Assembly (NCBI GenBank): GCA_019637975.1
Contig: JAHBUR010000024.1
Location: 1-63,249 of the forward strand
Direction: 5' to 3'
Source of the DNA: Bacteroidota bacterium
GTDB lineage: Bacteria > Bacteroidota > Ignavibacteria > UBA10030 > UBA6906
Length of the DNA stretch: 63,249 nt
Made by a program: the position numbers and the translations under genes. A model generated the notes under the pieces. That model did no database searches. It saw nothing but the letters and a program-made list of their open reading frames with translations, and was not told where the DNA came from. This document shows positions 1 through 63,249 of the stretch, piece by piece (positions within the stretch are counted from its first letter, which is position 1; each line of letters starts with the position of its first letter).

Positions 1-1038
1 GTCGTCAAAACAGATCAGGAATTGGATGCCGCCAAAGCGCGCTACGACCAAGAAGTGCTTGCCATCAGTTCACGCGTCGAACAGAGCTACTGGGATTTGT
101 ACACCGCCGAACGGGATTATGCCGTTCAGAAATTGACGCGTGACCGGGCGGAATCTTTCTTGGAGGAAACAGAAGTACGCGCACGAACCGGGCTCATCGG
201 CCCGAATCAGGTTGCCAACGCCCGCACATTTTTGGCTGAACAGAAAATCCTTCTTCTTGATCGTGAAGAACAACTCGACAGGCTTTCGGATCAGTTTGCA
301 TCGCTGATTGGCGTGCGGCCCGAACCGCCTGTACGCCGCTATCTTACAGCCGATACTCCCCCCGCCGAATTTCCACTCGAAGAAGCGGATGAACTCGTCG
401 CCAAGGCAATCGAGAGAAACCTTCAACTACAAGCAGCGAAAGCAGATATTGAGGCACAGCGGGCGCTATCCAACGCGGCGTTTTGGGAAGCTCTGCCCCG
501 CGTTGATGTCGTCGGCTCCATCGGCGGCAGCGGACTCGCAGGCTCGGCACGAGATGTTGTGTTTGGCGGCGATACTCTGCGCTCGGAAATCAGCGGAAGT
601 CTGAACGAGGCAATGCGCCAGTCCATCAAACGCAGCTTTCCCGCCTGGAGTATCGGGGTGGAAGTGACCATACCCATCGGATTGCGAAGCGGTTTCGGGG
701 AGAAGGAACGGCTTGAAGCAGAAGTTGTTCTCGCCGAGCAACGCTACATCCAGCAAGCGAGAGTTCTTGAAGAACAAGTCCGGGCAGGCTACAGGGATTT
801 ATACCACGGAAGCCGCCGGTTGAATGCCGCACGGGAAGGGGTTGACGCCGCGCAGGAACAGGTACGCATCGGGCTGATTGAGTTCCAGAACGGCCGCTCA
901 ACAGCGTTTGAGCTTGTCCGCCTCGGGGCGGATTTTGCGGTTGCCCAGCAACGGTATTCTCAGGCAATTGTGCGGAATGCGAAAGCTGCAGCCGCATTGA
1001 GACAACTGACATCCGGCGCATATCCGGCTCAACAGTAG
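1..1038 (+). CDS. TolC-family outer membrane efflux protein, C-terminal part
   Basis: The reading frame is open from base 1, so the true start lies outside the window and about 345 residues are visible. The protein is rich in long amphipathic helices with regularly spaced Ala, Glu, Arg and Gln, ending in the helical repeat typical of TolC/OEP proteins (GLIEFQNGRSTAFELV followed by LGADFAVAQQRY). TolC proteins form the trimeric outer-membrane channel of tripartite pumps. The next two genes encode the periplasmic adaptor and the RND permease in the same direction, so this is the exit duct of that pump. The substrate cannot be told from sequence. Confidence 0.9.
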   Translation, partial: VVKTDQELDAAKARYDQEVLAISSRVEQSYWDLYTAERDYAVQKLTRDRAESFLEETEVRARTGLIGPNQVANARTFLAEQKILLLDREEQLDRLSDQFASLIGVRPEPPVRRYLTADTPPAEFPLEEADELVAKAIERNLQLQAAKADIEAQRALSNAAFWEALPRVDVVGSIGGSGLAGSARDVVFGGDTLRSEISGSLNEAMRQSIKRSFPAWSIGVEVTIPIGLRSGFGEKERLEAEVVLAEQRYIQQARVLEEQVRAGYRDLYHGSRRLNAAREGVDAAQEQVRIGLIEFQNGRSTAFELVRLGADFAVAQQRYSQAIVRNAKAAAALRQLTSGAYPAQQ

Positions 1039-1075
1039 ATCATAGATATTTCGAAAATCAGAAAGGCACGAATGT

Positions 1076-2161
1076 ATGAAACACAGGTTATCCCCGGCAC
1101 TCTTCACTCTTCTTCTCCTCTTCGGAATACTTCTCCACGGATGCGGTGATCAGCAACGCGGCGGATTTTCCATGCCTCCCATGCCGGTGGAAGTCAGCAA
1201 AGTCACCGTTCAAAAAGTGATTGATAAATTCGAGGCCGTCGGCACGATTGAAGCGCTTGAAGCAATAACCGTCGTCTCCGAAATCGACGCAGCCGTCAAA
1301 GCGTTGCCGTTCAAAGAAGGCGGATTCATCCAACGCGGCCAACCCATTGCGCAATTAGACGACGCGCAACTTGCTGCAGAGGTTGCACGAGCTGAGGCGC
1401 TGCGTGCACAAAGCAAAACAACCTATGATCGGGTAAAGAGTGTTGTCGATCAGCGTGCCGGCGCTCCGCAGGATTTGGATGATGCTGCCGCGGCGTTGAA
1501 GGTTGCCGATGCAAATCTCGACGTCGCAAAAGCCCGCCATGCAAAAACCCGCATCGTTGCGCCGTTCAGCGGCATTATCGGAGCGCGACGGGTAAGCATC
1601 GGAACATTTCTAAGGCCGGGTCAGGCGATAACTGAACTTGCCAATATTGACGAGATTCGGGTTTTCTTCTCCGCTCCTGAGCGGTACCTCTCCCTTCTCT
1701 CGCAAGGGGCAGCGGTGAACATTTCGTCAACCGCCTTTCCCGGCTATGAGTTGAAAGGGAAGATCATCGTCATCGAACCCATTATCGATCAGACAACACG
1801 CAGCGCCCGTGTTGTTGCCCGCGTAACAAATCCCGACAGGCGGTTCCGCCCGGGAATGTCTGCAAACGTCTCGGCTGTTCTGAGTGAGCGACCGAATGCG
1901 CTTACCATTCCGAACGAAGCCGTTTTCGGCGGCGGAACGCAGTCGTTTGTGTTTGTTGTGAACGAAGACAGCAGCGTTGCCCGTGTGCCGCTCGTTCTCG
2001 GTACCCGCCTTTCCGATGTTGTTGAAGTTCTTGAAGGATTAAAAGAAGGAATGACGGTTGTCCGTGCAGGACATCAAAAGCTGTTTGATGGAGGAAAAGT
2101 CATGCCCATCAGCAACGCGGTGGCACAACCCGATGAAGGCTCAATGAAGAGTGGAGGATAG
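1076..2161 (+). CDS. RND efflux periplasmic adaptor (HlyD/MFP family) lipoprotein
   Basis: A 361-residue membrane fusion protein that links an inner-membrane RND pump to the TolC channel. The first 23 residues form a lipoprotein signal ending in a lipobox (LLHGC), so Cys23 should be lipidated. The biotinyl-lipoyl-like part contains FIQRGQPIAQLDDAQLAAEV, an alpha-hairpin follows, then the barrel region (VAPFSGIIGARRVSIGTFL and later RFRPGMSANV). Length is normal for the family. It starts 37 bases after the TolC gene and ends just before the permease start, with a GGAGG site in its last codons serving the next gene. Confidence 0.94.
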   Translation: MKHRLSPALFTLLLLFGILLHGCGDQQRGGFSMPPMPVEVSKVTVQKVIDKFEAVGTIEALEAITVVSEIDAAVKALPFKEGGFIQRGQPIAQLDDAQLAAEVARAEALRAQSKTTYDRVKSVVDQRAGAPQDLDDAAAALKVADANLDVAKARHAKTRIVAPFSGIIGARRVSIGTFLRPGQAITELANIDEIRVFFSAPERYLSLLSQGAAVNISSTAFPGYELKGKIIVIEPIIDQTTRSARVVARVTNPDRRFRPGMSANVSAVLSERPNALTIPNEAVFGGGTQSFVFVVNEDSSVARVPLVLGTRLSDVVEVLEGLKEGMTVVRAGHQKLFDGGKVMPISNAVAQPDEGSMKSGG

Positions 2162-2164
2162 GCA

Positions 2165-5100
2165 ATGAAACTCAGCACAGTATCTATACGTCGGCCGGTA
2201 TTTGCCAGCGTGATGAGTTTTACGATTCTGCTGTTTGGAATCATCTCATTCACGCGCTTGCCCGTTCGCGAGTATCCCGATATCGACCCGCCGATTGTTT
2301 CCGTTGTGACGTTCTACCGCGGGGCAAGCCCTGCTGTTGTCGAAACAGAAATCACCAACATCCTCGAAGAACAATTCGCAACGCTCGAAGGTGTCAAGAC
2401 CATGACATCCTCCAGCCGGGAACAGGGTTCGGTCATCACCATCGAATTCGAGTTGGCCCGCAATGTCGATGAGGCATCCAATGATGTTCGTGACCGCGTG
2501 TCCCGCGTTCGTGCCCGGCTTCCCCGCGAAATCGACGACCCCGTTATCTCAAAGGTTGACGCCAATGCCCAGCCGATTGTCTGGCTTGCGCTTTCGAGCG
2601 ACAGGCACAGCGGCCTTGAACTCACCGACATTGCCGACCGCATCCTGAAGGAGCGACTCCAGCGATTAACAGGCGTCGGCTCGGTATTCATTGGAGGAGA
2701 GCGACAGTACGCAATGCGTGTGTGGCTCGACCCGTTGCGAATGGCGGCTCACCAGCTTACAACGCAGGAAGTCGAGGCCGCGATCCGTAGCGAGAACGCG
2801 GAAATCCCCGCCGGCCGTGTTGAAGGGGCCGAACGGGAATTCTCCGTGCGTACCCGCGGCGAACTGACGACTCCCGAAGAGTTTGCCGCTATTATCGTCT
2901 CCAGAAAGAACAGCGACATCGTACGCTTGAGCGACATTGCGGAAGTGAAGGTCGGCGCGCAGGACGAGCGCACGGTGGCGCGGTTTAACGGACAAACCGC
3001 CGTCGGGTTGGGAGTAGTGAAACAATCCAAAGCCAGCACCGTGGATGTTGCCGCCGAAGTGCGGGCAGCGCTGGAAGACCTTCTCTCCCTCCTCCCCGCC
3101 GGAATGAAACTCGAGGTTGCCTACGACTCGTCCCGATTCATTCAGGAATCGATCAACGAAGTCATCGAAACCCTTGTCATCGCCATGTGCCTGGTTGTTC
3201 TCGTTGTTCTGGCGTTTCTCAAGAGTTTTCGGGCAACGGCCATCCCGTCGGTGGCAATTCCGATTTCTATTATCGGCGCATTAAGCGTGGCGTACTTCGC
3301 GGGCTTCACGCTGAACATTCTGACACTTCTCGCCCTCGTACTCGCTATCGGGCTTGTGGTGGATGATGCAATTGTGATGCTGGAAAACATCTACCGCCAT
3401 ATTGAGATGGGAAAAACACGCCGGCAGGCGGCGTTCGACGGCAGCAAGGAAATCGGCTTCGCCATCATCGCAACGACGATATCGCTTGTTGCGGTGTTCA
3501 TCCCTCTTGCATTTCTTACCGGCAACGTCGGGAGATTGTTCAACGAGTTCGGATTAACACTCGCAGTCGCTATTCTGATCTCCGGCTTCGTTGCGTTGTC
3601 GCTTTCGCCGATGCTTTCTTCACGAATTTTGCGTCCTCTGCACGGCACAAGCACAGGCTGGGCATCCCGCTCGTTCGATACGTTCTTCGAGTTCCTCAAC
3701 GATATCTACGAGCGCACACTCCGCTTCGCGTTAGGCCGAAAATGGTTGATGTTGGCCGGCGCCGTTCTGACAGTTGTCCTGAGTGTCGTGTTGTTCCGGT
3801 TTCTTCCGAGTGAACTGGTGCCGATTGAGGATCGGGGAATCGCCTTCGGCATCGTGATTGCGCCCGAGGGAGCAACCCTGGATTATACCGACAGATATAT
3901 GAGAGAAGTGGAAAAGCGTTTGCTTGACCTGCCCGAACGGCGAACGTTGTTCACTGCTGTCGGGTTGGGTTTTGGCGGACCCGGACGCGTGACAAACGGA
4001 TTTCTGTTTTTAGGATTGAAACCGCGAAGCGAACGAACGAAGTCCCAGCAACAAATCGTCCAGGAACTGTTTCCGCAACTTCTCTCCATTCCCGGCGTGC
4101 TGGCATTCGTCATTAACCCGCCGAGTATCGGGGGGCGGTTCAGCTCAAGTCCGGTAGAGTACGTCCTTCAGGCGGAGAGCTACGAAGAACTGAACCAGGC
4201 AGTCGGCATTATGATGGGCGAGGCCAACAAGTTGGGCTATCTCATCAATCTTGATACCGATTTGCGACTGAACAAGCCGCAGCTCGATCTGACAATCGAC
4301 AGGGAACGGGCGGCAGGACTCGGCGCTTCGCTCACCGATATCGGCCTGACGTTGGAGACGTTCCTTGGCGGCCGTGTGGTTACAAATTTCAAACGGGGCA
4401 CGAAGCAATACGATGTGATTCTTCAGATGAAGCCTTCCGCCCGCGCTACGCCTGATGCTATCAGGGAAATCTACATTCGCGGAACGGGTGGATTGGTACA
4501 GCTTGCCAATGTTGTCCGCATCGACGAGACACTTGCTCCGAAAGAACTGAACCACTACAACCGGGTTCGCTCCGCCACACTCACGGCAAATCTCCGGCCC
4601 GGCGTCAGTCTCGGTCAGGCCCTTGACGATCTCGACCGGATCGCTGCAGAGAAACTTCCTGCGGGGATGAAACGCGAGTTCGGCGGACAATCGCTTGAGT
4701 ACAAAACTTCCAGCACGAGCCTGTACTTCATGTTCCTTCTCGCCATCATCTTCATTTATCTTGTACTTGCGGCACAATTTGAGAGTTTTGTTCATCCCTT
4801 TACCATTCTGCTCTCGGTTCCGCTTGCTGTGTTCGGCGCGTTGTTAACGCTGTTCATTTTCGGGCAGAGTCTCAACATCTATTCTCAAATCGGGTTGATC
4901 ATGCTTGTCGGATTGGTAACGAAAAATTCCATTCTGATTGTGGAGTTTGCGAATCAGTTGCGCGAACGAGGCGAGGAAGTTCTTGAAGCTGTTATTCACG
5001 CGGCAACGATCCGCCTCCGCCCCATTCTCATGACGTCGTTTGCAACCATATTCGGCGTTCTGCCGATCGCCATCGGTTTCGGCGCGGGTGCCGAGTCGAG

Positions 5101-5284
5101 ACGCCCGCTCGGACTTGCAGTTGTGGGAGGAATGTTCTTCTCGACATTCCTGACGCTTGTTCTTGTTCCGGTTCTGTACACCGTTCTTGCCCGCTTCACG
5201 CGTGCAACTGCACCGGGACATGAACACGAGGAAGAGAAAGAGATCGCCATCAAATCTGAACCCGAAGCGACCCTGGCGACGTAG
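2165..5284 (+). CDS. RND efflux permease, AcrB/MexB type (HAE1)
   Basis: A 1039-residue inner-membrane proton/drug antiporter, the usual length for AcrB relatives. It opens with the family start (STVSIRRPVFASVMSF). It has the Asp-Asp pair of transmembrane helix 4 (GLVVDDAIVMLENIYRH) and the helix-10 Lys (GLVTKNSILIVEFANQL) that form the proton relay. Two large periplasmic loops lie between transmembrane helices 1-2 and 7-8. It probably exports hydrophobic toxic compounds; specificity is unknown. Start is ATG at 2165, 8 bases after GGAGG. No terminator hairpin is evident in the 100 bases before rpmB. Confidence 0.95.
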   Translation: MKLSTVSIRRPVFASVMSFTILLFGIISFTRLPVREYPDIDPPIVSVVTFYRGASPAVVETEITNILEEQFATLEGVKTMTSSSREQGSVITIEFELARNVDEASNDVRDRVSRVRARLPREIDDPVISKVDANAQPIVWLALSSDRHSGLELTDIADRILKERLQRLTGVGSVFIGGERQYAMRVWLDPLRMAAHQLTTQEVEAAIRSENAEIPAGRVEGAEREFSVRTRGELTTPEEFAAIIVSRKNSDIVRLSDIAEVKVGAQDERTVARFNGQTAVGLGVVKQSKASTVDVAAEVRAALEDLLSLLPAGMKLEVAYDSSRFIQESINEVIETLVIAMCLVVLVVLAFLKSFRATAIPSVAIPISIIGALSVAYFAGFTLNILTLLALVLAIGLVVDDAIVMLENIYRHIEMGKTRRQAAFDGSKEIGFAIIATTISLVAVFIPLAFLTGNVGRLFNEFGLTLAVAILISGFVALSLSPMLSSRILRPLHGTSTGWASRSFDTFFEFLNDIYERTLRFALGRKWLMLAGAVLTVVLSVVLFRFLPSELVPIEDRGIAFGIVIAPEGATLDYTDRYMREVEKRLLDLPERRTLFTAVGLGFGGPGRVTNGFLFLGLKPRSERTKSQQQIVQELFPQLLSIPGVLAFVINPPSIGGRFSSSPVEYVLQAESYEELNQAVGIMMGEANKLGYLINLDTDLRLNKPQLDLTIDRERAAGLGASLTDIGLTLETFLGGRVVTNFKRGTKQYDVILQMKPSARATPDAIREIYIRGTGGLVQLANVVRIDETLAPKELNHYNRVRSATLTANLRPGVSLGQALDDLDRIAAEKLPAGMKREFGGQSLEYKTSSTSLYFMFLLAIIFIYLVLAAQFESFVHPFTILLSVPLAVFGALLTLFIFGQSLNIYSQIGLIMLVGLVTKNSILIVEFANQLRERGEEVLEAVIHAATIRLRPILMTSFATIFGVLPIAIGFGAGAESRRPLGLAVVGGMFFSTFLTLVLVPVLYTVLARFTRATAPGHEHEEEKEIAIKSEPEATLAT

Positions 5285-5384
5285 AGCCAACAAATAAGAG
5301 TAGTGTTTGAAGGAAATTTAATTGCACGATATTGTTCTTTTTCCTATATTTGTGCGATAAAATTTCATGAAAAAGGACTCTGTA

Positions 5385-5576
5385 ATGGCAAAAGTGTGTG
5401 ATATTTGCGGAAAGAAGCCGGTCAGCGGCAACAACATCAGCCACGCGCATAATAAGACGCGTCGCCGTTGGTTGCCGAACATCCAGTCCGTTCGGGCCAA
5501 GGTCAACGGGCGCACGACCCGAATGCATGTTTGCGCGACGTGCATCAAGAGTAACAAGGTTCTCAAGGCCGCGTAA
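5385..5576 (+). CDS. rpmB: 50S ribosomal protein L28, Cys-containing form
   Basis: A 63-residue large-subunit ribosomal protein. It begins [16 protein letters not shown] and keeps the hallmark NIQSVRAK and the second Cys pair in [11 protein letters not shown]. The two CxxC pairs could hold a zinc ion, the so-called C-plus form. I chose ATG 5385 and not the upstream in-frame ATG at 5367, because an AAGGA site lies about 10 bases before 5385 and homologues start with MAK. It stands alone and is followed by a clear terminator, so it is probably its own transcription unit. Confidence 0.95.
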
Positions 5577-5601
5577 GCGCTGCATCAGCTTCGGTTACAC
5601 G

Positions 5602-5632
5602 AAGGCCATCACGCTGTGCTGATGGCTTTTTT
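5602..5632 (+). terminator. Intrinsic terminator after rpmB
   Basis: GCCATCA (5605-5611) pairs with TGATGGC (5620-5626) around an 8-base loop, followed directly by a run of T to 5632. It lies 28 bases after the rpmB stop and before pgsA. Confidence 0.85.
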
Positions 5633-5664
5633 ATTCCTTTCACATCTCCGGGCATCCGCCGTCA

Positions 5665-6294
5665 ATGCGGAAGATTTCAATAGAACTCAACGCCCCCAAT
5701 CAACTGACGCTGCTTCGCGTTCTGTTGACTCCGGTATTTGCGCTCTTCATCCTCTCCGACTCCAACCTCTACAAGCAACTCTCGCTCGTCGTCTTCATCA
5801 TCGCTGCGTTAACGGATTGGTATGATGGATGGATTGCCCGCAAGTTCGGCCATATTTCGCGCTGGGGGAAATTCCTCGATCCGCTTGCCGATAAGGTACT
5901 GACTTCGGCGGCATTTCTCGTGTACGCCTATTTAGGATTGATCGATGCGTGGATGGCGTGGATTGTGATCGTTCGTGACTTCCTCATTACCGGATTGCGA
6001 AGTTATGCCGAGTTCAAAGATCAACCGATTGTCACGTCAAAGACCGCACAGGTAAAAACGTTCGGGCAGTTCGTTGTTATCTACTACATTCTCCTCCTCC
6101 ACGTCGCACAACACATCCCTGCAATCTACGAACGATTCGGCGGGCACATCGAGATGCTGATGGATCCGCCGGTGCTGTTTGGCATGATGCTGCTCGTGAC
6201 TCTCTCCACGGTCGGAACCGGCATCGCGTATCTGTTCGATAACAGGAAGTTTCTCAAGGAACTTTATGAACAGTTTCGACAACGACGAGCCTGA
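5665..6294 (+). CDS. pgsA: CDP-diacylglycerol-glycerol-3-phosphate 3-phosphatidyltransferase
   Basis: This 209-residue membrane enzyme makes phosphatidylglycerophosphate, the first committed step to phosphatidylglycerol and cardiolipin. The CDP-alcohol phosphatidyltransferase motif is complete: Asp51, Asp54-Gly55, Ala58-Arg59, Gly68, Asp72 and Asp76. Four to six hydrophobic segments surround it. The next gene, pgpA, encodes the enzyme of the following step and overlaps this gene by 29 bases, so the two are co-translated in pathway order. The ATG at 5665 has only a weak ribosome site. Specificity for glycerol phosphate rests on overall similarity and on the pgpA neighbour. Confidence 0.9.
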   Translation: MRKISIELNAPNQLTLLRVLLTPVFALFILSDSNLYKQLSLVVFIIAALTDWYDGWIARKFGHISRWGKFLDPLADKVLTSAAFLVYAYLGLIDAWMAWIVIVRDFLITGLRSYAEFKDQPIVTSKTAQVKTFGQFVVIYYILLLHVAQHIPAIYERFGGHIEMLMDPPVLFGMMLLVTLSTVGTGIAYLFDNRKFLKELYEQFRQRRA

Positions 6295-6841
6295 CAGTAG
6301 CGGTATACAGCCGGATTTTCTTACGCGGTTCGTCGCCACCGGCTTCTTTTCTGGCTATATTCCCTGGGCATCGGGCACATTCGGAGCCCTGGTTGGCGCG
6401 TTGTTTTTCCTGATTCCCGGCTTTACCAATATCCCCGTTTTGACCGCGGCAATTGTCGTTGCATTTTTTGCCGGCGTAGTTACTTCGGCAAAGATTGCTT
6501 CTGCCGAAGGGCACAAGCTGACTCAAACGGCGCGAAGGATGAAGGAACGATTTCAGCCCGGCGAGCATGGAGCTCCGGACCCATCCATTGTTGTTATCGA
6601 TGAAATTGTCGGGGTGTGGATTGCAATGATTGCCATCCCTCTTACTCTGCCGGGAGTAGCGGTTGCTTTCTTCGCGTTCAGGTTGTTTGATATCGTCAAA
6701 CCTTATCCCGTCCGCCAGGTTGAACACATCAGTTCCGGATGGGGCATCATGCTGGACGATGTTGTTGCCGGCATCTATGCAAACATCGCAACACGGCTGG
6801 TTATGGCATTTCTCTACGCATACTTACCGGAACTTTTCTAA
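6266..6841 (+). CDS. pgpA: Phosphatidylglycerophosphatase A
   Basis: A 191-residue membrane phosphatase that removes phosphate from phosphatidylglycerophosphate to give phosphatidylglycerol. Family signatures are GYIPWASGTFGAL near the N-terminus, VVIDEIVGVWIAM in the middle and RLFDIVKPYPVRQ near residues 138-150. Hydrophobic segments lie between these. The start at 6266 is inside pgsA; no later Met fits the conserved start of the family, so an overlap is real. It completes the two-step phosphatidylglycerol pathway begun by pgsA. The next gene starts two bases after its stop. Confidence 0.92.
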   Translation: MNSFDNDEPDSSGIQPDFLTRFVATGFFSGYIPWASGTFGALVGALFFLIPGFTNIPVLTAAIVVAFFAGVVTSAKIASAEGHKLTQTARRMKERFQPGEHGAPDPSIVVIDEIVGVWIAMIAIPLTLPGVAVAFFAFRLFDIVKPYPVRQVEHISSGWGIMLDDVVAGIYANIATRLVMAFLYAYLPELF

Positions 6842-6843
6842 GA

Positions 6844-8085
6844 ATGAAAGCTGAAATAATCACAATCGGCGACGAACTGCTCATTGGACAGGTGATCAAC
6901 ACCAATCAGGCATTCATTGCACAAAAGCTCAACGAGATTGGCGTCCGCGTCGGCTTGATGGAATCGGTCGGCGACGACATGCAGGAGATACTCGACGCAT
7001 TCCACTTCGCCTGGCGCCGGAACGACGTGGTTATTGTCACCGGCGGACTCGGACCAACACACGACGATATCACCAAGAAGGCAGTCTGCTCATTCTTCGA
7101 TTCGGATCTTGTACCGAACGACGAGATTCGCAGGCACATTGAAGAGTTGGTGAAGAAATGGAACCGCCAGTGGGGCCCGACGTACGAGGAGCAAACGTTG
7201 TTTCCGCGCAAGGCAAAGCTCATCCCCAACCCGATAGGAACCGCGGGGGGAATGGTATTTGAAGTAGAGAACAAATATCTTTTCGTCCTGCCCGGCGTTC
7301 CGTATGAAATGAAAGAGATGATTGAGCAATCTGTCGCGCCTTTCCTTTCATCCCGCAACACCAGCTCCGTCATCCGCCATCTTACATTGCGAACGACGGG
7401 TATTTCCGAAAGTATGCTTGCCGCCCAACTCGGAGACATTGATTCGCTGCTGCAAGGCGCTAAACTGGCATTTCTGCCGTCGCCAACCGGCGTTCGTCTA
7501 CGGATTACAGTCTATGGGTCCGACGTTCAAACTGTTGAGAACCTTCTTCGGCAGGCGGAACACCGCATTCGCGCCAAAGCAGAGAAGTACATCTACGGAG
7601 TGAACAACGAAGAACTGGAGGAAGTAGTCGGCGGAATGTTGACCGAGCGCAAACTCACGATTGCTGTCGCCGAATCCTGCACGGGCGGACTCGTTGCCGA
7701 CAAGATCACAGATGTCAGCGGAAGCTCGAATTACTTCCAGCAGGGTCTCGTTACGTACAGCAATGAATCAAAAGTGGAAGTCTTGGGCGTCCCTTCCCTT
7801 CTGCTGGAGCAACACGGCGCAGTCAGCAAAGAAGTTGCCGAAGCAATGGCCGCGGGAATCCGGCGCGTTGCCCGGACGGATATCGGGCTTTCAACAACGG
7901 GCATTGCCGGACCGACTGGCGCGACATCCGTCAAACCTATAGGGCTTGTATGGATCGGCTATTCGGACGCCGAGACAACCCTTGCCGTTCGCTTCCAACT
8001 TGGCGACGGACGCCGGAGGGTGAAGGAACGGGCTGCACAAGCTGCATTGGAACTTCTCCGAAGAAAACTGCTGAAGCTTGAATAG
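6844..8085 (+). CDS. cinA: CinA-family protein (competence/damage-inducible; nicotinamide-nucleotide amidase)
   Basis: A 413-residue two-domain protein of normal CinA length. The N-terminal MoaB/MogA-like domain opens with EIITIGDELLIGQVINTN and includes VVIVTGGLGPTHDDITK. The C-terminal CinA/PncC amidase domain has the AESCTGG motif and STTGIAGPTGA. PncC domains deamidate nicotinamide mononucleotide in pyridine nucleotide salvage; full-length CinA proteins can also have pyrophosphatase activity. I chose ATG 6844, where homologues begin; the frame is open 105 bases further upstream inside pgpA. recA follows two genes later, the common cinA-thpR-recA order. Confidence 0.93.
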   Translation: MKAEIITIGDELLIGQVINTNQAFIAQKLNEIGVRVGLMESVGDDMQEILDAFHFAWRRNDVVIVTGGLGPTHDDITKKAVCSFFDSDLVPNDEIRRHIEELVKKWNRQWGPTYEEQTLFPRKAKLIPNPIGTAGGMVFEVENKYLFVLPGVPYEMKEMIEQSVAPFLSSRNTSSVIRHLTLRTTGISESMLAAQLGDIDSLLQGAKLAFLPSPTGVRLRITVYGSDVQTVENLLRQAEHRIRAKAEKYIYGVNNEELEEVVGGMLTERKLTIAVAESCTGGLVADKITDVSGSSNYFQQGLVTYSNESKVEVLGVPSLLLEQHGAVSKEVAEAMAAGIRRVARTDIGLSTTGIAGPTGATSVKPIGLVWIGYSDAETTLAVRFQLGDGRRRVKERAAQAALELLRRKLLKLE

Positions 8086-8095
8086 GGACATCCTA

Positions 8096-8665
8096 ATGGC
8101 AACCGTCCGCCTCTTCATCGCCATTGAAATACCGCCCGACATCAGATCAGGAATCGGCGCGGTGATTCAGGAGTTGCAAGCAGCAAACGCCGATGTCAGG
8201 TGGGAACAAACGGACAAACTCCATATCACGTTGAAGTTTCTTGGCGGAACAGACGAAGGAATGGTATCGAAGATATTCACGTCTCTTGACACCCTCTGCA
8301 GGAAAACCCCGGTTTTTACTCTTCGTTACAGATTACTCGGATGTTTCCCGCCGAAGCGCGAGCCGCGGATTATCTGGATTGGAGTGGAAGAGAATAGCTG
8401 CGTTCTCCAACGGCTTAGCTACTTGATTGATGAGTCGATGTCTTCATTCGGGTTCAAGAAAGAAGAACGGGAGTTTCACGCGCATGTCACCGTTGGAAGA
8501 GTCAAGAGTCAGCGGAATATCCGGGACTTGCTTCGCACAATGGAATCTATTACCTTTGAAAGCCAGCCAACGACAATTTCGGAACTTGCACTCGTCAAGA
8601 GTGAGCTAAAACCCAGCGGGTCGGTGTACACAATCCTTCACAGGATTCCGCTTCATCATCATTGA
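8096..8665 (+). CDS. thpR: RNA 2',3'-cyclic phosphodiesterase (2H family, ThpR/LigT)
   Basis: A 189-residue 2H phosphoesterase. Both catalytic His-x-Thr motifs are present: H43-I-T45 in HITLKFLG and H130-V-T132 in HAHVTVGR. The family opens 2',3'-cyclic phosphate ends of RNA and can also ligate tRNA halves in vitro. ATG 8096 is preferred to the in-frame TTG at 8078 because AGGGA lies 8 bases before it. It sits 10 bases after cinA and upstream of recA, a conserved neighbourhood in many bacteria. Confidence 0.9.
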   Translation: MATVRLFIAIEIPPDIRSGIGAVIQELQAANADVRWEQTDKLHITLKFLGGTDEGMVSKIFTSLDTLCRKTPVFTLRYRLLGCFPPKREPRIIWIGVEENSCVLQRLSYLIDESMSSFGFKKEEREFHAHVTVGRVKSQRNIRDLLRTMESITFESQPTTISELALVKSELKPSGSVYTILHRIPLHHH

Positions 8666-8710
8666 GCATGAGCTAACAACTAATTCCCCCTATTTTTTGA
8701 GGAGATGCGT

Positions 8711-9844
8711 ATGGCAGACGAACGAGAATCAAAATTGCAGTCCCTGAAGAATGCAATCGACCAGATTGAAAAGCAGCACGGCAAAGGTTCGGTGATGCGC
8801 CTGGGGGAAGGCCCGATTCAACAGGTTGAGGTCATTTCGACGGGGTCCATCTCACTCGATGCCGCTCTTGGGATCGGCGGAATTCCACGCGGACGCGTAA
8901 TCGAAATCTTCGGGCCCGAATCATCAGGTAAAACCACATTGTGTTTGCACATTGTCGCTGAAGCCCAAAAAAATGCCGGAATCTGCGCCTTCATCGACGC
9001 TGAACACGCACTCGACATGGCATACGCGAAGAAACTCGGCGTTGACGTAAACAACCTGCTCCTTTCCCAACCTGAATTCGGGGAGCAAGGGCTGGAAATC
9101 ACTGAAACGCTTGTCCGGAGTAATGCTTTGGATGTGATTGTGATTGATTCCGTTGCGGCGTTGACCCCCCGTGCCGAAATCGAAGGAGAAATGGGCGATC
9201 CGAGCATGGGCGTTCAGGCACGGCTCATGTCGCAGGCCCTGCGCAAACTCACCTCCGCAATCAGCAAATCGAAAACATCCGTCATATTTACCAATCAGTT
9301 GCGTATGAAGATTGGCGTGATGTTCGGAAACCCCGAAACCACAACCGGCGGAAACGCGTTGAAATTCTATGCCTCCGTGCGCCTTGATGTTCGCCGGATC
9401 GAAGCCATCAAGGATGGTACGAACGTTATCGGCAACAGAACCCGCGTCAAAGTCGTAAAGAACAAGGTCGCCCCTCCCTTCCGCGAAGCGCAATTCGACA
9501 TTCTGTACAATGAAGGCATATCAAAAATCGGCGACTTGATCGACACGGCCGTCGAACACAACATCATTGCGAAGGCCGGCTCGTGGTTCTCATACAAAGA
9601 GGAGCGCATCGGCCAAGGACGCGACTCCGTCAAGAAGTTCCTGCAGGAAAACCTGAACATCGCGAAGGAAATCGACGCCGCTATGCGGACGAAATTGGGC
9701 CTCACGGGTTCCAACGGATCACAGCCGACAAACGGCAACGCTACGGCGCCGACCGCGAAATCAGCAACAACTGCACCGGCAAAGCCTGCGGTTACGCCCG
9801 TAGTGTCCACGGGAAAGCCGCCGGTAACAGTCAAGAAAACATAG
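8711..9844 (+). CDS. recA: Recombinase RecA
   Basis: A 377-residue DNA strand-exchange and LexA-coactivating ATPase. Walker A is GPESSGKT (residues 68-75) and Walker B is [35 protein letters not shown] covers the loop-2 DNA-binding region. The tail after about residue 330 is Ala/Pro/Thr-rich and of low complexity. I chose ATG 8711 (MADERESK): GAGGAG lies 6 bases before it but directly abuts the ATG at 8705. No obvious SOS box was seen in the short upstream gap. recX follows after 3 bases. Confidence 0.97.
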
Positions 9845-9847
9845 TGA

Positions 9848-10495
9848 ATGCACATCACCAAAATCGAAAACCAGAAGAAGAACCCGTCACGCAAGAATCT
9901 GTTTGTTGACGACGAGTTTCTCATCGGGGTGAGTGCCGAAACTCTGCTGCGATTCGGCATCCGTACAGGCGACGAAATTGGTGAAGACAAGCTCAAAGCG
10001 CTCCGGGCTGCGGAAGAATTGCAGGGCGCAAAATCCGTTGCCCTCCGTTTTCTTTCCCGAAGGCAGAGAACGGAGAAAGAGGTCCGGGACAAGCTGCGTG
10101 AAAAGGAATTCGCCGACGAAGAGATCCGGCAGACAATCGAGAATCTTCGTGAACTGGGCTTTCTGAATGATGCGGAGTTCGCCCGCAGTTACATTTGCCA
10201 CCAATTGACAGTCCGGCCGAAAGGAACGCTGGCACTGAAGCAGAATCTCCTTCTGCTTGGTGTGAGGAAGGAAGTCATCGAGGCGGCATTAGACGAGACG
10301 TTCAATGAAACAAATCAGGAAGAAGCGGCACTCGACGCCGCCCGGAAGTTTTTACGCAAATCCCGAAAACCAACCGACGACCCGCGCAAAACACGGCAGA
10401 AGCTTGCTGCCTTTCTTGGCCGGAGGGGATTCACGTGGGATGTCATTTCAACCGTCATGAAGAATATTCCGGGGGAGAAAGCGGATGAAGAATGA
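9848..10495 (+). CDS. recX: Regulatory protein RecX
   Basis: A 215-residue helical protein of the RecX family, which binds RecA filaments and dampens strand exchange. The middle holds typical RecX three-helix repeats: FLSRRQRTEKEVRDKLREKE, then LRELGFLNDAEFARSYI, and later a third copy ending KLAAFLGRRGFTWDVISTV. It lies 3 bases downstream of recA, the usual place for this regulator, and is probably translated from the recA message. The first 40 residues are less conserved. Its stop overlaps the start of the next gene by four bases (ATGA). Confidence 0.92.
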   Translation: MHITKIENQKKNPSRKNLFVDDEFLIGVSAETLLRFGIRTGDEIGEDKLKALRAAEELQGAKSVALRFLSRRQRTEKEVRDKLREKEFADEEIRQTIENLRELGFLNDAEFARSYICHQLTVRPKGTLALKQNLLLLGVRKEVIEAALDETFNETNQEEAALDAARKFLRKSRKPTDDPRKTRQKLAAFLGRRGFTWDVISTVMKNIPGEKADEE

Positions 10496-11175
10496 ACAGA
10501 GTCGTCTTCGACATCGAAACCCTCGGTTTCCCTCTCGATACTTTTGATGAGAAGCAACAGGAATACCTGCTGAAGTTTGCCAAGACGGAGGAGGAACGAA
10601 GTGAAGCCATTCAGAAACTTGCCCTGACTCCACTCACCGGCCACATTATTGCCATCGGGATGTTGAATCCCGATTCGAAGCACGGCAAAGTCTGGTTTCG
10701 TTCGGACGAGCCTGATTCATTCACTTCCGATGACGGGCTTATTGAGTTTGTGCCGGCTGAAGAGAGGGAAATTCTTGAAGGATTCTGGGACGCAATTACC
10801 CGCTACGATCAATTCATCACGTTCAACGGCCGCTCCTTTGATTGTCCATTCGTTATGCTGCGTTCCGCCCTCCTTGGCGTGAAGCCGACACGTAATCTTC
10901 TCCCCTATCGTTACAGCCATCAAGAGCATTGCGACCTGCTCGAACAGCTAACGTTCTACAGCGCATTCAGAAAATTCAGTCTCGATTTCTACTGCAAAGC
11001 CTTCGCCATCAAGAGCCCGAAGAGTGACGGCATAACGGGACTTGATCTCGGCCCCCTGTTCGAAGCGGGACGTTTTCGTGACATCGCCGAATACTGCATC
11101 GGCGACGTGCAAGCCACGGCGGAATTGTATTTTCACTGGGTAAGCACTCTCGCCTTCGAGAAATCCCTCCATTAA
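10492..11175 (+). CDS. Predicted 3'-5' exonuclease of the DnaQ/PolB superfamily
   Basis: A 227-residue RNase-H-fold nuclease resembling the proofreading domain of family B polymerases. The three exonuclease motifs are visible: Exo I as D7-I-E9 in FDIETLGFP, Exo II as FITFNGRSFDCPF, and Exo III as YCIGDVQATAELY. These supply the acidic residues that bind two metal ions. No polymerase domain is attached. It overlaps recX by 4 bases, which puts it in the recA operon and suggests a repair role. Its substrate is not known for this family. Confidence 0.85.
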   Translation: MNRVVFDIETLGFPLDTFDEKQQEYLLKFAKTEEERSEAIQKLALTPLTGHIIAIGMLNPDSKHGKVWFRSDEPDSFTSDDGLIEFVPAEEREILEGFWDAITRYDQFITFNGRSFDCPFVMLRSALLGVKPTRNLLPYRYSHQEHCDLLEQLTFYSAFRKFSLDFYCKAFAIKSPKSDGITGLDLGPLFEAGRFRDIAEYCIGDVQATAELYFHWVSTLAFEKSLH

Positions 11176-11222
11176 ATTCTCTTCAGAAAACTATATTCGC
11201 CTTGCCACATGTAACTTTGGTT

Positions 11223-11248
11223 ATTATATTTGCGTAAGCGAATATAAT
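11223..11248. promoter_or_regulatory. Palindromic operator upstream of arsR
   Basis: ATTATATTTGC (11223-11233) and GCGAATATAAT (11238-11248) form an 11-bp inverted repeat with one mismatch and a 4-base spacer. It ends 17 bases before the arsR ATG, next to the AGGAGGG ribosome site. ArsR/SmtB dimers bind such AT-rich palindromes and leave on metalloid binding, so this is the probable autoregulatory operator of the arsenic operon. Confidence 0.75.
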
Positions 11249-11265
11249 TCAGGAGGGACATCTGC

Positions 11266-11658
11266 ATGAAAGAACTGGCAAAAATCTTCAAGGCGCTGTC
11301 GGATGAGTCGAGGCTCCGGATTCTCAACCTCATCTTCAGAAGCGGTGAAATCTGTGTCTGCGACATCGAGTCGATTACGGGATTCACGCAAACAAAGACA
11401 TCCCGCCATCTCTCCTACTTGCGGAATGCAGAACTTGTCGACTCCCGCCAGGAAGGGCTGTGGATGCTTTACTCCATCACAAAACCGAAGAACAAAGAAC
11501 ATGAACAACTGCTCGAATGTCTGAAGGCCATACTCCAGACCAACTCTGTTGCTTTGAAGGACGCGAAGGCACTGAACAAGAACATCAGCAACGGCTGCTG
11601 CACAACGTTTAACGTCATCAAGCCGGAGATAAAGCCGGCGGTTTTTGAACTCAACTAA
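11266..11658 (+). CDS. arsR: ArsR-family arsenic-responsive repressor
   Basis: A 130-residue winged-helix repressor. The helix-turn-helix region is CDIESITGFTQTKTSRHLSY, and a Cys-Val-Cys motif (C30, C32) lies at the start of the recognition region, as in the trivalent-arsenic site of classical ArsR. A Cys pair (NGCC) near residue 107 could add ligands. It heads the arsenic operon behind a palindromic operator. The strong AGGAGGG site 8 bases before ATG 11266 fixes the start. It probably represses itself and the downstream genes until arsenite binds. Confidence 0.92.
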   Translation: MKELAKIFKALSDESRLRILNLIFRSGEICVCDIESITGFTQTKTSRHLSYLRNAELVDSRQEGLWMLYSITKPKNKEHEQLLECLKAILQTNSVALKDAKALNKNISNGCCTTFNVIKPEIKPAVFELN

Positions 11659-11677
11659 CACAAGGAGGAATTCACTT

Positions 11678-12538
11678 ATGACAACGCAATTGGAATCTGA
11701 AACCAAATCATGCTGCGAACCAACGTGCTGCGAACCGGAATCCAGCACTGCTTCAACTCCGGTGACGGACGAACAGTTGAAGGGGACTATTCGGGAGAGA
11801 TACGGCGAGATAGCAGCGAAAGGCGGTTCATGCTGCGCTCCCGCTTCAGGCAGCGGGCCAAACTGCGGTTGCGGTACGGACAACTCCCTTGAAACAGTCT
11901 CCCTGCTCATGAATGATACATACACAAACGTTGATGAACAGATTGTACAGGCCGCGGATCTCGGACTTGGCTGCGGAACGCCTCTCGCTTTTGCGGAGAT
12001 GGAAGAAGGAATGACCGTCCTGGATCTCGGCTCCGGTGCAGGCATTGACGTTTTCCTCGCGGCAAAGAAAGTCGGGCCGACCGGCAAGGCAATCGGCCTT
12101 GACATGACCGACGAAATGTTGAAACTCGCCCGCAAGAACAAATTGAAATTGGGCATTGAGAATGCCCACTTCTGGAAAGGCGAGATTGAAGATATGCCGA
12201 TTGAATCGTCATCTATCGACCGGATTCTCAGCAACTGCGTCATCAACCTTGTGCCCGATAAAAGCAAGGCGTTCGCCGAGATGTATCGCGTCTTGAAACC
12301 CGGCGGCAAGTTCACCATTTCCGATATTGTTTCGATTGGCGAGATTCCGGCGGAAACACGCCGTGACCTCGAACTTTGGGCAGGCTGTGTATCGGGAGCC
12401 GTTGACAAGGAAGAGTATCTGCGGATTGTCCGTGAGGCAGGATTCAAGAATCTGACAATCGGAGCAGAGAAGAAATACTCGCTCAACCGGGAAGTTCCGT
12501 TCGGTTTGGTGAGCATAACGTTGACAGCACAAAAATAA
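11678..12538 (+). CDS. arsM: Arsenite S-adenosylmethionine methyltransferase
   Basis: A 286-residue class I SAM methyltransferase that converts arsenite to methylated, partly volatile forms. SAM motif I is VLDLGSGAGIDVF (about residues 114-126). Cys187 in LSNCVINLVPD and Cys237 in LWAGCVSG are the conserved arsenic-binding cysteines of the family. The N-terminus is unusually Cys-rich, with CCEPTCCEPE, a second CC pair and a CGC, which might pre-bind the metalloid. ATG 11678 has AAGGAGGAA 7 bases upstream, so I reject the longer frame from 11645. It lies 19 bases after arsR. Confidence 0.95.
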   Translation: MTTQLESETKSCCEPTCCEPESSTASTPVTDEQLKGTIRERYGEIAAKGGSCCAPASGSGPNCGCGTDNSLETVSLLMNDTYTNVDEQIVQAADLGLGCGTPLAFAEMEEGMTVLDLGSGAGIDVFLAAKKVGPTGKAIGLDMTDEMLKLARKNKLKLGIENAHFWKGEIEDMPIESSSIDRILSNCVINLVPDKSKAFAEMYRVLKPGGKFTISDIVSIGEIPAETRRDLELWAGCVSGAVDKEEYLRIVREAGFKNLTIGAEKKYSLNREVPFGLVSITLTAQK

Positions 12539-12539
12539 A

Positions 12540-12986
12540 ATGAATTTAAGCATCAGAAAAACTGTGCAAGCGGACTACGACTCTGTTACGAGACTGTTGG
12601 AATCCGCTTCACTGCCGACTCTGGGGGTGGCCGATCACTTCAGCAACTTCCTGGTTGCGGAAAACGGAAGCGGCATCGTCGGGGCAATCGGGCTGGAGGT
12701 GTATGACGATACCGGCTTGCTCCGTTCCGCTGTTGTTGATTCGTCACTGCAGAACAAGGGGGTCGGTTCGCTTCTCTACAACAATCTGATTGAGCATGCA
12801 AAGCAACTCGGTGTGCGGCGACTCATTCTTCTCACGATTACCGCTGAGAAGTATTTTGAGAAGAAGGGATTCAGAAAGATCAACCCGGATTCTGTCGCCG
12901 GCCCGATCAGGCAATCGGTGGAATTTTCGGGAGTGTGTCCCTCACACGCCGCTTGTATGGAACTCATTTTGAAGGAGGATGAATGA
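12540..12986 (+). CDS. GNAT acetyltransferase, ArsN2-like (arsenic resistance)
   Basis: A 148-residue GNAT-fold N-acetyltransferase. The acetyl-CoA loop is visible as LQNKGVGSLLYNNLIEHA, preceded by LLRSAVVDSS and followed by LILLTITAEKYFEKKGF. That order matches proteins called ArsN2 in arsenic operons. Members of the wider ArsN group detoxify organoarsenicals such as phosphinothricin-like compounds by acetylation; the substrate of this subtype is not settled. It begins one base after the arsM stop and overlaps the next gene by four bases (ATGA), so it is firmly part of the ars operon. Confidence 0.85.
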   Translation: MNLSIRKTVQADYDSVTRLLESASLPTLGVADHFSNFLVAENGSGIVGAIGLEVYDDTGLLRSAVVDSSLQNKGVGSLLYNNLIEHAKQLGVRRLILLTITAEKYFEKKGFRKINPDSVAGPIRQSVEFSGVCPSHAACMELILKEDE

Positions 12987-13273
12987 AACACGTCATCACA
13001 CGACATGATAACAGGATCGAGATTCAGTTGACGGGAATCGGCGACGACAGCAAATTCTTCGGGAGCGTAGACTCCTGCGCTCCGGTCGAAGATACATGCG
13101 GACCCGAGAAGTATCAAACACTGGATTCGCTTGCGACCCACCCGTTTTCCGACGGCGTCCGCTTTGAGCTGCGTGCCCGTGCCGATGCACAGCTGGATTT
13201 GGATGAAGCCGAACAGTGCCTCGACAATGCGATGGGGCGCATCATGGAGAAGCGGGAAGAAGCCTACGCATGA
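12983..13273 (+). CDS. Unknown 96-residue protein of the ars operon
   Basis: I do not recognise this family. The protein is 96 residues, acidic and soluble, with no signal peptide or membrane helix. It has two cysteines in a short stretch (SCAPVEDTCGPEKY, roughly residues 31-44) and one more near residue 78, spacing that could suit metal or metalloid binding. The C-terminal third is predicted helical. Overlap by ATGA with the acetyltransferase before it and with the arsC remnant after it shows it is translated as part of the operon, so a role in arsenic handling is likely but unproven. Confidence 0.7.
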   Translation: MKHVITRHDNRIEIQLTGIGDDSKFFGSVDSCAPVEDTCGPEKYQTLDSLATHPFSDGVRFELRARADAQLDLDEAEQCLDNAMGRIMEKREEAYA

Positions 13274-13356
13274 CAAGAGTTTCTATTCTCTGTACCGGTA
13301 ATTCTTGCCGTGTTGACACAGGAATACCTGAACATCATCAAGAACGCGATCATTGA
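13270..13356 (+). pseudogene. arsC: Truncated arsC (LMW-phosphatase type arsenate reductase) remnant
   Basis: The ATG at 13270 overlaps the previous stop (ATGA) and starts a 28-codon frame beginning MTRVSILCTGNSCR. CTGNSCR is the CX5R P-loop of thioredoxin-coupled arsenate reductases and low-molecular-weight phosphatases. Homologues continue SQMAEG and run to about 130 residues. Here similarity stops right after the P-loop arginine, near base 13311, and the frame ends at TGA 13354-13356. The rest of arsC is absent, so a deletion or rearrangement probably removed it. Without it and without an arsenite pump in view, the operon lacks arsenate reduction locally. Confidence 0.75.
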
Positions 13357-13970
13357 AAAGATCCAACAACTGCTGACAACGCCATCGGTCGGGTATCAAG
13401 AAATGAAGGACTCCTGTAGAGCCCCGCTCACGGTTAATCCTGATGAAGAACGCCCCTGCAGACGCGGGAGAAAGGACTCCGGCATCTGCATTCGCAACGG
13501 ACAGAGCATTCCGTTGGGACGCATTCTCGCTGACAGTCCCCATCCTCTGGTCTCTCATCTTCTATTCCCAGATCTGAGAAATAACTCAATTGGCCGAGTC
13601 AGGGCTGGTGCGCGCACTTGATGAGCGTGCCAACCGCTCAGTTCATTACGGTTATGGAAGGACGTGCTAATTCTGCGCGCATCGGGTGGGGCAACTTTGT
13701 CTCACACCTTCTATCCTCTTTTTCGAATATCTGATAATCTACCGCTTTTCTACCGGCTTCTGTAGGATTTGCTGAGCCATTTTGGCATCTACGGTTTGGC
13801 ATAACACGTGATGTGTTACGAATGCCGGCCCCACTACCCTTTCGGAATCGATAATCCAATTCTGTTGTCCGGCATCATGATACGGATACATACGGGCACG
13901 ACACATCAATGCCCGGAATTTGAAGATATGAATTTCACATACAATCACATTTCTTTCTATCGGAGGTATC
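13357..13970. other. Long gap after the arsC remnant
   Basis: About 610 bases with no gene I can support. Short frames exist, for example a plus-strand 44-codon frame at 13443-13577 ending in a hydrophobic stretch and a minus-strand frame at 13739-13972, but neither has a convincing start site or recognisable motif. The stretch probably holds sequence left from the event that truncated arsC, and the promoter of the next gene. A GGAGG site at about 13961-13965 serves that gene. Confidence 0.5.
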
Positions 13971-16900
13971 ATGATAGCATTGCGTAATTTGCTCCGCTAT
14001 TCACATTTCGCGACACGGCACGGGCTTATCGTTGTCATGGCAACCATTCTCATGAATGCAGCAGTCGCTCAGTGGACTACTCAAAGTCCGGTCCCGACCC
14101 ACCTCGATGTGCGAGGCGTTGGTGCCCCAACGCCCCAACGGGTGTTCATCGCAACGGATGATAACTTCTTCGACAATGGCGGTGCCCTGTTCGAGTCATC
14201 GGACGGCGGTACGGCGTGGATTCAGCGGGACATCCCTGTGAGCCTTGCCAATCCGCTTAACGGACTCTTCTTTCTCGACTCGCAAAATGGATGGGCATAC
14301 GGGAACGAGAACTACAGAACAACCGACGGCGGAACGACCTGGACCCAGCTTCCGTTTCTCGGCTCGACCTATTTTATGAAGTTCTATACTTCGACTTTCG
14401 GCCTGGCGACGGGGAACGGCGGCGGCTACATCAGCACCGATGGTGGCAATTCATGGAACCCTTCGCCGAATGGTATGTCAGCATTCGACTTCGCCGATGA
14501 CCAGATTGGCGTTGGGGTCGCTGACAGCATGGTCTTTAGAACTACCAACGGCGGAACAACATTTTCGCTCGTCCACATCGGCCCGGCGAGAGATGTTGTG
14601 TTTCTTTCGGGCACAGTCGCGGTTGGTGTCGGCGGCGGCGGGTTTATCAGGTCAACCAACGTCGGTGTATCATGGACACCCGGTGCAGCATCTATTGGGA
14701 GAACACGTCTCTTGCGTGTTTCGACTGACGTCGTACTTGCGTGGGGTCGAACAGGCGGCTTCCCAAATTATGATGACCGCATTCTCCGATCCACAGATGC
14801 AGGACAAACGTGGACTGATCTCGGCGAGGTAGTGCCGGCCGGCGTGTTCGCCATCGCTGCAGTTGATCCGCAGAATGTTGTTGCCTCTGACTACAACGGA
14901 AATATGTTCCGCTCCGGTGATGCAGGATTGAATTGGGTACAGACATTCACATCTCCCGGTCCGTCGCCGAGCTTTCTGAGCAGCGCAACGCTCGCTTTTG
15001 CTAATGCACAGACGGGCTTTTTCGGTTACGGTGCGGGCTTCGTCATCAAAACAACAGACGGTGGTGCAACTTGGTTTCAGATTTCGAGCGGAACGGGCAA
15101 TGCCCTCCAAGATATTGCCCGATTTCCTGACGGAAATATGATTGCCGTTGGTGAGAATGGTACACTCCTCACAAGCAACGGTATCTCGCCTTGGATTCTC
15201 CGCGAATCGTTTACGCAACTTGATATTGCGGCGATCGATATCATCAACGCGACTGACGCTGTCGTTGTCGACCAATCGGGTCAGGTATACAAAAGCTCCG
15301 ACGCGGGCGCTACTTGGATGGCTGCGCCGGCAAAGCCATCGAATCTATCGGCAGCACGGGATGTTCGTTTCACAACACTCCTCGACGGCTGGGTTATCGG
15401 GCAGAGTTTCAGTACGGGGGCATTGTACCATACAACAAACGGCGGCACGACCTGGACGCCCGTTCCCGATTTCCTCGGCGGCTATGTTGCCGTTGATGTA
15501 GAAGGATCGAACATTTGGGCGGCAAATGTCGGCGGACGCTTCTACCGGAGCACCAATAGCGGGGGAACCTGGATTCAGGGGGACCTTCCGGAGTCTCCCC
15601 TTCTTATCGGAGATATGGACTTCTTTGATGAAAACATCGGTTATGCAGTCGGGGCGTGGGGCCGGGCATTTCGTACCGAAGACGGAGGAAGTACCTGGCA
15701 GGCATTGCCCATGCCGAACAGCACCGATAATTTCACCGACATTCACCTTCTCGGCCCGAATGAATTCTGGCTCAGCACAAACACAAACGCCGCTTACTAC
15801 ACCGCCACAGGCGGCCATAATTGGGCAGTGCTGAACATCGGCTCGGCAGGATTCGGCTCGTTCGCCGCAATTGCGGCAAGCCCCTCCGGGAGCGCATGGG
15901 TGGTGGGAGATCAGGGATATATTGAATACTTCGCAGGACCGCCGCCGCCGCCATTAAACCGGCCGCCTGAGGCGTCGTTTACCTTCATTACTTCGGGGAT
16001 GACGGTACAATTCACCGACACAAGTGTCGATCCCGACGGGATTGTCATCGGTTGGTTTTGGCAATTCGGTGATGGGACAACATCAACGGAACGACATCCC
16101 ACACACACATTTACAGATCCGAATTCCTATATCGTCCGCCTGACGGTAACGGACGACGACAGTGCAACCGGCAGCAGAGGACGCATCGTGGTTGTGCAGC
16201 CCAATCCGGGAGGAACGTTCGGCAACTTTACCGAAGTGACGCCACTTGACTCACTCTTCGTTACTAACCAAGACGAAGATTTCTGGGTGATTACCACCGC
16301 GCCGGCCGACTTTGATGGTGATGGCGATATGGACATTGCAGTTCTCGGCTGGTACGTCATCTACAATCAAAGTGTGGAGGATCGTCTGATATTGCTGCGG
16401 AACGACGGTTTGGGAACAGAGGGCCGCTGGGCTTTCACACATATCAGCGTGCCGCTCGGAAATCTCACAGCCGGTTCATCTGACCTTGCCTGGGGTGACG
16501 TTGACGGCGATGGCGACCAGGACCTTGTAGTTGGCACCGATGGCCAGACTGTAATCTTCCGCAACGATGCAGGTACGCTCGTTCTTACAGACACGGAACT
16601 TCCCCCTTATTGGGAGTATAACGACCAGGCCGATTTCGATCTCCGTTCCATCACGCTTGCTGACTACGATAACGACGGCGACCTCGACCTCCTCATCCCT
16701 TCGGTATTTGAAGCCGGAAGATACCGCACCGCACTGATGCGCAACGACGGCCCGAACGGGACGGGCGGCTGGATTTTTACCGAAACCGATTCCGTTTTCG
16801 CCCCGACTACTCACGCGCAAAGCATGTGGGCTGACTTCGACGGCGACTTGGATCTTGATCTACTTCTCGTCAATATTGCCCCTTTAACGGACTACGGCTT

Positions 16901-18077
16901 CATCCGCCGTTACAGGAATGACGGGAACGGAGTGTTTGTTGCCGAAGATGTTCTCGGCCCACTGACGATTGAACATGGCGAAGCTCAATGGGGCGATTAC
17001 GATGCCGACGGTGATCTCGATATTCTTGTTGCAGGAAACCTCAAGGAAGTCGGCGGAACCTACACAGCCCGTGCTCTCCGCATTTACCGGAACACGAATG
17101 ACACGTATGACTCACTGGATGTCATTCCCTGTATTCCCTGCGAGGGGTGGTTCGATATGACCGCCGCAACATGGGCGGATTACGACAACGACGGAGATAT
17201 GGACATTCTTCTGGCCGGGACATACAACCCGGGCTCTCAAATCGACGGCCGCGCGAGGGTGTACCTCAATACAGGCGGCGTGTTTGCCGATACAGGGGGT
17301 ACGTTGCCTGCGCCACGGGCAAGCGGCGATCGCGGCGGCACCTTCTCTTGGTTTGACCTTGATGGTGACGGCGATCTGGACTATTTCATTGCAGGACAGT
17401 ATTTCGTACCGGGCGGAAATGGGCTCGTGGAAGCACAAATGCATGTGTACCGAAATGATGCGCCCGGACAGAATGCCCCACCTTCACGGCCGACAAATCT
17501 CGGCGCTGCGATGCACGACAGCCTTACCGTGACACTGACGTGGACGGCTTCAAGCGATGACCACACGCCGAGCGTGGCGCTTACATACGATCTGCAGCTT
17601 TTCCGGAACGGCGTGCCGATTGCGCTTCCCCGGAGTCTTCCGCAACCCGGTAACGTCAGCGCCGGCACGGAATGGCTGCTGACCGGCTTGCCGCAAGGCC
17701 AATACCGGTGGGCGTTGCGCGCGATTGATGCGGCCTATGCCGGAAGCGAGACTGCAACGGGAGAGTTCGTTATCGGCGGTCCGACGACGGTGGGGACGGA
17801 AGACAATTTGCCTCGTTCGTTTGCACTCGAGCAAAACTACCCCAATCCCTTCAATCCAAGCACCACAATCGAGTTCGCTCTCCCGCACACGAACTTTGTA
17901 ACATTAACGCTCTACAACATTCTTGGTCAGGAGGTAAGAACTCTCGTCAGCGAAAGGATGGACGCGGGTACGTATCAAGTGCAGTTCAACGCTGGAGGTT
18001 TGCCGAGCGGAGCGTACATCTACCGGCTGCATGCCGGAGGTTTCGTCCAGACCCGGAAACTTCTCTTGTTGAAATAA
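13971..18077 (+). CDS. Secreted multidomain surface protein with type IX sorting domain
   Basis: A 1368-residue exported protein. The first 34 residues are a signal peptide (HGLIVVMATILMNAAVAQ). Residues about 40-650 hold YCF48/sialidase-like propeller repeats, seen as recurring TTDGGTTWT, STNSGGTWIQ and TEDGGSTWQA strings. A PKD domain follows near 670-745 (FTDTSVDPDGIVIGWFWQFG). Residues about 755-1150 carry FG-GAP/VCBS repeats with calcium-binding loops such as DFDGDGDMD and DYDNDGDLD. Next comes a fibronectin type III-like domain. The last 85 residues are a type A sorting domain (NYPNPFNPST, then LYNILGQEVRTL), which directs transport by the type IX system and surface attachment. Ligand unknown. 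Confidence 0.9.
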   Translation: MIALRNLLRYSHFATRHGLIVVMATILMNAAVAQWTTQSPVPTHLDVRGVGAPTPQRVFIATDDNFFDNGGALFESSDGGTAWIQRDIPVSLANPLNGLFFLDSQNGWAYGNENYRTTDGGTTWTQLPFLGSTYFMKFYTSTFGLATGNGGGYISTDGGNSWNPSPNGMSAFDFADDQIGVGVADSMVFRTTNGGTTFSLVHIGPARDVVFLSGTVAVGVGGGGFIRSTNVGVSWTPGAASIGRTRLLRVSTDVVLAWGRTGGFPNYDDRILRSTDAGQTWTDLGEVVPAGVFAIAAVDPQNVVASDYNGNMFRSGDAGLNWVQTFTSPGPSPSFLSSATLAFANAQTGFFGYGAGFVIKTTDGGATWFQISSGTGNALQDIARFPDGNMIAVGENGTLLTSNGISPWILRESFTQLDIAAIDIINATDAVVVDQSGQVYKSSDAGATWMAAPAKPSNLSAARDVRFTTLLDGWVIGQSFSTGALYHTTNGGTTWTPVPDFLGGYVAVDVEGSNIWAANVGGRFYRSTNSGGTWIQGDLPESPLLIGDMDFFDENIGYAVGAWGRAFRTEDGGSTWQALPMPNSTDNFTDIHLLGPNEFWLSTNTNAAYYTATGGHNWAVLNIGSAGFGSFAAIAASPSGSAWVVGDQGYIEYFAGPPPPPLNRPPEASFTFITSGMTVQFTDTSVDPDGIVIGWFWQFGDGTTSTERHPTHTFTDPNSYIVRLTVTDDDSATGSRGRIVVVQPNPGGTFGNFTEVTPLDSLFVTNQDEDFWVITTAPADFDGDGDMDIAVLGWYVIYNQSVEDRLILLRNDGLGTEGRWAFTHISVPLGNLTAGSSDLAWGDVDGDGDQDLVVGTDGQTVIFRNDAGTLVLTDTELPPYWEYNDQADFDLRSITLADYDNDGDLDLLIPSVFEAGRYRTALMRNDGPNGTGGWIFTETDSVFAPTTHAQSMWADFDGDLDLDLLLVNIAPLTDYGFIRRYRNDGNGVFVAEDVLGPLTIEHGEAQWGDYDADGDLDILVAGNLKEVGGTYTARALRIYRNTNDTYDSLDVIPCIPCEGWFDMTAATWADYDNDGDMDILLAGTYNPGSQIDGRARVYLNTGGVFADTGGTLPAPRASGDRGGTFSWFDLDGDGDLDYFIAGQYFVPGGNGLVEAQMHVYRNDAPGQNAPPSRPTNLGAAMHDSLTVTLTWTASSDDHTPSVALTYDLQLFRNGVPIALPRSLPQPGNVSAGTEWLLTGLPQGQYRWALRAIDAAYAGSETATGEFVIGGPTTVGTEDNLPRSFALEQNYPNPFNPSTTIEFALPHTNFVTLTLYNILGQEVRTLVSERMDAGTYQVQFNAGGLPSGAYIYRLHAGGFVQTRKLLLLK

Positions 18078-18253
18078 AGACATTTGTCCTCACGCTCTTT
18101 TGCGACGGATCTGAGGGGGATCAGGGTCGTCAGCCCGTCGCAGCGGATGAACGCACGCCGAAACGGACACAGGGGTTCGAGTGAACTTGCGCTACACGAT
18201 TGCTGTTTCTGGGTTCTCCATCGGGTGGTTGACAGACCTCGAACCCGTTCAAC

Positions 18254-18439
18254 CTACGGCGAAAACGCAGGAAGGGACGCTTCGATACGTATCAACTGAA
18301 AGTTAGTGGTGGAACCCGGGCCGTTGCCTTCAACGATCTTAGGCGGCGGCCCTCCGTTTACAAGAGACTCAATCTCCTGGCCGAGATACAGCGTGGAAAA
18401 TTCAGAAACGAGACCGGAAGACAGAAAATGGTGGAATAT
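18254..18439 (-). pseudogene. Possible gene remnant, 61 codons without a start
   Basis: Within the 410-base gap between the surface protein and the transporter gene, the minus strand has an open frame bounded by stops at 18440-18442 and 18254-18256. It has no start codon in a useful place, but its composition looks like protein (for example STLYLGQEIESLVNGG and KIVEGNGPG). I do not recognise the family. It may be the tail of a lost gene or chance. A 9-bp inverted repeat, GGGTTCGAG at 18173-18181 with CTCGAACCC at 18238-18246, lies beside it. Confidence 0.3.
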
Positions 18440-18488
18440 TCAACGGAGTAACCATACATTTACCAAGTAAGACATTTCACCAGCGTAA

Positions 18489-19256
18489 ATGCATACAGAA
18501 GTCGTTACCATTCTTGGCCTCGGTTTCTTTCTCGGCCTTAAACATGCCCTCGACGCGGACCATTTAGTCGCCATTACGACTATGGTAAGCGACGGAAAAG
18601 GGATTCTCCAATCGTCAATAGTCGGGGCTCTCTGGGGTTTCGGACACACTATCGCATTGATGATCGTGGGCTCATTCGTGATTACCCTTGGTGTGCAAAT
18701 ACCGGAGAATGTCGCTCTGTTGCTGGAATTGGGCGTCGCAGCAATGCTCATTATCCTCGGCATCAATGTTCTGATAAAACTCGTTCGAGGCGATACGCTT
18801 CATGTGCATGCACATACCCACCACGGAAGGACGCACATCCATCCTCACACACACCCGCATATTGCAGATCACTCTCATGAGATGGACGCGTCGCATCATG
18901 AAAGCCCCTCAAGCACTCTGTTACAGCGAATTCTGTCGCACGTTTCAGCGGGCAAGAGGTCAATTCTTATCGGTATAGTTCATGGAATGGCCGGAAGTGC
19001 AGCTCTGATGCTTGTCGTGCTCGCCACAATCTCATCTACACAGCTGGCTATAGGTTATGTTGCTGTGTTTGGGATTGGATCGATCGGGGGAATGGTGTTG
19101 ATGAGCACGGCCATCGGACTTCCGTTCATGCTCTCAGCAGCCCGTTCACGGATATTCAATATTGTTGTTCGGGGAATAGCAGGCGTGATCGGCGTTGCTT
19201 TCGGCCTGTTTCTGGGATGGCATATTGGATTTGTTGAGGGCCTCTTCCTTCCGTAG
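18489..19256 (+). CDS. Nickel/cobalt transporter-like membrane protein
   Basis: A 255-residue membrane protein with about six hydrophobic segments. Near the N-terminus is HALDADHLVAIT, close to the HX4DH metal-transport signature of NiCoT and NicO/UreH-type transporters. Between the third and fourth segments is a loop very rich in His (HVHAHTHHGRTHIHPHTHPH), a likely metal-binding sensor or buffer. The likely role is uptake or efflux of nickel or cobalt. No urease, hydrogenase or cobalamin gene is in view to show the use. ATG 18489 lacks a strong ribosome site. No riboswitch was recognised upstream. Confidence 0.8.
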   Translation: MHTEVVTILGLGFFLGLKHALDADHLVAITTMVSDGKGILQSSIVGALWGFGHTIALMIVGSFVITLGVQIPENVALLLELGVAAMLIILGINVLIKLVRGDTLHVHAHTHHGRTHIHPHTHPHIADHSHEMDASHHESPSSTLLQRILSHVSAGKRSILIGIVHGMAGSAALMLVVLATISSTQLAIGYVAVFGIGSIGGMVLMSTAIGLPFMLSAARSRIFNIVVRGIAGVIGVAFGLFLGWHIGFVEGLFLP

Positions 19257-19275
19257 CAGTCCGGGCCGGCGCCCT

Positions 19276-20568
19276 TCAGTCCGGCAATGGAAAAGTAAGT
19301 GTAAACGTAGTGCCTTCACCTTTTCGCGAGTCTACACTTATGCTCCCGCCATGGTTTTCCACAATCTGACGGCAGACAAGTAATCCGTATCCGTGACCAT
19401 CGACCTTTGTCGTCACCTTTTCCGCGAATAATTTTGGCCGGATGGATTCGTCAATACCAGGGCCGCTATCTTCGACCTTGAGAATAGCGACACGGTTCGT
19501 CAGGTTGACTTCAGTAGCAAACCTGATGTCCGCATCGGCGCGGGCTTCCACGATGTTGTTGACCAGATTCAGCAGAACTTGCTGAATCTGATCGATGTCC
19601 AGGTTCAGGAGCGGGACGTTCTCCGCCAACGAACACGAAATCTTGTTGGACCTGAATTTGGGAATGAACCTCATAAAATCTGCAAAGTCGGATGTAATTT
19701 TGTTCAGGCACCGAGCCGCGAGATTTACGGCAGAGTGAGGACGACTGAGGAGATTTGTCGAGAATTTTTCAATTTTCCGTACACCGCCGATTGCATTTTC
19801 AATAATGCCGCTTAACTCATCGGGCGTTACCGAGCCAATGCGCATACGTAAGCGTTGTAAACTGAGCAGCACAACTGAAACAAGGTTCTTCAGTTCGTGA
19901 CTTACTTCCGAGGCCAATTCCCCTTTCATAGCCATCCGTTCAGACTGAATAATGTGCATATGCGCCTGCCTTAAATCCTCATATGCCTCCTTGAGATTGG
20001 CATAGAGTTGCGCGTTGCGAATGGCAATGGCAGCCTGCCCGACGAGGATTTCAAACAATGAGAGAATTTCGCCTTTGTCAACCGATTGAATGTGCTTGCT
20101 GTCCACATACAGTACTCCAATCTTCTCTTCCTGGGTCTTAAGAAGGCTGCAGATAATTGTCTGCAACGCAAGATTCAGGATGCTTTTGCGACTTTCGAAC
20201 CGTTGATCTGTCAGGGCACTTTCGATGCAAATGGACTCGCCGGTTTTGTACACATCCTCCAGCACGCTGGAACTGACTTGGATATTTTCGGCTTGCAGTG
20301 ATTCCCCGCGTGCATTGCGCCCAATAACATAGGCAAGTTCGCCCGCTTCGTTTGTGAGCATAAGAAAGCCGCGATCGGCCTTCACAATACGTATCGCCTC
20401 ATCCGTTACGTGTTCCAGTACCTGTGAGAGTTCAAGCGAACTGTTGATCTTGCGCACAACGTTCAGGATCATTTCCAGATCGTGAACCCTCGTCTGCGCA
20501 TTATCCCCGGCTTCATCACTTTCGTGGCGGACACCACGATCACTCTTGATGAGTTCCTCGAGTTTCAT
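19276..20568 (-). CDS. GAF-domain sensor histidine kinase (copy 1)
   Basis: A 430-residue cytoplasmic histidine kinase without membrane segments. A GAF domain spans about residues 45-190 (VTDEAIRIVKADRGFLML, then KIGVLYVDSK). The phospho-acceptor is His224 in EVSHELKN. The ATP-binding domain has DIDQIQQVLLNLVNN, DSGPGID and DGHGYGLLVCRQI. It is a close paralogue of the kinase at 22889-24235, with its His at the same residue number. Its ATG at 20568 lies 29 bases inside the preceding TPR gene, so the two are translationally coupled. No receiver domain is attached; the sigma-54 activator nearby, which has a receiver-like domain, is a possible partner. Confidence 0.9.
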   Translation of the reverse strand: MKLEELIKSDRGVRHESDEAGDNAQTRVHDLEMILNVVRKINSSLELSQVLEHVTDEAIRIVKADRGFLMLTNEAGELAYVIGRNARGESLQAENIQVSSSVLEDVYKTGESICIESALTDQRFESRKSILNLALQTIICSLLKTQEEKIGVLYVDSKHIQSVDKGEILSLFEILVGQAAIAIRNAQLYANLKEAYEDLRQAHMHIIQSERMAMKGELASEVSHELKNLVSVVLLSLQRLRMRIGSVTPDELSGIIENAIGGVRKIEKFSTNLLSRPHSAVNLAARCLNKITSDFADFMRFIPKFRSNKISCSLAENVPLLNLDIDQIQQVLLNLVNNIVEARADADIRFATEVNLTNRVAILKVEDSGPGIDESIRPKLFAEKVTTKVDGHGYGLLVCRQIVENHGGSISVDSRKGEGTTFTLTFPLPD

Positions 20569-21751
20569 GGATTGAATATCCCCCCATTGTGGTAAGTTCT
20601 GACAACACGCTCTCTGCATCATGCAAAGCCCCTATGGTCCGGAAGGTCCTGAGGCTTTTTTCCAATACCACACGTGCTTCGCCATTCTTGTTGCTGCACG
20701 CGTACAAAGCGCCAAGTTGCCGGTAACACTCTGCAACTCCATACTGGTTTTCTAATGCCTGATTGATCGACAGGCTTGTGTGGAAATACCATTCAGCAAG
20801 TTCAAAGCGTTTCTCACTCCGATAAATCTTGCCTTTCAGCAGAAACAGGTCGGCGGCATGTATTCTGTGGTCATGGGTTGAAAGCGCCTCACGCGCGTGG
20901 TTTGCAAATTTCAACGATGCCTTCACATCTCCCAATGCAAAGAGAATATTTGCTCTTCCCAGATTCGCAAGTCCCTGGAATGTTGGACTGCCGGCCTTCT
21001 TTCCAAGTGATGCTGTTCGGTCGAATTGGCGTGTTGCATCCCCGAACGAACACTTTGCGAGAAACGTCATGCCCATCCTGTAATGCAGCAAAGCCAGCCG
21101 TGCCGGGTCGCCTACCTCTTCGAAGTGGGACCTGGCACGTTGGTAGGAGCTTAGAGCGGCATCGTAATCACCGAGCAGATTGGACACGACCCCAAGATTC
21201 ATCTGAGCGATGCCGGAATCGACCACCTCGTTAAAGTGCTCGAATGATTGCAGTGCATGCTTGATATATGACTTTGCCCGTTTGATTTTTCCCCTCAACG
21301 CATAGCTCAAACCCAAAATGTTCTCCACCCTCCCTACCGCAACAGGTACGTTGAGTTGCAGGTAGATTCTTCTTCCGCATTCAAAGTCTGCAGTTGCTTC
21401 GCGCCATTTACCTTGCGCTCTGTACACATCCCCCCTTTGTAATAACGCTTCGGCAAGAAGCCCGAGGGGACACCCGCTTGACCACTGGTCCAACCCCAAA
21501 GTGTACAATTCCTCAGCCCGTGAGTAATCCCCGAAATCCCTACAATAATTCCCGATGGAAATGACAAGCCTGAAAAGATCACCCTTCTCCATCGATTCAC
21601 TCGACAGTGTGAGAAACCTGTTGAGCAGACCGGAGTTCCCCCGTAGCGCTTCTTGCAGGCCGGGCAGATCCGATCCCTCGAGAGGGGTGCCTGTACTGCG
21701 TATTAGTGAATCAGTCCTTGCCGATCTTGGTATCATTCCCGTGGCCGACAC
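20540..21751 (-). CDS. TPR-repeat protein coupled to a histidine kinase
   Basis: A 403-residue soluble protein built almost wholly of tetratricopeptide-like helical pairs from about residue 55 on, for example EALLQRGDVYRAQGKWREAT, then AQMNLGVVSNLLGDYDAAL and CYRQLGALYACSNKNGEA. TPR arrays bind peptides or proteins. It has no catalytic motif. It shares an operon, with overlap, with the GAF kinase downstream, so it may bring a signal or a partner to that kinase. The start is taken as GTG 21751; ATG 21736 is a fair alternative. A structured leader with two hairpins lies upstream. Confidence 0.82.
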   Translation of the reverse strand: MSATGMIPRSARTDSLIRSTGTPLEGSDLPGLQEALRGNSGLLNRFLTLSSESMEKGDLFRLVISIGNYCRDFGDYSRAEELYTLGLDQWSSGCPLGLLAEALLQRGDVYRAQGKWREATADFECGRRIYLQLNVPVAVGRVENILGLSYALRGKIKRAKSYIKHALQSFEHFNEVVDSGIAQMNLGVVSNLLGDYDAALSSYQRARSHFEEVGDPARLALLHYRMGMTFLAKCSFGDATRQFDRTASLGKKAGSPTFQGLANLGRANILFALGDVKASLKFANHAREALSTHDHRIHAADLFLLKGKIYRSEKRFELAEWYFHTSLSINQALENQYGVAECYRQLGALYACSNKNGEARVVLEKSLRTFRTIGALHDAESVLSELTTMGGYSIHETRGTHQE

Positions 21752-21831
21752 AGTTATTCATGCCTAGCAAAGCAACACCGATGTAATGAACTTTTCACTC
21801 AAGCACTGAGTGGCAGAGGCTCTCGGGGGGG

Positions 21832-21899
21832 CAGATTTCTATGCTCGGAAATCTGAGACAAACGGGGATCGGAACAAATGACTTAACCTTCCGATCCCC
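21832..21899. promoter_or_regulatory. Two tandem hairpins in the gap between PP2C and TPR genes
   Basis: In this 377-base gap two perfect inverted repeats lie side by side. The first pairs CAGATTTC (21832-21839) with GAAATCTG (21848-21855). The second pairs GGGGATCGGAA (21864-21874) with TTCCGATCCCC (21889-21899). On the minus strand they lie about 230-300 bases after the PP2C stop and about 80 bases before the TPR start. They could be a terminator without a good T run, a leader structure or an operator. I see no other feature in the gap. Confidence 0.5.
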
Positions 21900-22128
21900 C
21901 TCTTGCGAAGCAAATCACTTACAAGCAATATGCCAGTATTATCGAAGAAGGGTAACTCGCAGAAAACTGCCTTAAAATCGACAATATTTCACTATGTGAG
22001 TCAATGGGAAGGGAACCGATTGTTACGTTATGATCCAGATTGGCACGTAGATGCAACAGAATGTTACATCCTCCGACGTCAAAGTGTTACACCAATGTTC
22101 TACCTGAGGAGGTATGGACGATCCTGAT

Positions 22129-22932
22129 CTAGTCCTTCTCCATTTTCAAGACTTCAGACGTAACCAGTCTTGCTGCAACAACCGAGATGTTATCGTCACT
22201 GTGATTTGCTTCGGCTTGGTGAATGAGTTTCTCCGCTACCAGATCGAAGCCGGTGGTGTTGAGAGTATTCTGAATCTCCATATCAGAAACGGCAGACGTC
22301 AGACCATCAGAGCAAAGAACGAGAGTATCTCCCGCTGCAATATTGCCGCAATAGAGATGCGGCTGGACAATCCTTTGCGGACCTATGGCTTGTGTAAGGA
22401 CATGCGACAGGTTGCGTACACTTGGGCTGAACGGGTTGAAGTACATGCTATCCATTGCATGATCGCGACTGAGCAATTTCAGCGTGCCGTTCCGAAACAA
22501 GTATGCCCGGCTATCGCCTACGTTGATAACGACAAGGGCACTGCCGACAATCAGAGCAGCCACAGTCGTTGTACCGAAACCCTTTTCTTCGTACGTCCTC
22601 CTCCCCTCCTCATACACGAGGCGGTTCATCTCGACAATCGACTCAGAAAGAGACTCCTGCGGATTCGGGTTTGCGTTCTCAAGATAAATCCAGGGCAGCA
22701 ACGTAGTGACCATCGCGCTTGCATGTTCACCGGCTTCCATCCCCCCCATACCATCTGCAACTATCAGAAGGGTTCCTTTTTCAGGCAAACCCTGATCTGA
22801 GAAGTTGACAACGGCCAGACTATCCTCGTTACGATCACGAACAGGGCCTTTCTCGCTTGTGCAAACGAATTGAACGACAGACTGTTTTTCACTGGCTATG
22901 ACATGTGTTGAATTCAACATGAGAATCAGCAT
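22129..22932 (-). CDS. PP2C-family (Stp-type) Ser/Thr protein phosphatase
   Basis: A 267-residue metal-dependent protein phosphatase. All main motifs are visible: RDRNEDS near residue 35, VADGMGGMEAGEHAS, GFGTTTVAALI, NVGDSRAYLFR, VLCSDGLTSAV and DDNISVV at the C-terminus. These supply the acidic residues for two or three Mn/Mg ions. Such phosphatases reverse the action of Hanks-type kinases; one is encoded 3.3 kb away (26274-29966), so it is the natural counterpart. The start overlaps the upstream kinase gene by 44 bases at ATG 22932, or 32 bases if ATG 22920 is used. Confidence 0.93.
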   Translation of the reverse strand: MLILMLNSTHVIASEKQSVVQFVCTSEKGPVRDRNEDSLAVVNFSDQGLPEKGTLLIVADGMGGMEAGEHASAMVTTLLPWIYLENANPNPQESLSESIVEMNRLVYEEGRRTYEEKGFGTTTVAALIVGSALVVINVGDSRAYLFRNGTLKLLSRDHAMDSMYFNPFSPSVRNLSHVLTQAIGPQRIVQPHLYCGNIAAGDTLVLCSDGLTSAVSDMEIQNTLNTTGFDLVAEKLIHQAEANHSDDNISVVAARLVTSEVLKMEKD

Positions 22933-24235
22933 AATCCGGTTTGTGTTGTGAAAGCGGGAGCGAGATGATGAACACTACCCCTTCCCCTTTTTTTGATTGA
23001 ACTGAGATCGTCCCTCCATGCCCTTCAATAATCTGCTTGCAGATTGGAAGTCCGTAGCCGTGGCCATCGACTTTCGTTGTGATTTTCTCTGCAAACAGAC
23101 GGTCAAGAATTGATTCGTCTATACCGGGGCCGTTGTCTCTGACCAGAAGGCGTACTACATTCATGGCGGCATCGTATTCCGTCTGCAACGTGATTGCTGC
23201 AAACTGATCGGCTTCGACACTGTTATTTACGAGGTTGAGAAGTACCTGTTGAATCTGATCGGTATCAAGATCAACGGCCGGTATCTGATCACCCAGAACG
23301 GCTTCAATGCTGTTCCGTTTGAATTTGGGCAAAAACATGACAAATTCGACAAAATCAGAGGCGACCTTATTCAGACTGCCGGGCACAAGTTTCGATGTGC
23401 TCGGACGCCTGTTCAGAAGGCTCTTTGAAAACCCCTCAATCTTGCGTGCGCCCGTGATGGTCTTCTCTATCAATCCGCTAATCTCATCAATTGAAACATT
23501 GCCCGATTTGCGTTGCATCAGTTCGAGGTTCAGCAACACGACTGCAACGAGATTCTTTAATTCATGGCTTACTTCGGCCGCAAGTTCTCCCTTCATCGCC
23601 ATGCGTTCGGACTGGATGATGTATTGGTTCGCTTGCTTCAGTTCTTCATACGTCCGTTTGACGTTGTCATACAGACGGGCATTGTTGATCGCAATGGCAG
23701 CCTGCCCGGCAAGGATCTCAAATACGCTCAGGATTTCGTCCTTCTCGACAGCCTGAATGAACTTGCTATCCACATAGATGACACCGATTTTCTGGTCATG
23801 GGTCTGCAAGGGGCTGCAGATGATCGTCTGCAACTCAAGATTCATGATGCTTTGTCGCCTCTCGAACCGCTCATCATTCAAGGCATTCTCAATACACAAC
23901 GATTCGCCGGTGGCAAACACGTCGTCGAGCACACTGGAACTCACCTGAAAACTCTCGGCTCGTATCGATTCGCCCTTGGCATTCCTGCCGATAACGAATT
24001 CGAGTTTACCATCGTTATTCGCCAGCATCAAAAACCCGCGCTCGGCCATTGCGAGCCTGATCGCTTCATCGGTAACAAGCTCAAGCACTTCATTCAGTTC
24101 AAGAGAGGTGTTGATCTTCCGAACGATATTGAGGATCGTCTCAATATCGCGGACGGTCGAGCGTAGCGGCGGATCAATCACATCAACCGGCGCTTCAACC
24201 GTAAGGCTCTGCCGCATTAAATCGTCAAGATTCAT
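22889..24235 (-). CDS. GAF-domain sensor histidine kinase (copy 2)
   Basis: A 448-residue cytoplasmic histidine kinase and close paralogue of the kinase at 19276-20568 over the full length. The GAF domain covers about residues 45-190 (VTDEAIRLAMAERGFLML and KIGVIYVDSK). His224 in EVSHELKN is the acceptor. The ATP lid region reads DNGPGIDESI and DGHGYGLPICKQI. It adds an 18-residue tail, overlapping the PP2C gene, that copy 1 lacks. It heads a two-gene operon with the PP2C phosphatase. Pairing of a histidine kinase with a Ser/Thr phosphatase suggests cross-talk between the two phosphorylation systems. Confidence 0.92.
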   Translation of the reverse strand: MNLDDLMRQSLTVEAPVDVIDPPLRSTVRDIETILNIVRKINTSLELNEVLELVTDEAIRLAMAERGFLMLANNDGKLEFVIGRNAKGESIRAESFQVSSSVLDDVFATGESLCIENALNDERFERRQSIMNLELQTIICSPLQTHDQKIGVIYVDSKFIQAVEKDEILSVFEILAGQAAIAINNARLYDNVKRTYEELKQANQYIIQSERMAMKGELAAEVSHELKNLVAVVLLNLELMQRKSGNVSIDEISGLIEKTITGARKIEGFSKSLLNRRPSTSKLVPGSLNKVASDFVEFVMFLPKFKRNSIEAVLGDQIPAVDLDTDQIQQVLLNLVNNSVEADQFAAITLQTEYDAAMNVVRLLVRDNGPGIDESILDRLFAEKITTKVDGHGYGLPICKQIIEGHGGTISVQSKKGEGVVFIISLPLSQHKPDYADSHVEFNTCHSQ

Positions 24236-24841
24236 AGTGACGCCTCATTACTGTGCATCGTTGAAGTCCACATCGGTGCTTAGATTCGTCCACGGGAAAC
24301 AGGCAACTATCACATGCCATTTCTGCTCCGCGCAAGGGACACATCAATTGGGTCAATTCCTCTCCACATTTGTGGTTATGAATAGTCACTTTTTGTTATA
24401 GCTTCTGGAAACGAATGTATCTCGCCCGGTAACATGCTCTCCGGGGGTCAGCGGATGTACAACCACGGAACATTGTTACTGCCGGAACATCAATGAAACC
24501 GACCCACAGCTTTTGAAGCAACGTTTAGTTTCTCGGGGGAAAAAGCACAAAACGAGGCGCAAGGGGGATGTTCATTTCACACCTCAACAATGACTATTAG
24601 CGTCACCATCTGTATGCCACAATAGGGGTGAGACGAGGTAGTAGGGTAAGAGAGGAAAGGGGTGACGATAACTGCTGGTCACATCAGACTTTACACGAAC
24701 TCAGAAATCAACTATGTCCATTGAGGATATGCGACCTAAGTGCCGACATTGAGTCATAAACAGACTTTGTTAAAAGAGGAAGGAATTTTCTACAATCGAC
24801 TTCTAATTGCCCGTTTGAATCGATCGGCACTGCTGACAGTT
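24236..24841. other. Gene-free gap between sigma-54 activator and GAF kinase
   Basis: About 600 bases without a supported gene. It must hold the promoter of the kinase-PP2C operon. I looked for a sigma-54 promoter (GG-N10-GC) in the minus direction before 24235 and found none that fits. A short inverted repeat, CCCGG with CCGGG around an 11-base loop, lies near 24434-24454. Nothing else is clear. Confidence 0.5.
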
Positions 24842-26263
24842 TCATTGTTTAGCGCTACGCAGGATGCGGTCAAGTCGGGGGCGTGACACCTTCAGTATAC
24901 GCGCCGCTTTCAGCTTGTTTCCGCCGGCATATTCAAGCACCTTTTTAGCGAGCATCGCTTGAACTTCCTTTGCCGAGGCTTGATCAAGGGGAACGAGGAG
25001 CATGAGAGTCTCCATAGTCATGGTCGGGAGCGCATCGCTTGATCCGCTGACGATGCGTTTCTTCGGTGGACGTATTGTCCGGTCCTCAAAATCAAAATCG
25101 TCTTCAGTGAGCCAGTCACCTTCTTCCAACAGAACAGCCCGTTCAATTGCGTGTTTGAGCTCACGCACATTTCCTTCCCAAGAATGCTGCATGAGAAGGT
25201 GCATGGCTTTCGGAGCTATGCCCTTGATCTTCTTGGTGTATGTGTGATTGAAAGACTTGAGGAATGCTTCCGCGAGAAGTGGAACATCCTCCATGCGTTC
25301 GGCAAGGCTCGGCAATTCCAACGGCAGTATTTTCAAGCGATGATACAAATCCTTCCGGAATTCATTTGCCCGGATTTTTGCGGACAGATCGGCACTTGTT
25401 GCGGCAATGATCCGGGCACGCACGGACACGTCGCGTATTCCTCCAACTCTCCGCATTGTCCTGTCCTCAATGACTTTGAGAAGCTTGGACTGAATGGCGG
25501 GGGAGATATCTCCTATCTCATCCAGAAAAATCGTCCCCTCACCGGCAAGCTCAAACAGCCCGATCTTTCGCTCCTTGGCATCTGTGAACGCCCCCTTTTC
25601 GAAACCGAATAGCTCGGCTTCAAGCAATGTTTCGGGAAGAGCGCTGCATGCAATGTCGACGAACGGGCCGTTTCTGTTCGCGCTGTTGTAATGGATTGCG
25701 CGTGCAAAGAGCTCCTTTCCCGTTCCGGTTTCGCCGGTAATCAGGATTGTTCGTGCATTATTCTTGATAACTTTCCGGGCCCGCTCGATGGTTTGCTTCA
25801 GAAGCGGCGATGAACCGATAATCGAACGAAAGTCGTACACCTCCTGCTGAATCTCGACAAAGCGGCTTTTTTGCTTCTTTGCCTGCCAGTCGTTGTAGAG
25901 GAGGTTGAGCTCATCACGGATTTTTCTGTGCTCATCCGGCACTATGAAATACGCGGAAACACCGAGTTTTACCAAATCAACCGCAAAACTGTGATCCGGC
26001 TCTTGAGCGATGGCGACAATCGGCACATCGGGGATCTCTGAACAGAATTCCTTCAACGACGATCGCAACGTAAGACTATCACGCGTGACATCAATGAGGA
26101 CAAGCCTTGGCACATTAAACAACGCCCTGCCGACCAGAAACGATGGCGAGGATGCAAACTGAAGATGAACATCTTCGGCTGGAGTGATCAGACGGCGTAC
26201 ATCTGCCATCATTTCTTTGCGGCCGCAAAGCAATATCGTAAACCGGTCTTTTTTTGTGGGCAC
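24842..26263 (-). CDS. Sigma-54-dependent transcriptional activator with receiver-like domain
   Basis: A 473-residue NtrC-type activator. Residues 1-125 resemble a receiver domain, with Asp58 in LVLIDVT at the usual phospho-acceptor place but weak surrounding motifs. The AAA+ domain has Walker A GETGTGKE (177-184) and Walker B FLDEIGD (246-252). The sigma-54 contact loop reads GAFTDA (224-229) in place of the usual GAFTGA. A Fis-type helix-turn-helix ends the protein (NKLKAARILKVSRPRLDRIL). The GTG start at 26263 is 10 bases after the kinase-TPR gene, and GAGG overlaps that gene's stop. It is the likely output of the peptide transport and kinase operon. Confidence 0.93.
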   Translation of the reverse strand: MPTKKDRFTILLCGRKEMMADVRRLITPAEDVHLQFASSPSFLVGRALFNVPRLVLIDVTRDSLTLRSSLKEFCSEIPDVPIVAIAQEPDHSFAVDLVKLGVSAYFIVPDEHRKIRDELNLLYNDWQAKKQKSRFVEIQQEVYDFRSIIGSSPLLKQTIERARKVIKNNARTILITGETGTGKELFARAIHYNSANRNGPFVDIACSALPETLLEAELFGFEKGAFTDAKERKIGLFELAGEGTIFLDEIGDISPAIQSKLLKVIEDRTMRRVGGIRDVSVRARIIAATSADLSAKIRANEFRKDLYHRLKILPLELPSLAERMEDVPLLAEAFLKSFNHTYTKKIKGIAPKAMHLLMQHSWEGNVRELKHAIERAVLLEEGDWLTEDDFDFEDRTIRPPKKRIVSGSSDALPTMTMETLMLLVPLDQASAKEVQAMLAKKVLEYAGGNKLKAARILKVSRPRLDRILRSAKQ

Positions 26264-26273
26264 GTCTGTTTCC

Positions 26274-29200
26274 TCAGGTTTTGACGATCGAGTCTATTGT
26301 TGCAAGGACCCGGTCTTTTTGATCAATCGCAAGGTAACTGGACTTCAACTTGTCGGATGAAATATGAGAAAGAAAGAACTGCACAATAAGTCTCGTCTTG
26401 ATGAAATACTCCTTCGCACGATCGCGCTGCCCGCGGTTGAAGTACTCCCCTGCCAGCGCGTACGCCAGCTTCCATGTTATTTCTGTGACAGGTTCTTTCG
26501 CAAGGATATCCATTCCCCGCTTGAACAGGACAATCGGCTTTTCGAGCCCTTCGGCGTGCGTCGAACCGGCGCAGATACCAAGGATAAAATTGGCCTCGGC
26601 GAGGTAGCGCGGATGACGGCGTACCTCTTGTTCACAAAGTATCCCGTTGGCGAGTGAAATCGCCTCGTCGTTTTTTTCCAATTTGTTCAAACACTCGGCT
26701 AATCGCAATTGGGATTGCCAGAGTATGTCATTTGCCTTTTCCTCACTTGATACCTGCATTGCATCCCGGAAAGCCACGCAGGCTTCGCCATGCCTCCCGC
26801 CAAGATAGTGACGCAACCCTTGAAGAAGCCGGTAGCGCGCAAAGAACATCCGCTGGCCTTCATTCTCAATTAAGAGTTTTGCTTCCTCGAGCCTCGCCTC
26901 TGCAACATCAAGTACGCCGAGAGCAAGAAGGGCCTGTACACCGTACAACAAGCTATATACGTGGTGGTACATGTTTTCCATTACTTCGGCCAAACCTCGG
27001 GATTCGTCGAAAAAGGAAACAGCCTTCTCATATTCACCTTCGGCAAGCGATACTTCTCCGAGATTCGCGATTACCAACGCGAGACCTGCCATCGAATCAA
27101 TCCGTTGGTATTGTGAACGTGCCTTATCGTAATACTGTTTTGCAGCGCCGTATTTCCTGAGGCTATAATGCGCAATCCCGAGGTTATTGTGAATCAAGGC
27201 TTGCTGATGCATTGTGCCGAAATCCTCACTTGCCTTTAGTGCCCGGTGCCAAAACTCAATGGCCCGCTCGGTGTCGCCTTTCCTGCTCAGAACATTACCA
27301 ATGTTGTTCATCGAGTTGATCACCTGCGTTCTTTCCCCCGTCGATTCATACTGTTTCATCGCCTCACTGAAGCACTCTACAGCATCATCGAAGCGTTCCT
27401 GATAAAAGGTTGCAATCCCGAGGTTGGTATAGATGTCGCCTTTCAGCCGGTTTGATTCCAATCCGGCGGTTTCCCCGAGTTGCTGCAAGCAATCCTTTTC
27501 AGCTTCCGCAAATCGACCCGTAGCAATCTCAAGTCCGACCAACTCCTGCCGCAGTTCAAGCTGTTCCGCTTTGTCGGTTGTGGCGCGCAGGGCGGCGCTC
27601 AGAAGTTCCTGAGCAAGATCATTTTCTCCAAGCCGGGATGCTGAAAATCCCATTACCTTGGAAAGCTTGGCTCTCTCGGGGGGCAGAAGAGCCGTACTAT
27701 CCTCAAGTTCCCGACATAACGCGATCGCTTCCCGATATGAACCAGTTTCGTAGAGTGCCAAGGCCAACTTTGCCTGAACGGCTACTTCACCACGAACATG
27801 CCGGTTTGCCTTTGCAAGGTCTATGGCACTACAATACAATTGCAGTGAACGCTGAAGAGCAAACAACTTCATTCCTTCGTCGGCAGCCCGCTCGTAACAG
27901 GAGAATGATTGCATGTACTTGCCGCATCCGGAAAACTGGAAGGCGAGTTCCTGCAGTCCTTCAAATCCCCCGGAACTTTCCTTATCACGTTCCAGCGTTG
28001 CCGAGATCAGCGAGTGCAGTTCAGGTTTCTCATCCTGAATCCGTTCGTAGATTGCATCTTTCAGTCTCTTCATTCTTATGAAGACACGCTGTTCGGAACT
28101 CGTAATAAATTCATCGAGATGCAGAAACCGAAGGTGTTCCGACATGCGTTGCGGGTGAAAGGGAAGAAGTCCGGCGAGGATATTCTCTTTCACCGGAAAT
28201 TGGAAACATGCAAGAATGCTGAGTACTAGCTGCCTCTCACGGCTCAGTTTGTTGAAACGAGCAAGGAGGAAGGCATCTATCGTTCGCGGGAGTTTCGTCT
28301 CCAATCCGGAAACAAATTCCTTCCCCATGTCGGGCTGTGTCAGCGCGTCGGCCGGAACCATTGACAGCACGGCGTTGAGCGCCTCCACCACGACGGCCGG
28401 CGTGCCGCCATACAAAGTATTGAGCAAGGAACTGATTGAACGGACTACGGGAGTTTGCCCGAGAACCGACTGACTTATCTCGGCAATCTCCTCAGCAGTC
28501 AATTCACCCAAGTGAAGCTCTTCAGCAATCGTCGGCGGAAAAACTGTTGCCCTTTCAGCGGTTTCCGCGGCAAGTACGAAAACCCTCCCCTTTACTGCGT
28601 TGCGAATGGTTGTGCGTACGACTTGTACCGACGCATCATCGAGAAGTTGCGCGTTATCAATTGCTACGGCAAAGGGAAATACATCCGAGCAAGCAACAAG
28701 AAATCGTGCCAGAAGCTCGGCAATCTCATCCTTCCTTCCACCCCACTTTTCAAAACGATGCGCGGGTTCCGCACCTAAACCAATCAGTTGATCGAATCTC
28801 TCGAATACCATTCTCCCTGGTTCCGAGAAGGAACGAATGTCCGCAATGAGGGGCTGAAGAATTTCAGATATGCTGTCGAAGGGAACATCCGAACGAATCG
28901 GGTTGATTTCGTATACTGTCAAACCGGAGGATCGTGCATGCTTCAGAGATTCTCTGATCACAGAAGTTTTCCCGATCCCCTCCGGTCCCGTCACGCTGAT
29001 GGCTAAGCGGGAAGGCGCTTCTCCGTCAATCCCCAGTGCTGAGAAAGCACGCTGAATCGTTGCAAGTTCCTGACGGCGGCCGACAAAACGGGACGATCGC
29101 GCAAGGCCGAAATATAATTCATACAACTCGACCCCGTTCTGCATTGACGAACTGAGCTTTCGTGCGGCCTCTTCCGCAGTGGCAAACCTGCGGGAGGGAA

Positions 29201-29966
29201 GCTTCTGCATAAGTCCCAGAATGACTTCTCGCGTGCGGGTTTTTCCAACCCCGGATGCAAAGTGAGGTTCCTCGGAAAGAACACGTTTGGCCAGTTCCAC
29301 CGGGGTTCCTGCTTCAAACGGGGGGTGTCCTTCAAGCAAGTGAAAGAATGTGGCTCCCAGCGAATACAAGTCCAGCCGATGGTCGCATTCCTCGCCCTTG
29401 AGGCATTCCGGCGCCGTGTACTCCAGTGTCCCCCGGACGGAAATGTCAAGCGTCTCCTCTTTCTTCTTGCTAAAGCCAAAGTCGGCCAATTTGAGCAACG
29501 GCCCCGCCGCCAATTTGCCTTCATCGACAACCACAAGATTCTGCGGCTTGATATCGAAGTGAACAATGCCTTCACGATGGATGTACGAGAGAACGCTTAA
29601 GGCCTGGAGCAGAAGGAGTTCAAGTTGTGATTCCTTTTTGTCATCATTGAACCCAAGCCATGCGAGCGTATCGACACCATTCAACAATTCCATCGTGAAG
29701 AACCGTCTCTGAAGAATGGCCTCGTCCGCGTGACGTATCGTGCCGAAGTCGAATATCCGGATCAGATTTGGGTGCGAAAGGGCAAGCAGCGCCGATACTT
29801 CATTCTTGAAGACTTCATCGGCCTCCGTATCGGATTCCCCTGAGCGATGGAGAATTTTCATTGCCATCTGTTGATTCTTCCGGCAGGTGTCTTCCACCAG
29901 AAAAACCTCTCCGCTTCCACCGACACCTAATCTTTCAAGAACGGTGTACCGGAAGTTGATCGTCAT
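26274..29966 (-). CDS. Ser/Thr protein kinase fused to STAND-type ATPase and TPR array
   Basis: A 1230-residue soluble protein. Residues 7-270 form a Hanks-type kinase: Gly-rich loop GVGGSGEV (14-21), Lys37, likely Glu56, catalytic HFD (136-138, usually HRD) with Asn143, and D162-F-G. Residues about 305-640 form an AAA/STAND ATPase (FVGRRQELATI, Walker A GPEGIGKT, Walker B-like FAVAIDNAQLLDD). The rest, about 700-1215, is a TPR array (TNLGIATFYQERFDDAVECF, ALIHNNLGIAHYSLRKYGAA). The design resembles PknK-type regulators. ATG 29966 overlaps the permease stop by ATGA, so I reject the frame extended to 30239. It probably senses a ligand or partner through its TPRs and phosphorylates downstream regulators. 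Confidence 0.92.
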   Translation of the reverse strand: MTINFRYTVLERLGVGGSGEVFLVEDTCRKNQQMAMKILHRSGESDTEADEVFKNEVSALLALSHPNLIRIFDFGTIRHADEAILQRRFFTMELLNGVDTLAWLGFNDDKKESQLELLLLQALSVLSYIHREGIVHFDIKPQNLVVVDEGKLAAGPLLKLADFGFSKKKEETLDISVRGTLEYTAPECLKGEECDHRLDLYSLGATFFHLLEGHPPFEAGTPVELAKRVLSEEPHFASGVGKTRTREVILGLMQKLPSRRFATAEEAARKLSSSMQNGVELYELYFGLARSSRFVGRRQELATIQRAFSALGIDGEAPSRLAISVTGPEGIGKTSVIRESLKHARSSGLTVYEINPIRSDVPFDSISEILQPLIADIRSFSEPGRMVFERFDQLIGLGAEPAHRFEKWGGRKDEIAELLARFLVACSDVFPFAVAIDNAQLLDDASVQVVRTTIRNAVKGRVFVLAAETAERATVFPPTIAEELHLGELTAEEIAEISQSVLGQTPVVRSISSLLNTLYGGTPAVVVEALNAVLSMVPADALTQPDMGKEFVSGLETKLPRTIDAFLLARFNKLSRERQLVLSILACFQFPVKENILAGLLPFHPQRMSEHLRFLHLDEFITSSEQRVFIRMKRLKDAIYERIQDEKPELHSLISATLERDKESSGGFEGLQELAFQFSGCGKYMQSFSCYERAADEGMKLFALQRSLQLYCSAIDLAKANRHVRGEVAVQAKLALALYETGSYREAIALCRELEDSTALLPPERAKLSKVMGFSASRLGENDLAQELLSAALRATTDKAEQLELRQELVGLEIATGRFAEAEKDCLQQLGETAGLESNRLKGDIYTNLGIATFYQERFDDAVECFSEAMKQYESTGERTQVINSMNNIGNVLSRKGDTERAIEFWHRALKASEDFGTMHQQALIHNNLGIAHYSLRKYGAAKQYYDKARSQYQRIDSMAGLALVIANLGEVSLAEGEYEKAVSFFDESRGLAEVMENMYHHVYSLLYGVQALLALGVLDVAEARLEEAKLLIENEGQRMFFARYRLLQGLRHYLGGRHGEACVAFRDAMQVSSEEKANDILWQSQLRLAECLNKLEKNDEAISLANGILCEQEVRRHPRYLAEANFILGICAGSTHAEGLEKPIVLFKRGMDILAKEPVTEITWKLAYALAGEYFNRGQRDRAKEYFIKTRLIVQFFLSHISSDKLKSSYLAIDQKDRVLATIDSIVKT

Positions 29967-31177
29967 GCCTGCCTCACCCCGTCTTTCACGGCATAGTGAA
30001 GCGCAATCAATACAGCGGCAAGCAACGCTCCCGGGAAGAATCCAAGCCACCATCCGGAATGTAGAGAACTCACTGCTTGCCACAACATGTTCCCCCAACT
30101 TGCGGTCGGCGGTTGAATGCCGAGCCCCAGAAAACTCAACGAGGCCTCCGCCAAGACGGCACTGCCGAACTGGAGGGTGGCGGCAACGACGAGAATGGGT
30201 TTCAGATTCGGGAGGATGTGTTTCCGGAGTATATTCCAATTCGATTGATGTAGGAGTTTTGCCGCGAGGATGAATTCCTTCTCACGTAATCGCAGTACCT
30301 CGGTTCGAACCGTTCGGGCTATCCCCATCCACCCAGTGAGGGAAAGGAGGATGATGAGAGATGTGATTGATGTCCCCAAAAATGCCATCACGGCAACAAC
30401 CAGAAAAATGCTTGGAATGGAAAGCATAAGGTCAGTCAGACGCATCAGGAGAGTGTCAAGCAGAGGATTCGTGTATCCAGCCAGGAAGCCGATGGCGACA
30501 CCGATCAGAAGAGAACCAATTGCAGCACATAGCCCGATCCCCAACGACACCCGGGTGCCGAACACAACGCGACTGAAAACATCCCGCCCGACATCATCAG
30601 TCCCGAAAAGAAATCGCATAGGTCTCGCTTCCGTCGCAAATGGTTCCATCAGTTCATTGTTGGACGCAGCGTTGAAGGAGATGTTCTGTTGCAGCACTAT
30701 GTTATTTGATTGTTCATATAATCGTCGGAGTGGACTCAGCTCCACCATTTCCGCATCTTGCGGAACTGTGTGTACAAGGGCGCCCCGGCTCAACGGACCA
30801 AGCAACCGTGTCGTAACGAGATCCCCCTGTTTGTTCGGGCCGAATAGTGTCACAAAGGGGGCGCAAACAGCAATAAAAGCCAGAATCGCCAGAAAACCTA
30901 CAGGGCCTGACATCCGCTCCTGAGCAACCAACTGACCTTTGAAGTGCTGCCGGATTTTCCACACAACATATACTCCGCCGCCAAGCCATACAACCGCAGC
31001 AAGCCAAAACTCCCAGATATCGTGTCTCCAATACGTTGCCGGAGATGTCAGTTCCGAAAGAGTCAGGAGGCTATACGAACACAACGAAACGACACTCGCC
31101 ACAATCTCATCAATCTTTCTCCATGACAGAAGGAGATAGATGACAAGACCGGCACCGAGTAGCGTGATTCGTCTCAT
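29963..31177 (-). CDS. Dipeptide/oligopeptide ABC importer permease, DppC/OppC type
   Basis: A 404-residue inner-membrane permease. The C-terminal part is typical of DppC/OppC: FGTDDVGRDVFSRVVFGTRVS, then the coupling (EAA) loop KLLHQSNWNILRKHILPN, and LSFLGLGIQPPTASWG. The N-terminal 130 residues are longer than usual, with extra hydrophobic segments before the conserved core. The start is ATG 31177, where TAATG joins the DppB-type stop and this start. Its stop overlaps the kinase-TPR start by ATGA. So transporter and kinase are made from one message in fixed order. Confidence 0.93.
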   Translation of the reverse strand: MRRITLLGAGLVIYLLLSWRKIDEIVASVVSLCSYSLLTLSELTSPATYWRHDIWEFWLAAVVWLGGGVYVVWKIRQHFKGQLVAQERMSGPVGFLAILAFIAVCAPFVTLFGPNKQGDLVTTRLLGPLSRGALVHTVPQDAEMVELSPLRRLYEQSNNIVLQQNISFNAASNNELMEPFATEARPMRFLFGTDDVGRDVFSRVVFGTRVSLGIGLCAAIGSLLIGVAIGFLAGYTNPLLDTLLMRLTDLMLSIPSIFLVVAVMAFLGTSITSLIILLSLTGWMGIARTVRTEVLRLREKEFILAAKLLHQSNWNILRKHILPNLKPILVVAATLQFGSAVLAEASLSFLGLGIQPPTASWGNMLWQAVSSLHSGWWLGFFPGALLAAVLIALHYAVKDGVRQA

Positions 31178-32142
31178 TATGATCCCCCGATCCGCAACCG
31201 CGGGTCGATGCATGCATTAAGGATGTCGGCAAGCATATTACCGGCAATCACGACAATTCCGGCGACAAGCGTACACCCCAGTATGAGGGGATAATCACGC
31301 GCGTAAATCGCCGCAACAGTCAACTGCCCCATCCCGGGCCACGAAAACAAAACCTCCGTCACCATAACGCCGGACAGCAAAATCCCGATCTCAATTCCTA
31401 TAAGCGACACAATCGGCGTAATTGCATTCGGCAAAACGTACATACCGAAGATTCTACCTTGCGACAGTCCCATACTTCGAGCATGAAGCACATACGGTTG
31501 CTGCATCACGGAGGACACGTTACTTTGTAGGTACCGCGCCAGCCCGGCAGCGGCGGGGATGGCCGCGGTGCACGCCGGCAATACAAGATGATGCAGAATA
31601 TCGGGTACCGATCCGGCTTGCCCTGATGTGAACATCTGGGATGATGGAAAAACGCCGAGTCCGTATGAAAAAACAACGAGCAACATAATGCCGACCCAAA
31701 ACGATGGCAGCGCATATGCAACCAGCAGCGCGTTTGTGAGAACCATCCCTACCCGTTCCCGCTTTGAAAAGAACGTCGCGGCCGCAAGCGATATGCCCAA
31801 CACTACTTCAAGAAACAACGCAGCACCGGCAAGAAGAATAGTGTTCGGAAACACTTCCCCGATTATTTCAGCAACCGGCGCGTGCCGTGTCAATGACATT
31901 CCCAGATCGCCGGTAATAACCGAGCCGAGCCAAAGCCCGTATTGTTCGAGCAGAGGCCGGTCCAGCCCGAATTGCCTTTGCAATTGATCCCTGACGGATT
32001 CCGGAATAGATGGGGAGAGAAGCGCATCCGTCACACTGCCGGGCAGCAACCGGGAAAGGAAGAACACGATTGTCACCAGGCCGAGAATGAGGGGAACTGC
32101 TTCGAGAATACGTCTGAGAACGTAGTAGAAAAGTGACGCCAA
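31177..32142 (-). CDS. Dipeptide/oligopeptide ABC importer permease, DppB/OppB type
   Basis: A 321-residue permease with the DppB/OppB start (LFYYVLRRILEAVPLILGL), the segment FGLDRPLLEQYGLWLG, the coupling loop ARSMGLSQGRIFGMYVLPNA and the end WPGMGQLTVAAIYARDYP. About six transmembrane helices are expected. It pairs with the DppC-type permease downstream to form the membrane channel for peptides taken from the binding lipoprotein. It starts 17 bases after the binding protein gene. The ATPases needed to drive it are not in this operon; candidates lie at 38015-39599. Confidence 0.94.
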   Translation of the reverse strand: MASLFYYVLRRILEAVPLILGLVTIVFFLSRLLPGSVTDALLSPSIPESVRDQLQRQFGLDRPLLEQYGLWLGSVITGDLGMSLTRHAPVAEIIGEVFPNTILLAGAALFLEVVLGISLAAATFFSKRERVGMVLTNALLVAYALPSFWVGIMLLVVFSYGLGVFPSSQMFTSGQAGSVPDILHHLVLPACTAAIPAAAGLARYLQSNVSSVMQQPYVLHARSMGLSQGRIFGMYVLPNAITPIVSLIGIEIGILLSGVMVTEVLFSWPGMGQLTVAAIYARDYPLILGCTLVAGIVVIAGNMLADILNACIDPRLRIGGS

Positions 32143-32159
32143 GGTTATTCCGCTAGCGA

Positions 32160-33848
32160 CTATCGGGTTTGTGGGGTCTCAACGCGCCACTCCCATGCAT
32201 TGTGAGTCGTTCCGAGAATGCCAATGTGTGTTCCTTGCACCCGGGTGCGCACACCGGTGATGTTGTTGATCCAGAACAGGAAGGTGTACGGCTGCTCATC
32301 GTACACGATCGCTTGAAACTCTTTCCATAAATGAGCCCCCTCCGTTTCGTCGGACAGCGACCGTACGTCCGCAAGGATGGCATCAACGCGCGGATGTCGG
32401 AAACCTGCAAGATTGAACGGATATTTCCTCAGGTCGGAACCCCACAGATCATCCAATTGCATCTGCAGTGGAACGCTGAATCCGGCAAACCACGCGTCAT
32501 ACGATCGCTGCATCAGATTACTCCAGAACGTGCCGCGTTCCACCTGTTCAATCTTCATTTCAATCTTCACCTCCTTCAACTGTTGTTGAATGACTGTAGC
32601 CATCAGGTTGCGAAGTTGGTTGCCCGAAGCCAGCTTCAACGTGAACATAAACTTCACTCCGCGTTTGTCGAGAATCCCGTCACCATCGGAATCTCTCCAT
32701 CCCTCCTTCTCCAGAATATTCGCTGCCTCTGCCTTATCGAACGGCAGCGGCTGTAGTGTATCGTTGTATGCCCATCGGAACAGCGGCGACACGCCGCCGA
32801 TAGCTTCCTGTCCGTGCTCGCCAAGATATGCTCGCACAATTTCACGCCGGTTGATCGCCATTGTGAGCGCCCTCCGAACCCGGGATGAGCCGAACAACGG
32901 ATGCGGCCTGATTTCACGCCCCGCCGCTTTTGTGTATGTTTCGGGATCGATGTTATTCCATCCGATAAAATCATAATCCCGACCGACAGTAGAGATGATT
33001 TTGATGGATGGATATTGCGAGGGCAACTCGGCTTCTTCAAGACGCAAGCCCGATACGATATCAACCTCACCGGATTTCAACTGCTCAACTCGTGTCCTGT
33101 AGTCAGGCAAGATCTTGAACACCAGTTGAGCCAACTTCGGTGTGAATGGTTCAATGGGGAATGTGGTTGGCTCAAGAACGACTTCTTGCAACGGATTCCA
33201 TCGGGCTATTGCAAACGGGCCGGCTGTTGTTGGAGTCTTGTTGTGCGCACTTGTACGGATTTCTTTCCTCGGAATGCCGCTGAAGATATGTGAGGGAACG
33301 ATCGGGAGTCCTACATCAAACAACTGTCCCGGACGCGCTTGTTCGAAATGAAACACGATCGTGGAATCAGTCAGCACACTCATGCTCTTGGCAACTTCGA
33401 GCTTGCCGTTCGTTCGCCGGAAGTTCTGCACGGCACTTTGGCGTACGCTCGCAACAATCGTGTCACCGTACAATTCAAAGGAGAACTGTACGTCGCGGGC
33501 TGTCACCGCAACGCTGTCCGACCATCGAAAATCAGTTCGAAGGTGAAATGTCACATCGCGCTGATTGCTACTGAACTCCCATGACTTGGCAAGATACGGT
33601 GTGAATTCCAGTGACCCTTGTGAAGCGTTGAATTCGGGGTGGATAAGGCGGGGGAAGAGAAGATCGTTGATTTCGCCGGCAACTATCTCCCGGGCGAAAA
33701 GCGGATTGAATGTGTCGATGTCGCCTTCGATAGCGACGGTGACTGCGGTACGCTCACGATCTTGCGTACCGCATCCCCCGACAGTAATAGAAACCGCAAC
33801 TATCGACAAAAACGACGATAGCTGCAATACAACAATGTTCTTACACAT
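32160..33848 (-). CDS. Peptide-binding lipoprotein of ABC importer (SBP family 5)
   Basis: A 562-residue extracytoplasmic solute-binding protein of the OppA/DppA family. The signal peptide ends with a lipobox (TVGGC, Cys26). The family signature follows: EGDIDTFNPLFAREIV, then AKSWEFSSNQRDVTFHLR and FRWSDSVAVTARDVQFSFE. The family binds di- to oligopeptides, nickel chelates or sugars; the permease types favour peptides. It is first in the operon and has a near-consensus promoter just upstream. As the specificity protein it would decide which peptide reaches the coupled kinase and activator. Confidence 0.93.
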   Translation of the reverse strand: MCKNIVVLQLSSFLSIVAVSITVGGCGTQDRERTAVTVAIEGDIDTFNPLFAREIVAGEINDLLFPRLIHPEFNASQGSLEFTPYLAKSWEFSSNQRDVTFHLRTDFRWSDSVAVTARDVQFSFELYGDTIVASVRQSAVQNFRRTNGKLEVAKSMSVLTDSTIVFHFEQARPGQLFDVGLPIVPSHIFSGIPRKEIRTSAHNKTPTTAGPFAIARWNPLQEVVLEPTTFPIEPFTPKLAQLVFKILPDYRTRVEQLKSGEVDIVSGLRLEEAELPSQYPSIKIISTVGRDYDFIGWNNIDPETYTKAAGREIRPHPLFGSSRVRRALTMAINRREIVRAYLGEHGQEAIGGVSPLFRWAYNDTLQPLPFDKAEAANILEKEGWRDSDGDGILDKRGVKFMFTLKLASGNQLRNLMATVIQQQLKEVKIEMKIEQVERGTFWSNLMQRSYDAWFAGFSVPLQMQLDDLWGSDLRKYPFNLAGFRHPRVDAILADVRSLSDETEGAHLWKEFQAIVYDEQPYTFLFWINNITGVRTRVQGTHIGILGTTHNAWEWRVETPQTR

Positions 33849-33874
33849 CCCCTGAACGCAAAAAATTACAGCTA

Positions 33875-33903
33875 AATATAGTTATAGTGCCACGGTTTGT
33901 CAA
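33875..33903 (-). promoter_or_regulatory. Promoter of the binding protein-permease-kinase operon
   Basis: On the minus strand TTGACA (33898-33903) and TATATT (33875-33880) are 17 bases apart, a near-perfect sigma-70 layout. They lie 27 bases before the binding protein start and in the 110-base gap after the metalloprotease gene. Confidence 0.7.
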
Positions 33904-33958
33904 CCATCTCTGCTCATTACCTGCTCAAAACGTGATGCCCGCCTCACCGCGATGACCC

Positions 33959-36904
33959 TTAGTTCTTGAGAAGCTTGAACGAAACGAACCACTCATCGGA
34001 ATGCCTGCCATTAATCCATGCCCGCGCCGCACCGGCAGAGAGTGTAGATTCCAGATTGAACCAATGCCTGAAAACACCATTCATCTGAAACCCCGCATTG
34101 ACACCAAACCACCTGCTGCCATTTGCGAGAAGTGTTTGTGAAAACAGTGACGCGTCAATGTGGCTCAACAGGTGTTGCCCGAGAGAAACATCCCCGAATC
34201 GCAACGGCGGAAAGTTGTTCTCGACCATCAACTTTGCAAATCTATCAACGCCGATGCTGTAGATTGGAGCGCCGGGGAAACGGAAGATTGTGCGGAATTG
34301 CTTTGCGTCAACATTCTCAACTGCCCGATTTCCAAAACCGCCAAAATAGAATCGTGATTGAACAAGGTTCTTGTTTGTTGCATGATACCCTGCGGCCATC
34401 TTCAGATGCAGTACATTGTGCGGAGCGAGGTACGTCGTAAAGTGATCCCACTCTGTGTAGAGTTGCACTCCGAGTTCGGGCTTTCGCGGATTGGCTCCAA
34501 AGATCATCGCCGTTATCCCGATTTCATTGCCGAATTCGTGGTCGCTGCTGCCGATGGATCTCCGGAGGTATTGCGAGGTAAGCGTTGTGTGTCCGACAAC
34601 AAAATCCGGCTGCGATACCGGCACAAGATTGTCATTGATGAATTCGACTCCGCTGTAGAGTGTGAGTTCCGATCGTTGCTTCAACTTGTATGGATTGTCG
34701 TACACCCAATAGTGCGTATTGCCCAATCGGAATTGGTTGCCGTACAATCCCCGTTTCCTCTTGTTAAAGAGATCGTAGAAATCGGGACTATTGTACTCCC
34801 AACCGATCTCGAATGATTTCAGATACTCGTATTTCATGCGTAGGTGAAACTGCGCTGGCTGACTTCTCTCACGAAACGGGCTTACCCCTGTTTCGACGAC
34901 CAAATCATGATTCAGAATCGGGTCGGAAATATGGGTAAATACGCCGAGTACTTTTTTAGATTGAAATCCGGTAAGAACCGGAACGAAAGACACGACCTTC
35001 AATCGATCAAAGCCGTTGTATTCGTTGGCCGGCAGACTCTGTTCAGTTGTGTGAGGCCTTTCCTGCTGTGCAACGGCAAAGTCTGCAACATGCGGATACA
35101 TATCCTGAATCTGCTGTCCCAGATATTTGATGGCGGGAAGACGTTGTGCCGGGGTATTCGGAATGATTACCGGATAGAAACCGTCTGTTGAAAACTCAAA
35201 TGCAAACACTGAATCTTTGCTCAAATATAGCGGCTTGAACAAGCCAATGCGTGTGTGGCTGATTGCTTCAATTGTTCCGCTGTCCATGCTTCTTCTGTAG
35301 ATATTGGACACACCATTGGTGAACGCATTCCAATAGAGCCATTTGTTATCGGGACTCCAACTTGGATTCTCAGGTGAGCCTTCGTCCGTGATAACGGAAT
35401 ATGATGCAGGCTGGCCCTTGCGAATCTTGTCACAATCAGTGAGGACAATTGATTGACTGCCGTTTGCGCGATGAAGTACCGCTGCTAACCGGCTGCCGTC
35501 GGTACTCACCGCAATACCGTGTATTTCGTCTCCAATATCAAAATGTGTGTGTTCTACCAACGAATCATACGGCGGAGTAAAACTCACCAGCGATGCAATG
35601 CCGCCGCCATGGCGGATTCCCCAAAGTTCACCTGTAACAGGAGATACCGTCAGGTGTCCGACACGACAATCCTCGAACAGCATTCTCCGCTTTCCTGTTG
35701 CCACATCCAACATCCAAAGGTCACGATAGAATTGATTATTGTTGGTTGTGAAGAACAGCGAATTCGTTTCGTCATTGAGAGCAGTTGACGTCACTTGATG
35801 CGTACTGGGCGTGGGCAAGGTTTCGGTTTCGATCAATGTGCATGTTCCACGATCAAAGCGTTGAATTCCCGCGAGGTGATGGGGACGGTGCTCCGCCCAG
35901 TACAAAAATCTGCCTGACCTGTCAACATGAGGGTGCGAAACACCACCGGACCGTGTGTCAGACAATCGCGTGATCGGTGTTAGTTGGGCCCCTTCCAGTA
36001 TCGCAAGATTGGAGCGCTGAAACTGCTGTTCCGACTGCTCGAATTCTCTCCATGCCGTCCTGAATTCAGTTCCGTACGCCTGCTTGAATCGTTGGGAGAA
36101 GTTCCTATAGAAGCCAGTCTTTGGGGGAGTAAACCACTCAAAGAGTTTTGAAGTCCCGTATTGTTTGACGAGATGCGAAACAAACCTTCCACCATATGTG
36201 TAGTGATTTGTTTCCGTCAAGAATGATCGATGCGGGGTCTTTGATTCGAGATAAATATCCGAGGGAAACTCCTTCCCCTCTGCAACGAGGGATCGGAAGT
36301 ACATCTCATCAAAACTTCCCATTGTTCTTCCGAATCCACCACTCATCCACGTTTCCAGAAACACGGCAATACCCTCCTGATGCCACCGTGGCGTGTATCG
36401 TCCGTAATTGGTGAGCAGGCTATAGAGTACAGTAAGAGGCTGGCTTTGAACAGGAGCCACCTTTGAAAAAATGGAACGAGTGAACCTCTCTATGTTGGAA
36501 GCCAAATCGTTCACAACCACATGAACAAGTTCGTGATTCAGCAGCCACTGGAAACGCTCACTGTACGGAATATTCTCGTAACCGGGCTCGAGAGGCGAAA
36601 GATCAAGCCAAATGTAGTTCACAGGCACTGAAGATGCGGCAGCACCGCCATAGTCGTTTACGTCATGCGTATTGATGATTATTTTGCCCGACGGCGTATA
36701 CGAAAAGATGATACTGATGCGCTGCAAAGCTGCTTCTGCAGAGTTCAGAAGATGTTGAACCAGATGCGCATGCCCCGCCCGATAGATAACCCGGAAGTGT
36801 TGACTTTCGCTTTCGTACCACTGCACTTGCGCAGTCAGTCGATTCATGGCGCAAACGGCAATACTCAAGATAACAACAGTGGCCGACAACCGGACAAGTG
36901 ACAA
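33959..36904 (-). CDS. Secreted gluzincin-like metalloprotease with propeller and barrel-like domains
   Basis: A 981-residue exported protein. The first 25 residues are a signal peptide. The zinc motif HELVH is at 124-128 (LLNHELVHVVVND), and Glu177 in RWHQEGIAVFLE is the likely third ligand, an arrangement typical of peptidase-MA-like gluzincins. Residues about 310-600 contain TolB/WD-like propeller blades (SHPHVDRSGRFLYWAEH, then ENPSWSPDNKWLYWNA). The last 350 residues have many alternating hydrophobic and aromatic strands ending FVSFKLLKN, consistent with an outer-membrane beta barrel. It follows the tandem-repeat protein gene, separated by a terminator, so a role in processing that protein is possible but unproven. 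Confidence 0.85.
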   Translation of the reverse strand: MSLVRLSATVVILSIAVCAMNRLTAQVQWYESESQHFRVIYRAGHAHLVQHLLNSAEAALQRISIIFSYTPSGKIIINTHDVNDYGGAAASSVPVNYIWLDLSPLEPGYENIPYSERFQWLLNHELVHVVVNDLASNIERFTRSIFSKVAPVQSQPLTVLYSLLTNYGRYTPRWHQEGIAVFLETWMSGGFGRTMGSFDEMYFRSLVAEGKEFPSDIYLESKTPHRSFLTETNHYTYGGRFVSHLVKQYGTSKLFEWFTPPKTGFYRNFSQRFKQAYGTEFRTAWREFEQSEQQFQRSNLAILEGAQLTPITRLSDTRSGGVSHPHVDRSGRFLYWAEHRPHHLAGIQRFDRGTCTLIETETLPTPSTHQVTSTALNDETNSLFFTTNNNQFYRDLWMLDVATGKRRMLFEDCRVGHLTVSPVTGELWGIRHGGGIASLVSFTPPYDSLVEHTHFDIGDEIHGIAVSTDGSRLAAVLHRANGSQSIVLTDCDKIRKGQPASYSVITDEGSPENPSWSPDNKWLYWNAFTNGVSNIYRRSMDSGTIEAISHTRIGLFKPLYLSKDSVFAFEFSTDGFYPVIIPNTPAQRLPAIKYLGQQIQDMYPHVADFAVAQQERPHTTEQSLPANEYNGFDRLKVVSFVPVLTGFQSKKVLGVFTHISDPILNHDLVVETGVSPFRERSQPAQFHLRMKYEYLKSFEIGWEYNSPDFYDLFNKRKRGLYGNQFRLGNTHYWVYDNPYKLKQRSELTLYSGVEFINDNLVPVSQPDFVVGHTTLTSQYLRRSIGSSDHEFGNEIGITAMIFGANPRKPELGVQLYTEWDHFTTYLAPHNVLHLKMAAGYHATNKNLVQSRFYFGGFGNRAVENVDAKQFRTIFRFPGAPIYSIGVDRFAKLMVENNFPPLRFGDVSLGQHLLSHIDASLFSQTLLANGSRWFGVNAGFQMNGVFRHWFNLESTLSAGAARAWINGRHSDEWFVSFKLLKN

Positions 36905-36936
36905 CTCTACCTCGGGTTTTTGGTTCAGAATGAAAA

Positions 36937-36972
36937 TAAAAAAAAGCCTTCAACAATGAAATTGAAGGCTTT
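36937..36972 (-). terminator. Intrinsic terminator of the tandem-repeat protein gene
   Basis: On the minus strand AAAGCCTTCA (complement of 36963-36972) pairs with TGAAGGCTTT (complement of 36943-36952) around a 10-base loop, followed by a T-rich run to 36937. It lies 55 bases after the repeat gene stop and before the metalloprotease start. Confidence 0.88.
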
Positions 36973-37027
36973 GGGCTTACTCCCCTGAAAGGAAGACAAA
37001 TGACTAAGGTCCAAAGAATGAAGAGTA

Positions 37028-37747
37028 CTAACGTCCGAAGATGTACGCACTACCGAGTGCTTCCACCTGTGACGCTGAACGTCCGAAGATGTACGCACTA
37101 CCGAGTGCTTCCACCTGCGATGCCGAACGTCCGAAGATGTATGCACTACCGAGTGCTTCCACCTGTGACGCTGAACGTCCGAAGATGTACGCACTACCGA
37201 GTGCTTCCACCTGTGACGCCGAACGTCCGAAGATGTATGCACTACCGAGTGCTTCCACCTGTGACGCCGAACGTCCGAAGATGTATGCACTACCGAGTGC
37301 TTCCACCTGTGACGCTGAACGTCCGAAGATGTATGCACTACCGAGTGCTTCCACCTGTGACGCTGAACGTCCGAAGATGTATGCACTACCGAGTGCTTCC
37401 ACCTGCGATGCCGAACGTCCGAAGATGTATGCGCTACCGAGTGCTTCCACCTGTGACGCTGAACGTCCGAAGATGTATGCGCTACCGAGTGCTTCCACCT
37501 GTGACGCCGAACGTCCGAAGATGTACGCACTACCGAGTGCTTCGATTTGTGAATTGGAACTCAGCAGAAGCTGATTGAATTGTGTTACTGCTACGTCGCT
37601 TGCAGGCTGTGACATAACCTGGGCAACGGGTGTGACGAGTTGAGCCACTCGAACGCGTGTAGCTTGTTCCACGTTCTCATGGCTGATGGCGCTCCCTGCG
37701 AAAACCAAAACCGCAAGGATAGCCATGATGAATTTGGTTTTCCTCAT
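37028..37747 (-). CDS. Secreted protein made of eleven 16-residue repeats
   Basis: A 239-residue protein I do not recognise. Residues 1-22 are a clear Sec signal peptide (FIMAILAVLVFAGSAIS). Residues about 23-63 form a unique, Val/Gln-rich spacer. From residue 64 to the end there are eleven 16-residue repeats; the first is SNSQIEALGSAYIFGR and the other ten are identical copies of SASQVEALGSAYIFGR. Each unit ends in Arg, a possible cleavage point, and the protein stops at the end of the last unit. It has its own RBS (GAAGGAAG), promoter and terminator. It could be a multi-copy peptide precursor, a beta-solenoid or amyloid fibre protein, or an adhesin stalk. Divergent importer ATPase genes lie on one side and a metalloprotease gene on the other. 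Confidence 0.8.
   Translation of the reverse strand: MRKTKFIMAILAVLVFAGSAISHENVEQATRVRVAQLVTPVAQVMSQPASDVAVTQFNQLLLSSNSQIEALGSAYIFGRSASQVEALGSAYIFGRSASQVEALGSAYIFGRSASQVEALGSAYIFGRSASQVEALGSAYIFGRSASQVEALGSAYIFGRSASQVEALGSAYIFGRSASQVEALGSAYIFGRSASQVEALGSAYIFGRSASQVEALGSAYIFGRSASQVEALGSAYIFGR
37031..37558 (-). repeat. 48-bp tandem repeat array, 11 units
   Basis: Eleven in-frame 48-bp units without spacers. Units differ only at a few third-codon positions (for example Ser TCA/TCG, Ala GCG/GCA, Ser AGT/AGC). All changes within the last ten units are silent. The unit has no stop codon in several frames, which creates long false frames on both strands. Confidence 0.95.
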
Positions 37748-37830
37748 GGGGGACTTCCTTCACTAGTGATACTTCAGTGAATTATGTTATGTAAAGCGGC
37801 ACCTTAGGAATCCGCTTCCTTTCGCAGAAA

Positions 37831-37859
37831 AACATAGGATATTCACCAATCACTATCAA
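37831..37859 (-). promoter_or_regulatory. Probable promoter of the tandem-repeat protein gene
   Basis: On the minus strand TTGATA (37854-37859) and TATGTT (37831-37836) are 17 bases apart, 83 bases before the start codon. A TCACTAGTGA palindrome lies between the promoter and the ribosome site, at about 37761-37770. Confidence 0.55.
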
Positions 37860-37901
37860 TAATTTCGCGCCGAAGTTACGTATTTTTTTACGATTTCTAA
37901 T

Positions 37902-37931
37902 AATTATCTACGTTGTATAACGTAGATAATT
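37902..37931. promoter_or_regulatory. Perfect 13-bp inverted repeat between divergent genes
   Basis: AATTATCTACGTT (37902-37914) and its exact complement AACGTAGATAATT (37919-37931) flank a GTAT spacer. The element lies between the repeat-protein gene (leftward) and the importer ATPase gene (rightward). It overlaps a possible rightward -10 (TAATAA, 37898-37903) whose -35 could be TTACGT (37876-37881). There is no T run, so an operator for a dimeric regulator fits better than a terminator. Confidence 0.75.
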
Positions 37932-38014
37932 CGGATTCAGGCCAGTTTTTGGTCGAATTTCTCCATGTGCTCTGGAACGTGGGATTGGGAGTGGAATTCC
38001 TTAAATTCATACTC

Positions 38015-38833
38015 ATGGAAGCACTTCTATCCGTTGACCATCTCACTGTAACCACACCAGAGAAGGGTGAAGTCCGAACAGTCGTAGACGATGTTAGTTT
38101 CTCGCTGCGTAACGGACAGGTACTTGCTATAGTCGGAGAAAGTGGAAGTGGAAAGACTTCAATCTGCAGGGCACTGACACGACTCAATCCATCCTCATAC
38201 ACAACGACTGGAATTGTCAGGTTTGATTCGAAAGACCTGCTGACATGCAATGATGAGATGCTGCAAGATATCCGCCGCCACCGCATACGATATATCTTTC
38301 AGGAACCACATCAGGCACTGAATCCTGCTCTCACTATTCGCAGTCAACTATTGCTTTCATCCGGCAGGAAATCACCTGCAACCGGTGATTTGCACAACCT
38401 GTTGGCCGCAGTAGGACTCCGACACACACAGGAAGTACTCAACTCGTACCCGCACAAACTTAGCATTGGAATGGCCCAGCGAGTGATGATTGCCATGGCA
38501 GTTCTGCCGCAACCTTCCTTGCTCGTTGCCGACGAACCGACAAGCGCTCTCGATGCTTCACAACGTTACAAGCTTCTTGATCTTCTCAAGTCGATTCACA
38601 CTCAACACGGCATGGCAATGATTATTGTCACGCATGACCTTGAGCTGGCAAGACTGTATGCCGACGACATCGCTGTTCTAAGAAACGGACAGATCATCGA
38701 ATACAAAACAACAGCCAGTTTCTTTCGTTCTCCCAAAGCGAACTACTCCAAGTTGTTGATCGACGCCATGTCCATGACCGACAGAGGCAGGCCACGCATG
38801 GTCAAAGGAAAGGGTGACGATGCCACTGCTTGA
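38015..38833 (+). CDS. Peptide ABC importer ATPase, DppD/OppD type
   Basis: A 272-residue ABC ATPase. Walker A is GESGSGKT (41-48), the Q-loop lies in YIFQEPHQALNPALT, and Walker B is LLVADEPTSALDAS. The signature motif reads LSIGMAQR (149-156), where DppD relatives usually have LSGGM. The phrase QEPHQALNP and pairing with a second ATPase are typical of the Dpp/Opp group. The frame opens earlier at 37913, but family members start near ATG 38015. It probably energises the permeases of 29963-32142, which lack ATPase genes. Its start lies 84 bases after a perfect palindrome. Confidence 0.9.
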   Translation: MEALLSVDHLTVTTPEKGEVRTVVDDVSFSLRNGQVLAIVGESGSGKTSICRALTRLNPSSYTTTGIVRFDSKDLLTCNDEMLQDIRRHRIRYIFQEPHQALNPALTIRSQLLLSSGRKSPATGDLHNLLAAVGLRHTQEVLNSYPHKLSIGMAQRVMIAMAVLPQPSLLVADEPTSALDASQRYKLLDLLKSIHTQHGMAMIIVTHDLELARLYADDIAVLRNGQIIEYKTTASFFRSPKANYSKLLIDAMSMTDRGRPRMVKGKGDDATA

Positions 38834-39599
38834 AGTAACGAACCTCTCAACTTCAGTCCGAATCAGTTCATTTGCAGGATTCAGAATCGTCCGGAGACTT
38901 GTACTTGATAGAATCTCATTCTCCATTGAGGGAGACGAAAGTTTCGGTGTATTAGGTGAAAGCGGAACAGGCAAATCGACACTTGCCCGATGCATAGCAG
39001 GATTGCAGCAACCTGATAGCGGCAAGATTCTATATAAGGGCGTCAGTCTGTTTCCGCAGAAAGCACATCGAAGCCAATTCCCTCTTGAATTGCAGATGGT
39101 GTTCCAGGCAGGTGGAGCTTCGCTTGACCCGACGATGAGCATTGAGGAGTGTCTGTTGGAGGGAATTGCGGCTCAAGAACTTTCAAGCAGCAAGCAAGAT
39201 GCCGTGACACCGGACTCGCTCCTCGATTCTGTCGGCTTGCGACCTGAGTTGCTTTCACGATATCCGTTTGAACTGAGCGGAGGCGAGCGTCAGCGCGTTG
39301 CTCTCGCTCGTGCGCTTGCGGCAAAGCCACGGCTGTTACTGTTAGACGAGCCGACCTCAGCACTCGATCTGCTGACACAAGCTGAGATCATCTCACTTTT
39401 GCAATCCATCCGGCAGAAAGAGCAGCTTTCCTTTCTTCTGATAACCCACGATGTAAAACTGGCATTGTTCCTCTGTGACAGGATCGCCGTTCTTCACCAA
39501 GGAAGGATTGTCGATGAGGGTACGGTGAATGAACTTCTCTCGTTGCACAATCATCCGTACACGGCGCAACTGTTTGCTGATGCACGACTCAGTTCTTGA
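38820..39599 (+). CDS. Peptide ABC importer ATPase, DppF/OppF type
   Basis: A 259-residue ABC ATPase with Walker A GESGTGKS (46-53), signature LSGGERQR and Walker B LLLLDEPTSALD. It starts inside the last codons of the DppD-type gene (14-base overlap), so the two are co-translated as the usual heterodimer. ATG 38820 is chosen; GTG 38814 in the same frame is possible. It ends with an 11-base tail-to-tail overlap with the ABC exporter gene. With the DppD-type protein it should complete the importer encoded 5 kb away. Confidence 0.91.
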   Translation: MPLLEVTNLSTSVRISSFAGFRIVRRLVLDRISFSIEGDESFGVLGESGTGKSTLARCIAGLQQPDSGKILYKGVSLFPQKAHRSQFPLELQMVFQAGGASLDPTMSIEECLLEGIAAQELSSSKQDAVTPDSLLDSVGLRPELLSRYPFELSGGERQRVALARALAAKPRLLLLDEPTSALDLLTQAEIISLLQSIRQKEQLSFLLITHDVKLALFLCDRIAVLHQGRIVDEGTVNELLSLHNHPYTAQLFADARLSS

Positions 39600-41370
39600 T
39601 CGACTCCTTTGCTGCAAGCAACATCCCGCTCCCGCGTTCGCCGATTTGTTGACGCCACATGGCATAATACAAGCCCTTCAGATCGAGAAGTGTTGGATGA
39701 TCTCCTGCTTCAATAATGTGGCCCCGTTCGAGGACGTAGATTCTGTCCGCGTGCATTACAGTGGAAAGCCGGTGAGCAATCAGAATCGTAATAAGATCTT
39801 TACGCATCGATACGTCACGGATAGTTTCGCTGATTTCCTCCTCTGTCAAAGAATCCAGTGATGATGTCGCTTCATCGAACACCAGAAGGTTCGGGCGTCG
39901 CAAGAGGGCCCGCGCAATGGAAAGCCGTTGCTTCTCGCCTCCCGATACTTTCACGCCACCTTCACCAATAAGCGTGTGTAACCCTTTGTCCGCCCGAACA
40001 AGCAACGATTGACATGCGGCCATTTCCAGCACTACCAGACATTCCTTGTCTGTTGCGCCAGGGTTGACAAAAAGGAGATTCTCCTTGATGGTTCCGGAGA
40101 ACAACTGTGTATCTTGTGTGACGAATCCGATCCGTTCGCGCATATGTTCAAGATCAACATCCTCCCGCGACGAGCTGTTGTAGAGAATCCTTCCCGACTG
40201 CGGCGCGTACAGCCCGATCAGCAGCTTCACGAGCGTCGATTTGCCTGACCCGGACGGGCCGACAAAAGCAACGGTCTCGCCCATTTCCACAGAGAACGAA
40301 ATATGATTAAGCGCGTGAAGAGAAGCTGACTGATGTTTGAAACTCACTTGATCAAAAGCAAGTGTTTTGAGATCCGAAACGCGTATGGGATTCGCCGGTT
40401 TCACCTCTTTGGGAGCATTCAGGATATCCTCGAAATTCTTCAGTGATACCTCGGTTTCACGATAAATGTTGATGACATTGCCGAGTTCCTGCAACGGCCC
40501 GAAAATGAAAAACGAGTATATCCACAACGAAAAAAACTGCCCGAACGTGATCTGCTGGTCGAAAATCATGAAGAGCATGAGGCCGAGTATCGTCGTTCTC
40601 AAGAAATTCACAGATGTGCCCTGAATGAAGCTGAGGCTGCGCAGATACCGGACTTTCTTGAGTTCAAGCTTGAGAATCTTGTCCGTAGTGCTGTTCAGCC
40701 GCGAGATCTCCTGTTGTGCAAGTCCTAAACTCTTCACCAATTCGATATTCCTGAGGGACTCGGTGGTCGAGCCTGCGAGGGCCGTCGTTTCGGCAACAAT
40801 GACTTTCTGCAGAGTCTTGATTTTCTTGCTCAGTGCCGAGCTCAGCCATGCAAGCAACGGTACCGTTGAAAAATACACGGTTGCAATCAACCAATGCACG
40901 CTGAAGGCATAAATCATAACAAAGATAACACCGACCAGTGACATGAACACAATGTTGATAAAGGCATTAATCATCCTCTCAACATCGGATCGTACTTTTT
41001 GCAACTTGCCTAATGTTTCTCCGCTTCGCTGATCTTCAAACACTTGATACGGAAGCTCAAGCGAATGACGCAAGCCGTCGGAATAAATCTGAGCCCCTAA
41101 ACGCTGCGTAATGACATTTGTGACATAGTCCTGAAAATTCTTTGCTACACGGGAAACAAACGCTACACCCATCGCTGCAAGAAGTAACAGTCCGACACCT
41201 TTGAGGAAGTCGCTGCGCGTATACTCCTGAAATCGGGTGACGTACTCGTCGATGATATGCCGGAAAATAAGAGGATCGAGCAGCGAGAAGGTTTGATTGA
41301 TGGTGGCAAGCAGTAGTGCCAGAAGAGACAGTTTCCAATACTGTCTCAAGTACGAAAGGAGAAGTTTCAT
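39589..41370 (-). CDS. ABC exporter half-transporter (membrane and ATPase domains fused)
   Basis: A 593-residue type I ABC exporter of the MsbA/lipid-or-drug group. Residues about 1-300 have six transmembrane helices (LLLSYLRQYWKLSLLALLL at the start). The ATPase part has Walker A GPSGSGKST, signature VSGGEKQR and Walker B LLVFDEATSSLD with the H-loop in IAHRLSTV. It would act as a homodimer. No peptidase C39 domain is present, so it is not a typical bacteriocin exporter. ATG 41370 (MKLLLSYL) is preferred; the frame is open to 41460. Its substrate cannot be told. It is next to the peptide importer genes but on the other strand. Confidence 0.9.
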   Translation of the reverse strand: MKLLLSYLRQYWKLSLLALLLATINQTFSLLDPLIFRHIIDEYVTRFQEYTRSDFLKGVGLLLLAAMGVAFVSRVAKNFQDYVTNVITQRLGAQIYSDGLRHSLELPYQVFEDQRSGETLGKLQKVRSDVERMINAFINIVFMSLVGVIFVMIYAFSVHWLIATVYFSTVPLLAWLSSALSKKIKTLQKVIVAETTALAGSTTESLRNIELVKSLGLAQQEISRLNSTTDKILKLELKKVRYLRSLSFIQGTSVNFLRTTILGLMLFMIFDQQITFGQFFSLWIYSFFIFGPLQELGNVINIYRETEVSLKNFEDILNAPKEVKPANPIRVSDLKTLAFDQVSFKHQSASLHALNHISFSVEMGETVAFVGPSGSGKSTLVKLLIGLYAPQSGRILYNSSSREDVDLEHMRERIGFVTQDTQLFSGTIKENLLFVNPGATDKECLVVLEMAACQSLLVRADKGLHTLIGEGGVKVSGGEKQRLSIARALLRRPNLLVFDEATSSLDSLTEEEISETIRDVSMRKDLITILIAHRLSTVMHADRIYVLERGHIIEAGDHPTLLDLKGLYYAMWRQQIGERGSGMLLAAKESIKN

Positions 41371-41482
41371 AGAACGTCGGGGAAATTTCTGATGAATCAA
41401 GATAGAGAATTGCTGCATCAAAATCTTGCCGGTGCTGGCGAGTGGTTGCGCCTTGAGCAACTACTTCTACCTATCCCCTAAA

Positions 41483-41512
41483 ACACAAAAGCGTCAACTC
41501 ACGCTGACGCTT
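41483..41512 (-). terminator. Terminator after tRNA-Phe
   Basis: On the minus strand AAGCGTCA pairs with TGACGCTT (complements of 41505-41512 and 41489-41496) around an 8-base loop, followed by a T-rich run. It lies just after the tRNA 3' end. Confidence 0.8.
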
Positions 41513-41518
41513 AGTGTG

Positions 41519-41591
41519 TGGACAGGGAGGGAATTGAACCCCCGACACATGGATTTTCAGTCCATTGCTCTACCAACTGAGCTACCTGTCC
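41519..41591 (-). tRNA. tRNA-Phe (GAA)
   Basis: On the minus strand a full cloverleaf is visible: acceptor GGACAGG with CCTGTCC and discriminator A, D-arm GCTCAGTTGGTAGAGC, anticodon arm TGGACTGAAAATCCA with anticodon GAA, and T-arm with GGTTCAATTCC. The gene is 73 bases and the CCA end is not encoded. Confidence 0.97.
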
Positions 41592-41700
41592 AAGTTGCAG
41601 TCTAAATATATGGGTTTGGAGAGAAATTTCCAAAGTTATGCCCTTTCGCAAAATCTCAACATCGCAACGAGGGCCACGCTCCAGCATCCAACTGATCAAA

Positions 41701-42909
41701 TCAGGAGAGCTCTTGCATAACAGCGGCAATCTGTTTGCACACCCACTTCACTTCCGATTTCTTGATTACAAGCGGCGGGGCAAATCGAATGACATTCTCA
41801 TGTGTTTCTTTGCAAAGGACGCCGCGTTTCATCAATGCTTCACAATACGGCCGGGCTTTCGTGTCAAGCACAAGCCCGATCCACAATCCGCGTCCGCGTA
41901 CCGTGACAATGTGTGGATTCTTTATTGCACGAAGTTGTGCCATGAAGTACTGTCCAAGAGTTTTGGATCGTGCAATGAGCTTTTCCTTTACCAGAACTCG
42001 TAGCGCAGCAACGGCAACGGCTGCGGCAAGCGGGTTTCCGCCGAAGGTCGAGCCGTGATCCCCGGGATGAAATACGCCGAGGATCCCTTTGCTGGCAAGC
42101 ACTGCCGAAATGGGATAGAACCCGCCGCCCAATGCTTTGCCGATGATCACCATGTCGGGCCGAACATTCTCATGTTCGAACGCAAACAACTTCCCCGTCC
42201 TGCCCAATCCGGACTGAATTTCATCGACAATCAGAAGAACATTGTTTTCCTTGCAGAGCGCAGCAGCCTCCCGCAAATATCCCTCCGGCGGAAGCACAAT
42301 TCCCGATTCACCCTGTATAGGTTCAACCAAAAATGCCGCCGTGTTAGGAGTAATGTTTCTTCTCAAATCATCAATGTCGCCGTATTTCACTATACGGAAA
42401 CCCGGAGTAAAGGGCCCGAATCCGTCGCGATATTGCGCGTCTGTTGAAAAGCTGACGATTGTGGTCGTACGCCCGTGGAAGTTATCGGTGCAGCAAATGA
42501 TCTCCGCCTGATTTTCAGGAATACCCTTCACCTTGTATCCCCACTTGCGTGCAGCTTTTACTGCCGTTTCAACCGCTTCGGCTCCGGAGTTCATCGGTAG
42601 CGACATGTCATAACGCGTCATATCATGCAATGCCTTGTACAGCATCGGGAGCTGGTCGTTACGAAATGCGCGGCTTGTCAGTGTTACTCGCTTTGCTTGT
42701 TTGACAAAGGCCGCCGCTATCTTGGGATGGCAATGCCCCTGGTTAACCGCCGAGTATGCGGCAAGACAGTCGAGATATTTCCTTCCTTCGACATCATAGA
42801 CCCATACGCCTCGTGCTTTTTGAATCACGACATCGAGTGGATGATAATTGTGCGCGCCCAACTTTTCTTCGAGCGCAATCAATGCTTGTGTTTTTGAAGT
42901 CTTGCCCAT
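41701..42909 (-). CDS. rocD: Ornithine-oxo-acid aminotransferase
   Basis: A 402-residue class III PLP aminotransferase that turns ornithine and 2-oxoglutarate into glutamate semialdehyde and glutamate in arginine breakdown or proline synthesis. The start is typical of RocD (YHPLDVVIQKARGVWVYDVEG). Other marks are LPMNSGAEAVETAVKAAR, NFHGRTTTIVSFS, VDEIQSGLGRTGK and the PLP lysine in IIGKALGGGFYPISA. Length is normal. It stands 76 bases downstream of an enoyl-reductase gene on the same strand with no clear link in function. Confidence 0.95.
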   Translation of the reverse strand: MGKTSKTQALIALEEKLGAHNYHPLDVVIQKARGVWVYDVEGRKYLDCLAAYSAVNQGHCHPKIAAAFVKQAKRVTLTSRAFRNDQLPMLYKALHDMTRYDMSLPMNSGAEAVETAVKAARKWGYKVKGIPENQAEIICCTDNFHGRTTTIVSFSTDAQYRDGFGPFTPGFRIVKYGDIDDLRRNITPNTAAFLVEPIQGESGIVLPPEGYLREAAALCKENNVLLIVDEIQSGLGRTGKLFAFEHENVRPDMVIIGKALGGGFYPISAVLASKGILGVFHPGDHGSTFGGNPLAAAVAVAALRVLVKEKLIARSKTLGQYFMAQLRAIKNPHIVTVRGRGLWIGLVLDTKARPYCEALMKRGVLCKETHENVIRFAPPLVIKKSEVKWVCKQIAAVMQELS

Positions 42910-42985
42910 TCGAGTTCTGTTGTGTTAGGTGAATAGTCTTGTGAATATGTGGAGAAAATCTGCAATCGACCTTTGCCAAGGTTCG

Positions 42986-43831
42986 TTAATCCGGCCTTTC
43001 GACGCTTTTCTTCCCTATGTATTGCACGTAATCTTCCCCGCCGTCAACCCGAATTACGTTCCCTGAAATAAAATGAGCATCATCGTGAGCAAGCAGCGCA
43101 ATCGCCTTGGCAACATCCTCCGGCGTACAGTTGCGCATTGAAGGGTTGCGGGCTCGTGCAACCTCGAGCATCTCACTTGCTCCGGGAATCTTTTTGAGGG
43201 CAGGAGTATCGGTAACGCCTCCAAGAATCGTGTTGGCAGTAATTCCCAAAGGGCCAAGCTCAAGCGAAATTTGCCTGATGTATGATTCCAGCGCCGCCTT
43301 TGCGGCTGAAACTGCGCCGTAGTTCAATAACGACGAATGCCCGCCGGATGACGTCATTGCATAGACCCTGCCGCCGCGTTTCATCAATCCCCTTTCCATG
43401 ACAGCCTGCGTCCAATACACCAGCGAGTTCGCCATTACATCCATCGTCATTTCAATCTGGGCTTGTGTGAGCGACACTCCTGACTTTGGCGAAACGAGAG
43501 GTTTGAGGCTTCCGAATGCGAGCGAGTGCATGAGCACGCGAATCGTATTTGCTGAATCGGATCCAAACTCCTCTTTCATCGTATCCAGCACCTCGGCACG
43601 CTTCTGAGGGTCAGAGGCATTCACGTTGAAGAAGCGTACATGAACTCCGTATCCCTGCAGCTCCTCGATCAAGGCTTCAACAGCAGGCATCCCCGCAGCG
43701 CGATCGAAATGGACGCCGATGATACTCATGCCGTGCCGTGCAAGTTCGCGTGCAGTTGCCGCACCGAACCCGCTGGACGCGCCGAGAATAAGCCCCCATT
43801 GGTTCTTGCTGTAGGAAAATGTTGATTTCAC
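42986..43831 (-). CDS. SDR-family enoyl-ACP reductase-like protein
   Basis: A 281-residue short-chain dehydrogenase fold protein. The nucleotide site reads LGASSGFGAATARELARHG. The active-site Tyr and Lys are spaced as Tyr-x6-Lys (YGAVSAAKAALE), the spacing of FabI-type enoyl reductases, not the usual Tyr-x3-Lys of classical SDRs. VLMHSLAFGSL also recalls the FabI region with SLAFA. So it may reduce enoyl-ACP in fatty acid synthesis, but a different carbonyl substrate is possible. The GTG start at 43831 has AAGGA 7 bases upstream. It follows glmS by 22 bases. Confidence 0.82.
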   Translation of the reverse strand: MKSTFSYSKNQWGLILGASSGFGAATARELARHGMSIIGVHFDRAAGMPAVEALIEELQGYGVHVRFFNVNASDPQKRAEVLDTMKEEFGSDSANTIRVLMHSLAFGSLKPLVSPKSGVSLTQAQIEMTMDVMANSLVYWTQAVMERGLMKRGGRVYAMTSSGGHSSLLNYGAVSAAKAALESYIRQISLELGPLGITANTILGGVTDTPALKKIPGASEMLEVARARNPSMRNCTPEDVAKAIALLAHDDAHFISGNVIRVDGGEDYVQYIGKKSVERPD

Positions 43832-43853
43832 GGAGTTCCTTTCTTCTATTCAA

Positions 43854-45698
43854 CTATTCTACGGTTACGCTCTTTGCGAGATTTCGCGGCTGGTCCACGT
43901 TCGTGCCTCTCGCTACCGCCATGTAATACGACAGAAGTTGCAGAGGGATGATGTTCACGATGGGGCCGAAATAGCCGTACGTACGCGGCACACGAATCAC
44001 GAAATCCGCCAACTCTTCAATTTCATGATCATCTTCATTTGCTACGGCAATAATGCGTCCGCGACGGGCTTTTACTTCCTGCAGGTTGCTGATGACTTTC
44101 TCATAAATCCCGTCCTTCGGAACGACGAACACGACCGGCATATTCTCATCAATCAAGGCAATCGGACCGTGTTTCATTTCCGCTGCCGGATATCCTTCGG
44201 CATGGATGTAGGAGATTTCCTTAAGCTTCAGAGCGCCTTCCAACGCCACGGGGAAATTTGCTCCGCGACCGAGATACAGGAAGTTCTGGGCATTTCGAAA
44301 TTCTTCGGCAATTTCCTTGATCTGTCCCGTCGTCTTGGCGAGAATTTTGGCCACTTTTTCCGGGATTGCCGCCAGTTCTTGTGAAAGTACTTGCGCATGT
44401 TTAACCGTGATAGTTCCCTTTGCACGGGCAACCATCAGAGTGATCAGTGACAACACAGTTAGTTGCGATGTAAATGCCTTTGTCGAGGCAACGCCGATTT
44501 CCGGACCGGCATGCACGTAGACGCCACCGTGCGACTCACGGGCAATTGTGCTTCCCACGACATTGACGATGCCGAGTACAGTTGCGCCTTTCTGCTTCGC
44601 TTCCCGTCCGGCCGCAAGCGTATCCGCCGTTTCACCGCTTTGACTGATCAGAAATACGACATCGTCGTTGTTGATAATGGGGTTGCGGTAACGGAACTCC
44701 GATGCATATTCCACCTCCGTCGGAATCCGGGCAATTTCTTCAAACAAGTACTCCCCGACAAGTCCGGCGTGCCACGACGTTCCACAGGCCGTAATGACGA
44801 TACGACGTGCCTTGAGTAACTTGTCCTGTACCTCGCGCAATCCTCCGAGAACCACAGTCCCCTCATCAACTTGAAGGCGTCCCCGCATTGCATTGGTGAT
44901 CGTCTCAGGTTGCTCGTGAATCTCCTTGAGCATGAAATGATCGTAGCCGCCGCGTTCAATTTGCGATAATTCGAAGGTTATTTCCTCGATTTCACGTTCT
45001 GTTTCCTCGTCATCAATGGTCATCGTTCGAATGTTCGTTGCGGTGATTTCCGCCACTTCGCCATCTTTCATATAAATCACCTGCCGCGTATGGTCAACAA
45101 TCGCCGCGGCATCGGAGGCGACAAAATTCTCTCCATCCCCCACACCGATAATCAGCGGACTTCCTTTTCTTGCGGCAATCATTTTGTCAGGTTCATGCGT
45201 CGAGAGAACGACAAGCCCGTAGGTTCCCTCCACTTCGGCAAGGGCATGACGAACCGCGGAGGCAAGATTCTGCGTCCGTTTGTACATTTCTTCGATGAGA
45301 TGAGCCAGAACTTCGGTGTCGGTGGCGCTGCGAAACACGTGGCCTTCACGCACGAGTTTCGTTTTGATGGTTGAGTAGTTTTCGATGATGCCGTTGTGAA
45401 TGATGGCAATCTCCTCTTCGGAGTCCCAATGCGGGTGGGCATTGGTGTCGTTCGGTTCACCATGCGTAGCCCACCGTGTATGCCCCATGCCGAGTTGGGC
45501 ATTCAACGAGCCGTTATACTGGCTTAGATGCTGTACCAGATCGGCGACTTTTCCTGCCTTCTTGTCGATGCTGAACAACCCATCCTTCACGAGAGCGATT
45601 CCGGCCGAATCGTAGCCGCGATACTCGAGTCGTTTCAATCCTTCAAGAATAATCGGCACACAATTCCGTGGACCGACATAACCTACGATGCCACACAT
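43854..45698 (-). CDS. glmS: Glutamine-fructose-6-phosphate aminotransferase (isomerizing)
   Basis: A 614-residue enzyme that makes glucosamine-6-phosphate for peptidoglycan and LPS. The N-terminal glutaminase starts MCGIVGYVG with the catalytic Cys2 and contains LEYRGYDSAGI and MGHTRWATHGEP. Two SIS domains follow, with TACGTSWHAGLVGEYL and LISQSGETADT, and the C-terminal tail ends in PRNLAKSVTVE, which is conserved. Length is normal. No glmS ribozyme was recognised upstream. AAGGGGAA lies before the ATG at 45698. Confidence 0.97.
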   Translation of the reverse strand: MCGIVGYVGPRNCVPIILEGLKRLEYRGYDSAGIALVKDGLFSIDKKAGKVADLVQHLSQYNGSLNAQLGMGHTRWATHGEPNDTNAHPHWDSEEEIAIIHNGIIENYSTIKTKLVREGHVFRSATDTEVLAHLIEEMYKRTQNLASAVRHALAEVEGTYGLVVLSTHEPDKMIAARKGSPLIIGVGDGENFVASDAAAIVDHTRQVIYMKDGEVAEITATNIRTMTIDDEETEREIEEITFELSQIERGGYDHFMLKEIHEQPETITNAMRGRLQVDEGTVVLGGLREVQDKLLKARRIVITACGTSWHAGLVGEYLFEEIARIPTEVEYASEFRYRNPIINNDDVVFLISQSGETADTLAAGREAKQKGATVLGIVNVVGSTIARESHGGVYVHAGPEIGVASTKAFTSQLTVLSLITLMVARAKGTITVKHAQVLSQELAAIPEKVAKILAKTTGQIKEIAEEFRNAQNFLYLGRGANFPVALEGALKLKEISYIHAEGYPAAEMKHGPIALIDENMPVVFVVPKDGIYEKVISNLQEVKARRGRIIAVANEDDHEIEELADFVIRVPRTYGYFGPIVNIIPLQLLSYYMAVARGTNVDQPRNLAKSVTVE

Positions 45699-45777
45699 AG
45701 TTACGCTTCCCCTTCCAAAAAATGTGTCACAAGATACCCAAATCTCAACAGAGAATCAACGAACCGAATCAGCTTGT

Positions 45778-46563
45778 TTACGGCAGAACTCCTTGAAGAA
45801 TAATGTTGCCTTCTCCTGTTTCGACAACAATCCTGACCGTTCCCGTCACCGAGCCTTCCGTCAACACCGTCGGTTGTTGATTGATTGTTGTGAACGTGAG
45901 GTGTCTGGATGCTGATCGTTCCATTTGTGGTTCGCGCGACAATATCCGCTAATATTTGTAAAATTTAAAGATGATTGTTCCCTTCACTGCCGTAATGGTG
46001 CACGACCCTCCCGGCGGAATGGCCACTTCGCAATCAACACCGCCATCGAGGGATGTTATGTTGCATGAAGCGTTCAACCTCTTCACAACAACACCGTACA
46101 CGTTTCGCATCGTGAGATCTGCGCCGAGATCCGACACCGTTGTTGTTCCCTGCACGCCCTCGACAATGCACGGAGTCAGGAACGGAACGCCAATCGTCAG
46201 ATCGGCAGATACGGTGTACCCGACAACGCCGGCCGGAGTTTGCGGGAAGTACCGGACAGTATCGGCAACGGGCTGACGTATCAATTGAATCAGATTCAAG
46301 AGTGCCAAGGCATCGCCTCGATTCTTTCCCGTTGTTTGGCGGCTCAGAGTCCAACGCACAGAATCTTCCACGCCTGCCCATTTCAACACAACCGATCCGG
46401 CCGAGTTTCTGATGTTCACGTGAAGTCCCGAGTCTAAGACAGCAACGCCCGCAATTCTGTCGTTTGCGCTGACAGGTTCAGTGACATCGTTCGGAAGGTC
46501 ACTCGTACATCCCGACAAGAGTAGCGCGAAAAGAACACTAAAAACCACAACACGATAATTCAT
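45778..46563 (-). pseudogene. DUF4097-like adhesin-type lipoprotein gene broken by compensating frameshifts
   Basis: The intact frame from 46563 to 45949 gives 204 residues with a lipoprotein signal (LLLSGC) and beta-strand repeats typical of DUF4097 putative adhesins (ADLTMRNVYGVVVKRLNASC). It stops at TAG after IIFKFYKY. Beyond it, another frame reads ADIVARTTNGTISIQT, a classic motif of this family, and then the original frame resumes with FTTINQQPTVLTEGSV and VRIVVETGEGNIILQG to a stop at 45778-45780. So two indels of opposite sign, or sequencing errors in an AAATTTT run, interrupt a gene of about 261 codons. Function unknown. Confidence 0.7.
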
Positions 46564-46758
46564 TCAATCCTCATCAAAGAAAAAAAGAGACTGTTCATCG
46601 TAGAAAAACTGAAATCTGGCAGCAAATGTCAACTGATTCGCTTAACAAAAATCCGCCCACAAAACCCACCCATTGTACGGCCTGTCATTGAAAGTTGTTG
46701 TGATGTAGATACGGCTTTTCTGGCGTTGGACAATCTGAACAAACTGCCCGAAGGATGG

Positions 46759-47493
46759 CTAAAGAATGCCTATTGTGCCCATCATCCGGCCAGAATTCCC
46801 TTTCTCCCGACGGTAGGAATGAAGGAAAGGCTCCGAGATAGTACAAAGCGGGCTTGTTTCGATTGCCCCGGGTGAAATGCCGCACTCCTCCAACTGCCGG
46901 GCATTCGCCGATTTCAGGTCAACAAAAATGCCGCCGTTACGATGAACCACAAATTGCCCGGCGAACTGCGACGCCACTTCACCTCCAACAGCATAACAAC
47001 AAACGCTCGCCGCAGGTCCGATGAACGCAACACACTTTGAGGGTTGTGTGCCGTATTCACGCCGCATCAAGTTGATTGTTTGAGTGACAATACCTCCGGC
47101 TGTTCCGCGCCAGCCGGCGTGCATCGCCGCGACGGCGTGGTTTTGCGAATCGTAAACAAATACCGGAACGCAATCCGCCACGCTGACGCAGAGGAAGACC
47201 CGACGTGATGCCGTGACTAACGCATCGCAATCGGGATACGACCCCGGACTGTTTGCAACTTTCGCAACACTACTGTGAACCTGGCGGGGGATGGCAAGTT
47301 CGGCAGGTTGTATCCCCAATGAACCGAAAAACAACTCCCGATTCTTCCTGACATTCTCCTCGCTATCGCCTACACCAAACGAAAGGTTCATACCGAACGG
47401 CGACTGACCACCGATGGCTGTACTCATCCCGAATCGAACAGACGGAAATTTCCGGAAACACGAGGCGCTAATGACGGAGTGGTTTGCCGTCAT
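46759..47493 (-). CDS. pgeF: Peptidoglycan editing factor PgeF (YfiH/laccase-domain family)
   Basis: A 244-residue multicopper-oxidase-like fold protein. Family motifs are RQVHSSVAKV, DCDALVT, VSVADCVPVFVYD and MHAGWRGTAGGIV, with the zinc/copper Cys and His of the last two. PgeF removes wrongly inserted amino acids from muropeptide precursors, and relatives have purine nucleoside phosphorylase activity. The start overlaps the end of the large histidine kinase gene by 26 bases, so they share a transcript. Confidence 0.93.
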   Translation of the reverse strand: MTANHSVISASCFRKFPSVRFGMSTAIGGQSPFGMNLSFGVGDSEENVRKNRELFFGSLGIQPAELAIPRQVHSSVAKVANSPGSYPDCDALVTASRRVFLCVSVADCVPVFVYDSQNHAVAAMHAGWRGTAGGIVTQTINLMRREYGTQPSKCVAFIGPAASVCCYAVGGEVASQFAGQFVVHRNGGIFVDLKSANARQLEECGISPGAIETSPLCTISEPFLHSYRREKGNSGRMMGTIGIL

Positions 47494-50400
47494 CTGCAGT
47501 TACTTTCGGTATGCGAATAATCACAGTTGTTCCCTCGTTGACGATGCTTTCGATTGCAATACTGCCGTTCATATCTTCAATCGTTTTCTTCACAATTGCA
47601 AGGCCGAGTCCCATTCCGTCCGTCTTGGTGGAGAAGTTGGGCTGGAAGAGTTTGCCTTTGATGTCATCCGGAATGCCGCAGCCGAAATCCCGGATGCGAA
47701 TTTCAATTTCTGTTCCTGCGTCGGCACTTGATACCTCAACTCTTCCCTCCCCGTCCATTGCCTGAATGCCGTTGCGGATAATGTTAATGAACGCCCTGCG
47801 CAGTTCTTCCCGATCCGCCATAATCGGAGGGAGATGTTGCTCGAGCATGATGCTGAATTCCACCTTCTGATCCTGCTCGAAAAGGTATGCCGCCTCGCGT
47901 ACAATGTCATTTACGCTGCACCGTTCAAGCCGGGCGCTCGGCATGCGGGCAAAACTTGAAAACTCGGAGGCAATCCGCCCCAACGCATCCACCTGACGGA
48001 TCACCATCTGACTGATTTCCTCGAATATCTCATCGAAATTCTCCACTTTGTCACGGTACGTTTGCCGCAAGTGTTGAATGGCGAGTTTCATCGGTGTAAG
48101 CGGATTCTTGATTTCATGCGCGACTTGTTTTGCCATTTCCTTCCAGGCAAGTTCGCGTTCATATTGGACGAGATTCTCCCTGTTTCGCTTGAGATCTTTT
48201 GTCATGGTTTCAAATGAGCGAACCAGATCCTCGATCTCGCCAACGGCTTTGATGCCGACTTTGACGTCAAGGTCACCTTGCGATACGCGCTTCGTTGCCT
48301 CCGTGAGCTTCTGAATCGGTGCGGCGATTCGATTCGCAAAGGCGATGGCCAACAGCGCCATGCCGATGAAGATAATTGCCGAAACACCGAACAGGAACGC
48401 GTTTGTCCGTGCAACATCCTCGTCAATCTGATCCTGCCTGTAGAGGGTGGGAACGGCAATGACGCCGATGATACTCTCCGCCGTATCGATGATGGGCTTG
48501 TAGCCGACCGCGTATCTGTACAATCCGATATTCTCCATCTCGAAATGAAAGCGCTTCCCCACCACAAAAACTTCCGCGTAGGCTGTGCCGCTGAGCCGCC
48601 GGTCGAGAATGCCCGACTCGTAGAGTTCGGGCCGGCTGCTCACGAACAGTGTGTTGCCGATATAAATGTTGAAATCGGATTTCATCCCCGATACTAAATG
48701 CTCGGTTGAAACTTCACTGGCGAGCTGCCCGATGAGACTGTCCCGCGTTGCTACAGGGGTGAGTTTATCTTCAATCATTTGAGTTTCCTGACTCAGCCGT
48801 TGTGCGAGATACTCCTCCACACGTTCGCGTGCAAAGCTCCGTGTGTAATTCGAGATGATAATCACGGGGAGAGCCGACACAATTAACAACGCAACCAGCA
48901 ATCTGTCGCGAAACGTGAAGCGATAGGGCTTTCTTCTTGCCCACTGCACAACCAGGAATGCTGCAAATCCCCCTATTAGTACAAGCCCGAAATAGACCAG
49001 CGTGCGCACAACACCGAAGACGTGCCAGAAGAAACCCAGCGACTCCATACGCAACGCCACAATACGATCGCCGGAGGGAAGTCGTCTCGCAAAATACGTC
49101 TCGTAGTCTCGGCCGGCAATCGTCTCATGAACCCACATTGATGTAACAGTCGAATCCTTGAAGCGTTCGCGGGCTTCCGGGGGAATGCGATAGCCCACCG
49201 GCAACGTCAAATTGCCGGAAGAGAGTGCCCGTTCGCCCTTGAATTCGGTTACTGAAATCGTGCGGTAGAATGATTCGATTTTCTCGTGAGAAGCAGTCTG
49301 AAACACACGCGGAGTTTCACCACGGAACAATGATTGTTGCGCAGCCGAGATCACCACAACGCCATAGCCGAGCAACTCGTCGGCCGCACGGATTGGCAGG
49401 GACCCTGCATACACCTTTATCGCCTCCATCCCTGATCCGGCTTCACGCACATCAATCTGTGTCGTGTGATTCTTTAGCACGGCAAGGCTTGCCTCCTGAG
49501 CGGCTGCGGATTGCTCACCGATGGCAAACCGGCTGATCTCCTGGCCATCGGGGGTGTAGATAGTAAACGAGCAATTGAAGCCCTGCTGCGCAGCGTTACT
49601 TCCGGCCCAGCTTGTAAAAGCGAGCCGCTCCAGTTCCTCCTTGTCGCCGTGCAGCAGAACGTCAAACGCCTCATCTGTAACAAAACTCTGCAATGCTTCG
49701 TTGATGTTGAACGTGAACCACGCGTCCGTCGGGCGAAGAACGTCGCGGGCAAAGAGCTCAACGCGTTCCCGGTCTCTTTCCTGTATCACTTGACTGAGAA
49801 GAGGATAGAAAAAGACCGCAGACAACGCGAGGACACTCACGGCATTCCCCAGCAGAATCGGCTTCCGCCTGTATCGCCTGTTCCGGTGAACGAAGAATGC
49901 AAAGATGAGTATTCCGGAACCGAAGAACAGCCGAAACGACGTTGACATGAGGGGCGTCTCCTGCACAACACCGAATACGACCGAAGCAAGAACATACAAA
50001 CCCGCCATGAAGATCCAGGGCTTGATGTCGCGACCTGTTCTGTCGCTTTCGAACAATGAGACAATAAATCTCGTGAGCGCGACAGCAACGACAATCAGCG
50101 ATGCACTAATGACGAAGAGATTGAACACCATCAGCGCCAACTCAAGTGGTGGAACGATCACTGTCGGATCGTTGAAGCGGAAATTGGAATCAATCACGGC
50201 GCTTCGTATCGTGGCGGCGTATCCCCTCAAGAGCAGGTAGATGAGTGCCGCAACTGCAACTGCTGCCACAATGCGCATGGGCAGCCACATTCTCCTCTCC
50301 GGCGAACCGGTCGGTTCGTCCCGGACAAACCGGAATACACCTGCAACGTTGGTAAAGAGCGCAAGCGACGTCAGTGTCATCTCACCCACTGACTTCGCCA

Positions 50401-51403
50401 GCCCGTTGCCGAATTTGGATGCAAAATGACCCGGATCGAAAATACTCCATTGGACAAGTATCTGAGGAACTTCAAGCCAAAGCAGGAGATAGCGGACAAT
50501 CCAAATGATGGCTGTGATTCCGACTATTCGGAGAAACAGCGATGTGAGGTTGGATAGAATCCGTGCTGCGTAGAGCGCTAAAACAAACATGCCCAACACC
50601 AACAATCCAACTTTCACTTTGTGAAAGCGTGCTGCAACCAATTCCAGGTATGCGGAACGAGAGAATTTCACGATGCTTGCAACGCCGAGCTTTCTGCCGT
50701 CGATGCCTGAAAGAACCGTCGAAGCGTAGCGGCCGTCTTTGGGTAGTTCCGCATGTTCAGAGTAGTTGATATCAACATTCACTCCGAAATCCTCGCTCAG
50801 TTTTTTTGCCAAACCTGCTGGAGTAATGAATTTGTTGCTGAGGGGATAGTTGACTTCAATGGTCTGCCGGATGAGAACGGCCCCCACGACCTCACCCTCA
50901 ACACGCACCGGAGTGATGACAAAAAGTTGCGAGAATATCGGCCCGCGGGTGACATACGATGTGAGTACCCCTTGGAGAGCGACAGCAATTTCACGCTGAT
51001 TGACGATACCGCTTCTTCCGTGCCACGCAACCAGAACCCCCTCCTTGTCATATACTTCAGCGCCCACATCCTGATTGCGGGATATTCGTGCACTCTGGGA
51101 GAAGAGGGCATCGGCATCATTCGTTTTTCCGGTCAAATACTGAGTTACATCTTCGTGACGCGCAAGCTCAGCGGCAATGCGGCGGGCCTTGCGTTGAACG
51201 CCGCTGAATTCGGTCCGTATCGCAGCGAGTTGCTCGTTGCTTTTCGATTCGGTGATGCTGTCCCAATTGCGCGTGTAGTATGAGATTGTTGTGTACTCAG
51301 CAACCTGCAGAATGGCCAATATCCCGATAATAAAAAAGACGATGCCGAAGGATCGTCTTTGCACGGATAAGGATTCGATGTAAGACCGCAGTCTTGCGAC
51401 CAT
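47468..51403 (-). CDS. Very large membrane histidine kinase (NtrY-like)
   Basis: A 1311-residue membrane kinase, far longer than most. A first transmembrane helix (about 18-40) is followed by a Cache-like extracytoplasmic domain to about 265. About seven more hydrophobic helices follow to about 530, then a second extracytoplasmic region, another helix near 830, a third sensor region and a helix before the HAMP domain (RIAAPIQKLTEATKRVSQGD). The H-box is AHEIKNPLTP with its His near residue 1096, then the N-box NIIRNGIQAM, DFGCGIPDD and GMGLGLAIVKK. The kinase core resembles NtrY. Its response regulator is not adjacent. It lies 5 bases after a small secreted protein gene and overlaps pgeF. Confidence 0.9.
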   Translation of the reverse strand: MVARLRSYIESLSVQRRSFGIVFFIIGILAILQVAEYTTISYYTRNWDSITESKSNEQLAAIRTEFSGVQRKARRIAAELARHEDVTQYLTGKTNDADALFSQSARISRNQDVGAEVYDKEGVLVAWHGRSGIVNQREIAVALQGVLTSYVTRGPIFSQLFVITPVRVEGEVVGAVLIRQTIEVNYPLSNKFITPAGLAKKLSEDFGVNVDINYSEHAELPKDGRYASTVLSGIDGRKLGVASIVKFSRSAYLELVAARFHKVKVGLLVLGMFVLALYAARILSNLTSLFLRIVGITAIIWIVRYLLLWLEVPQILVQWSIFDPGHFASKFGNGLAKSVGEMTLTSLALFTNVAGVFRFVRDEPTGSPERRMWLPMRIVAAVAVAALIYLLLRGYAATIRSAVIDSNFRFNDPTVIVPPLELALMVFNLFVISASLIVVAVALTRFIVSLFESDRTGRDIKPWIFMAGLYVLASVVFGVVQETPLMSTSFRLFFGSGILIFAFFVHRNRRYRRKPILLGNAVSVLALSAVFFYPLLSQVIQERDRERVELFARDVLRPTDAWFTFNINEALQSFVTDEAFDVLLHGDKEELERLAFTSWAGSNAAQQGFNCSFTIYTPDGQEISRFAIGEQSAAAQEASLAVLKNHTTQIDVREAGSGMEAIKVYAGSLPIRAADELLGYGVVVISAAQQSLFRGETPRVFQTASHEKIESFYRTISVTEFKGERALSSGNLTLPVGYRIPPEARERFKDSTVTSMWVHETIAGRDYETYFARRLPSGDRIVALRMESLGFFWHVFGVVRTLVYFGLVLIGGFAAFLVVQWARRKPYRFTFRDRLLVALLIVSALPVIIISNYTRSFARERVEEYLAQRLSQETQMIEDKLTPVATRDSLIGQLASEVSTEHLVSGMKSDFNIYIGNTLFVSSRPELYESGILDRRLSGTAYAEVFVVGKRFHFEMENIGLYRYAVGYKPIIDTAESIIGVIAVPTLYRQDQIDEDVARTNAFLFGVSAIIFIGMALLAIAFANRIAAPIQKLTEATKRVSQGDLDVKVGIKAVGEIEDLVRSFETMTKDLKRNRENLVQYERELAWKEMAKQVAHEIKNPLTPMKLAIQHLRQTYRDKVENFDEIFEEISQMVIRQVDALGRIASEFSSFARMPSARLERCSVNDIVREAAYLFEQDQKVEFSIMLEQHLPPIMADREELRRAFINIIRNGIQAMDGEGRVEVSSADAGTEIEIRIRDFGCGIPDDIKGKLFQPNFSTKTDGMGLGLAIVKKTIEDMNGSIAIESIVNEGTTVIIRIPKVTADDGKPLRH

Positions 51404-51408
51404 CTATT

Positions 51409-51834
51409 TCAGTAGATGTTGATTTCGGAAATCACCCACTTGTCTGCCGACTTCATCAGCGCCACGTATACTTGGGCAATTTCGCGAGCGCCCTTGTGAC
51501 TGAACACGGCAGTTCCTGTTGCGTAGGGCATTGCTTCTGTTTCGCCGACAGCAGAGAATTCGAAGCTAATGACTTTGCGGGATTTGAGAAAGTTCTCAAG
51601 AATGTAATACGCATGATTCGAGCTGAAGTAGCCGTTTTCCTCTCCTTTCAATGTTACCTGCACTTTGAGTCCTAAGTACGGCGAAAAGACGGAGACCTTT
51701 GAGATTTCGAACCCGTGCTGTATTTCCTCAAAGACAACGCGGAAATCCCTCGAACCTGTCGGAATTTCCTGCGCTTTTCCTACCGGTACGAAACAGATGG
51801 CAAGGAACACTGCAAGAGGTAGAACAAATCTCAT
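51409..51834 (-). CDS. Small secreted protein, DUF4783-like
   Basis: A 141-residue exported protein with a signal peptide (LPLAVFLAICFVPVGKAQ). The body resembles the NTF2-like DUF4783 family of Bacteroidota: VQVTLKGEENGYFSSNHAYYILENFLKSR, then YATGTAVFSHKG and a final VYVALMKSADKWVISEINIY. The function of the family is not known. It is 5 bases upstream of the large histidine kinase, so it may act with that sensor in the periplasm. I am fairly sure of the gene and less sure of the family. Confidence 0.75.
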   Translation of the reverse strand: MRFVLPLAVFLAICFVPVGKAQEIPTGSRDFRVVFEEIQHGFEISKVSVFSPYLGLKVQVTLKGEENGYFSSNHAYYILENFLKSRKVISFEFSAVGETEAMPYATGTAVFSHKGAREIAQVYVALMKSADKWVISEINIY

Positions 51835-51887
51835 AACACTCTCATCAACGATAGTTCAAAGTAAAAGGAATCCATCCAAAAGTCAAT

Positions 51888-52649
51888 TCACTTTCCGAAC
51901 TTGGCAATCAGGGTGTTGCGCCGTGTTTCGCCATTTCGGTACGAAAGGTCGGAGGGGATTCTCGCTCCACCTGCAACTTTTTGCCAGTCGAATGACACTC
52001 TGCTCTCCGAAATAGCAATCACGCGAAACGAATAGTATTGGTTGTCCCAAGTCCACACTACATAGACATTCTCAGGCTCGGCAGATACGCGGCGTGCTGA
52101 AGACCAAGCTGTCGGGGAAATAGCATGACGTTCCGGAAAATCATCCCTCTGCCCCAAGTCTTGAATATCTGAATCGTCTCTGACGATAAATTCCGACCCT
52201 TCATCACTGATCGAGAAATATACATCAGCTCCTTCATCGGCGAAGCTCACGACATCTTCCGAAGAAAAATCAAAGCCCGACTTGTTCGGGAAACTCTCCT
52301 TGTCGTGAAGAATGACTTCATTCGCTTCGGGCTCCTGTCGGGTGTCCGCCCGATTAATAACAACAACGGGCGCGGGTTGCACAGGAAGGATGCAAACCGT
52401 CCCTCCTATCAACACCGGTGGCGGAGGTACAATCGGATGCGGATGCACGGGCGGCCGAGGTGTTTCAGGGGGCGGCGGCGGAGTTGCCGGTTGTTCGGCC
52501 GGACGTGTTTCCGCCGGACGTCCGCCCGGATTTCGGGAACCGGTCTCGGTTGTTGCCGGATCCCGCGTGTTCCCGATTTTCCTCTGGCCATATCCATCTA
52601 TGGCAACGAATAATGTTGCCACTGCAATTGTCAACACGATTGTCTTCAT
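51888..52649 (-). CDS. Secreted proline-rich protein sharing a C-terminal domain with 52872-53678
   Basis: A 253-residue exported protein of no recognised family. ATG 52649 (MKTIVLTIAVATLFVAIDGYGQ) gives a good signal peptide; the frame is open to 52718 but that start adds nothing. Residues about 24-85 are rich in Pro, Thr and Arg (PATPPPPPETPRPPVHPH). The C-terminal 135 residues match the lipoprotein upstream: DSDIQDLGQ against DTDIQDMGP, and VYVVWTWDNQYYSFRVIAIS against TYVVWTWDDHYAKFRVSNIS. This shared, aromatic-rich domain may bind a ligand or a surface partner. Confidence 0.75.
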   Translation of the reverse strand: MKTIVLTIAVATLFVAIDGYGQRKIGNTRDPATTETGSRNPGGRPAETRPAEQPATPPPPPETPRPPVHPHPIVPPPPVLIGGTVCILPVQPAPVVVINRADTRQEPEANEVILHDKESFPNKSGFDFSSEDVVSFADEGADVYFSISDEGSEFIVRDDSDIQDLGQRDDFPERHAISPTAWSSARRVSAEPENVYVVWTWDNQYYSFRVIAISESRVSFDWQKVAGGARIPSDLSYRNGETRRNTLIAKFGK

Positions 52650-52871
52650 GGTATTTCTCTCTATGTATGTGAGACAAAGAACGCGCAAAAACAAACAATG
52701 GAGAACGGCACCACTCATCCGGCCACCATCAAGTCCGTACGAGCGGCACCTGCTTCTCCACTGTATTCAACGTGCCCCGCCTCTGCTCGTTCACTTCACA
52801 CACCACTTCACCCTAACCAACCACTCAGCCACAACAACACCATCAGCACCGGGGCAACGTTGAGATGTCCA

Positions 52872-53678
52872 TTATCGCTGATGATCAGAATGTACGGTCG
52901 TCCTCTCTCCTCCTGCACCTTTTCCCGCCTTCAGCATCGGGTTTGATTGCTGCAACTGATACGCCCAATCGAAGGTTACCCTGCTTGGCGAAATATTCGA
53001 CACTCTGAACTTCGCATAATGATCATCCCACGTCCAGACAACATACGTATGGCCGGGAATAAGTTGCACGTCCCGCGTCGGCGACCATCCTGAATTCGGC
53101 GCTTCCCGAATATCAAGAATTGAGTTCGTCGGACCCATATCCTGAATGTCCGTATCGCTGCGGACGTTCATGTAGTACGTGCCCTGATAATTTTCAAAGT
53201 ACATGTCTGCATACAAATCGTTGTACGGCACAACTGCATAGCGCGAGAAATCGTAGCCCGACGTTGCCGTAACCCGCCTGTAATCGTCCAGCACAACTCC
53301 ATATCCTTCGGGACGGGGAACATCGTAGATAACATCCCGGCTCAACTCGCTTTCGTTGCCGTCGTAGTCGTACGCCGTTACCGCATAGTAATATGTTGCA
53401 CCGTTTCGTGCGTCGGTATCTTTGAAGTACGGCGTTCGGACCGAACCGATCAGATCGTAGCGGCCGTTGTACGACCCGCTCACGAATACGTTGTAGCCGG
53501 CAACATCGCCTTCCCGGTTCTTCTTCCAGAACAATTCAATGAAGTTGTCGCCGGTTTCCGTCCACAATCCGGTCGGAGGTGAGGGAGGTGAATAATCGGC
53601 AATATCGTTGACGAGCTGCTGACAGCCGCTGGCAAACAATATCAAGATTACAACCCACATCGCTTTCAGACTTTTCAC
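52872..53678 (-). CDS. Lipoprotein with fibronectin III domain and shared WTWD domain
   Basis: A 268-residue lipoprotein with signal MKSLKAMWVVILILFASGC, so Cys19 is probably lipidated. Residues about 33-120 form a fibronectin type III-like domain (PPTGLWTETGDNFIELFWKK, then YYYAVTAYDYDGNESELS). Residues about 135-250 form a domain shared with the protein at 51888-52649, centred on TDIQDMG and YVVWTWDDHY. The two genes are in the same direction 222 bases apart and probably arose by duplication of this domain. Function unknown; a surface or periplasmic structural role is likely. Confidence 0.78.
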   Translation of the reverse strand: MKSLKAMWVVILILFASGCQQLVNDIADYSPPSPPTGLWTETGDNFIELFWKKNREGDVAGYNVFVSGSYNGRYDLIGSVRTPYFKDTDARNGATYYYAVTAYDYDGNESELSRDVIYDVPRPEGYGVVLDDYRRVTATSGYDFSRYAVVPYNDLYADMYFENYQGTYYMNVRSDTDIQDMGPTNSILDIREAPNSGWSPTRDVQLIPGHTYVVWTWDDHYAKFRVSNISPSRVTFDWAYQLQQSNPMLKAGKGAGGERTTVHSDHQR

Positions 53679-53878
53679 AGTTTGCTCCTTGTTGTTGACC
53701 GGAATCTTACAAACAGCTAACTGTGTTAACGCAAAGCGTGTGCCACCACGAAAACAAGGCGGTTTGAGGGATGAAGAAAGGATTGGAACGCCAAAGTGTA
53801 GCTTCAGGTATGCAGTCGTCTAAAATGGAGGACGCAGAATTTCTGCCACAGTAGGAATATTGAGGGAATTGCGAACTC

Positions 53879-55162
53879 TCAATTCCAGTATACCCGGCCG
53901 TTATTGAAAACCCCGACTGCCTTTCCGCGCAAAACATATCCACTGAAGGGAGAGTTCTTCGACTTCGATTTGAATTTCTGCACATCAACCTTCCACTCGA
54001 ACGAAGGGTCAAGTAGAGTGAGGTTGGCGGATTCCCCTTCTTGAATTTTGATTTGGGGGAGATGGAGAATGCGCCGGGGATTTGTCGAGAATTTTTCCAC
54101 GAGTTGGTAGAGCGACAGGATATTCTTCTCGAACAGCTCTGTGATTGCCAATCCGATTGCCGTCTCTAATCCCACGATGCCGAACGGCGCCTGCTGGAAT
54201 TCCACCTGCTTCTCATCAAATGAATGCGGGGCATGATCCGTTGCAATCACGTCTATCGTTCCATCCTTCAGTCCTTCTTTCATCGCTTCAACATCATCTT
54301 GTGAGCGGAGGGGCGGATTCATCTTCGTGTTTGTGTCGTACGTCCGGACTGCGTCATCCGTCAACGTGAAATGATGGGGCGTGACTTCGCATGTAACGTG
54401 CAGCCCCTTCCTCTTCGCCTCTCTCACCAACTCTACACAACCGGCGGTGCTCATATGCGCAACATGATATTGCGAGTTGGTGTAACGGGCAAGCTGAATA
54501 TCCCGCGCCACCATCAAATCCTCGGCAATCGAAGGCATTCCGGGCAAACCGAGTGTTGTCGAGTTGAAGCCTTCATTCATCACGCCTCCTTTCGTCAGCG
54601 GCAAATCCTGTGCATGCTGTATGACGGGTTTTTTGAACATGCTTGCATATTCGAGAGCCCGGCGCATGATCTCAGCATCATGAACGGGGTCGCCATCATC
54701 GGTAAACGCGACGGCTCCCGCCGAGGCAAGCTCGGCAAGCGGGGCGAGATGTTCCCCTTTTCTTCCGAGAGTAACGGCAGCAATCGGATACACATCAACC
54801 AATCCGTTCAGCGCAACTTTTGCTCTTTCGTGTATGAACTTGATCACCGATTCGTCGTCGATGGCAGGTTTTGTGTTCGGCATGCACGCTACTGCTGTAA
54901 ACCCGCCCGCCGCCGCAGACGTACATCCGGTGAGAATGGTTTCTTTATGTTCAAACCCGGGCTCCCGCAAATGAACATGCATGTCAAAGAAACCCGGAGC
55001 GATGATTTTCCCTTTCAGGTCAACCGACTGAATCGAACCGGAGGCTGAGATGTTCTGCGCAAGTTTTTCAATCCTTCCATCAACAATATGAATATCGCAG
55101 GTCTCATCCCGCCCTGAAGCGGGATCTATCAAACGTCCGTTTTTTAGCAGGATGTTCATCAT
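53879..55162 (-). CDS. pyrC: Dihydroorotase
   Basis: A 427-residue class I dihydroorotase that cyclises carbamoyl aspartate in pyrimidine synthesis. Metal-site motifs are visible: FDMHVHLREPGFEHKETI near the N-terminus, H in the VIQHAQDLPL segment, and VIATDHAPHSFDEKQ with the catalytic Asp. The start is ATG 55162 (or 55159), chosen over the longer frame to 55237 because homologues begin near ILLKNGRLIDP. It follows pyrB by 28 bases and lies in the PyrR-controlled operon. Confidence 0.95.
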   Translation of the reverse strand: MMNILLKNGRLIDPASGRDETCDIHIVDGRIEKLAQNISASGSIQSVDLKGKIIAPGFFDMHVHLREPGFEHKETILTGCTSAAAGGFTAVACMPNTKPAIDDESVIKFIHERAKVALNGLVDVYPIAAVTLGRKGEHLAPLAELASAGAVAFTDDGDPVHDAEIMRRALEYASMFKKPVIQHAQDLPLTKGGVMNEGFNSTTLGLPGMPSIAEDLMVARDIQLARYTNSQYHVAHMSTAGCVELVREAKRKGLHVTCEVTPHHFTLTDDAVRTYDTNTKMNPPLRSQDDVEAMKEGLKDGTIDVIATDHAPHSFDEKQVEFQQAPFGIVGLETAIGLAITELFEKNILSLYQLVEKFSTNPRRILHLPQIKIQEGESANLTLLDPSFEWKVDVQKFKSKSKNSPFSGYVLRGKAVGVFNNGRVYWN

Positions 55163-55190
55163 GGAATCTTTCGTAGTCAGAGTTATGTTT

Positions 55191-56111
55191 TTAGTTTCTT
55201 GTTCCCAACAGATACAGCACGGCCATCCGAACTGCAACGCCGTTCAGAACTTGCTGCAGGATAACTGAATTCTCGCTATCGGCCACATCGGCGGAAATTT
55301 CCACATCCCGGTTAATGGGGCCGGGATGCATGATCACAACGTCACGTCCAGTCTTGTCCAATCGCTGGCGCGTAATGCCGTAGTAGTTGTGATACTCTCG
55401 AATCGAAGGGAACAATCTCCCCGCATCCCGCTCCAACTGAATACGGAGAATGTTCAATGCATCCACTTTCGGAAGTACGTCATCGATATGATTATACACA
55501 TCCACGCCAAGCCGCTCGACGTCACGGGGAATCAATGTTGCCGGGCCGCAGACGGAAACCTTCGCCCCCATCGTCTTCAGTCCGTAAATGTTCGAGCGGG
55601 CAACGCGGCTGTGGGTAATGTCACCGACAATGCAGACATGCAGGCCCTGGAGTCTTTCGAATTTCTCGCGGAGAGTGTACATATCGAGCAGAGCCTGCGT
55701 CGGGTGTTCGTGCCCGCCGTCTCCCGCGTTGATCACAGCCGATTCAATGACGGTTGAGAGATAGTGCGGTGCCCCGGAAGCAGCGTGCCGCATCACTACC
55801 ATATCTATTTTCATTGCTTCGATGTTGCGGGCCGTATCTTTCAGCGTTTCGCCTTTCGATACGCTGGAGCCTGCGGCTTGAAATCCCAACACATCGGCAG
55901 AGAGCCTCCGTTCGGCAAGCTCGAATGAGAGCCTCGTGCGTGTTGAACTCTCGAAGAACAGATTCGCTATTGTCTTGCCTTGTAACGGCGGGACTTTTTT
56001 GATCGGACGCTCGAGAACCTCGCGGAACGACACGGCCGTATCGAGAATAAGCTGAATATCCTCCTTCGGCATTCCGTCGAGTCCGAGCAGATGTTTGCTC
56101 TTTAATGGCAT
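55191..56111 (-). CDS. pyrB: Aspartate carbamoyltransferase catalytic subunit
   Basis: A 306-residue enzyme that joins carbamoyl phosphate to aspartate. The carbamoyl phosphate loop FFESSTRTRLSFELAERRL, the HPTQALLDMYTLRE segment and HPGPINRDVEI are all present. ATG 56111 (MPLKSKHLLGLDGM) is preferred to the in-frame start at 56150. It lies between pyrR and pyrC, as in many pyr operons. A hairpin-forming repeat occupies the 81-base gap to pyrR. Confidence 0.96.
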   Translation of the reverse strand: MPLKSKHLLGLDGMPKEDIQLILDTAVSFREVLERPIKKVPPLQGKTIANLFFESSTRTRLSFELAERRLSADVLGFQAAGSSVSKGETLKDTARNIEAMKIDMVVMRHAASGAPHYLSTVIESAVINAGDGGHEHPTQALLDMYTLREKFERLQGLHVCIVGDITHSRVARSNIYGLKTMGAKVSVCGPATLIPRDVERLGVDVYNHIDDVLPKVDALNILRIQLERDAGRLFPSIREYHNYYGITRQRLDKTGRDVVIMHPGPINRDVEISADVADSENSVILQQVLNGVAVRMAVLYLLGTRN

Positions 56112-56131
56112 AGTCTGTTTGGATTTAGTTG

Positions 56132-56188
56132 CCACTGAGGCACAGAGCACACAGAGTTCCTCTGCGACTCTCTGCGTCTCCGCGGTGG
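56132..56188. repeat. Imperfect hairpin repeat between pyrR and pyrB
   Basis: CCACTGAGGCACAGAG and its imperfect complement CTCTGCGTCTCCGCGGTGG end a 57-base inverted repeat with several G-U type mismatches. The CAGAG/CTCTG-rich arms resemble small dispersed repeats I have seen in related genomes (recollection, not checked). It lies in the transcribed gap of the pyr operon and ends 4 bases from the pyrR stop. Confidence 0.6.
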
Positions 56189-56192
56189 TTTT

Positions 56193-56744
56193 TCATTCAG
56201 GAATTTCGGGATGCATGAGCAACACTTCATCTTCTCCATCTATTTCCTTCAGGTGGACTCTGATCGATTCTCCGGCTGATGTCGGCACATTCTTTCCGAC
56301 AAAATCGGCTTTGATGGGAAGTTGGCGATGTCCGCGGTCAACCAGAACGGCAAGCTGTATGCTGCGCGGCCTGCCGATATCCGTCAAACCGTCGAGCGCT
56401 GCTCGGATGGTCCTGCCGGTGTATAGCACATCATCCACCAGCACAACATCCTTCCCGTTGATGTCGAACAAGATGTCGGTTCCCTTCATTTCCGGCTGTT
56501 CTAACTTGCCTAACAAGTCGTCACGATAGAGTGTGATATCAAGAAAGCCGATGTTGAGCTTGACTTCCTCGACGGCCTCTATTCTCGACGCAACTCGTTT
56601 CGCCAGCGGTTCGCCCCGTGTGCGGATGCCGACGATGACAATGTTGCCCGCGCCTTTGTTCTTTTCCAGAATTTCATGCGCAAGACGCGTGATCGTTCGT
56701 TCCATTCCCGAAGCATCGATGATCTTGGCTTTGAGTTTTCTCAT
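56193..56744 (-). CDS. pyrR: Bifunctional pyr operon regulator / uracil phosphoribosyltransferase
   Basis: A 183-residue type I phosphoribosyltransferase-fold protein. The PRPP loop is [19 protein letters not shown], and [18 protein letters not shown] precedes it. PyrR binds UMP and then a specific RNA hairpin in pyr leaders to cause early termination; it also can salvage uracil. ATG 56744 has AAAGGA 7 bases upstream and matches the family start. A PyrR-type RNA hairpin and a terminator lie in its own leader (56850-56952), so autoregulation is strongly suggested. Confidence 0.95.
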
Positions 56745-56764
56745 TGCATATCCTTTCGAAAGAC

Positions 56765-56836
56765 AACCGCGAAGACGCGAAGGCACGAAGAAGTTTGGGG
56801 GAGAAGAATACTTCGCGTCTTTGTGTCTTCGCGGTT
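56765..56836. repeat. Long hairpin repeat in the pyrR leader
   Basis: The 26-base arms 56765-56790 and 56811-56836 are complementary except at four positions, all of which allow G-U pairs, around a 20-base loop. It lies between the attenuator terminator and the pyrR ribosome site. It belongs to the same kind of repeat as 56132-56188 and may affect message stability or translation. Confidence 0.7.
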
Positions 56837-56849
56837 TTCTTTTTCCTGA

Positions 56850-56886
56850 AAAATAAAAAACCTCGCATCCCTTGCGGGACCGAGGT
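56850..56886 (-). terminator. Attenuator terminator in the pyrR leader
   Basis: On the minus strand ACCTCG (complement of 56881-56886) pairs with CGAGGT (complement of 56860-56865), with an inner CCC/GGG stem around GCAA, followed by TTTTTTATTT. It lies 106 bases before the pyrR start, just after the PyrR-type hairpin, so it is the regulated terminator. Confidence 0.82.
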
Positions 56887-56918
56887 CTGAAGAAATCTGA
56901 AATCTGTAATCATCTTTT

Positions 56919-56952
56919 CCCTTGCCTGCCTCTCTGTGCAGGATTTAAAGGG
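56919..56952 (-). promoter_or_regulatory. PyrR-binding (anti-antiterminator) RNA hairpin
   Basis: On the minus strand the leader forms a lower stem CCCTT/AAGGG, an internal bulge TAAAT against C, an upper stem CCTGC/GCAGG and the loop ACAGAGAG. This two-stem form, with the AGAGAGGC sequence at loop and stem, is the known PyrR recognition element of pyr attenuators. It lies 32 bases before the terminator hairpin. With UMP bound, PyrR would hold this hairpin and allow termination. Confidence 0.75.
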
Positions 56953-56973
56953 TGAAAGGTATTGCGTTATTTT

Positions 56974-57046
56974 GTGGACGCTGCGGCCCGCCTGCGTGCA
57001 AGCACTTCGGCGGGTGTAGATTTGCAGCATTTCGTGGACGCTGCGG
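56974..57046. repeat. Direct repeat of the tRNA-Val 3' end flanking a GC-rich hairpin
   Basis: GTGGACGCTGCGG occurs at 57034-57046, mostly the last bases of tRNA-Val, and again at 56974-56986. Between them CCCGCC (56987-56992) pairs with GGCGGG (57009-57014). It may be a scar of a past integration at the tRNA, or a processing structure after the tRNA. Confidence 0.5.
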
Positions 57047-57109
57047 GATTTGAACCTGCGACCTTACGCGTGTGAGGCGTACGCTCTGAACCAACTGAGC
57101 TAAGCGTCC
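57035..57109 (-). tRNA. tRNA-Val (CAC)
   Basis: On the minus strand: acceptor GGACGCT with AGCGTCC and discriminator A, D-arm AGCTCAGTTGGTTCAGAGC, anticodon stem TACGC/GCGTA with loop CTCACAC giving anticodon CAC, and T-arm with GGTTCAAATCC. The gene is 75 bases without an encoded CCA. The pyr leader follows it on the same strand. Confidence 0.95.
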
Positions 57110-57162
57110 GTGTTTTTCAAAGAAATTCGGGCAGTTTTTCTATTCGCTGGTGCCCTTCAGTA

Positions 57163-57355
57163 TCAAGTGTTGAACGATTTTTCAACAATTCTCTCAACAC
57201 CTGCCTCTGTCAAACGGAACGACCCTCGCACTCAATCAGGGCACTTCCGATGCCTTGCAGTTGTACGGGGGTCATTCACAATCTTTTCGATTTCGGAAGT
57301 TTTTGACTGTTCAACTGCAACACCAAGATACAAAACGAAAGAGAGCAGTGCAAGT
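57163..57355 (-). pseudogene. Decayed gene fragment with internal stop
   Basis: The minus strand between the island and tRNA-Val has a frame reading INELALLSFVLYLGVAVEQS and on to ARHRKCPD. A TGA at 57232-57234 then interrupts it, and it resumes VRGSFRLTEAGVERIVEKS to a stop at 57163-57165. RLTEAG followed by VERI is typical of the end of winged-helix domains. There is no start codon in frame. It looks like the remains of a small helical protein; the family was not recognised. Confidence 0.4.
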
Positions 57356-57847
57356 TCATTTATAGCCTTTTTGCCTTAGTGCTTTCTTCACAGCATCCAT
57401 TGTTGTACCGAGGTCGCTTGCAATGTGCCTGAACAATCCATCGAACTTATGGCTTTCGTTGCTGCTTTCATACGTGAGATTGTAGCACACGCGGCACCTG
57501 AAGTGAATAGCCCCCGAAGGCAGGTAGAGTTTCGCACAACGCCTCGAACACCTCGGACACATGAACCAGAACCTCTCACCCCCGAAGTTCGTGGATGTGG
57601 CTTCGAGCCGTACCTTGTCGTTGACGTTGACTTTCTCACCCTCGAACGTTGTGCTGGTGTAGCACAATGTGATGAAGTAGCTTGCCAAATCTACGTAGTA
57701 GGAAATAGAGGCTCTCTTTTCCCCTGTGACGGTGTTTGTCCACTGAAGCGACCAGTAACCCTGCCTCAGGATTTTTTGTTTTTGCAGCCGGTAGATGTCC
57801 AGCTTCAGGCCGTCTTCAACTACCGGACGCCAGCCGTGTCTCCCCAT
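57356..57847 (-). CDS. Zinc-ribbon protein of unknown function
   Basis: A 163-residue protein. Its centre has a zinc ribbon: FWFMCPRCSRRCAKLYLP followed by FRCRVCYNLTYESSNES, with two CxxC pairs 18 residues apart. Similar small proteins with GGER-F-CPxC and the C-x-x-C-(Y/H)-x-L-x-Y-x-S pattern occur in many bacteria, often near mobile genes (recollection); none has a known function. The last 30 residues may form a helix-turn-helix (IASDLGTTMDAVKKALRQ). It overlaps the end of the small gene upstream by 28 bases and is the last gene of a five-gene operon. Confidence 0.75.
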   Translation of the reverse strand: MGRHGWRPVVEDGLKLDIYRLQKQKILRQGYWSLQWTNTVTGEKRASISYYVDLASYFITLCYTSTTFEGEKVNVNDKVRLEATSTNFGGERFWFMCPRCSRRCAKLYLPSGAIHFRCRVCYNLTYESSNESHKFDGLFRHIASDLGTTMDAVKKALRQKGYK

Positions 57848-57972
57848 TGTTTTGCACCCTTCGTGTTGCGATAGTTCCTAAATACTATGGGTTTTTCAAT
57901 CAGTTCTTCCCTCGAAATTTCATCATTTTCTATCACTTCGCCCGAAACGTAAACGGTTTTACACGGTTTCAT
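57820..57972 (-). CDS. Small unknown protein (50 residues)
   Basis: A 50-residue soluble protein with acidic centre (VSGEVIENDEISREELIEKP) and basic C-terminus. I do not recognise it. The start is fixed by a four-base ATGA overlap with the gene upstream (57969-58220), strong evidence that it is translated. A longer frame from 58023 exists but lacks that logic. It overlaps the zinc-ribbon gene downstream. Confidence 0.65.
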   Translation of the reverse strand: MKPCKTVYVSGEVIENDEISREELIEKPIVFRNYRNTKGAKQWGDTAGVR

Positions 57973-58220
57973 AGACCCGATTTGAAAACAGTTGACAGCA
58001 ACTTTTCCCCATCCCGTGTCCACCCCCTGAGCAATTCGCTTAACTCGTGGAACTCATGCTGCGAAATTTCGCCCGACGTAAACCGGTCAAAAGCCGTTTC
58101 CAAAAACTCCTGAGCGGCAAATGTCAACACCTCACCGAAGTGTTCAGTTGGGGATCTGGTCACCTCCTTCTCCTGAGAGAATTTCTCCCGTTGTCCGGTC
58201 AACGCGTTCGTATTTCGCAT
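57969..58220 (-). CDS. Unknown 83-residue protein of the island operon
   Basis: An 83-residue, mostly helical, charged protein (FAAQEFLETAFDRFTSGEIS, then HEFHELSELLRGWTRDGEK). No known family. ATG 58220 has AGAGGA about 7 bases upstream, but this start makes a 77-base overlap with the preceding gene in another frame. A GTG near the GEVLTFAAQ stretch would avoid most of the overlap and also has a GGTGAGG site. So the gene is likely real and its start uncertain. Confidence 0.6.
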   Translation of the reverse strand: MRNTNALTGQREKFSQEKEVTRSPTEHFGEVLTFAAQEFLETAFDRFTSGEISQHEFHELSELLRGWTRDGEKLLSTVFKSGL

Positions 58221-58620
58221 GCCTTTTCCTCTCCAAGTCTTGTATGACTGTATAAACAGTATAGTCGTTAATAGGGGGTAGCGTTTCTCCCTCGTGAAAT
58301 GCGAGGTACTCCGCAAGTGCCGCGTTGTGCCTCTCATTCACCATCACACTCATGCTGCCTACCCATTCCCGTAGTTGCTCAATAGCTACAATCATCTCCA
58401 CCGCGTTGTTGAAACAGAAGCGGATTTTGTCCCCGTTATGCTGAAGAGTGAGGTTCACCGTTGGCCGTAGGTGACTTTCGGGAGTGTCGGCAATCCAAAC
58501 GGAAGCGGCAAAGCTATACTTGTCACTCACCCGGATGTTCTCGTGCCTGAGCAGCTTCTTGGGAATGTACTTCTGCCGCTCCTGCTTCATTACTGCCTTG
58601 TAAGAGACCCCCTTCTTCAC
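58144..58620 (-). CDS. Unknown 158-residue protein of the island operon
   Basis: A 158-residue soluble protein of no recognised family. A basic start (KAVMKQERQKYIPKKLL) is followed by a beta-rich part (TVNLTLQHNGDKIRFCFNN) and a helical C-terminal half. The start is GTG 58620, sharing a base with the TAG stop of the upstream gene (TAGTG), so translation is coupled. It overlaps the next gene by 77 bases if that gene starts at 58220. Confidence 0.68.
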   Translation of the reverse strand: MKKGVSYKAVMKQERQKYIPKKLLRHENIRVSDKYSFAASVWIADTPESHLRPTVNLTLQHNGDKIRFCFNNAVEMIVAIEQLREWVGSMSVMVNERHNAALAEYLAFHEGETLPPINDYTVYTVIQDLERKRHAKYERVDRTTGEILSGEGGDQIPN

Positions 58621-59045
58621 TACGCTGCCTCCGCAAAGAGTGAGAGTTGCGGGACGGGTTTCGGGACAATCGGCACAATAGGAGCCGAAACCGGAGGCGT
58701 GTCCAAGTCCTTGCCAAAACAGGACAGAGGAAGGAAGATTTGCCGTTCCAGTTGGTTCTTCTTGAAGTGAAGAAACTTGCCGTGCTTCAAGACGCTTTCG
58801 CGTGTGGTGACCAGTGCCCGGTACGTGAGATGAACAACAACACGTTCAAACGTTCCTCGTTTCATCAGATCATAGTTGAAACCAATTGACCCGCCAAACG
58901 CTCGCATGATGCAGTTCTCCCCGCGTTCACAGTGGAACTCGTTGTTGCTGATCCAGCCGATGTTGCGAACTGGTTTGTATTGCTTGCCCGGCAAATGAAG
59001 CTGCACCTCACCGGAAGGTGTTACTGAAATCCGCTCTTCTCGCAT
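58620..59045 (-). CDS. Unknown 141-residue protein heading a five-gene operon
   Basis: A 141-residue protein of no recognised family. It looks beta-rich in the first half (ISVTPSGEVQLHLPGKQYKP and IGWISNNEFHCERGENCIMR), helical and basic after that, with a Pro/Val-rich tail (TPPVSAPIVPIVPKP). ATG 59045 has a strong AGAGGAG site 9 bases upstream, so it is the first gene of the run 59045-57356 and sets its expression. The 140-base gap before it may hold the promoter. Confidence 0.7.
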   Translation of the reverse strand: MREERISVTPSGEVQLHLPGKQYKPVRNIGWISNNEFHCERGENCIMRAFGGSIGFNYDLMKRGTFERVVVHLTYRALVTTRESVLKHGKFLHFKKNQLERQIFLPLSCFGKDLDTPPVSAPIVPIVPKPVPQLSLFAEAA

Positions 59046-59186
59046 GTTGAACTCCTCTGAAAATGAAATTGCCAACCGGAGAACTTGGGGAAACTCCAAT
59101 TGGCAATTCTATTTTCTTTTTCACCCAAGTTTTTCATTGGATGAAAATATACAACGGCGATTTTTGCGTGAATTTTTCCGCGAAAA

Positions 59187-60023
59187 TCAGACTACTAAGA
59201 TCGGCTCGCCATTTCTCCCCTTTCCGAGTTCAATATGAAACCCCTGCCGCTTCGCCTCTTTTGCGACGTCCACGACCACCGCCAAATTCCAGTTTAGCAG
59301 CTTAGCTACTCTCGCTACCGTAGGCTCTCCCTTCATTTCCTTAAGTGTTCTTGTAAATCGGAGAACTTCGCGACGAGGGTACTTTGGCGCCCGATATTTC
59401 CTAGCAAGATCGCTGGGAAGTTTCACTTTTCGTGTGCCGCGAAGACCGCTCAGTTTGCTATTCTCCATCGATTGTAGTTCGTACTTTACAATCGAAGAAG
59501 CATTGGTAATATCAAAGAAGGGAACCTTGAAGAGCAATGGCAAAGCGCGTTTTTTAGCATACTGTTCGAGACCATAGTATATGCCCGCGATAAAAAACCA
59601 CCTTGCCACGTCCTTGAAAGAAGGCGAGCGCACCTCGTTCTTAAAACGCCTAGTCTCATACCTGAAGTACTTTACAACATCGATGAATTCTTCCTGATGT
59701 TTTGCCCATTCGTCTCCGGCCTTCTCAACACTTTCATCCCACCACTTCTTTTCTTGCTCAGTGAGTGCATCCCAACCCTTTTCGATCATTGAGTTCATCT
59801 TCCGGTTTTCCAACCCAAAAAAAGTCAGTTGGTAGTTCTTTGGATATTCTCGTTTAGCCTGAAGGTCCCTCAGGATGACATGCGTCGCCATGTCATCAAC
59901 AGCATGCCCAAACCACTCAACCCAAGTACCCTCAAGAAATTGTCTCCTCGACACTTTTGACCTCGGCCTGCCTCTTCGGCTTGCTTTTTTGAGCGACTTG
60001 TACGTAGCCTTTGCTTGTTTCAT
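59187..60023 (-). CDS. AT-hook-like unknown protein, paralogue B
   Basis: A 278-residue soluble protein of no recognised family, paralogous to the gene just upstream. The N-terminus has an AT-hook-like basic motif (RRGRPRSKVSRRQFLEG). The middle is helical and charged, with FKDVARWFFIAGIYYGLEQY and ITNASSIVKYEL. The C-terminus ends AKRQGFHIELGKGRNGEP plus ILVV and looks like a small winged-helix or DNA-binding domain. ATG 60023 has GGGGAG 8 bases upstream. It lies 18 bases after its paralogue, so both are probably made together. DNA binding is inferred only. Confidence 0.75.
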   Translation of the reverse strand: MKQAKATYKSLKKASRRGRPRSKVSRRQFLEGTWVEWFGHAVDDMATHVILRDLQAKREYPKNYQLTFFGLENRKMNSMIEKGWDALTEQEKKWWDESVEKAGDEWAKHQEEFIDVVKYFRYETRRFKNEVRSPSFKDVARWFFIAGIYYGLEQYAKKRALPLLFKVPFFDITNASSIVKYELQSMENSKLSGLRGTRKVKLPSDLARKYRAPKYPRREVLRFTRTLKEMKGEPTVARVAKLLNWNLAVVVDVAKEAKRQGFHIELGKGRNGEPILVV

Positions 60024-60041
60024 AGACAACACTCCCCAAAT

Positions 60042-60980
60042 TCAAACTACAAGAATGCGTTCACCCTTTCTTCCTTTCCCCATCTTGATGTTAAATCGTT
60101 GGCGTTTCGCTTCATCGAATAACTCAATCACAACTTGTTCAGATTGTCCAAGGGCTCTCGCTACGTTGCTGATAGTTCGCAGGTCGGCCATTTCTTTGAT
60201 GTCTGAAATGAACTTTATGATCGTACGTCTATTGAACTTCGACACTCTGTATTTCCTCAGGAGATCGTTGGGCAACCCATGTAACTCAATTTTGGGAAGA
60301 CCTTCGTTCTTAAGCAACTCATTGGCTCTGAGAACACCCTTCACAAGTGAAGATGCATTGGTCAAATCTTCACCGTAATGTTCTGCTTCCTCAAACATCA
60401 ACGGGATTATTCTCTTCGTGGCCTCTTGTTGCAGGCCATGTTTGATACCCACAATGAAGAACCATTGTGCTATTTCTTCAAATGAAGCATCAGGCAACTT
60501 GCTCTTAATACGAGCAAACTCGTATCGATAATGTTCGGCGGCGTTATTGAACTGTTTCCTATTCTTGTCTTCTGTATCATGTTCTTCATTGATCAATCTC
60601 TCTCTGTTGCTTTGCTCTTCTTCTAATAAAGCCTCCCATTCCTCTTCCGATTTAATGCCCGAAGGATAGGGGCTAAATGTTTTCCAAAAGTCCTTGGTGA
60701 AGGCACCAGCTTCCTCCAAATCTTTTAGCAACCACCAGTGCCATTCATCAGCCCAACCATCGAAACGCGCGATAAAAACTCTCTTCAGGTATTGTTTCGA
60801 TGATACCTTTGTCTTCGGCCTGCCTCTTTTCTTGTCTTGGTGCTGGTTTTTCCCCCTGCCAGTACTTTTAGGATAATTAGGCAATGACCAGTCCCATGAT
60901 TTTCTGTCCTTTGGATATATAAGAAAAATCCTCCGAGTGTGTGCGAACGTCTTAGCGGAAACGTTTCCCTTACGGGACAC
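60042..60980 (-). CDS. AT-hook-like unknown protein, paralogue A
   Basis: About 312 residues if started at GTG 60980. It shares with paralogue B the motif KKRGRPKTKVSSKQYL, the helix FEEIAQWFFIVGIKHGLQQE, LTNASSLVKGVL, the stretch GLPNDLLRKYRVSKFNRRTI and the end AKRQRFNIKMGKGRKGER plus ILVV. The first 20 or so codons lie inside a large hairpin (60927-60992), lack a ribosome site and may not be coding; TTG in WSLPNYP is a possible later start. The AT-hook-like motif suggests binding to AT-rich DNA (inference). Function unknown. Confidence 0.7.
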   Translation of the reverse strand: MSRKGNVSAKTFAHTRRIFLIYPKDRKSWDWSLPNYPKSTGRGKNQHQDKKRGRPKTKVSSKQYLKRVFIARFDGWADEWHWWLLKDLEEAGAFTKDFWKTFSPYPSGIKSEEEWEALLEEEQSNRERLINEEHDTEDKNRKQFNNAAEHYRYEFARIKSKLPDASFEEIAQWFFIVGIKHGLQQEATKRIIPLMFEEAEHYGEDLTNASSLVKGVLRANELLKNEGLPKIELHGLPNDLLRKYRVSKFNRRTIIKFISDIKEMADLRTISNVARALGQSEQVVIELFDEAKRQRFNIKMGKGRKGERILVV

Positions 60981-60992
60981 ACCCGGAGGATT
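60927..60992 (-). promoter_or_regulatory. Large hairpin at the start of paralogue A
   Basis: Arms 60927-60941 and 60978-60992 (15 bases, one G-U pair on the minus strand) enclose a 36-base loop that contains the perfect palindrome GGAAACGTTTCC (60957-60968) and a second small stem (TCCC/GGGA). On the minus strand a TTTTT run follows the stem. It may end transcription of the 61066-61644 gene or act as an attenuator for the paralogue pair. Confidence 0.65.
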
Positions 60993-61065
60993 TCAAATTG
61001 TTGTTTCGAGAGCCGCTAAGTTCTCGCAAATCGTTGCTCCCGAGTTTGCTACCTGTTTTCGAGAG

Positions 61066-61644
61066 TTAGTCTTTGGTACTTGTCTGCTGTCGAAATGACG
61101 CCAGTATCGGGATTACATTGCCAGACCAATAGCTCAACACCTTCTGGAAATCCTCAATCTTCTCGAAGTCAATCTTTGTGTTCTCGCCATACAACCTACC
61201 TTTAAGTTCTTGGGCTGAGGCCATTGTCCTTATCTCTTCTGCTGACACGGCATAATGCACTACCTCAAGTACCATACGCCCGCTAACGTTTGTAGCGGGA
61301 TCAAAAGGGGAGCTTAGACGCAGCACGATGCTATCAGCTTTCATCACGAGACCATCATCAACGTTTAAAAACGCCCATTCGTTACCAACATACCTTGCAA
61401 TCAGGTAGAAACTTGTTCGCTCAGCGTTTATGATTGCATACGGTCTTATGGTCACACCCTTCAGCACATATCCGGCAACTCTGAAATCATCATCATGCTG
61501 TATTTTCAAGTTCCCTTCGATATCATCGAATTCAACCTTGAGTTGTTTGAGGGAGGAGAGTTTTTGCTGGACTTCCTTTAGTGAACTCTGCGCGAGAGCA
61601 TTGCAGGATATTCCAAGTAGCAAAGACACAAGAACAACCTTCAT
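61066..61644 (-). CDS. Secreted protein of unknown function
   Basis: A 192-residue exported protein with signal peptide MKVVLVSLLLGISCNALAQ. The body begins with a helical stretch (SSLKEVQQKLSSLKQLKVEF) and goes on to a beta-rich domain (GYVLKGVTIRPYAIINAERT, LIARYVGNEWAFLNVDDG). No family was recognised. ATG 61644 has AAGGGAAG just upstream; the frame open to 61740 is not favoured. It is the last of three secreted proteins in this cluster and is followed by a large hairpin. Confidence 0.75.
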   Translation of the reverse strand: MKVVLVSLLLGISCNALAQSSLKEVQQKLSSLKQLKVEFDDIEGNLKIQHDDDFRVAGYVLKGVTIRPYAIINAERTSFYLIARYVGNEWAFLNVDDGLVMKADSIVLRLSSPFDPATNVSGRMVLEVVHYAVSAEEIRTMASAQELKGRLYGENTKIDFEKIEDFQKVLSYWSGNVIPILASFRQQTSTKD

Positions 61645-61708
61645 GTACTTCCCTTTCCGTTGTTCGTTGTAGGATATTGAGCTAGTCCCGAAAACACATA
61701 TATCACCT

Positions 61709-62131
61709 TTACTTACGCATCCAAATTCCAATCCTCGCATCCCATTTCAAAATCTTGCGGTACTTGACTTTGGGAACAAAGATCACAGCCTCGATGCGTT
61801 TCGCAACAACGTTCTTGGCTAAATCAAGGATCGCGTCTGGCTCTGAGGAGTATTTGTCGCGAACGTCCTTTTCAAAGATGGTGAACCCTGCGCTATCAAT
61901 TCCTTCAACTGTAATCGTCACGAAGCTCTCGTTGAAGTCTTTTTTGAGCATGACGGGTTTGACCCTGAACTCTATTTCAAGTGTAACCTTGTATGTCTGA
62001 AAGTCATTGAACTCCAAACCGGTTTCTGTGACTTTTTTGCCAAGCACTTGTGACTGTGCGTTGGAAAAGCCAAGTAGAAACAATGCGAGTATAGGCGGCC
62101 AATGCGAGAGTATGTACGAAAGCAATCTCAT
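61709..62131 (-). CDS. Secreted protein of unknown function
   Basis: A 140-residue exported protein. ATG 62131 gives a signal peptide (ILSHWPPILALFLLGFSNAQ). The rest is beta-rich and basic (YKVTLEIEFRVKPVMLKK, then VTITVEGIDSAGFTIFEKD) and ends with KYRKILKWDARIGIWMRK. Not recognised. It starts 10 bases after a tiny Cys/His gene, in the same operon. Confidence 0.72.
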   Translation of the reverse strand: MRLLSYILSHWPPILALFLLGFSNAQSQVLGKKVTETGLEFNDFQTYKVTLEIEFRVKPVMLKKDFNESFVTITVEGIDSAGFTIFEKDVRDKYSSEPDAILDLAKNVVAKRIEAVIFVPKVKYRKILKWDARIGIWMRK

Positions 62132-62141
62132 ACTTTCTAGT

Positions 62142-62273
62142 CTATCTTGTATGCTGCCAACAATAACTTGAACCGGCTTGTGATCGTCTGCTGCATTGCG
62201 TTCCTTGCCAAGCATCTCCCGCTTTGAGTAAGTCTTCGAATTGTTCCAACCGAGTTTCGAGGCGAACTGTCAT
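62142..62273 (-). CDS. Tiny Cys/His protein with GSxYCWQH motif
   Basis: A 43-residue peptide. ATG 62273 overlaps the preceding stop by ATGA. The first half is helical (MTVRLETRLEQFEDLLKAGD). The end is TQCSRRSQAGSSYCWQHTR, which matches the small metal-binding-like motif CxRxAxxGSxYCxxH found at the ends of many unrelated bacterial proteins (DUF5763-like). Usually this motif follows a longer domain; here it stands nearly alone, so the gene may be a remnant or a genuine small protein. Confidence 0.6.
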   Translation of the reverse strand: MTVRLETRLEQFEDLLKAGDAWQGTQCSRRSQAGSSYCWQHTR

Positions 62274-62839
62274 TTTGTTGAGGTACCCTTCAACTTCACT
62301 GGCAAACCTGCTGACTGAAGCATCAGGAACAGGCAATATTCTGCAGCTGAACTGAAACCGAGGTCTTCACCCTGCTTCCTAAAAGCATCTTGGCATGGAT
62401 TGAATGATTTTGCAAGAGCCTTTGAACTTGCAACGATTTCTCTTGTCTTGATCTTCACAAGTTTTGCTCGGTCGGTATTCTCATCTGTGAGAAGCAGGTA
62501 GTCGGCACCTGTTTCCTCGTATGCAAAATACTCTTCCGTCATTCCTTTGGAACCGACGGCGCTTCCTTCATCCCCTCCAGCGGTTTTTGCGGCCCCCTTT
62601 GTCTCTGTCACACGCCGCAAGGAGGGGCGCTGAACAATCCTGATCTTGAAGCTCATTAGCATCTCTTCAACTTTATCCGCTAGTTCAACCTCATCTGAGC
62701 TGTATCCATTCGGAACCACTACCACCGAAGGATTTTCAGGAACGTCCCGCGAAACGGCGAACTGCGCCAAGCAGTCGCTGCCAAACGCCCAGATGCTGAA
62801 AAAAATGAACAACGAATTAATCTTAGTCATAGTGTTCAT
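62270..62839 (-). CDS. Secreted protein of unknown function, head of cluster
   Basis: A 189-residue exported protein with signal peptide (INSLFIFFSIWAFGSDCLAQ). The body has alpha/beta character: VVVVPNGYSSDEVELADKVE, then a Gly/Ala-rich linker (KGAAKTAGGDEGSAVGSKGM), DYLLLTDENTDRAKLVKIKT and a helical Cys-containing end. The pattern recalls periplasmic proteins that estimate surface-exposed nucleotide-like folds, but no family was recognised. ATG 62839 has AGGAG upstream; the frame open to 62941 is not favoured. Confidence 0.72.
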   Translation of the reverse strand: MNTMTKINSLFIFFSIWAFGSDCLAQFAVSRDVPENPSVVVVPNGYSSDEVELADKVEEMLMSFKIRIVQRPSLRRVTETKGAAKTAGGDEGSAVGSKGMTEEYFAYEETGADYLLLTDENTDRAKLVKIKTREIVASSKALAKSFNPCQDAFRKQGEDLGFSSAAEYCLFLMLQSAGLPVKLKGTSTK

Positions 62840-62960
62840 GATCTCTCCTGAACTGGAAGAACTCTTGAAAGGGGAGGGGGAAAGTTGCTGAGTTCCCATG
62901 CTGAAACAGTACAAAACCACGCGGCCAAAGTCAACCTCCAAATTTACGTCATTCAGCGTA

Positions 62961-62989
62961 TTGACATTTCTTGCTTCTTGTCGTAGATT
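62961..62989 (+). promoter_or_regulatory. Probable promoter of the gene leaving the window
   Basis: TTGACA (62961-62966) and TAGATT (62984-62989) are 17 bases apart on the plus strand, about 190 bases before the start at 63180. The long leader overlaps a decayed minus-strand fragment and contains GGCCGG/CCGGCC arms. Confidence 0.5.
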
Positions 62990-62990
62990 T

Positions 62991-63155
62991 TTACGGCTTC
63001 AGATTCTGCTGGGGGGGACAAGTGACGTGGACGTGCAGAGGCGCTGGCCGGTTTCCTACCTCAACCTTATCTCCGGCCTTCATGAGGATGTTAGCGGGAA
63101 CCTCAATCCCCTATCCGCGTCCCGGGAATTTTGCCGCATCAAGTTCTTCAATTTT
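62991..63155 (-). pseudogene. Decayed gene fragment with internal stop
   Basis: The minus strand has a frame reading KIEELDAAKFPGRG, a TAG at 63111-63113, then GIEVPANILMKAGDKVEVGN and RPAPLHVHVTCPPQQ to a stop at 62991-62993. There is no start codon before the TAG. The composition is protein-like and ordered, so it is probably the tail of a lost gene. The family was not recognised. A 30-codon frame from an internal ATG remains. Confidence 0.4.
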
Positions 63156-63179
63156 TTACAAATCCAAATTGGTGACTTT

Positions 63180-63249
63180 ATGATTACGGTCATCGGCGCC
63201 GCATGCTATGTACTGCTCGTGGTTGCGATACTACGGATGTTTCGTGCCG
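63180..63249 (+). CDS. Start of a membrane protein gene, cut by the window end
   Basis: ATG 63180 begins MITVIGAACYVLLVVAILRM, a hydrophobic N-terminal segment that is either a signal anchor or a first transmembrane helix. GGTGA lies 5 bases upstream. Only 23 codons are visible, so the product cannot be named. Confidence 0.5.
   Translation, partial: MITVIGAACYVLLVVAILRMFRA

Follow-up and report, generated by a model that had tools for sequence, protein, structure and literature searches.

A secreted protein of near-exact 16-residue repeats, linked to an oligopeptide importer in Ignavibacteria, suggests a previously undescribed peptide-signalling system

What could a bacterium gain from secreting a protein that repeats one 16-residue unit exactly while the underlying DNA drifts? 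Such a protein is encoded in the window, the whole stretch of 63,249 nucleotides of a Bacteroidota bacterium analysed here. The first-pass annotation described it as a secreted product of eleven units, ten of them identical and differing in DNA only by silent changes; this observation is confirmed, and its reading of the protein as a whole is supported in part. The gene, REP (37028-37747, minus strand), encodes 239 amino acids, composed of a Sec signal, a short leader (NVEQATRVR) and eleven 16-residue units, with the Arg of the last unit as C-terminus. The array of eleven 48-bp units (37031-37558, minus strand; TRF score 923) reaches the stop codon and is directly followed by an intrinsic terminator with a 12-bp stem and a T run (36943-36972, minus strand), which is also present in the sister species, G001. 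Unit 1 reads SNSQIEALGSAYIFGR. Units 2-11 share the sequence SASQVEALGSAYIFGR, which is written in eight DNA versions with five variable codons, all silent (pS 0.161, pN 0). An antisense frame over the array (37041-37574, plus strand) has third codon positions that coincide with those of REP. The same changes are also silent in this frame, and the strand therefore cannot be told from silence alone; leader, terminator and homologues establish it. The number of copies depends on the assembly, since several related assemblies break within the array.

Profile searches of related genomes revealed that REP is not an orphan. A first profile of three sequences recovered divergent members across the phylum sample, and a ten-member profile identified the family in 28 of the 391 genomes of the class, distributed over 15 genera and three families; the carriers are the window's genus and the families f7 and f14. 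The common plan is a signal peptide, a conserved mature N-terminus (N-V-E-x-A-x-R-x-R-V in the alignment), a variable linker and 16-residue units. The Sec-type signal was read from the alignment as a signal-like N-terminus ending in A-Q in most members. The units run to the protein end or near it, many arrays ending the protein exactly at the unit-final residue, and the complete arrays read have up to 16 copies. Among 27 species there are 25 distinct units, with the consensus SNSQLEELGSRYGFxR, invariant Q4, L8 and G9 and a nearly invariant S1. On this point the first reading does not hold as stated: the unit is not constant across relatives, and nearly each species has its own, exact or nearly so inside the array. 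Free amino-acid variation among homologues' repeats had been named as evidence against the first reading; the variation found lies between species, with near-identity within arrays, and neither confirms nor overturns that reading. The terminal Arg noted in the window holds for 20 of the 27 species and is replaced in seven, by Lys in five and by Thr in two (G582 and G673), so that a basic residue closes the unit in 25; most units also have an internal Arg. Unit length is near-constant across the family, except in G393, with mostly 15-residue units. In this array (L136 5468-6319, minus strand) the length switches from 16 to 15 residues after the first two copies and therefore can change in concert. 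As the first-pass annotation suspected, the unit belongs to no known family: neither the libraries nor the literature searched, including Ignavibacterium, Melioribacter and Kapabacteria combined with tandem repeat, hold a description of it.

Selection on the exact unit, which had been proposed from the window alone, is borne out by a pooled within-array pN/pS of 0.066 over about 28 arrays, many of them at pN 0. Because the units are near-identical within each species but not between species, and purifying selection acts on them, the arrays are a case of concerted evolution. The odd units are often the first and the last, the middle of the array being less divergent, which is the expectation under unequal exchange. 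This pattern and the variable copy number could also be read as a neutral or slippage-born repeat without any unit-specific role. The low pN/pS argues against that reading, as does the fact that three families share a conserved leader, promoter and cluster, and we regard it as very improbable.

The genes around REP are those of a peptide importer and of regulators. On the minus strand of the window, REP is followed by zn981 (33959-36904), encoding a secreted protein with a predicted gluzincin domain (HELVH...E), a PD40 propeller and a putative outer-membrane barrel-like C-terminal region. Next come an oligopeptide-binding lipoprotein (SBP, 32160-33848; SBP_bac_5, its top NCBIfam model, Opp4A, being below cut-off), two Opp-type permeases (31177-32142 and 29963-31213), pk1321 (26274-30239; Ser/Thr kinase, AAA_16 and TPR by Pfam) and an NtrC-like sigma-54-dependent AAA+ activator (24842-26263). 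Two GAF-domain histidine kinases (22889-24235, with a relative at L128 composed of GAF and HATPase_c, and 19276-20622) and a TPR protein, TPR403 (20540-21751), which recurs in several REP loci, complete this strand. The OppD-type (37913-38833) and OppF-type (38814-39599) ATPase genes are on the plus strand, divergent from REP. The usual order in f7 and f14 is oppF-oppD (divergent), SBP, permease, permease, kinase-AAA-TPR, activator, REP, zn981 and a TPR protein and/or GAF kinase, the activator adjoining REP in most loci; the order in G393 resembles that of the window. At the REP locus, permeases, ATPases, kinase-TPR and NtrC each occur in 21-22 of the 28 genomes, and the genomes without them mostly have contig ends there. 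An NCBIfam mob_CxxC match was rejected as far below cut-off, and a plasmid search found none. The f7 and f14 copies of zn981 (44-54%) are closer to the window's zn981 than the copies of the window's own family are (31-34%), so that the cluster probably came in by horizontal transfer, or else the rest of the family lost it.

Within the window's genus, G001 has the same REP gene, place and unit as the window, with different silent codon choices. In its assembly the array is broken, and a second REP-like place (C27) was rejected as a paralogue. Most likely C27 belongs to the same array, on the far side of the break, because zn981 follows the C27 place and oppDF precede the first one; the C27 contig end has an apparent Illumina adapter tail inside the array (L013 2066-2138). 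In G002, REP is cut by a contig end, has an N-terminal part 45% identical to that of the window and carries the unit SSSQLEMLGSYYIFGR. Between the window's genome (G000) and G001, the REP 5' UTR and leader (37540-37835 in the window, minus strand) are almost unchanged, with a leader pS of 0.033. Other genes of the pair differ at ~35% of synonymous sites, with a pS of 0.28-0.39 for the neighbours of REP and 0.30-0.37 for ribosomal proteins and RpoA, and unit 1 differs silently at four of its 16 codons. The fold of the 5' RNA is better than that of shuffled sequences (z -3.2). Other species pairs have a mild reduction of 5' divergence or none.

The activator has a counterpart in the REP promoters. 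In most loci a TGGCAY-N5-TTGC element precedes REP by 49-119 bp. Using this element within 150 bp upstream as the criterion and 104 other genes of the same loci as background, we found that the threshold is reached in 20 of the 21 REP loci outside the window's genus, G200 and genus g50, versus 13% of the control genes. The missing promoter in G200 and g50 fits the absence of the activator, which was not found at either REP locus; in g50 (G118 and G108) ECF sigma and anti-sigma genes adjoin REP. In the window's genus the activator is present and the -24/-12 promoter is absent, the regions upstream of REP in the window, G001 and G002 scoring like shuffles, so that REP control must differ there. 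It may act at an 18-bp palindrome between REP and oppD (CTACGTTGTATAACGTAG, 37908-37925), an operator candidate kept in G001 and G002. A genome search found no second copy, and the palindrome was rejected as a regulon site for that reason. A weak sigma-70-like promoter candidate of REP (37831-37859, minus strand) scores no better than chance. Elsewhere in the window, sigma-54-like sites occur upstream of the TPR/GAF-kinase genes (21921-21935, minus strand; TGGCATATTGCTTGT) and of 52872-53678 (53731-53745, minus strand; TGGCACACGCTTTGC), their total not being above chance.

The findings on the gene itself, the family, the cluster, the promoter and the selection are secure. Their best single account, which we consider evenly balanced between right and wrong, is that REP is a precursor carrying its peptide in many copies, which are cut free in the envelope and brought back in by an Opp system of their own. 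REP would be exported by Sec as the precursor of a secreted peptide of 16 residues or fewer and cut in the envelope or outside the cell. The released peptide would be bound by the SBP of the adjoining importer and carried inside, where it may be sensed by the kinase-ATPase-TPR protein, the GAF kinases or both, with REP as their target by way of the sigma-54 activator, closing a species-specific circuit. The near-exact unit peculiar to nearly each of the 28 genomes, the linkage to Opp, kinase and NtrC genes, the sigma-54 promoters and the basic unit end, with which many of the proteins terminate, all argue for such a precursor. The unit-final Thr of G582 and G673 and the internal Arg of most units argue against it, as do the five genomes without an SBP gene at the REP locus (G184, G617, G650, G200 and G582).

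If a peptide is imported, its binding protein should carry a trace of it. The distances between units were compared with those between cluster proteins by partial Mantel tests in the 14 genomes with the full set. With the other six cluster genes taken into account, SBP distance still correlates with that of the unit (partial r 0.44, p 0.001); the jackknife range, with NtrC and the first permease as controls, is 0.39-0.56, and the correlation is 0.59 without the window's genus, 0.52 without genus g252 and 0.51 with rank distances. The kinase has a weak correlation (partial r 0.32, p 0.02; range 0.32-0.52), which is lost without g252. In these 14 genomes the permeases, the ATPases and the NtrC activator have no residual correlation with unit distance. 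For zn981, too, there is no co-divergence. With a sample of 14 and a test as liberal as the partial Mantel, the co-divergence of SBP and unit beyond shared ancestry is support, not proof. The first-pass annotation offered a multi-copy peptide precursor or a fibre; the former gains from this co-divergence and from the conserved cluster. The more specific proposal of a pheromone, in which the single gene would provide some 4 to 16 copies of a 16-mer peculiar to the species, a co-evolving SBP would capture the peptide released outside for import, and a TPR-kinase would sense it with feedback through sigma-54, so that the peptide would be the "pherotype" of the species, is tentative, and we think it somewhat more probably wrong than right.

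The enzyme that would release the peptide might be zn981. Its gluzincin metallopeptidase motif (HExxH and a downstream Glu) has H124, E125, H128 and E177 invariant in 19 sequences; its profile had no match in PDB. In g252, zn981 is degraded or was not found (L151 5949-6527; L152; L149), with REP and the rest intact, and therefore it is not an obligatory REP processing enzyme. Another reading is that REP is the substrate of an envelope sensor, cleaved by zn981 under stress, with the fragments imported and sensed, so that the cell would monitor itself and not signal to others. The position of zn981 beside REP and the kinase, histidine kinases and alternative sigma control of the cluster are consistent with this; the g252 genomes and the lack of co-divergence of zn981 with the unit argue against it, and we consider it quite improbable. 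In eight genomes of other genera of the window's family, zn981 adjoins a membrane-anchored tandem-repeat protein (GTIG) in an ECF sigma operon, an association that would suit the sensor reading and also a structural partner. The GTIG proteins have an N-terminal transmembrane segment, the motif GTIGAxKYRxxQIxxxDVxL and repeats between 6 and about 20 residues long (6, 9, 16 and 18), and no description of them was found in the libraries searched. Their genes (L056 4057-4944, L058 3917-4882, L060 4572-5663, L075 415-1731 and L077 1477-2817) are in ECF sigma/anti-sigma operons, where a zn981 orthologue adjoins in the cases checked. Like REP, GTIG genes lie directly upstream of the zn981 orthologue under dedicated sigma control, and a similar A-x-[RK]-Y-R-x-x-Q motif follows the membrane segment (weak, hhalign p ~0.01). 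Unlike REP, the proteins are membrane-anchored, with other repeat lengths and sequences, and no Opp genes were seen in the loci read, which also weighs against the precursor. Direct homology of the REP leader and the GTIG N-terminus gave no signal at first; larger alignments gave an 8-column match, p ~0.01, and it was set aside as a hint only.

The main rival of the precursor, which we hold to be unlikely, is a structural rod (beta-solenoid or amyloid-like) in the envelope or outside, whose identical units would stack into a fibre. The sigma-54 or ECF control would then serve high expression, zn981 would place or trim the rod, and Opp would recycle fragments or sense the envelope state. AF2 models REP as a beta-solenoid (array pLDDT ~95, pTM 0.71, three-row alignment), and Foldseek matched this model to generic parallel beta-helices (top Z 15.2), with nothing at E<0.001. 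Because AF2 is known to yield confident false solenoids for perfect repeats (PMC11795689), the antisense non-coding frame of the array was folded as a control. It also gave a solenoid (pLDDT ~74, pTM 0.53), and the REP model is therefore weak evidence. The gap in confidence is only suggestive, since REP had a three-row alignment and the control was folded as a single sequence. The anchored repeat proteins beside zn981, the ECF genes beside REP in g50 and the near-constant unit length would agree with a rod, which does not predict the linkage to a complete Opp importer or the co-divergence of SBP and unit. The REP sequence had nothing in PDB below E 0.2. Pfam matches to ALTTAQ_rpt, Nucleoporin_FG and Mpt_N were rejected as compositional, because three other REP proteins match different, unrelated models. 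Even if structural, REP would stand for a protein family not described before, with about ten genes in its conserved regulatory cluster, and would clearly exemplify arrays that evolve in concert while purifying selection is strong.

Cleavage of REP, peptide import, sensing and signalling we infer, and together with the cluster they suggest a previously undescribed peptide-signalling system. The Phr/RRNPP systems of Gram-positive bacteria, which use TPR-containing cytoplasmic receptors, may be what it works like, and not a family to which it is shown to belong. RRNPP receptors are composed of HTH and TPR; the TPR of pk1321, assigned by Pfam, is joined to a kinase and an ATPase, and no HTH-TPR regulator of the RRNPP type came to notice in the cluster. 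Yeast alpha-factor precursor has a signal, a pro-region and tandem near-identical peptides with basic residues at the unit borders. REP resembles it in signal, pro-region, tandem copies and basic borders, and differs in being bacterial, without a Kex2-type dibasic spacer or shared sequence. Curli CsgA and ice-nucleation protein are secreted proteins of short tandem repeats, the latter also of 16 residues; REP has no sequence match to them, and no curli- or Fap-type secretion genes were noticed nearby, a peptide importer being linked instead. In Phr signalling, the precursor is exported by Sec, matured extracellularly and imported by an oligopeptide permease (PMC7595303). REP shares the Sec-exported precursor and the permease, its maturation and import being proposed only. 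It differs in having up to 16 copies of one 16-mer, a Gram-negative-type lineage, a kinase-AAA-TPR protein with a sigma-54 activator, and Opp genes linked to the precursor gene in place of a general importer. If the precursor model is true, it would bring Opp-based peptide signalling with a yeast-like multi-copy precursor to a Bacteroidota-type lineage, together with some two dozen species in which the joint divergence of ligand and receptor is already on record. Beyond the TPR and GAF-kinase genes, the window also encodes a large secreted protein (13971-18077, plus strand), whose C-terminal end reads as a type IX secretion sorting motif (NYPNPFNPSTTI...).
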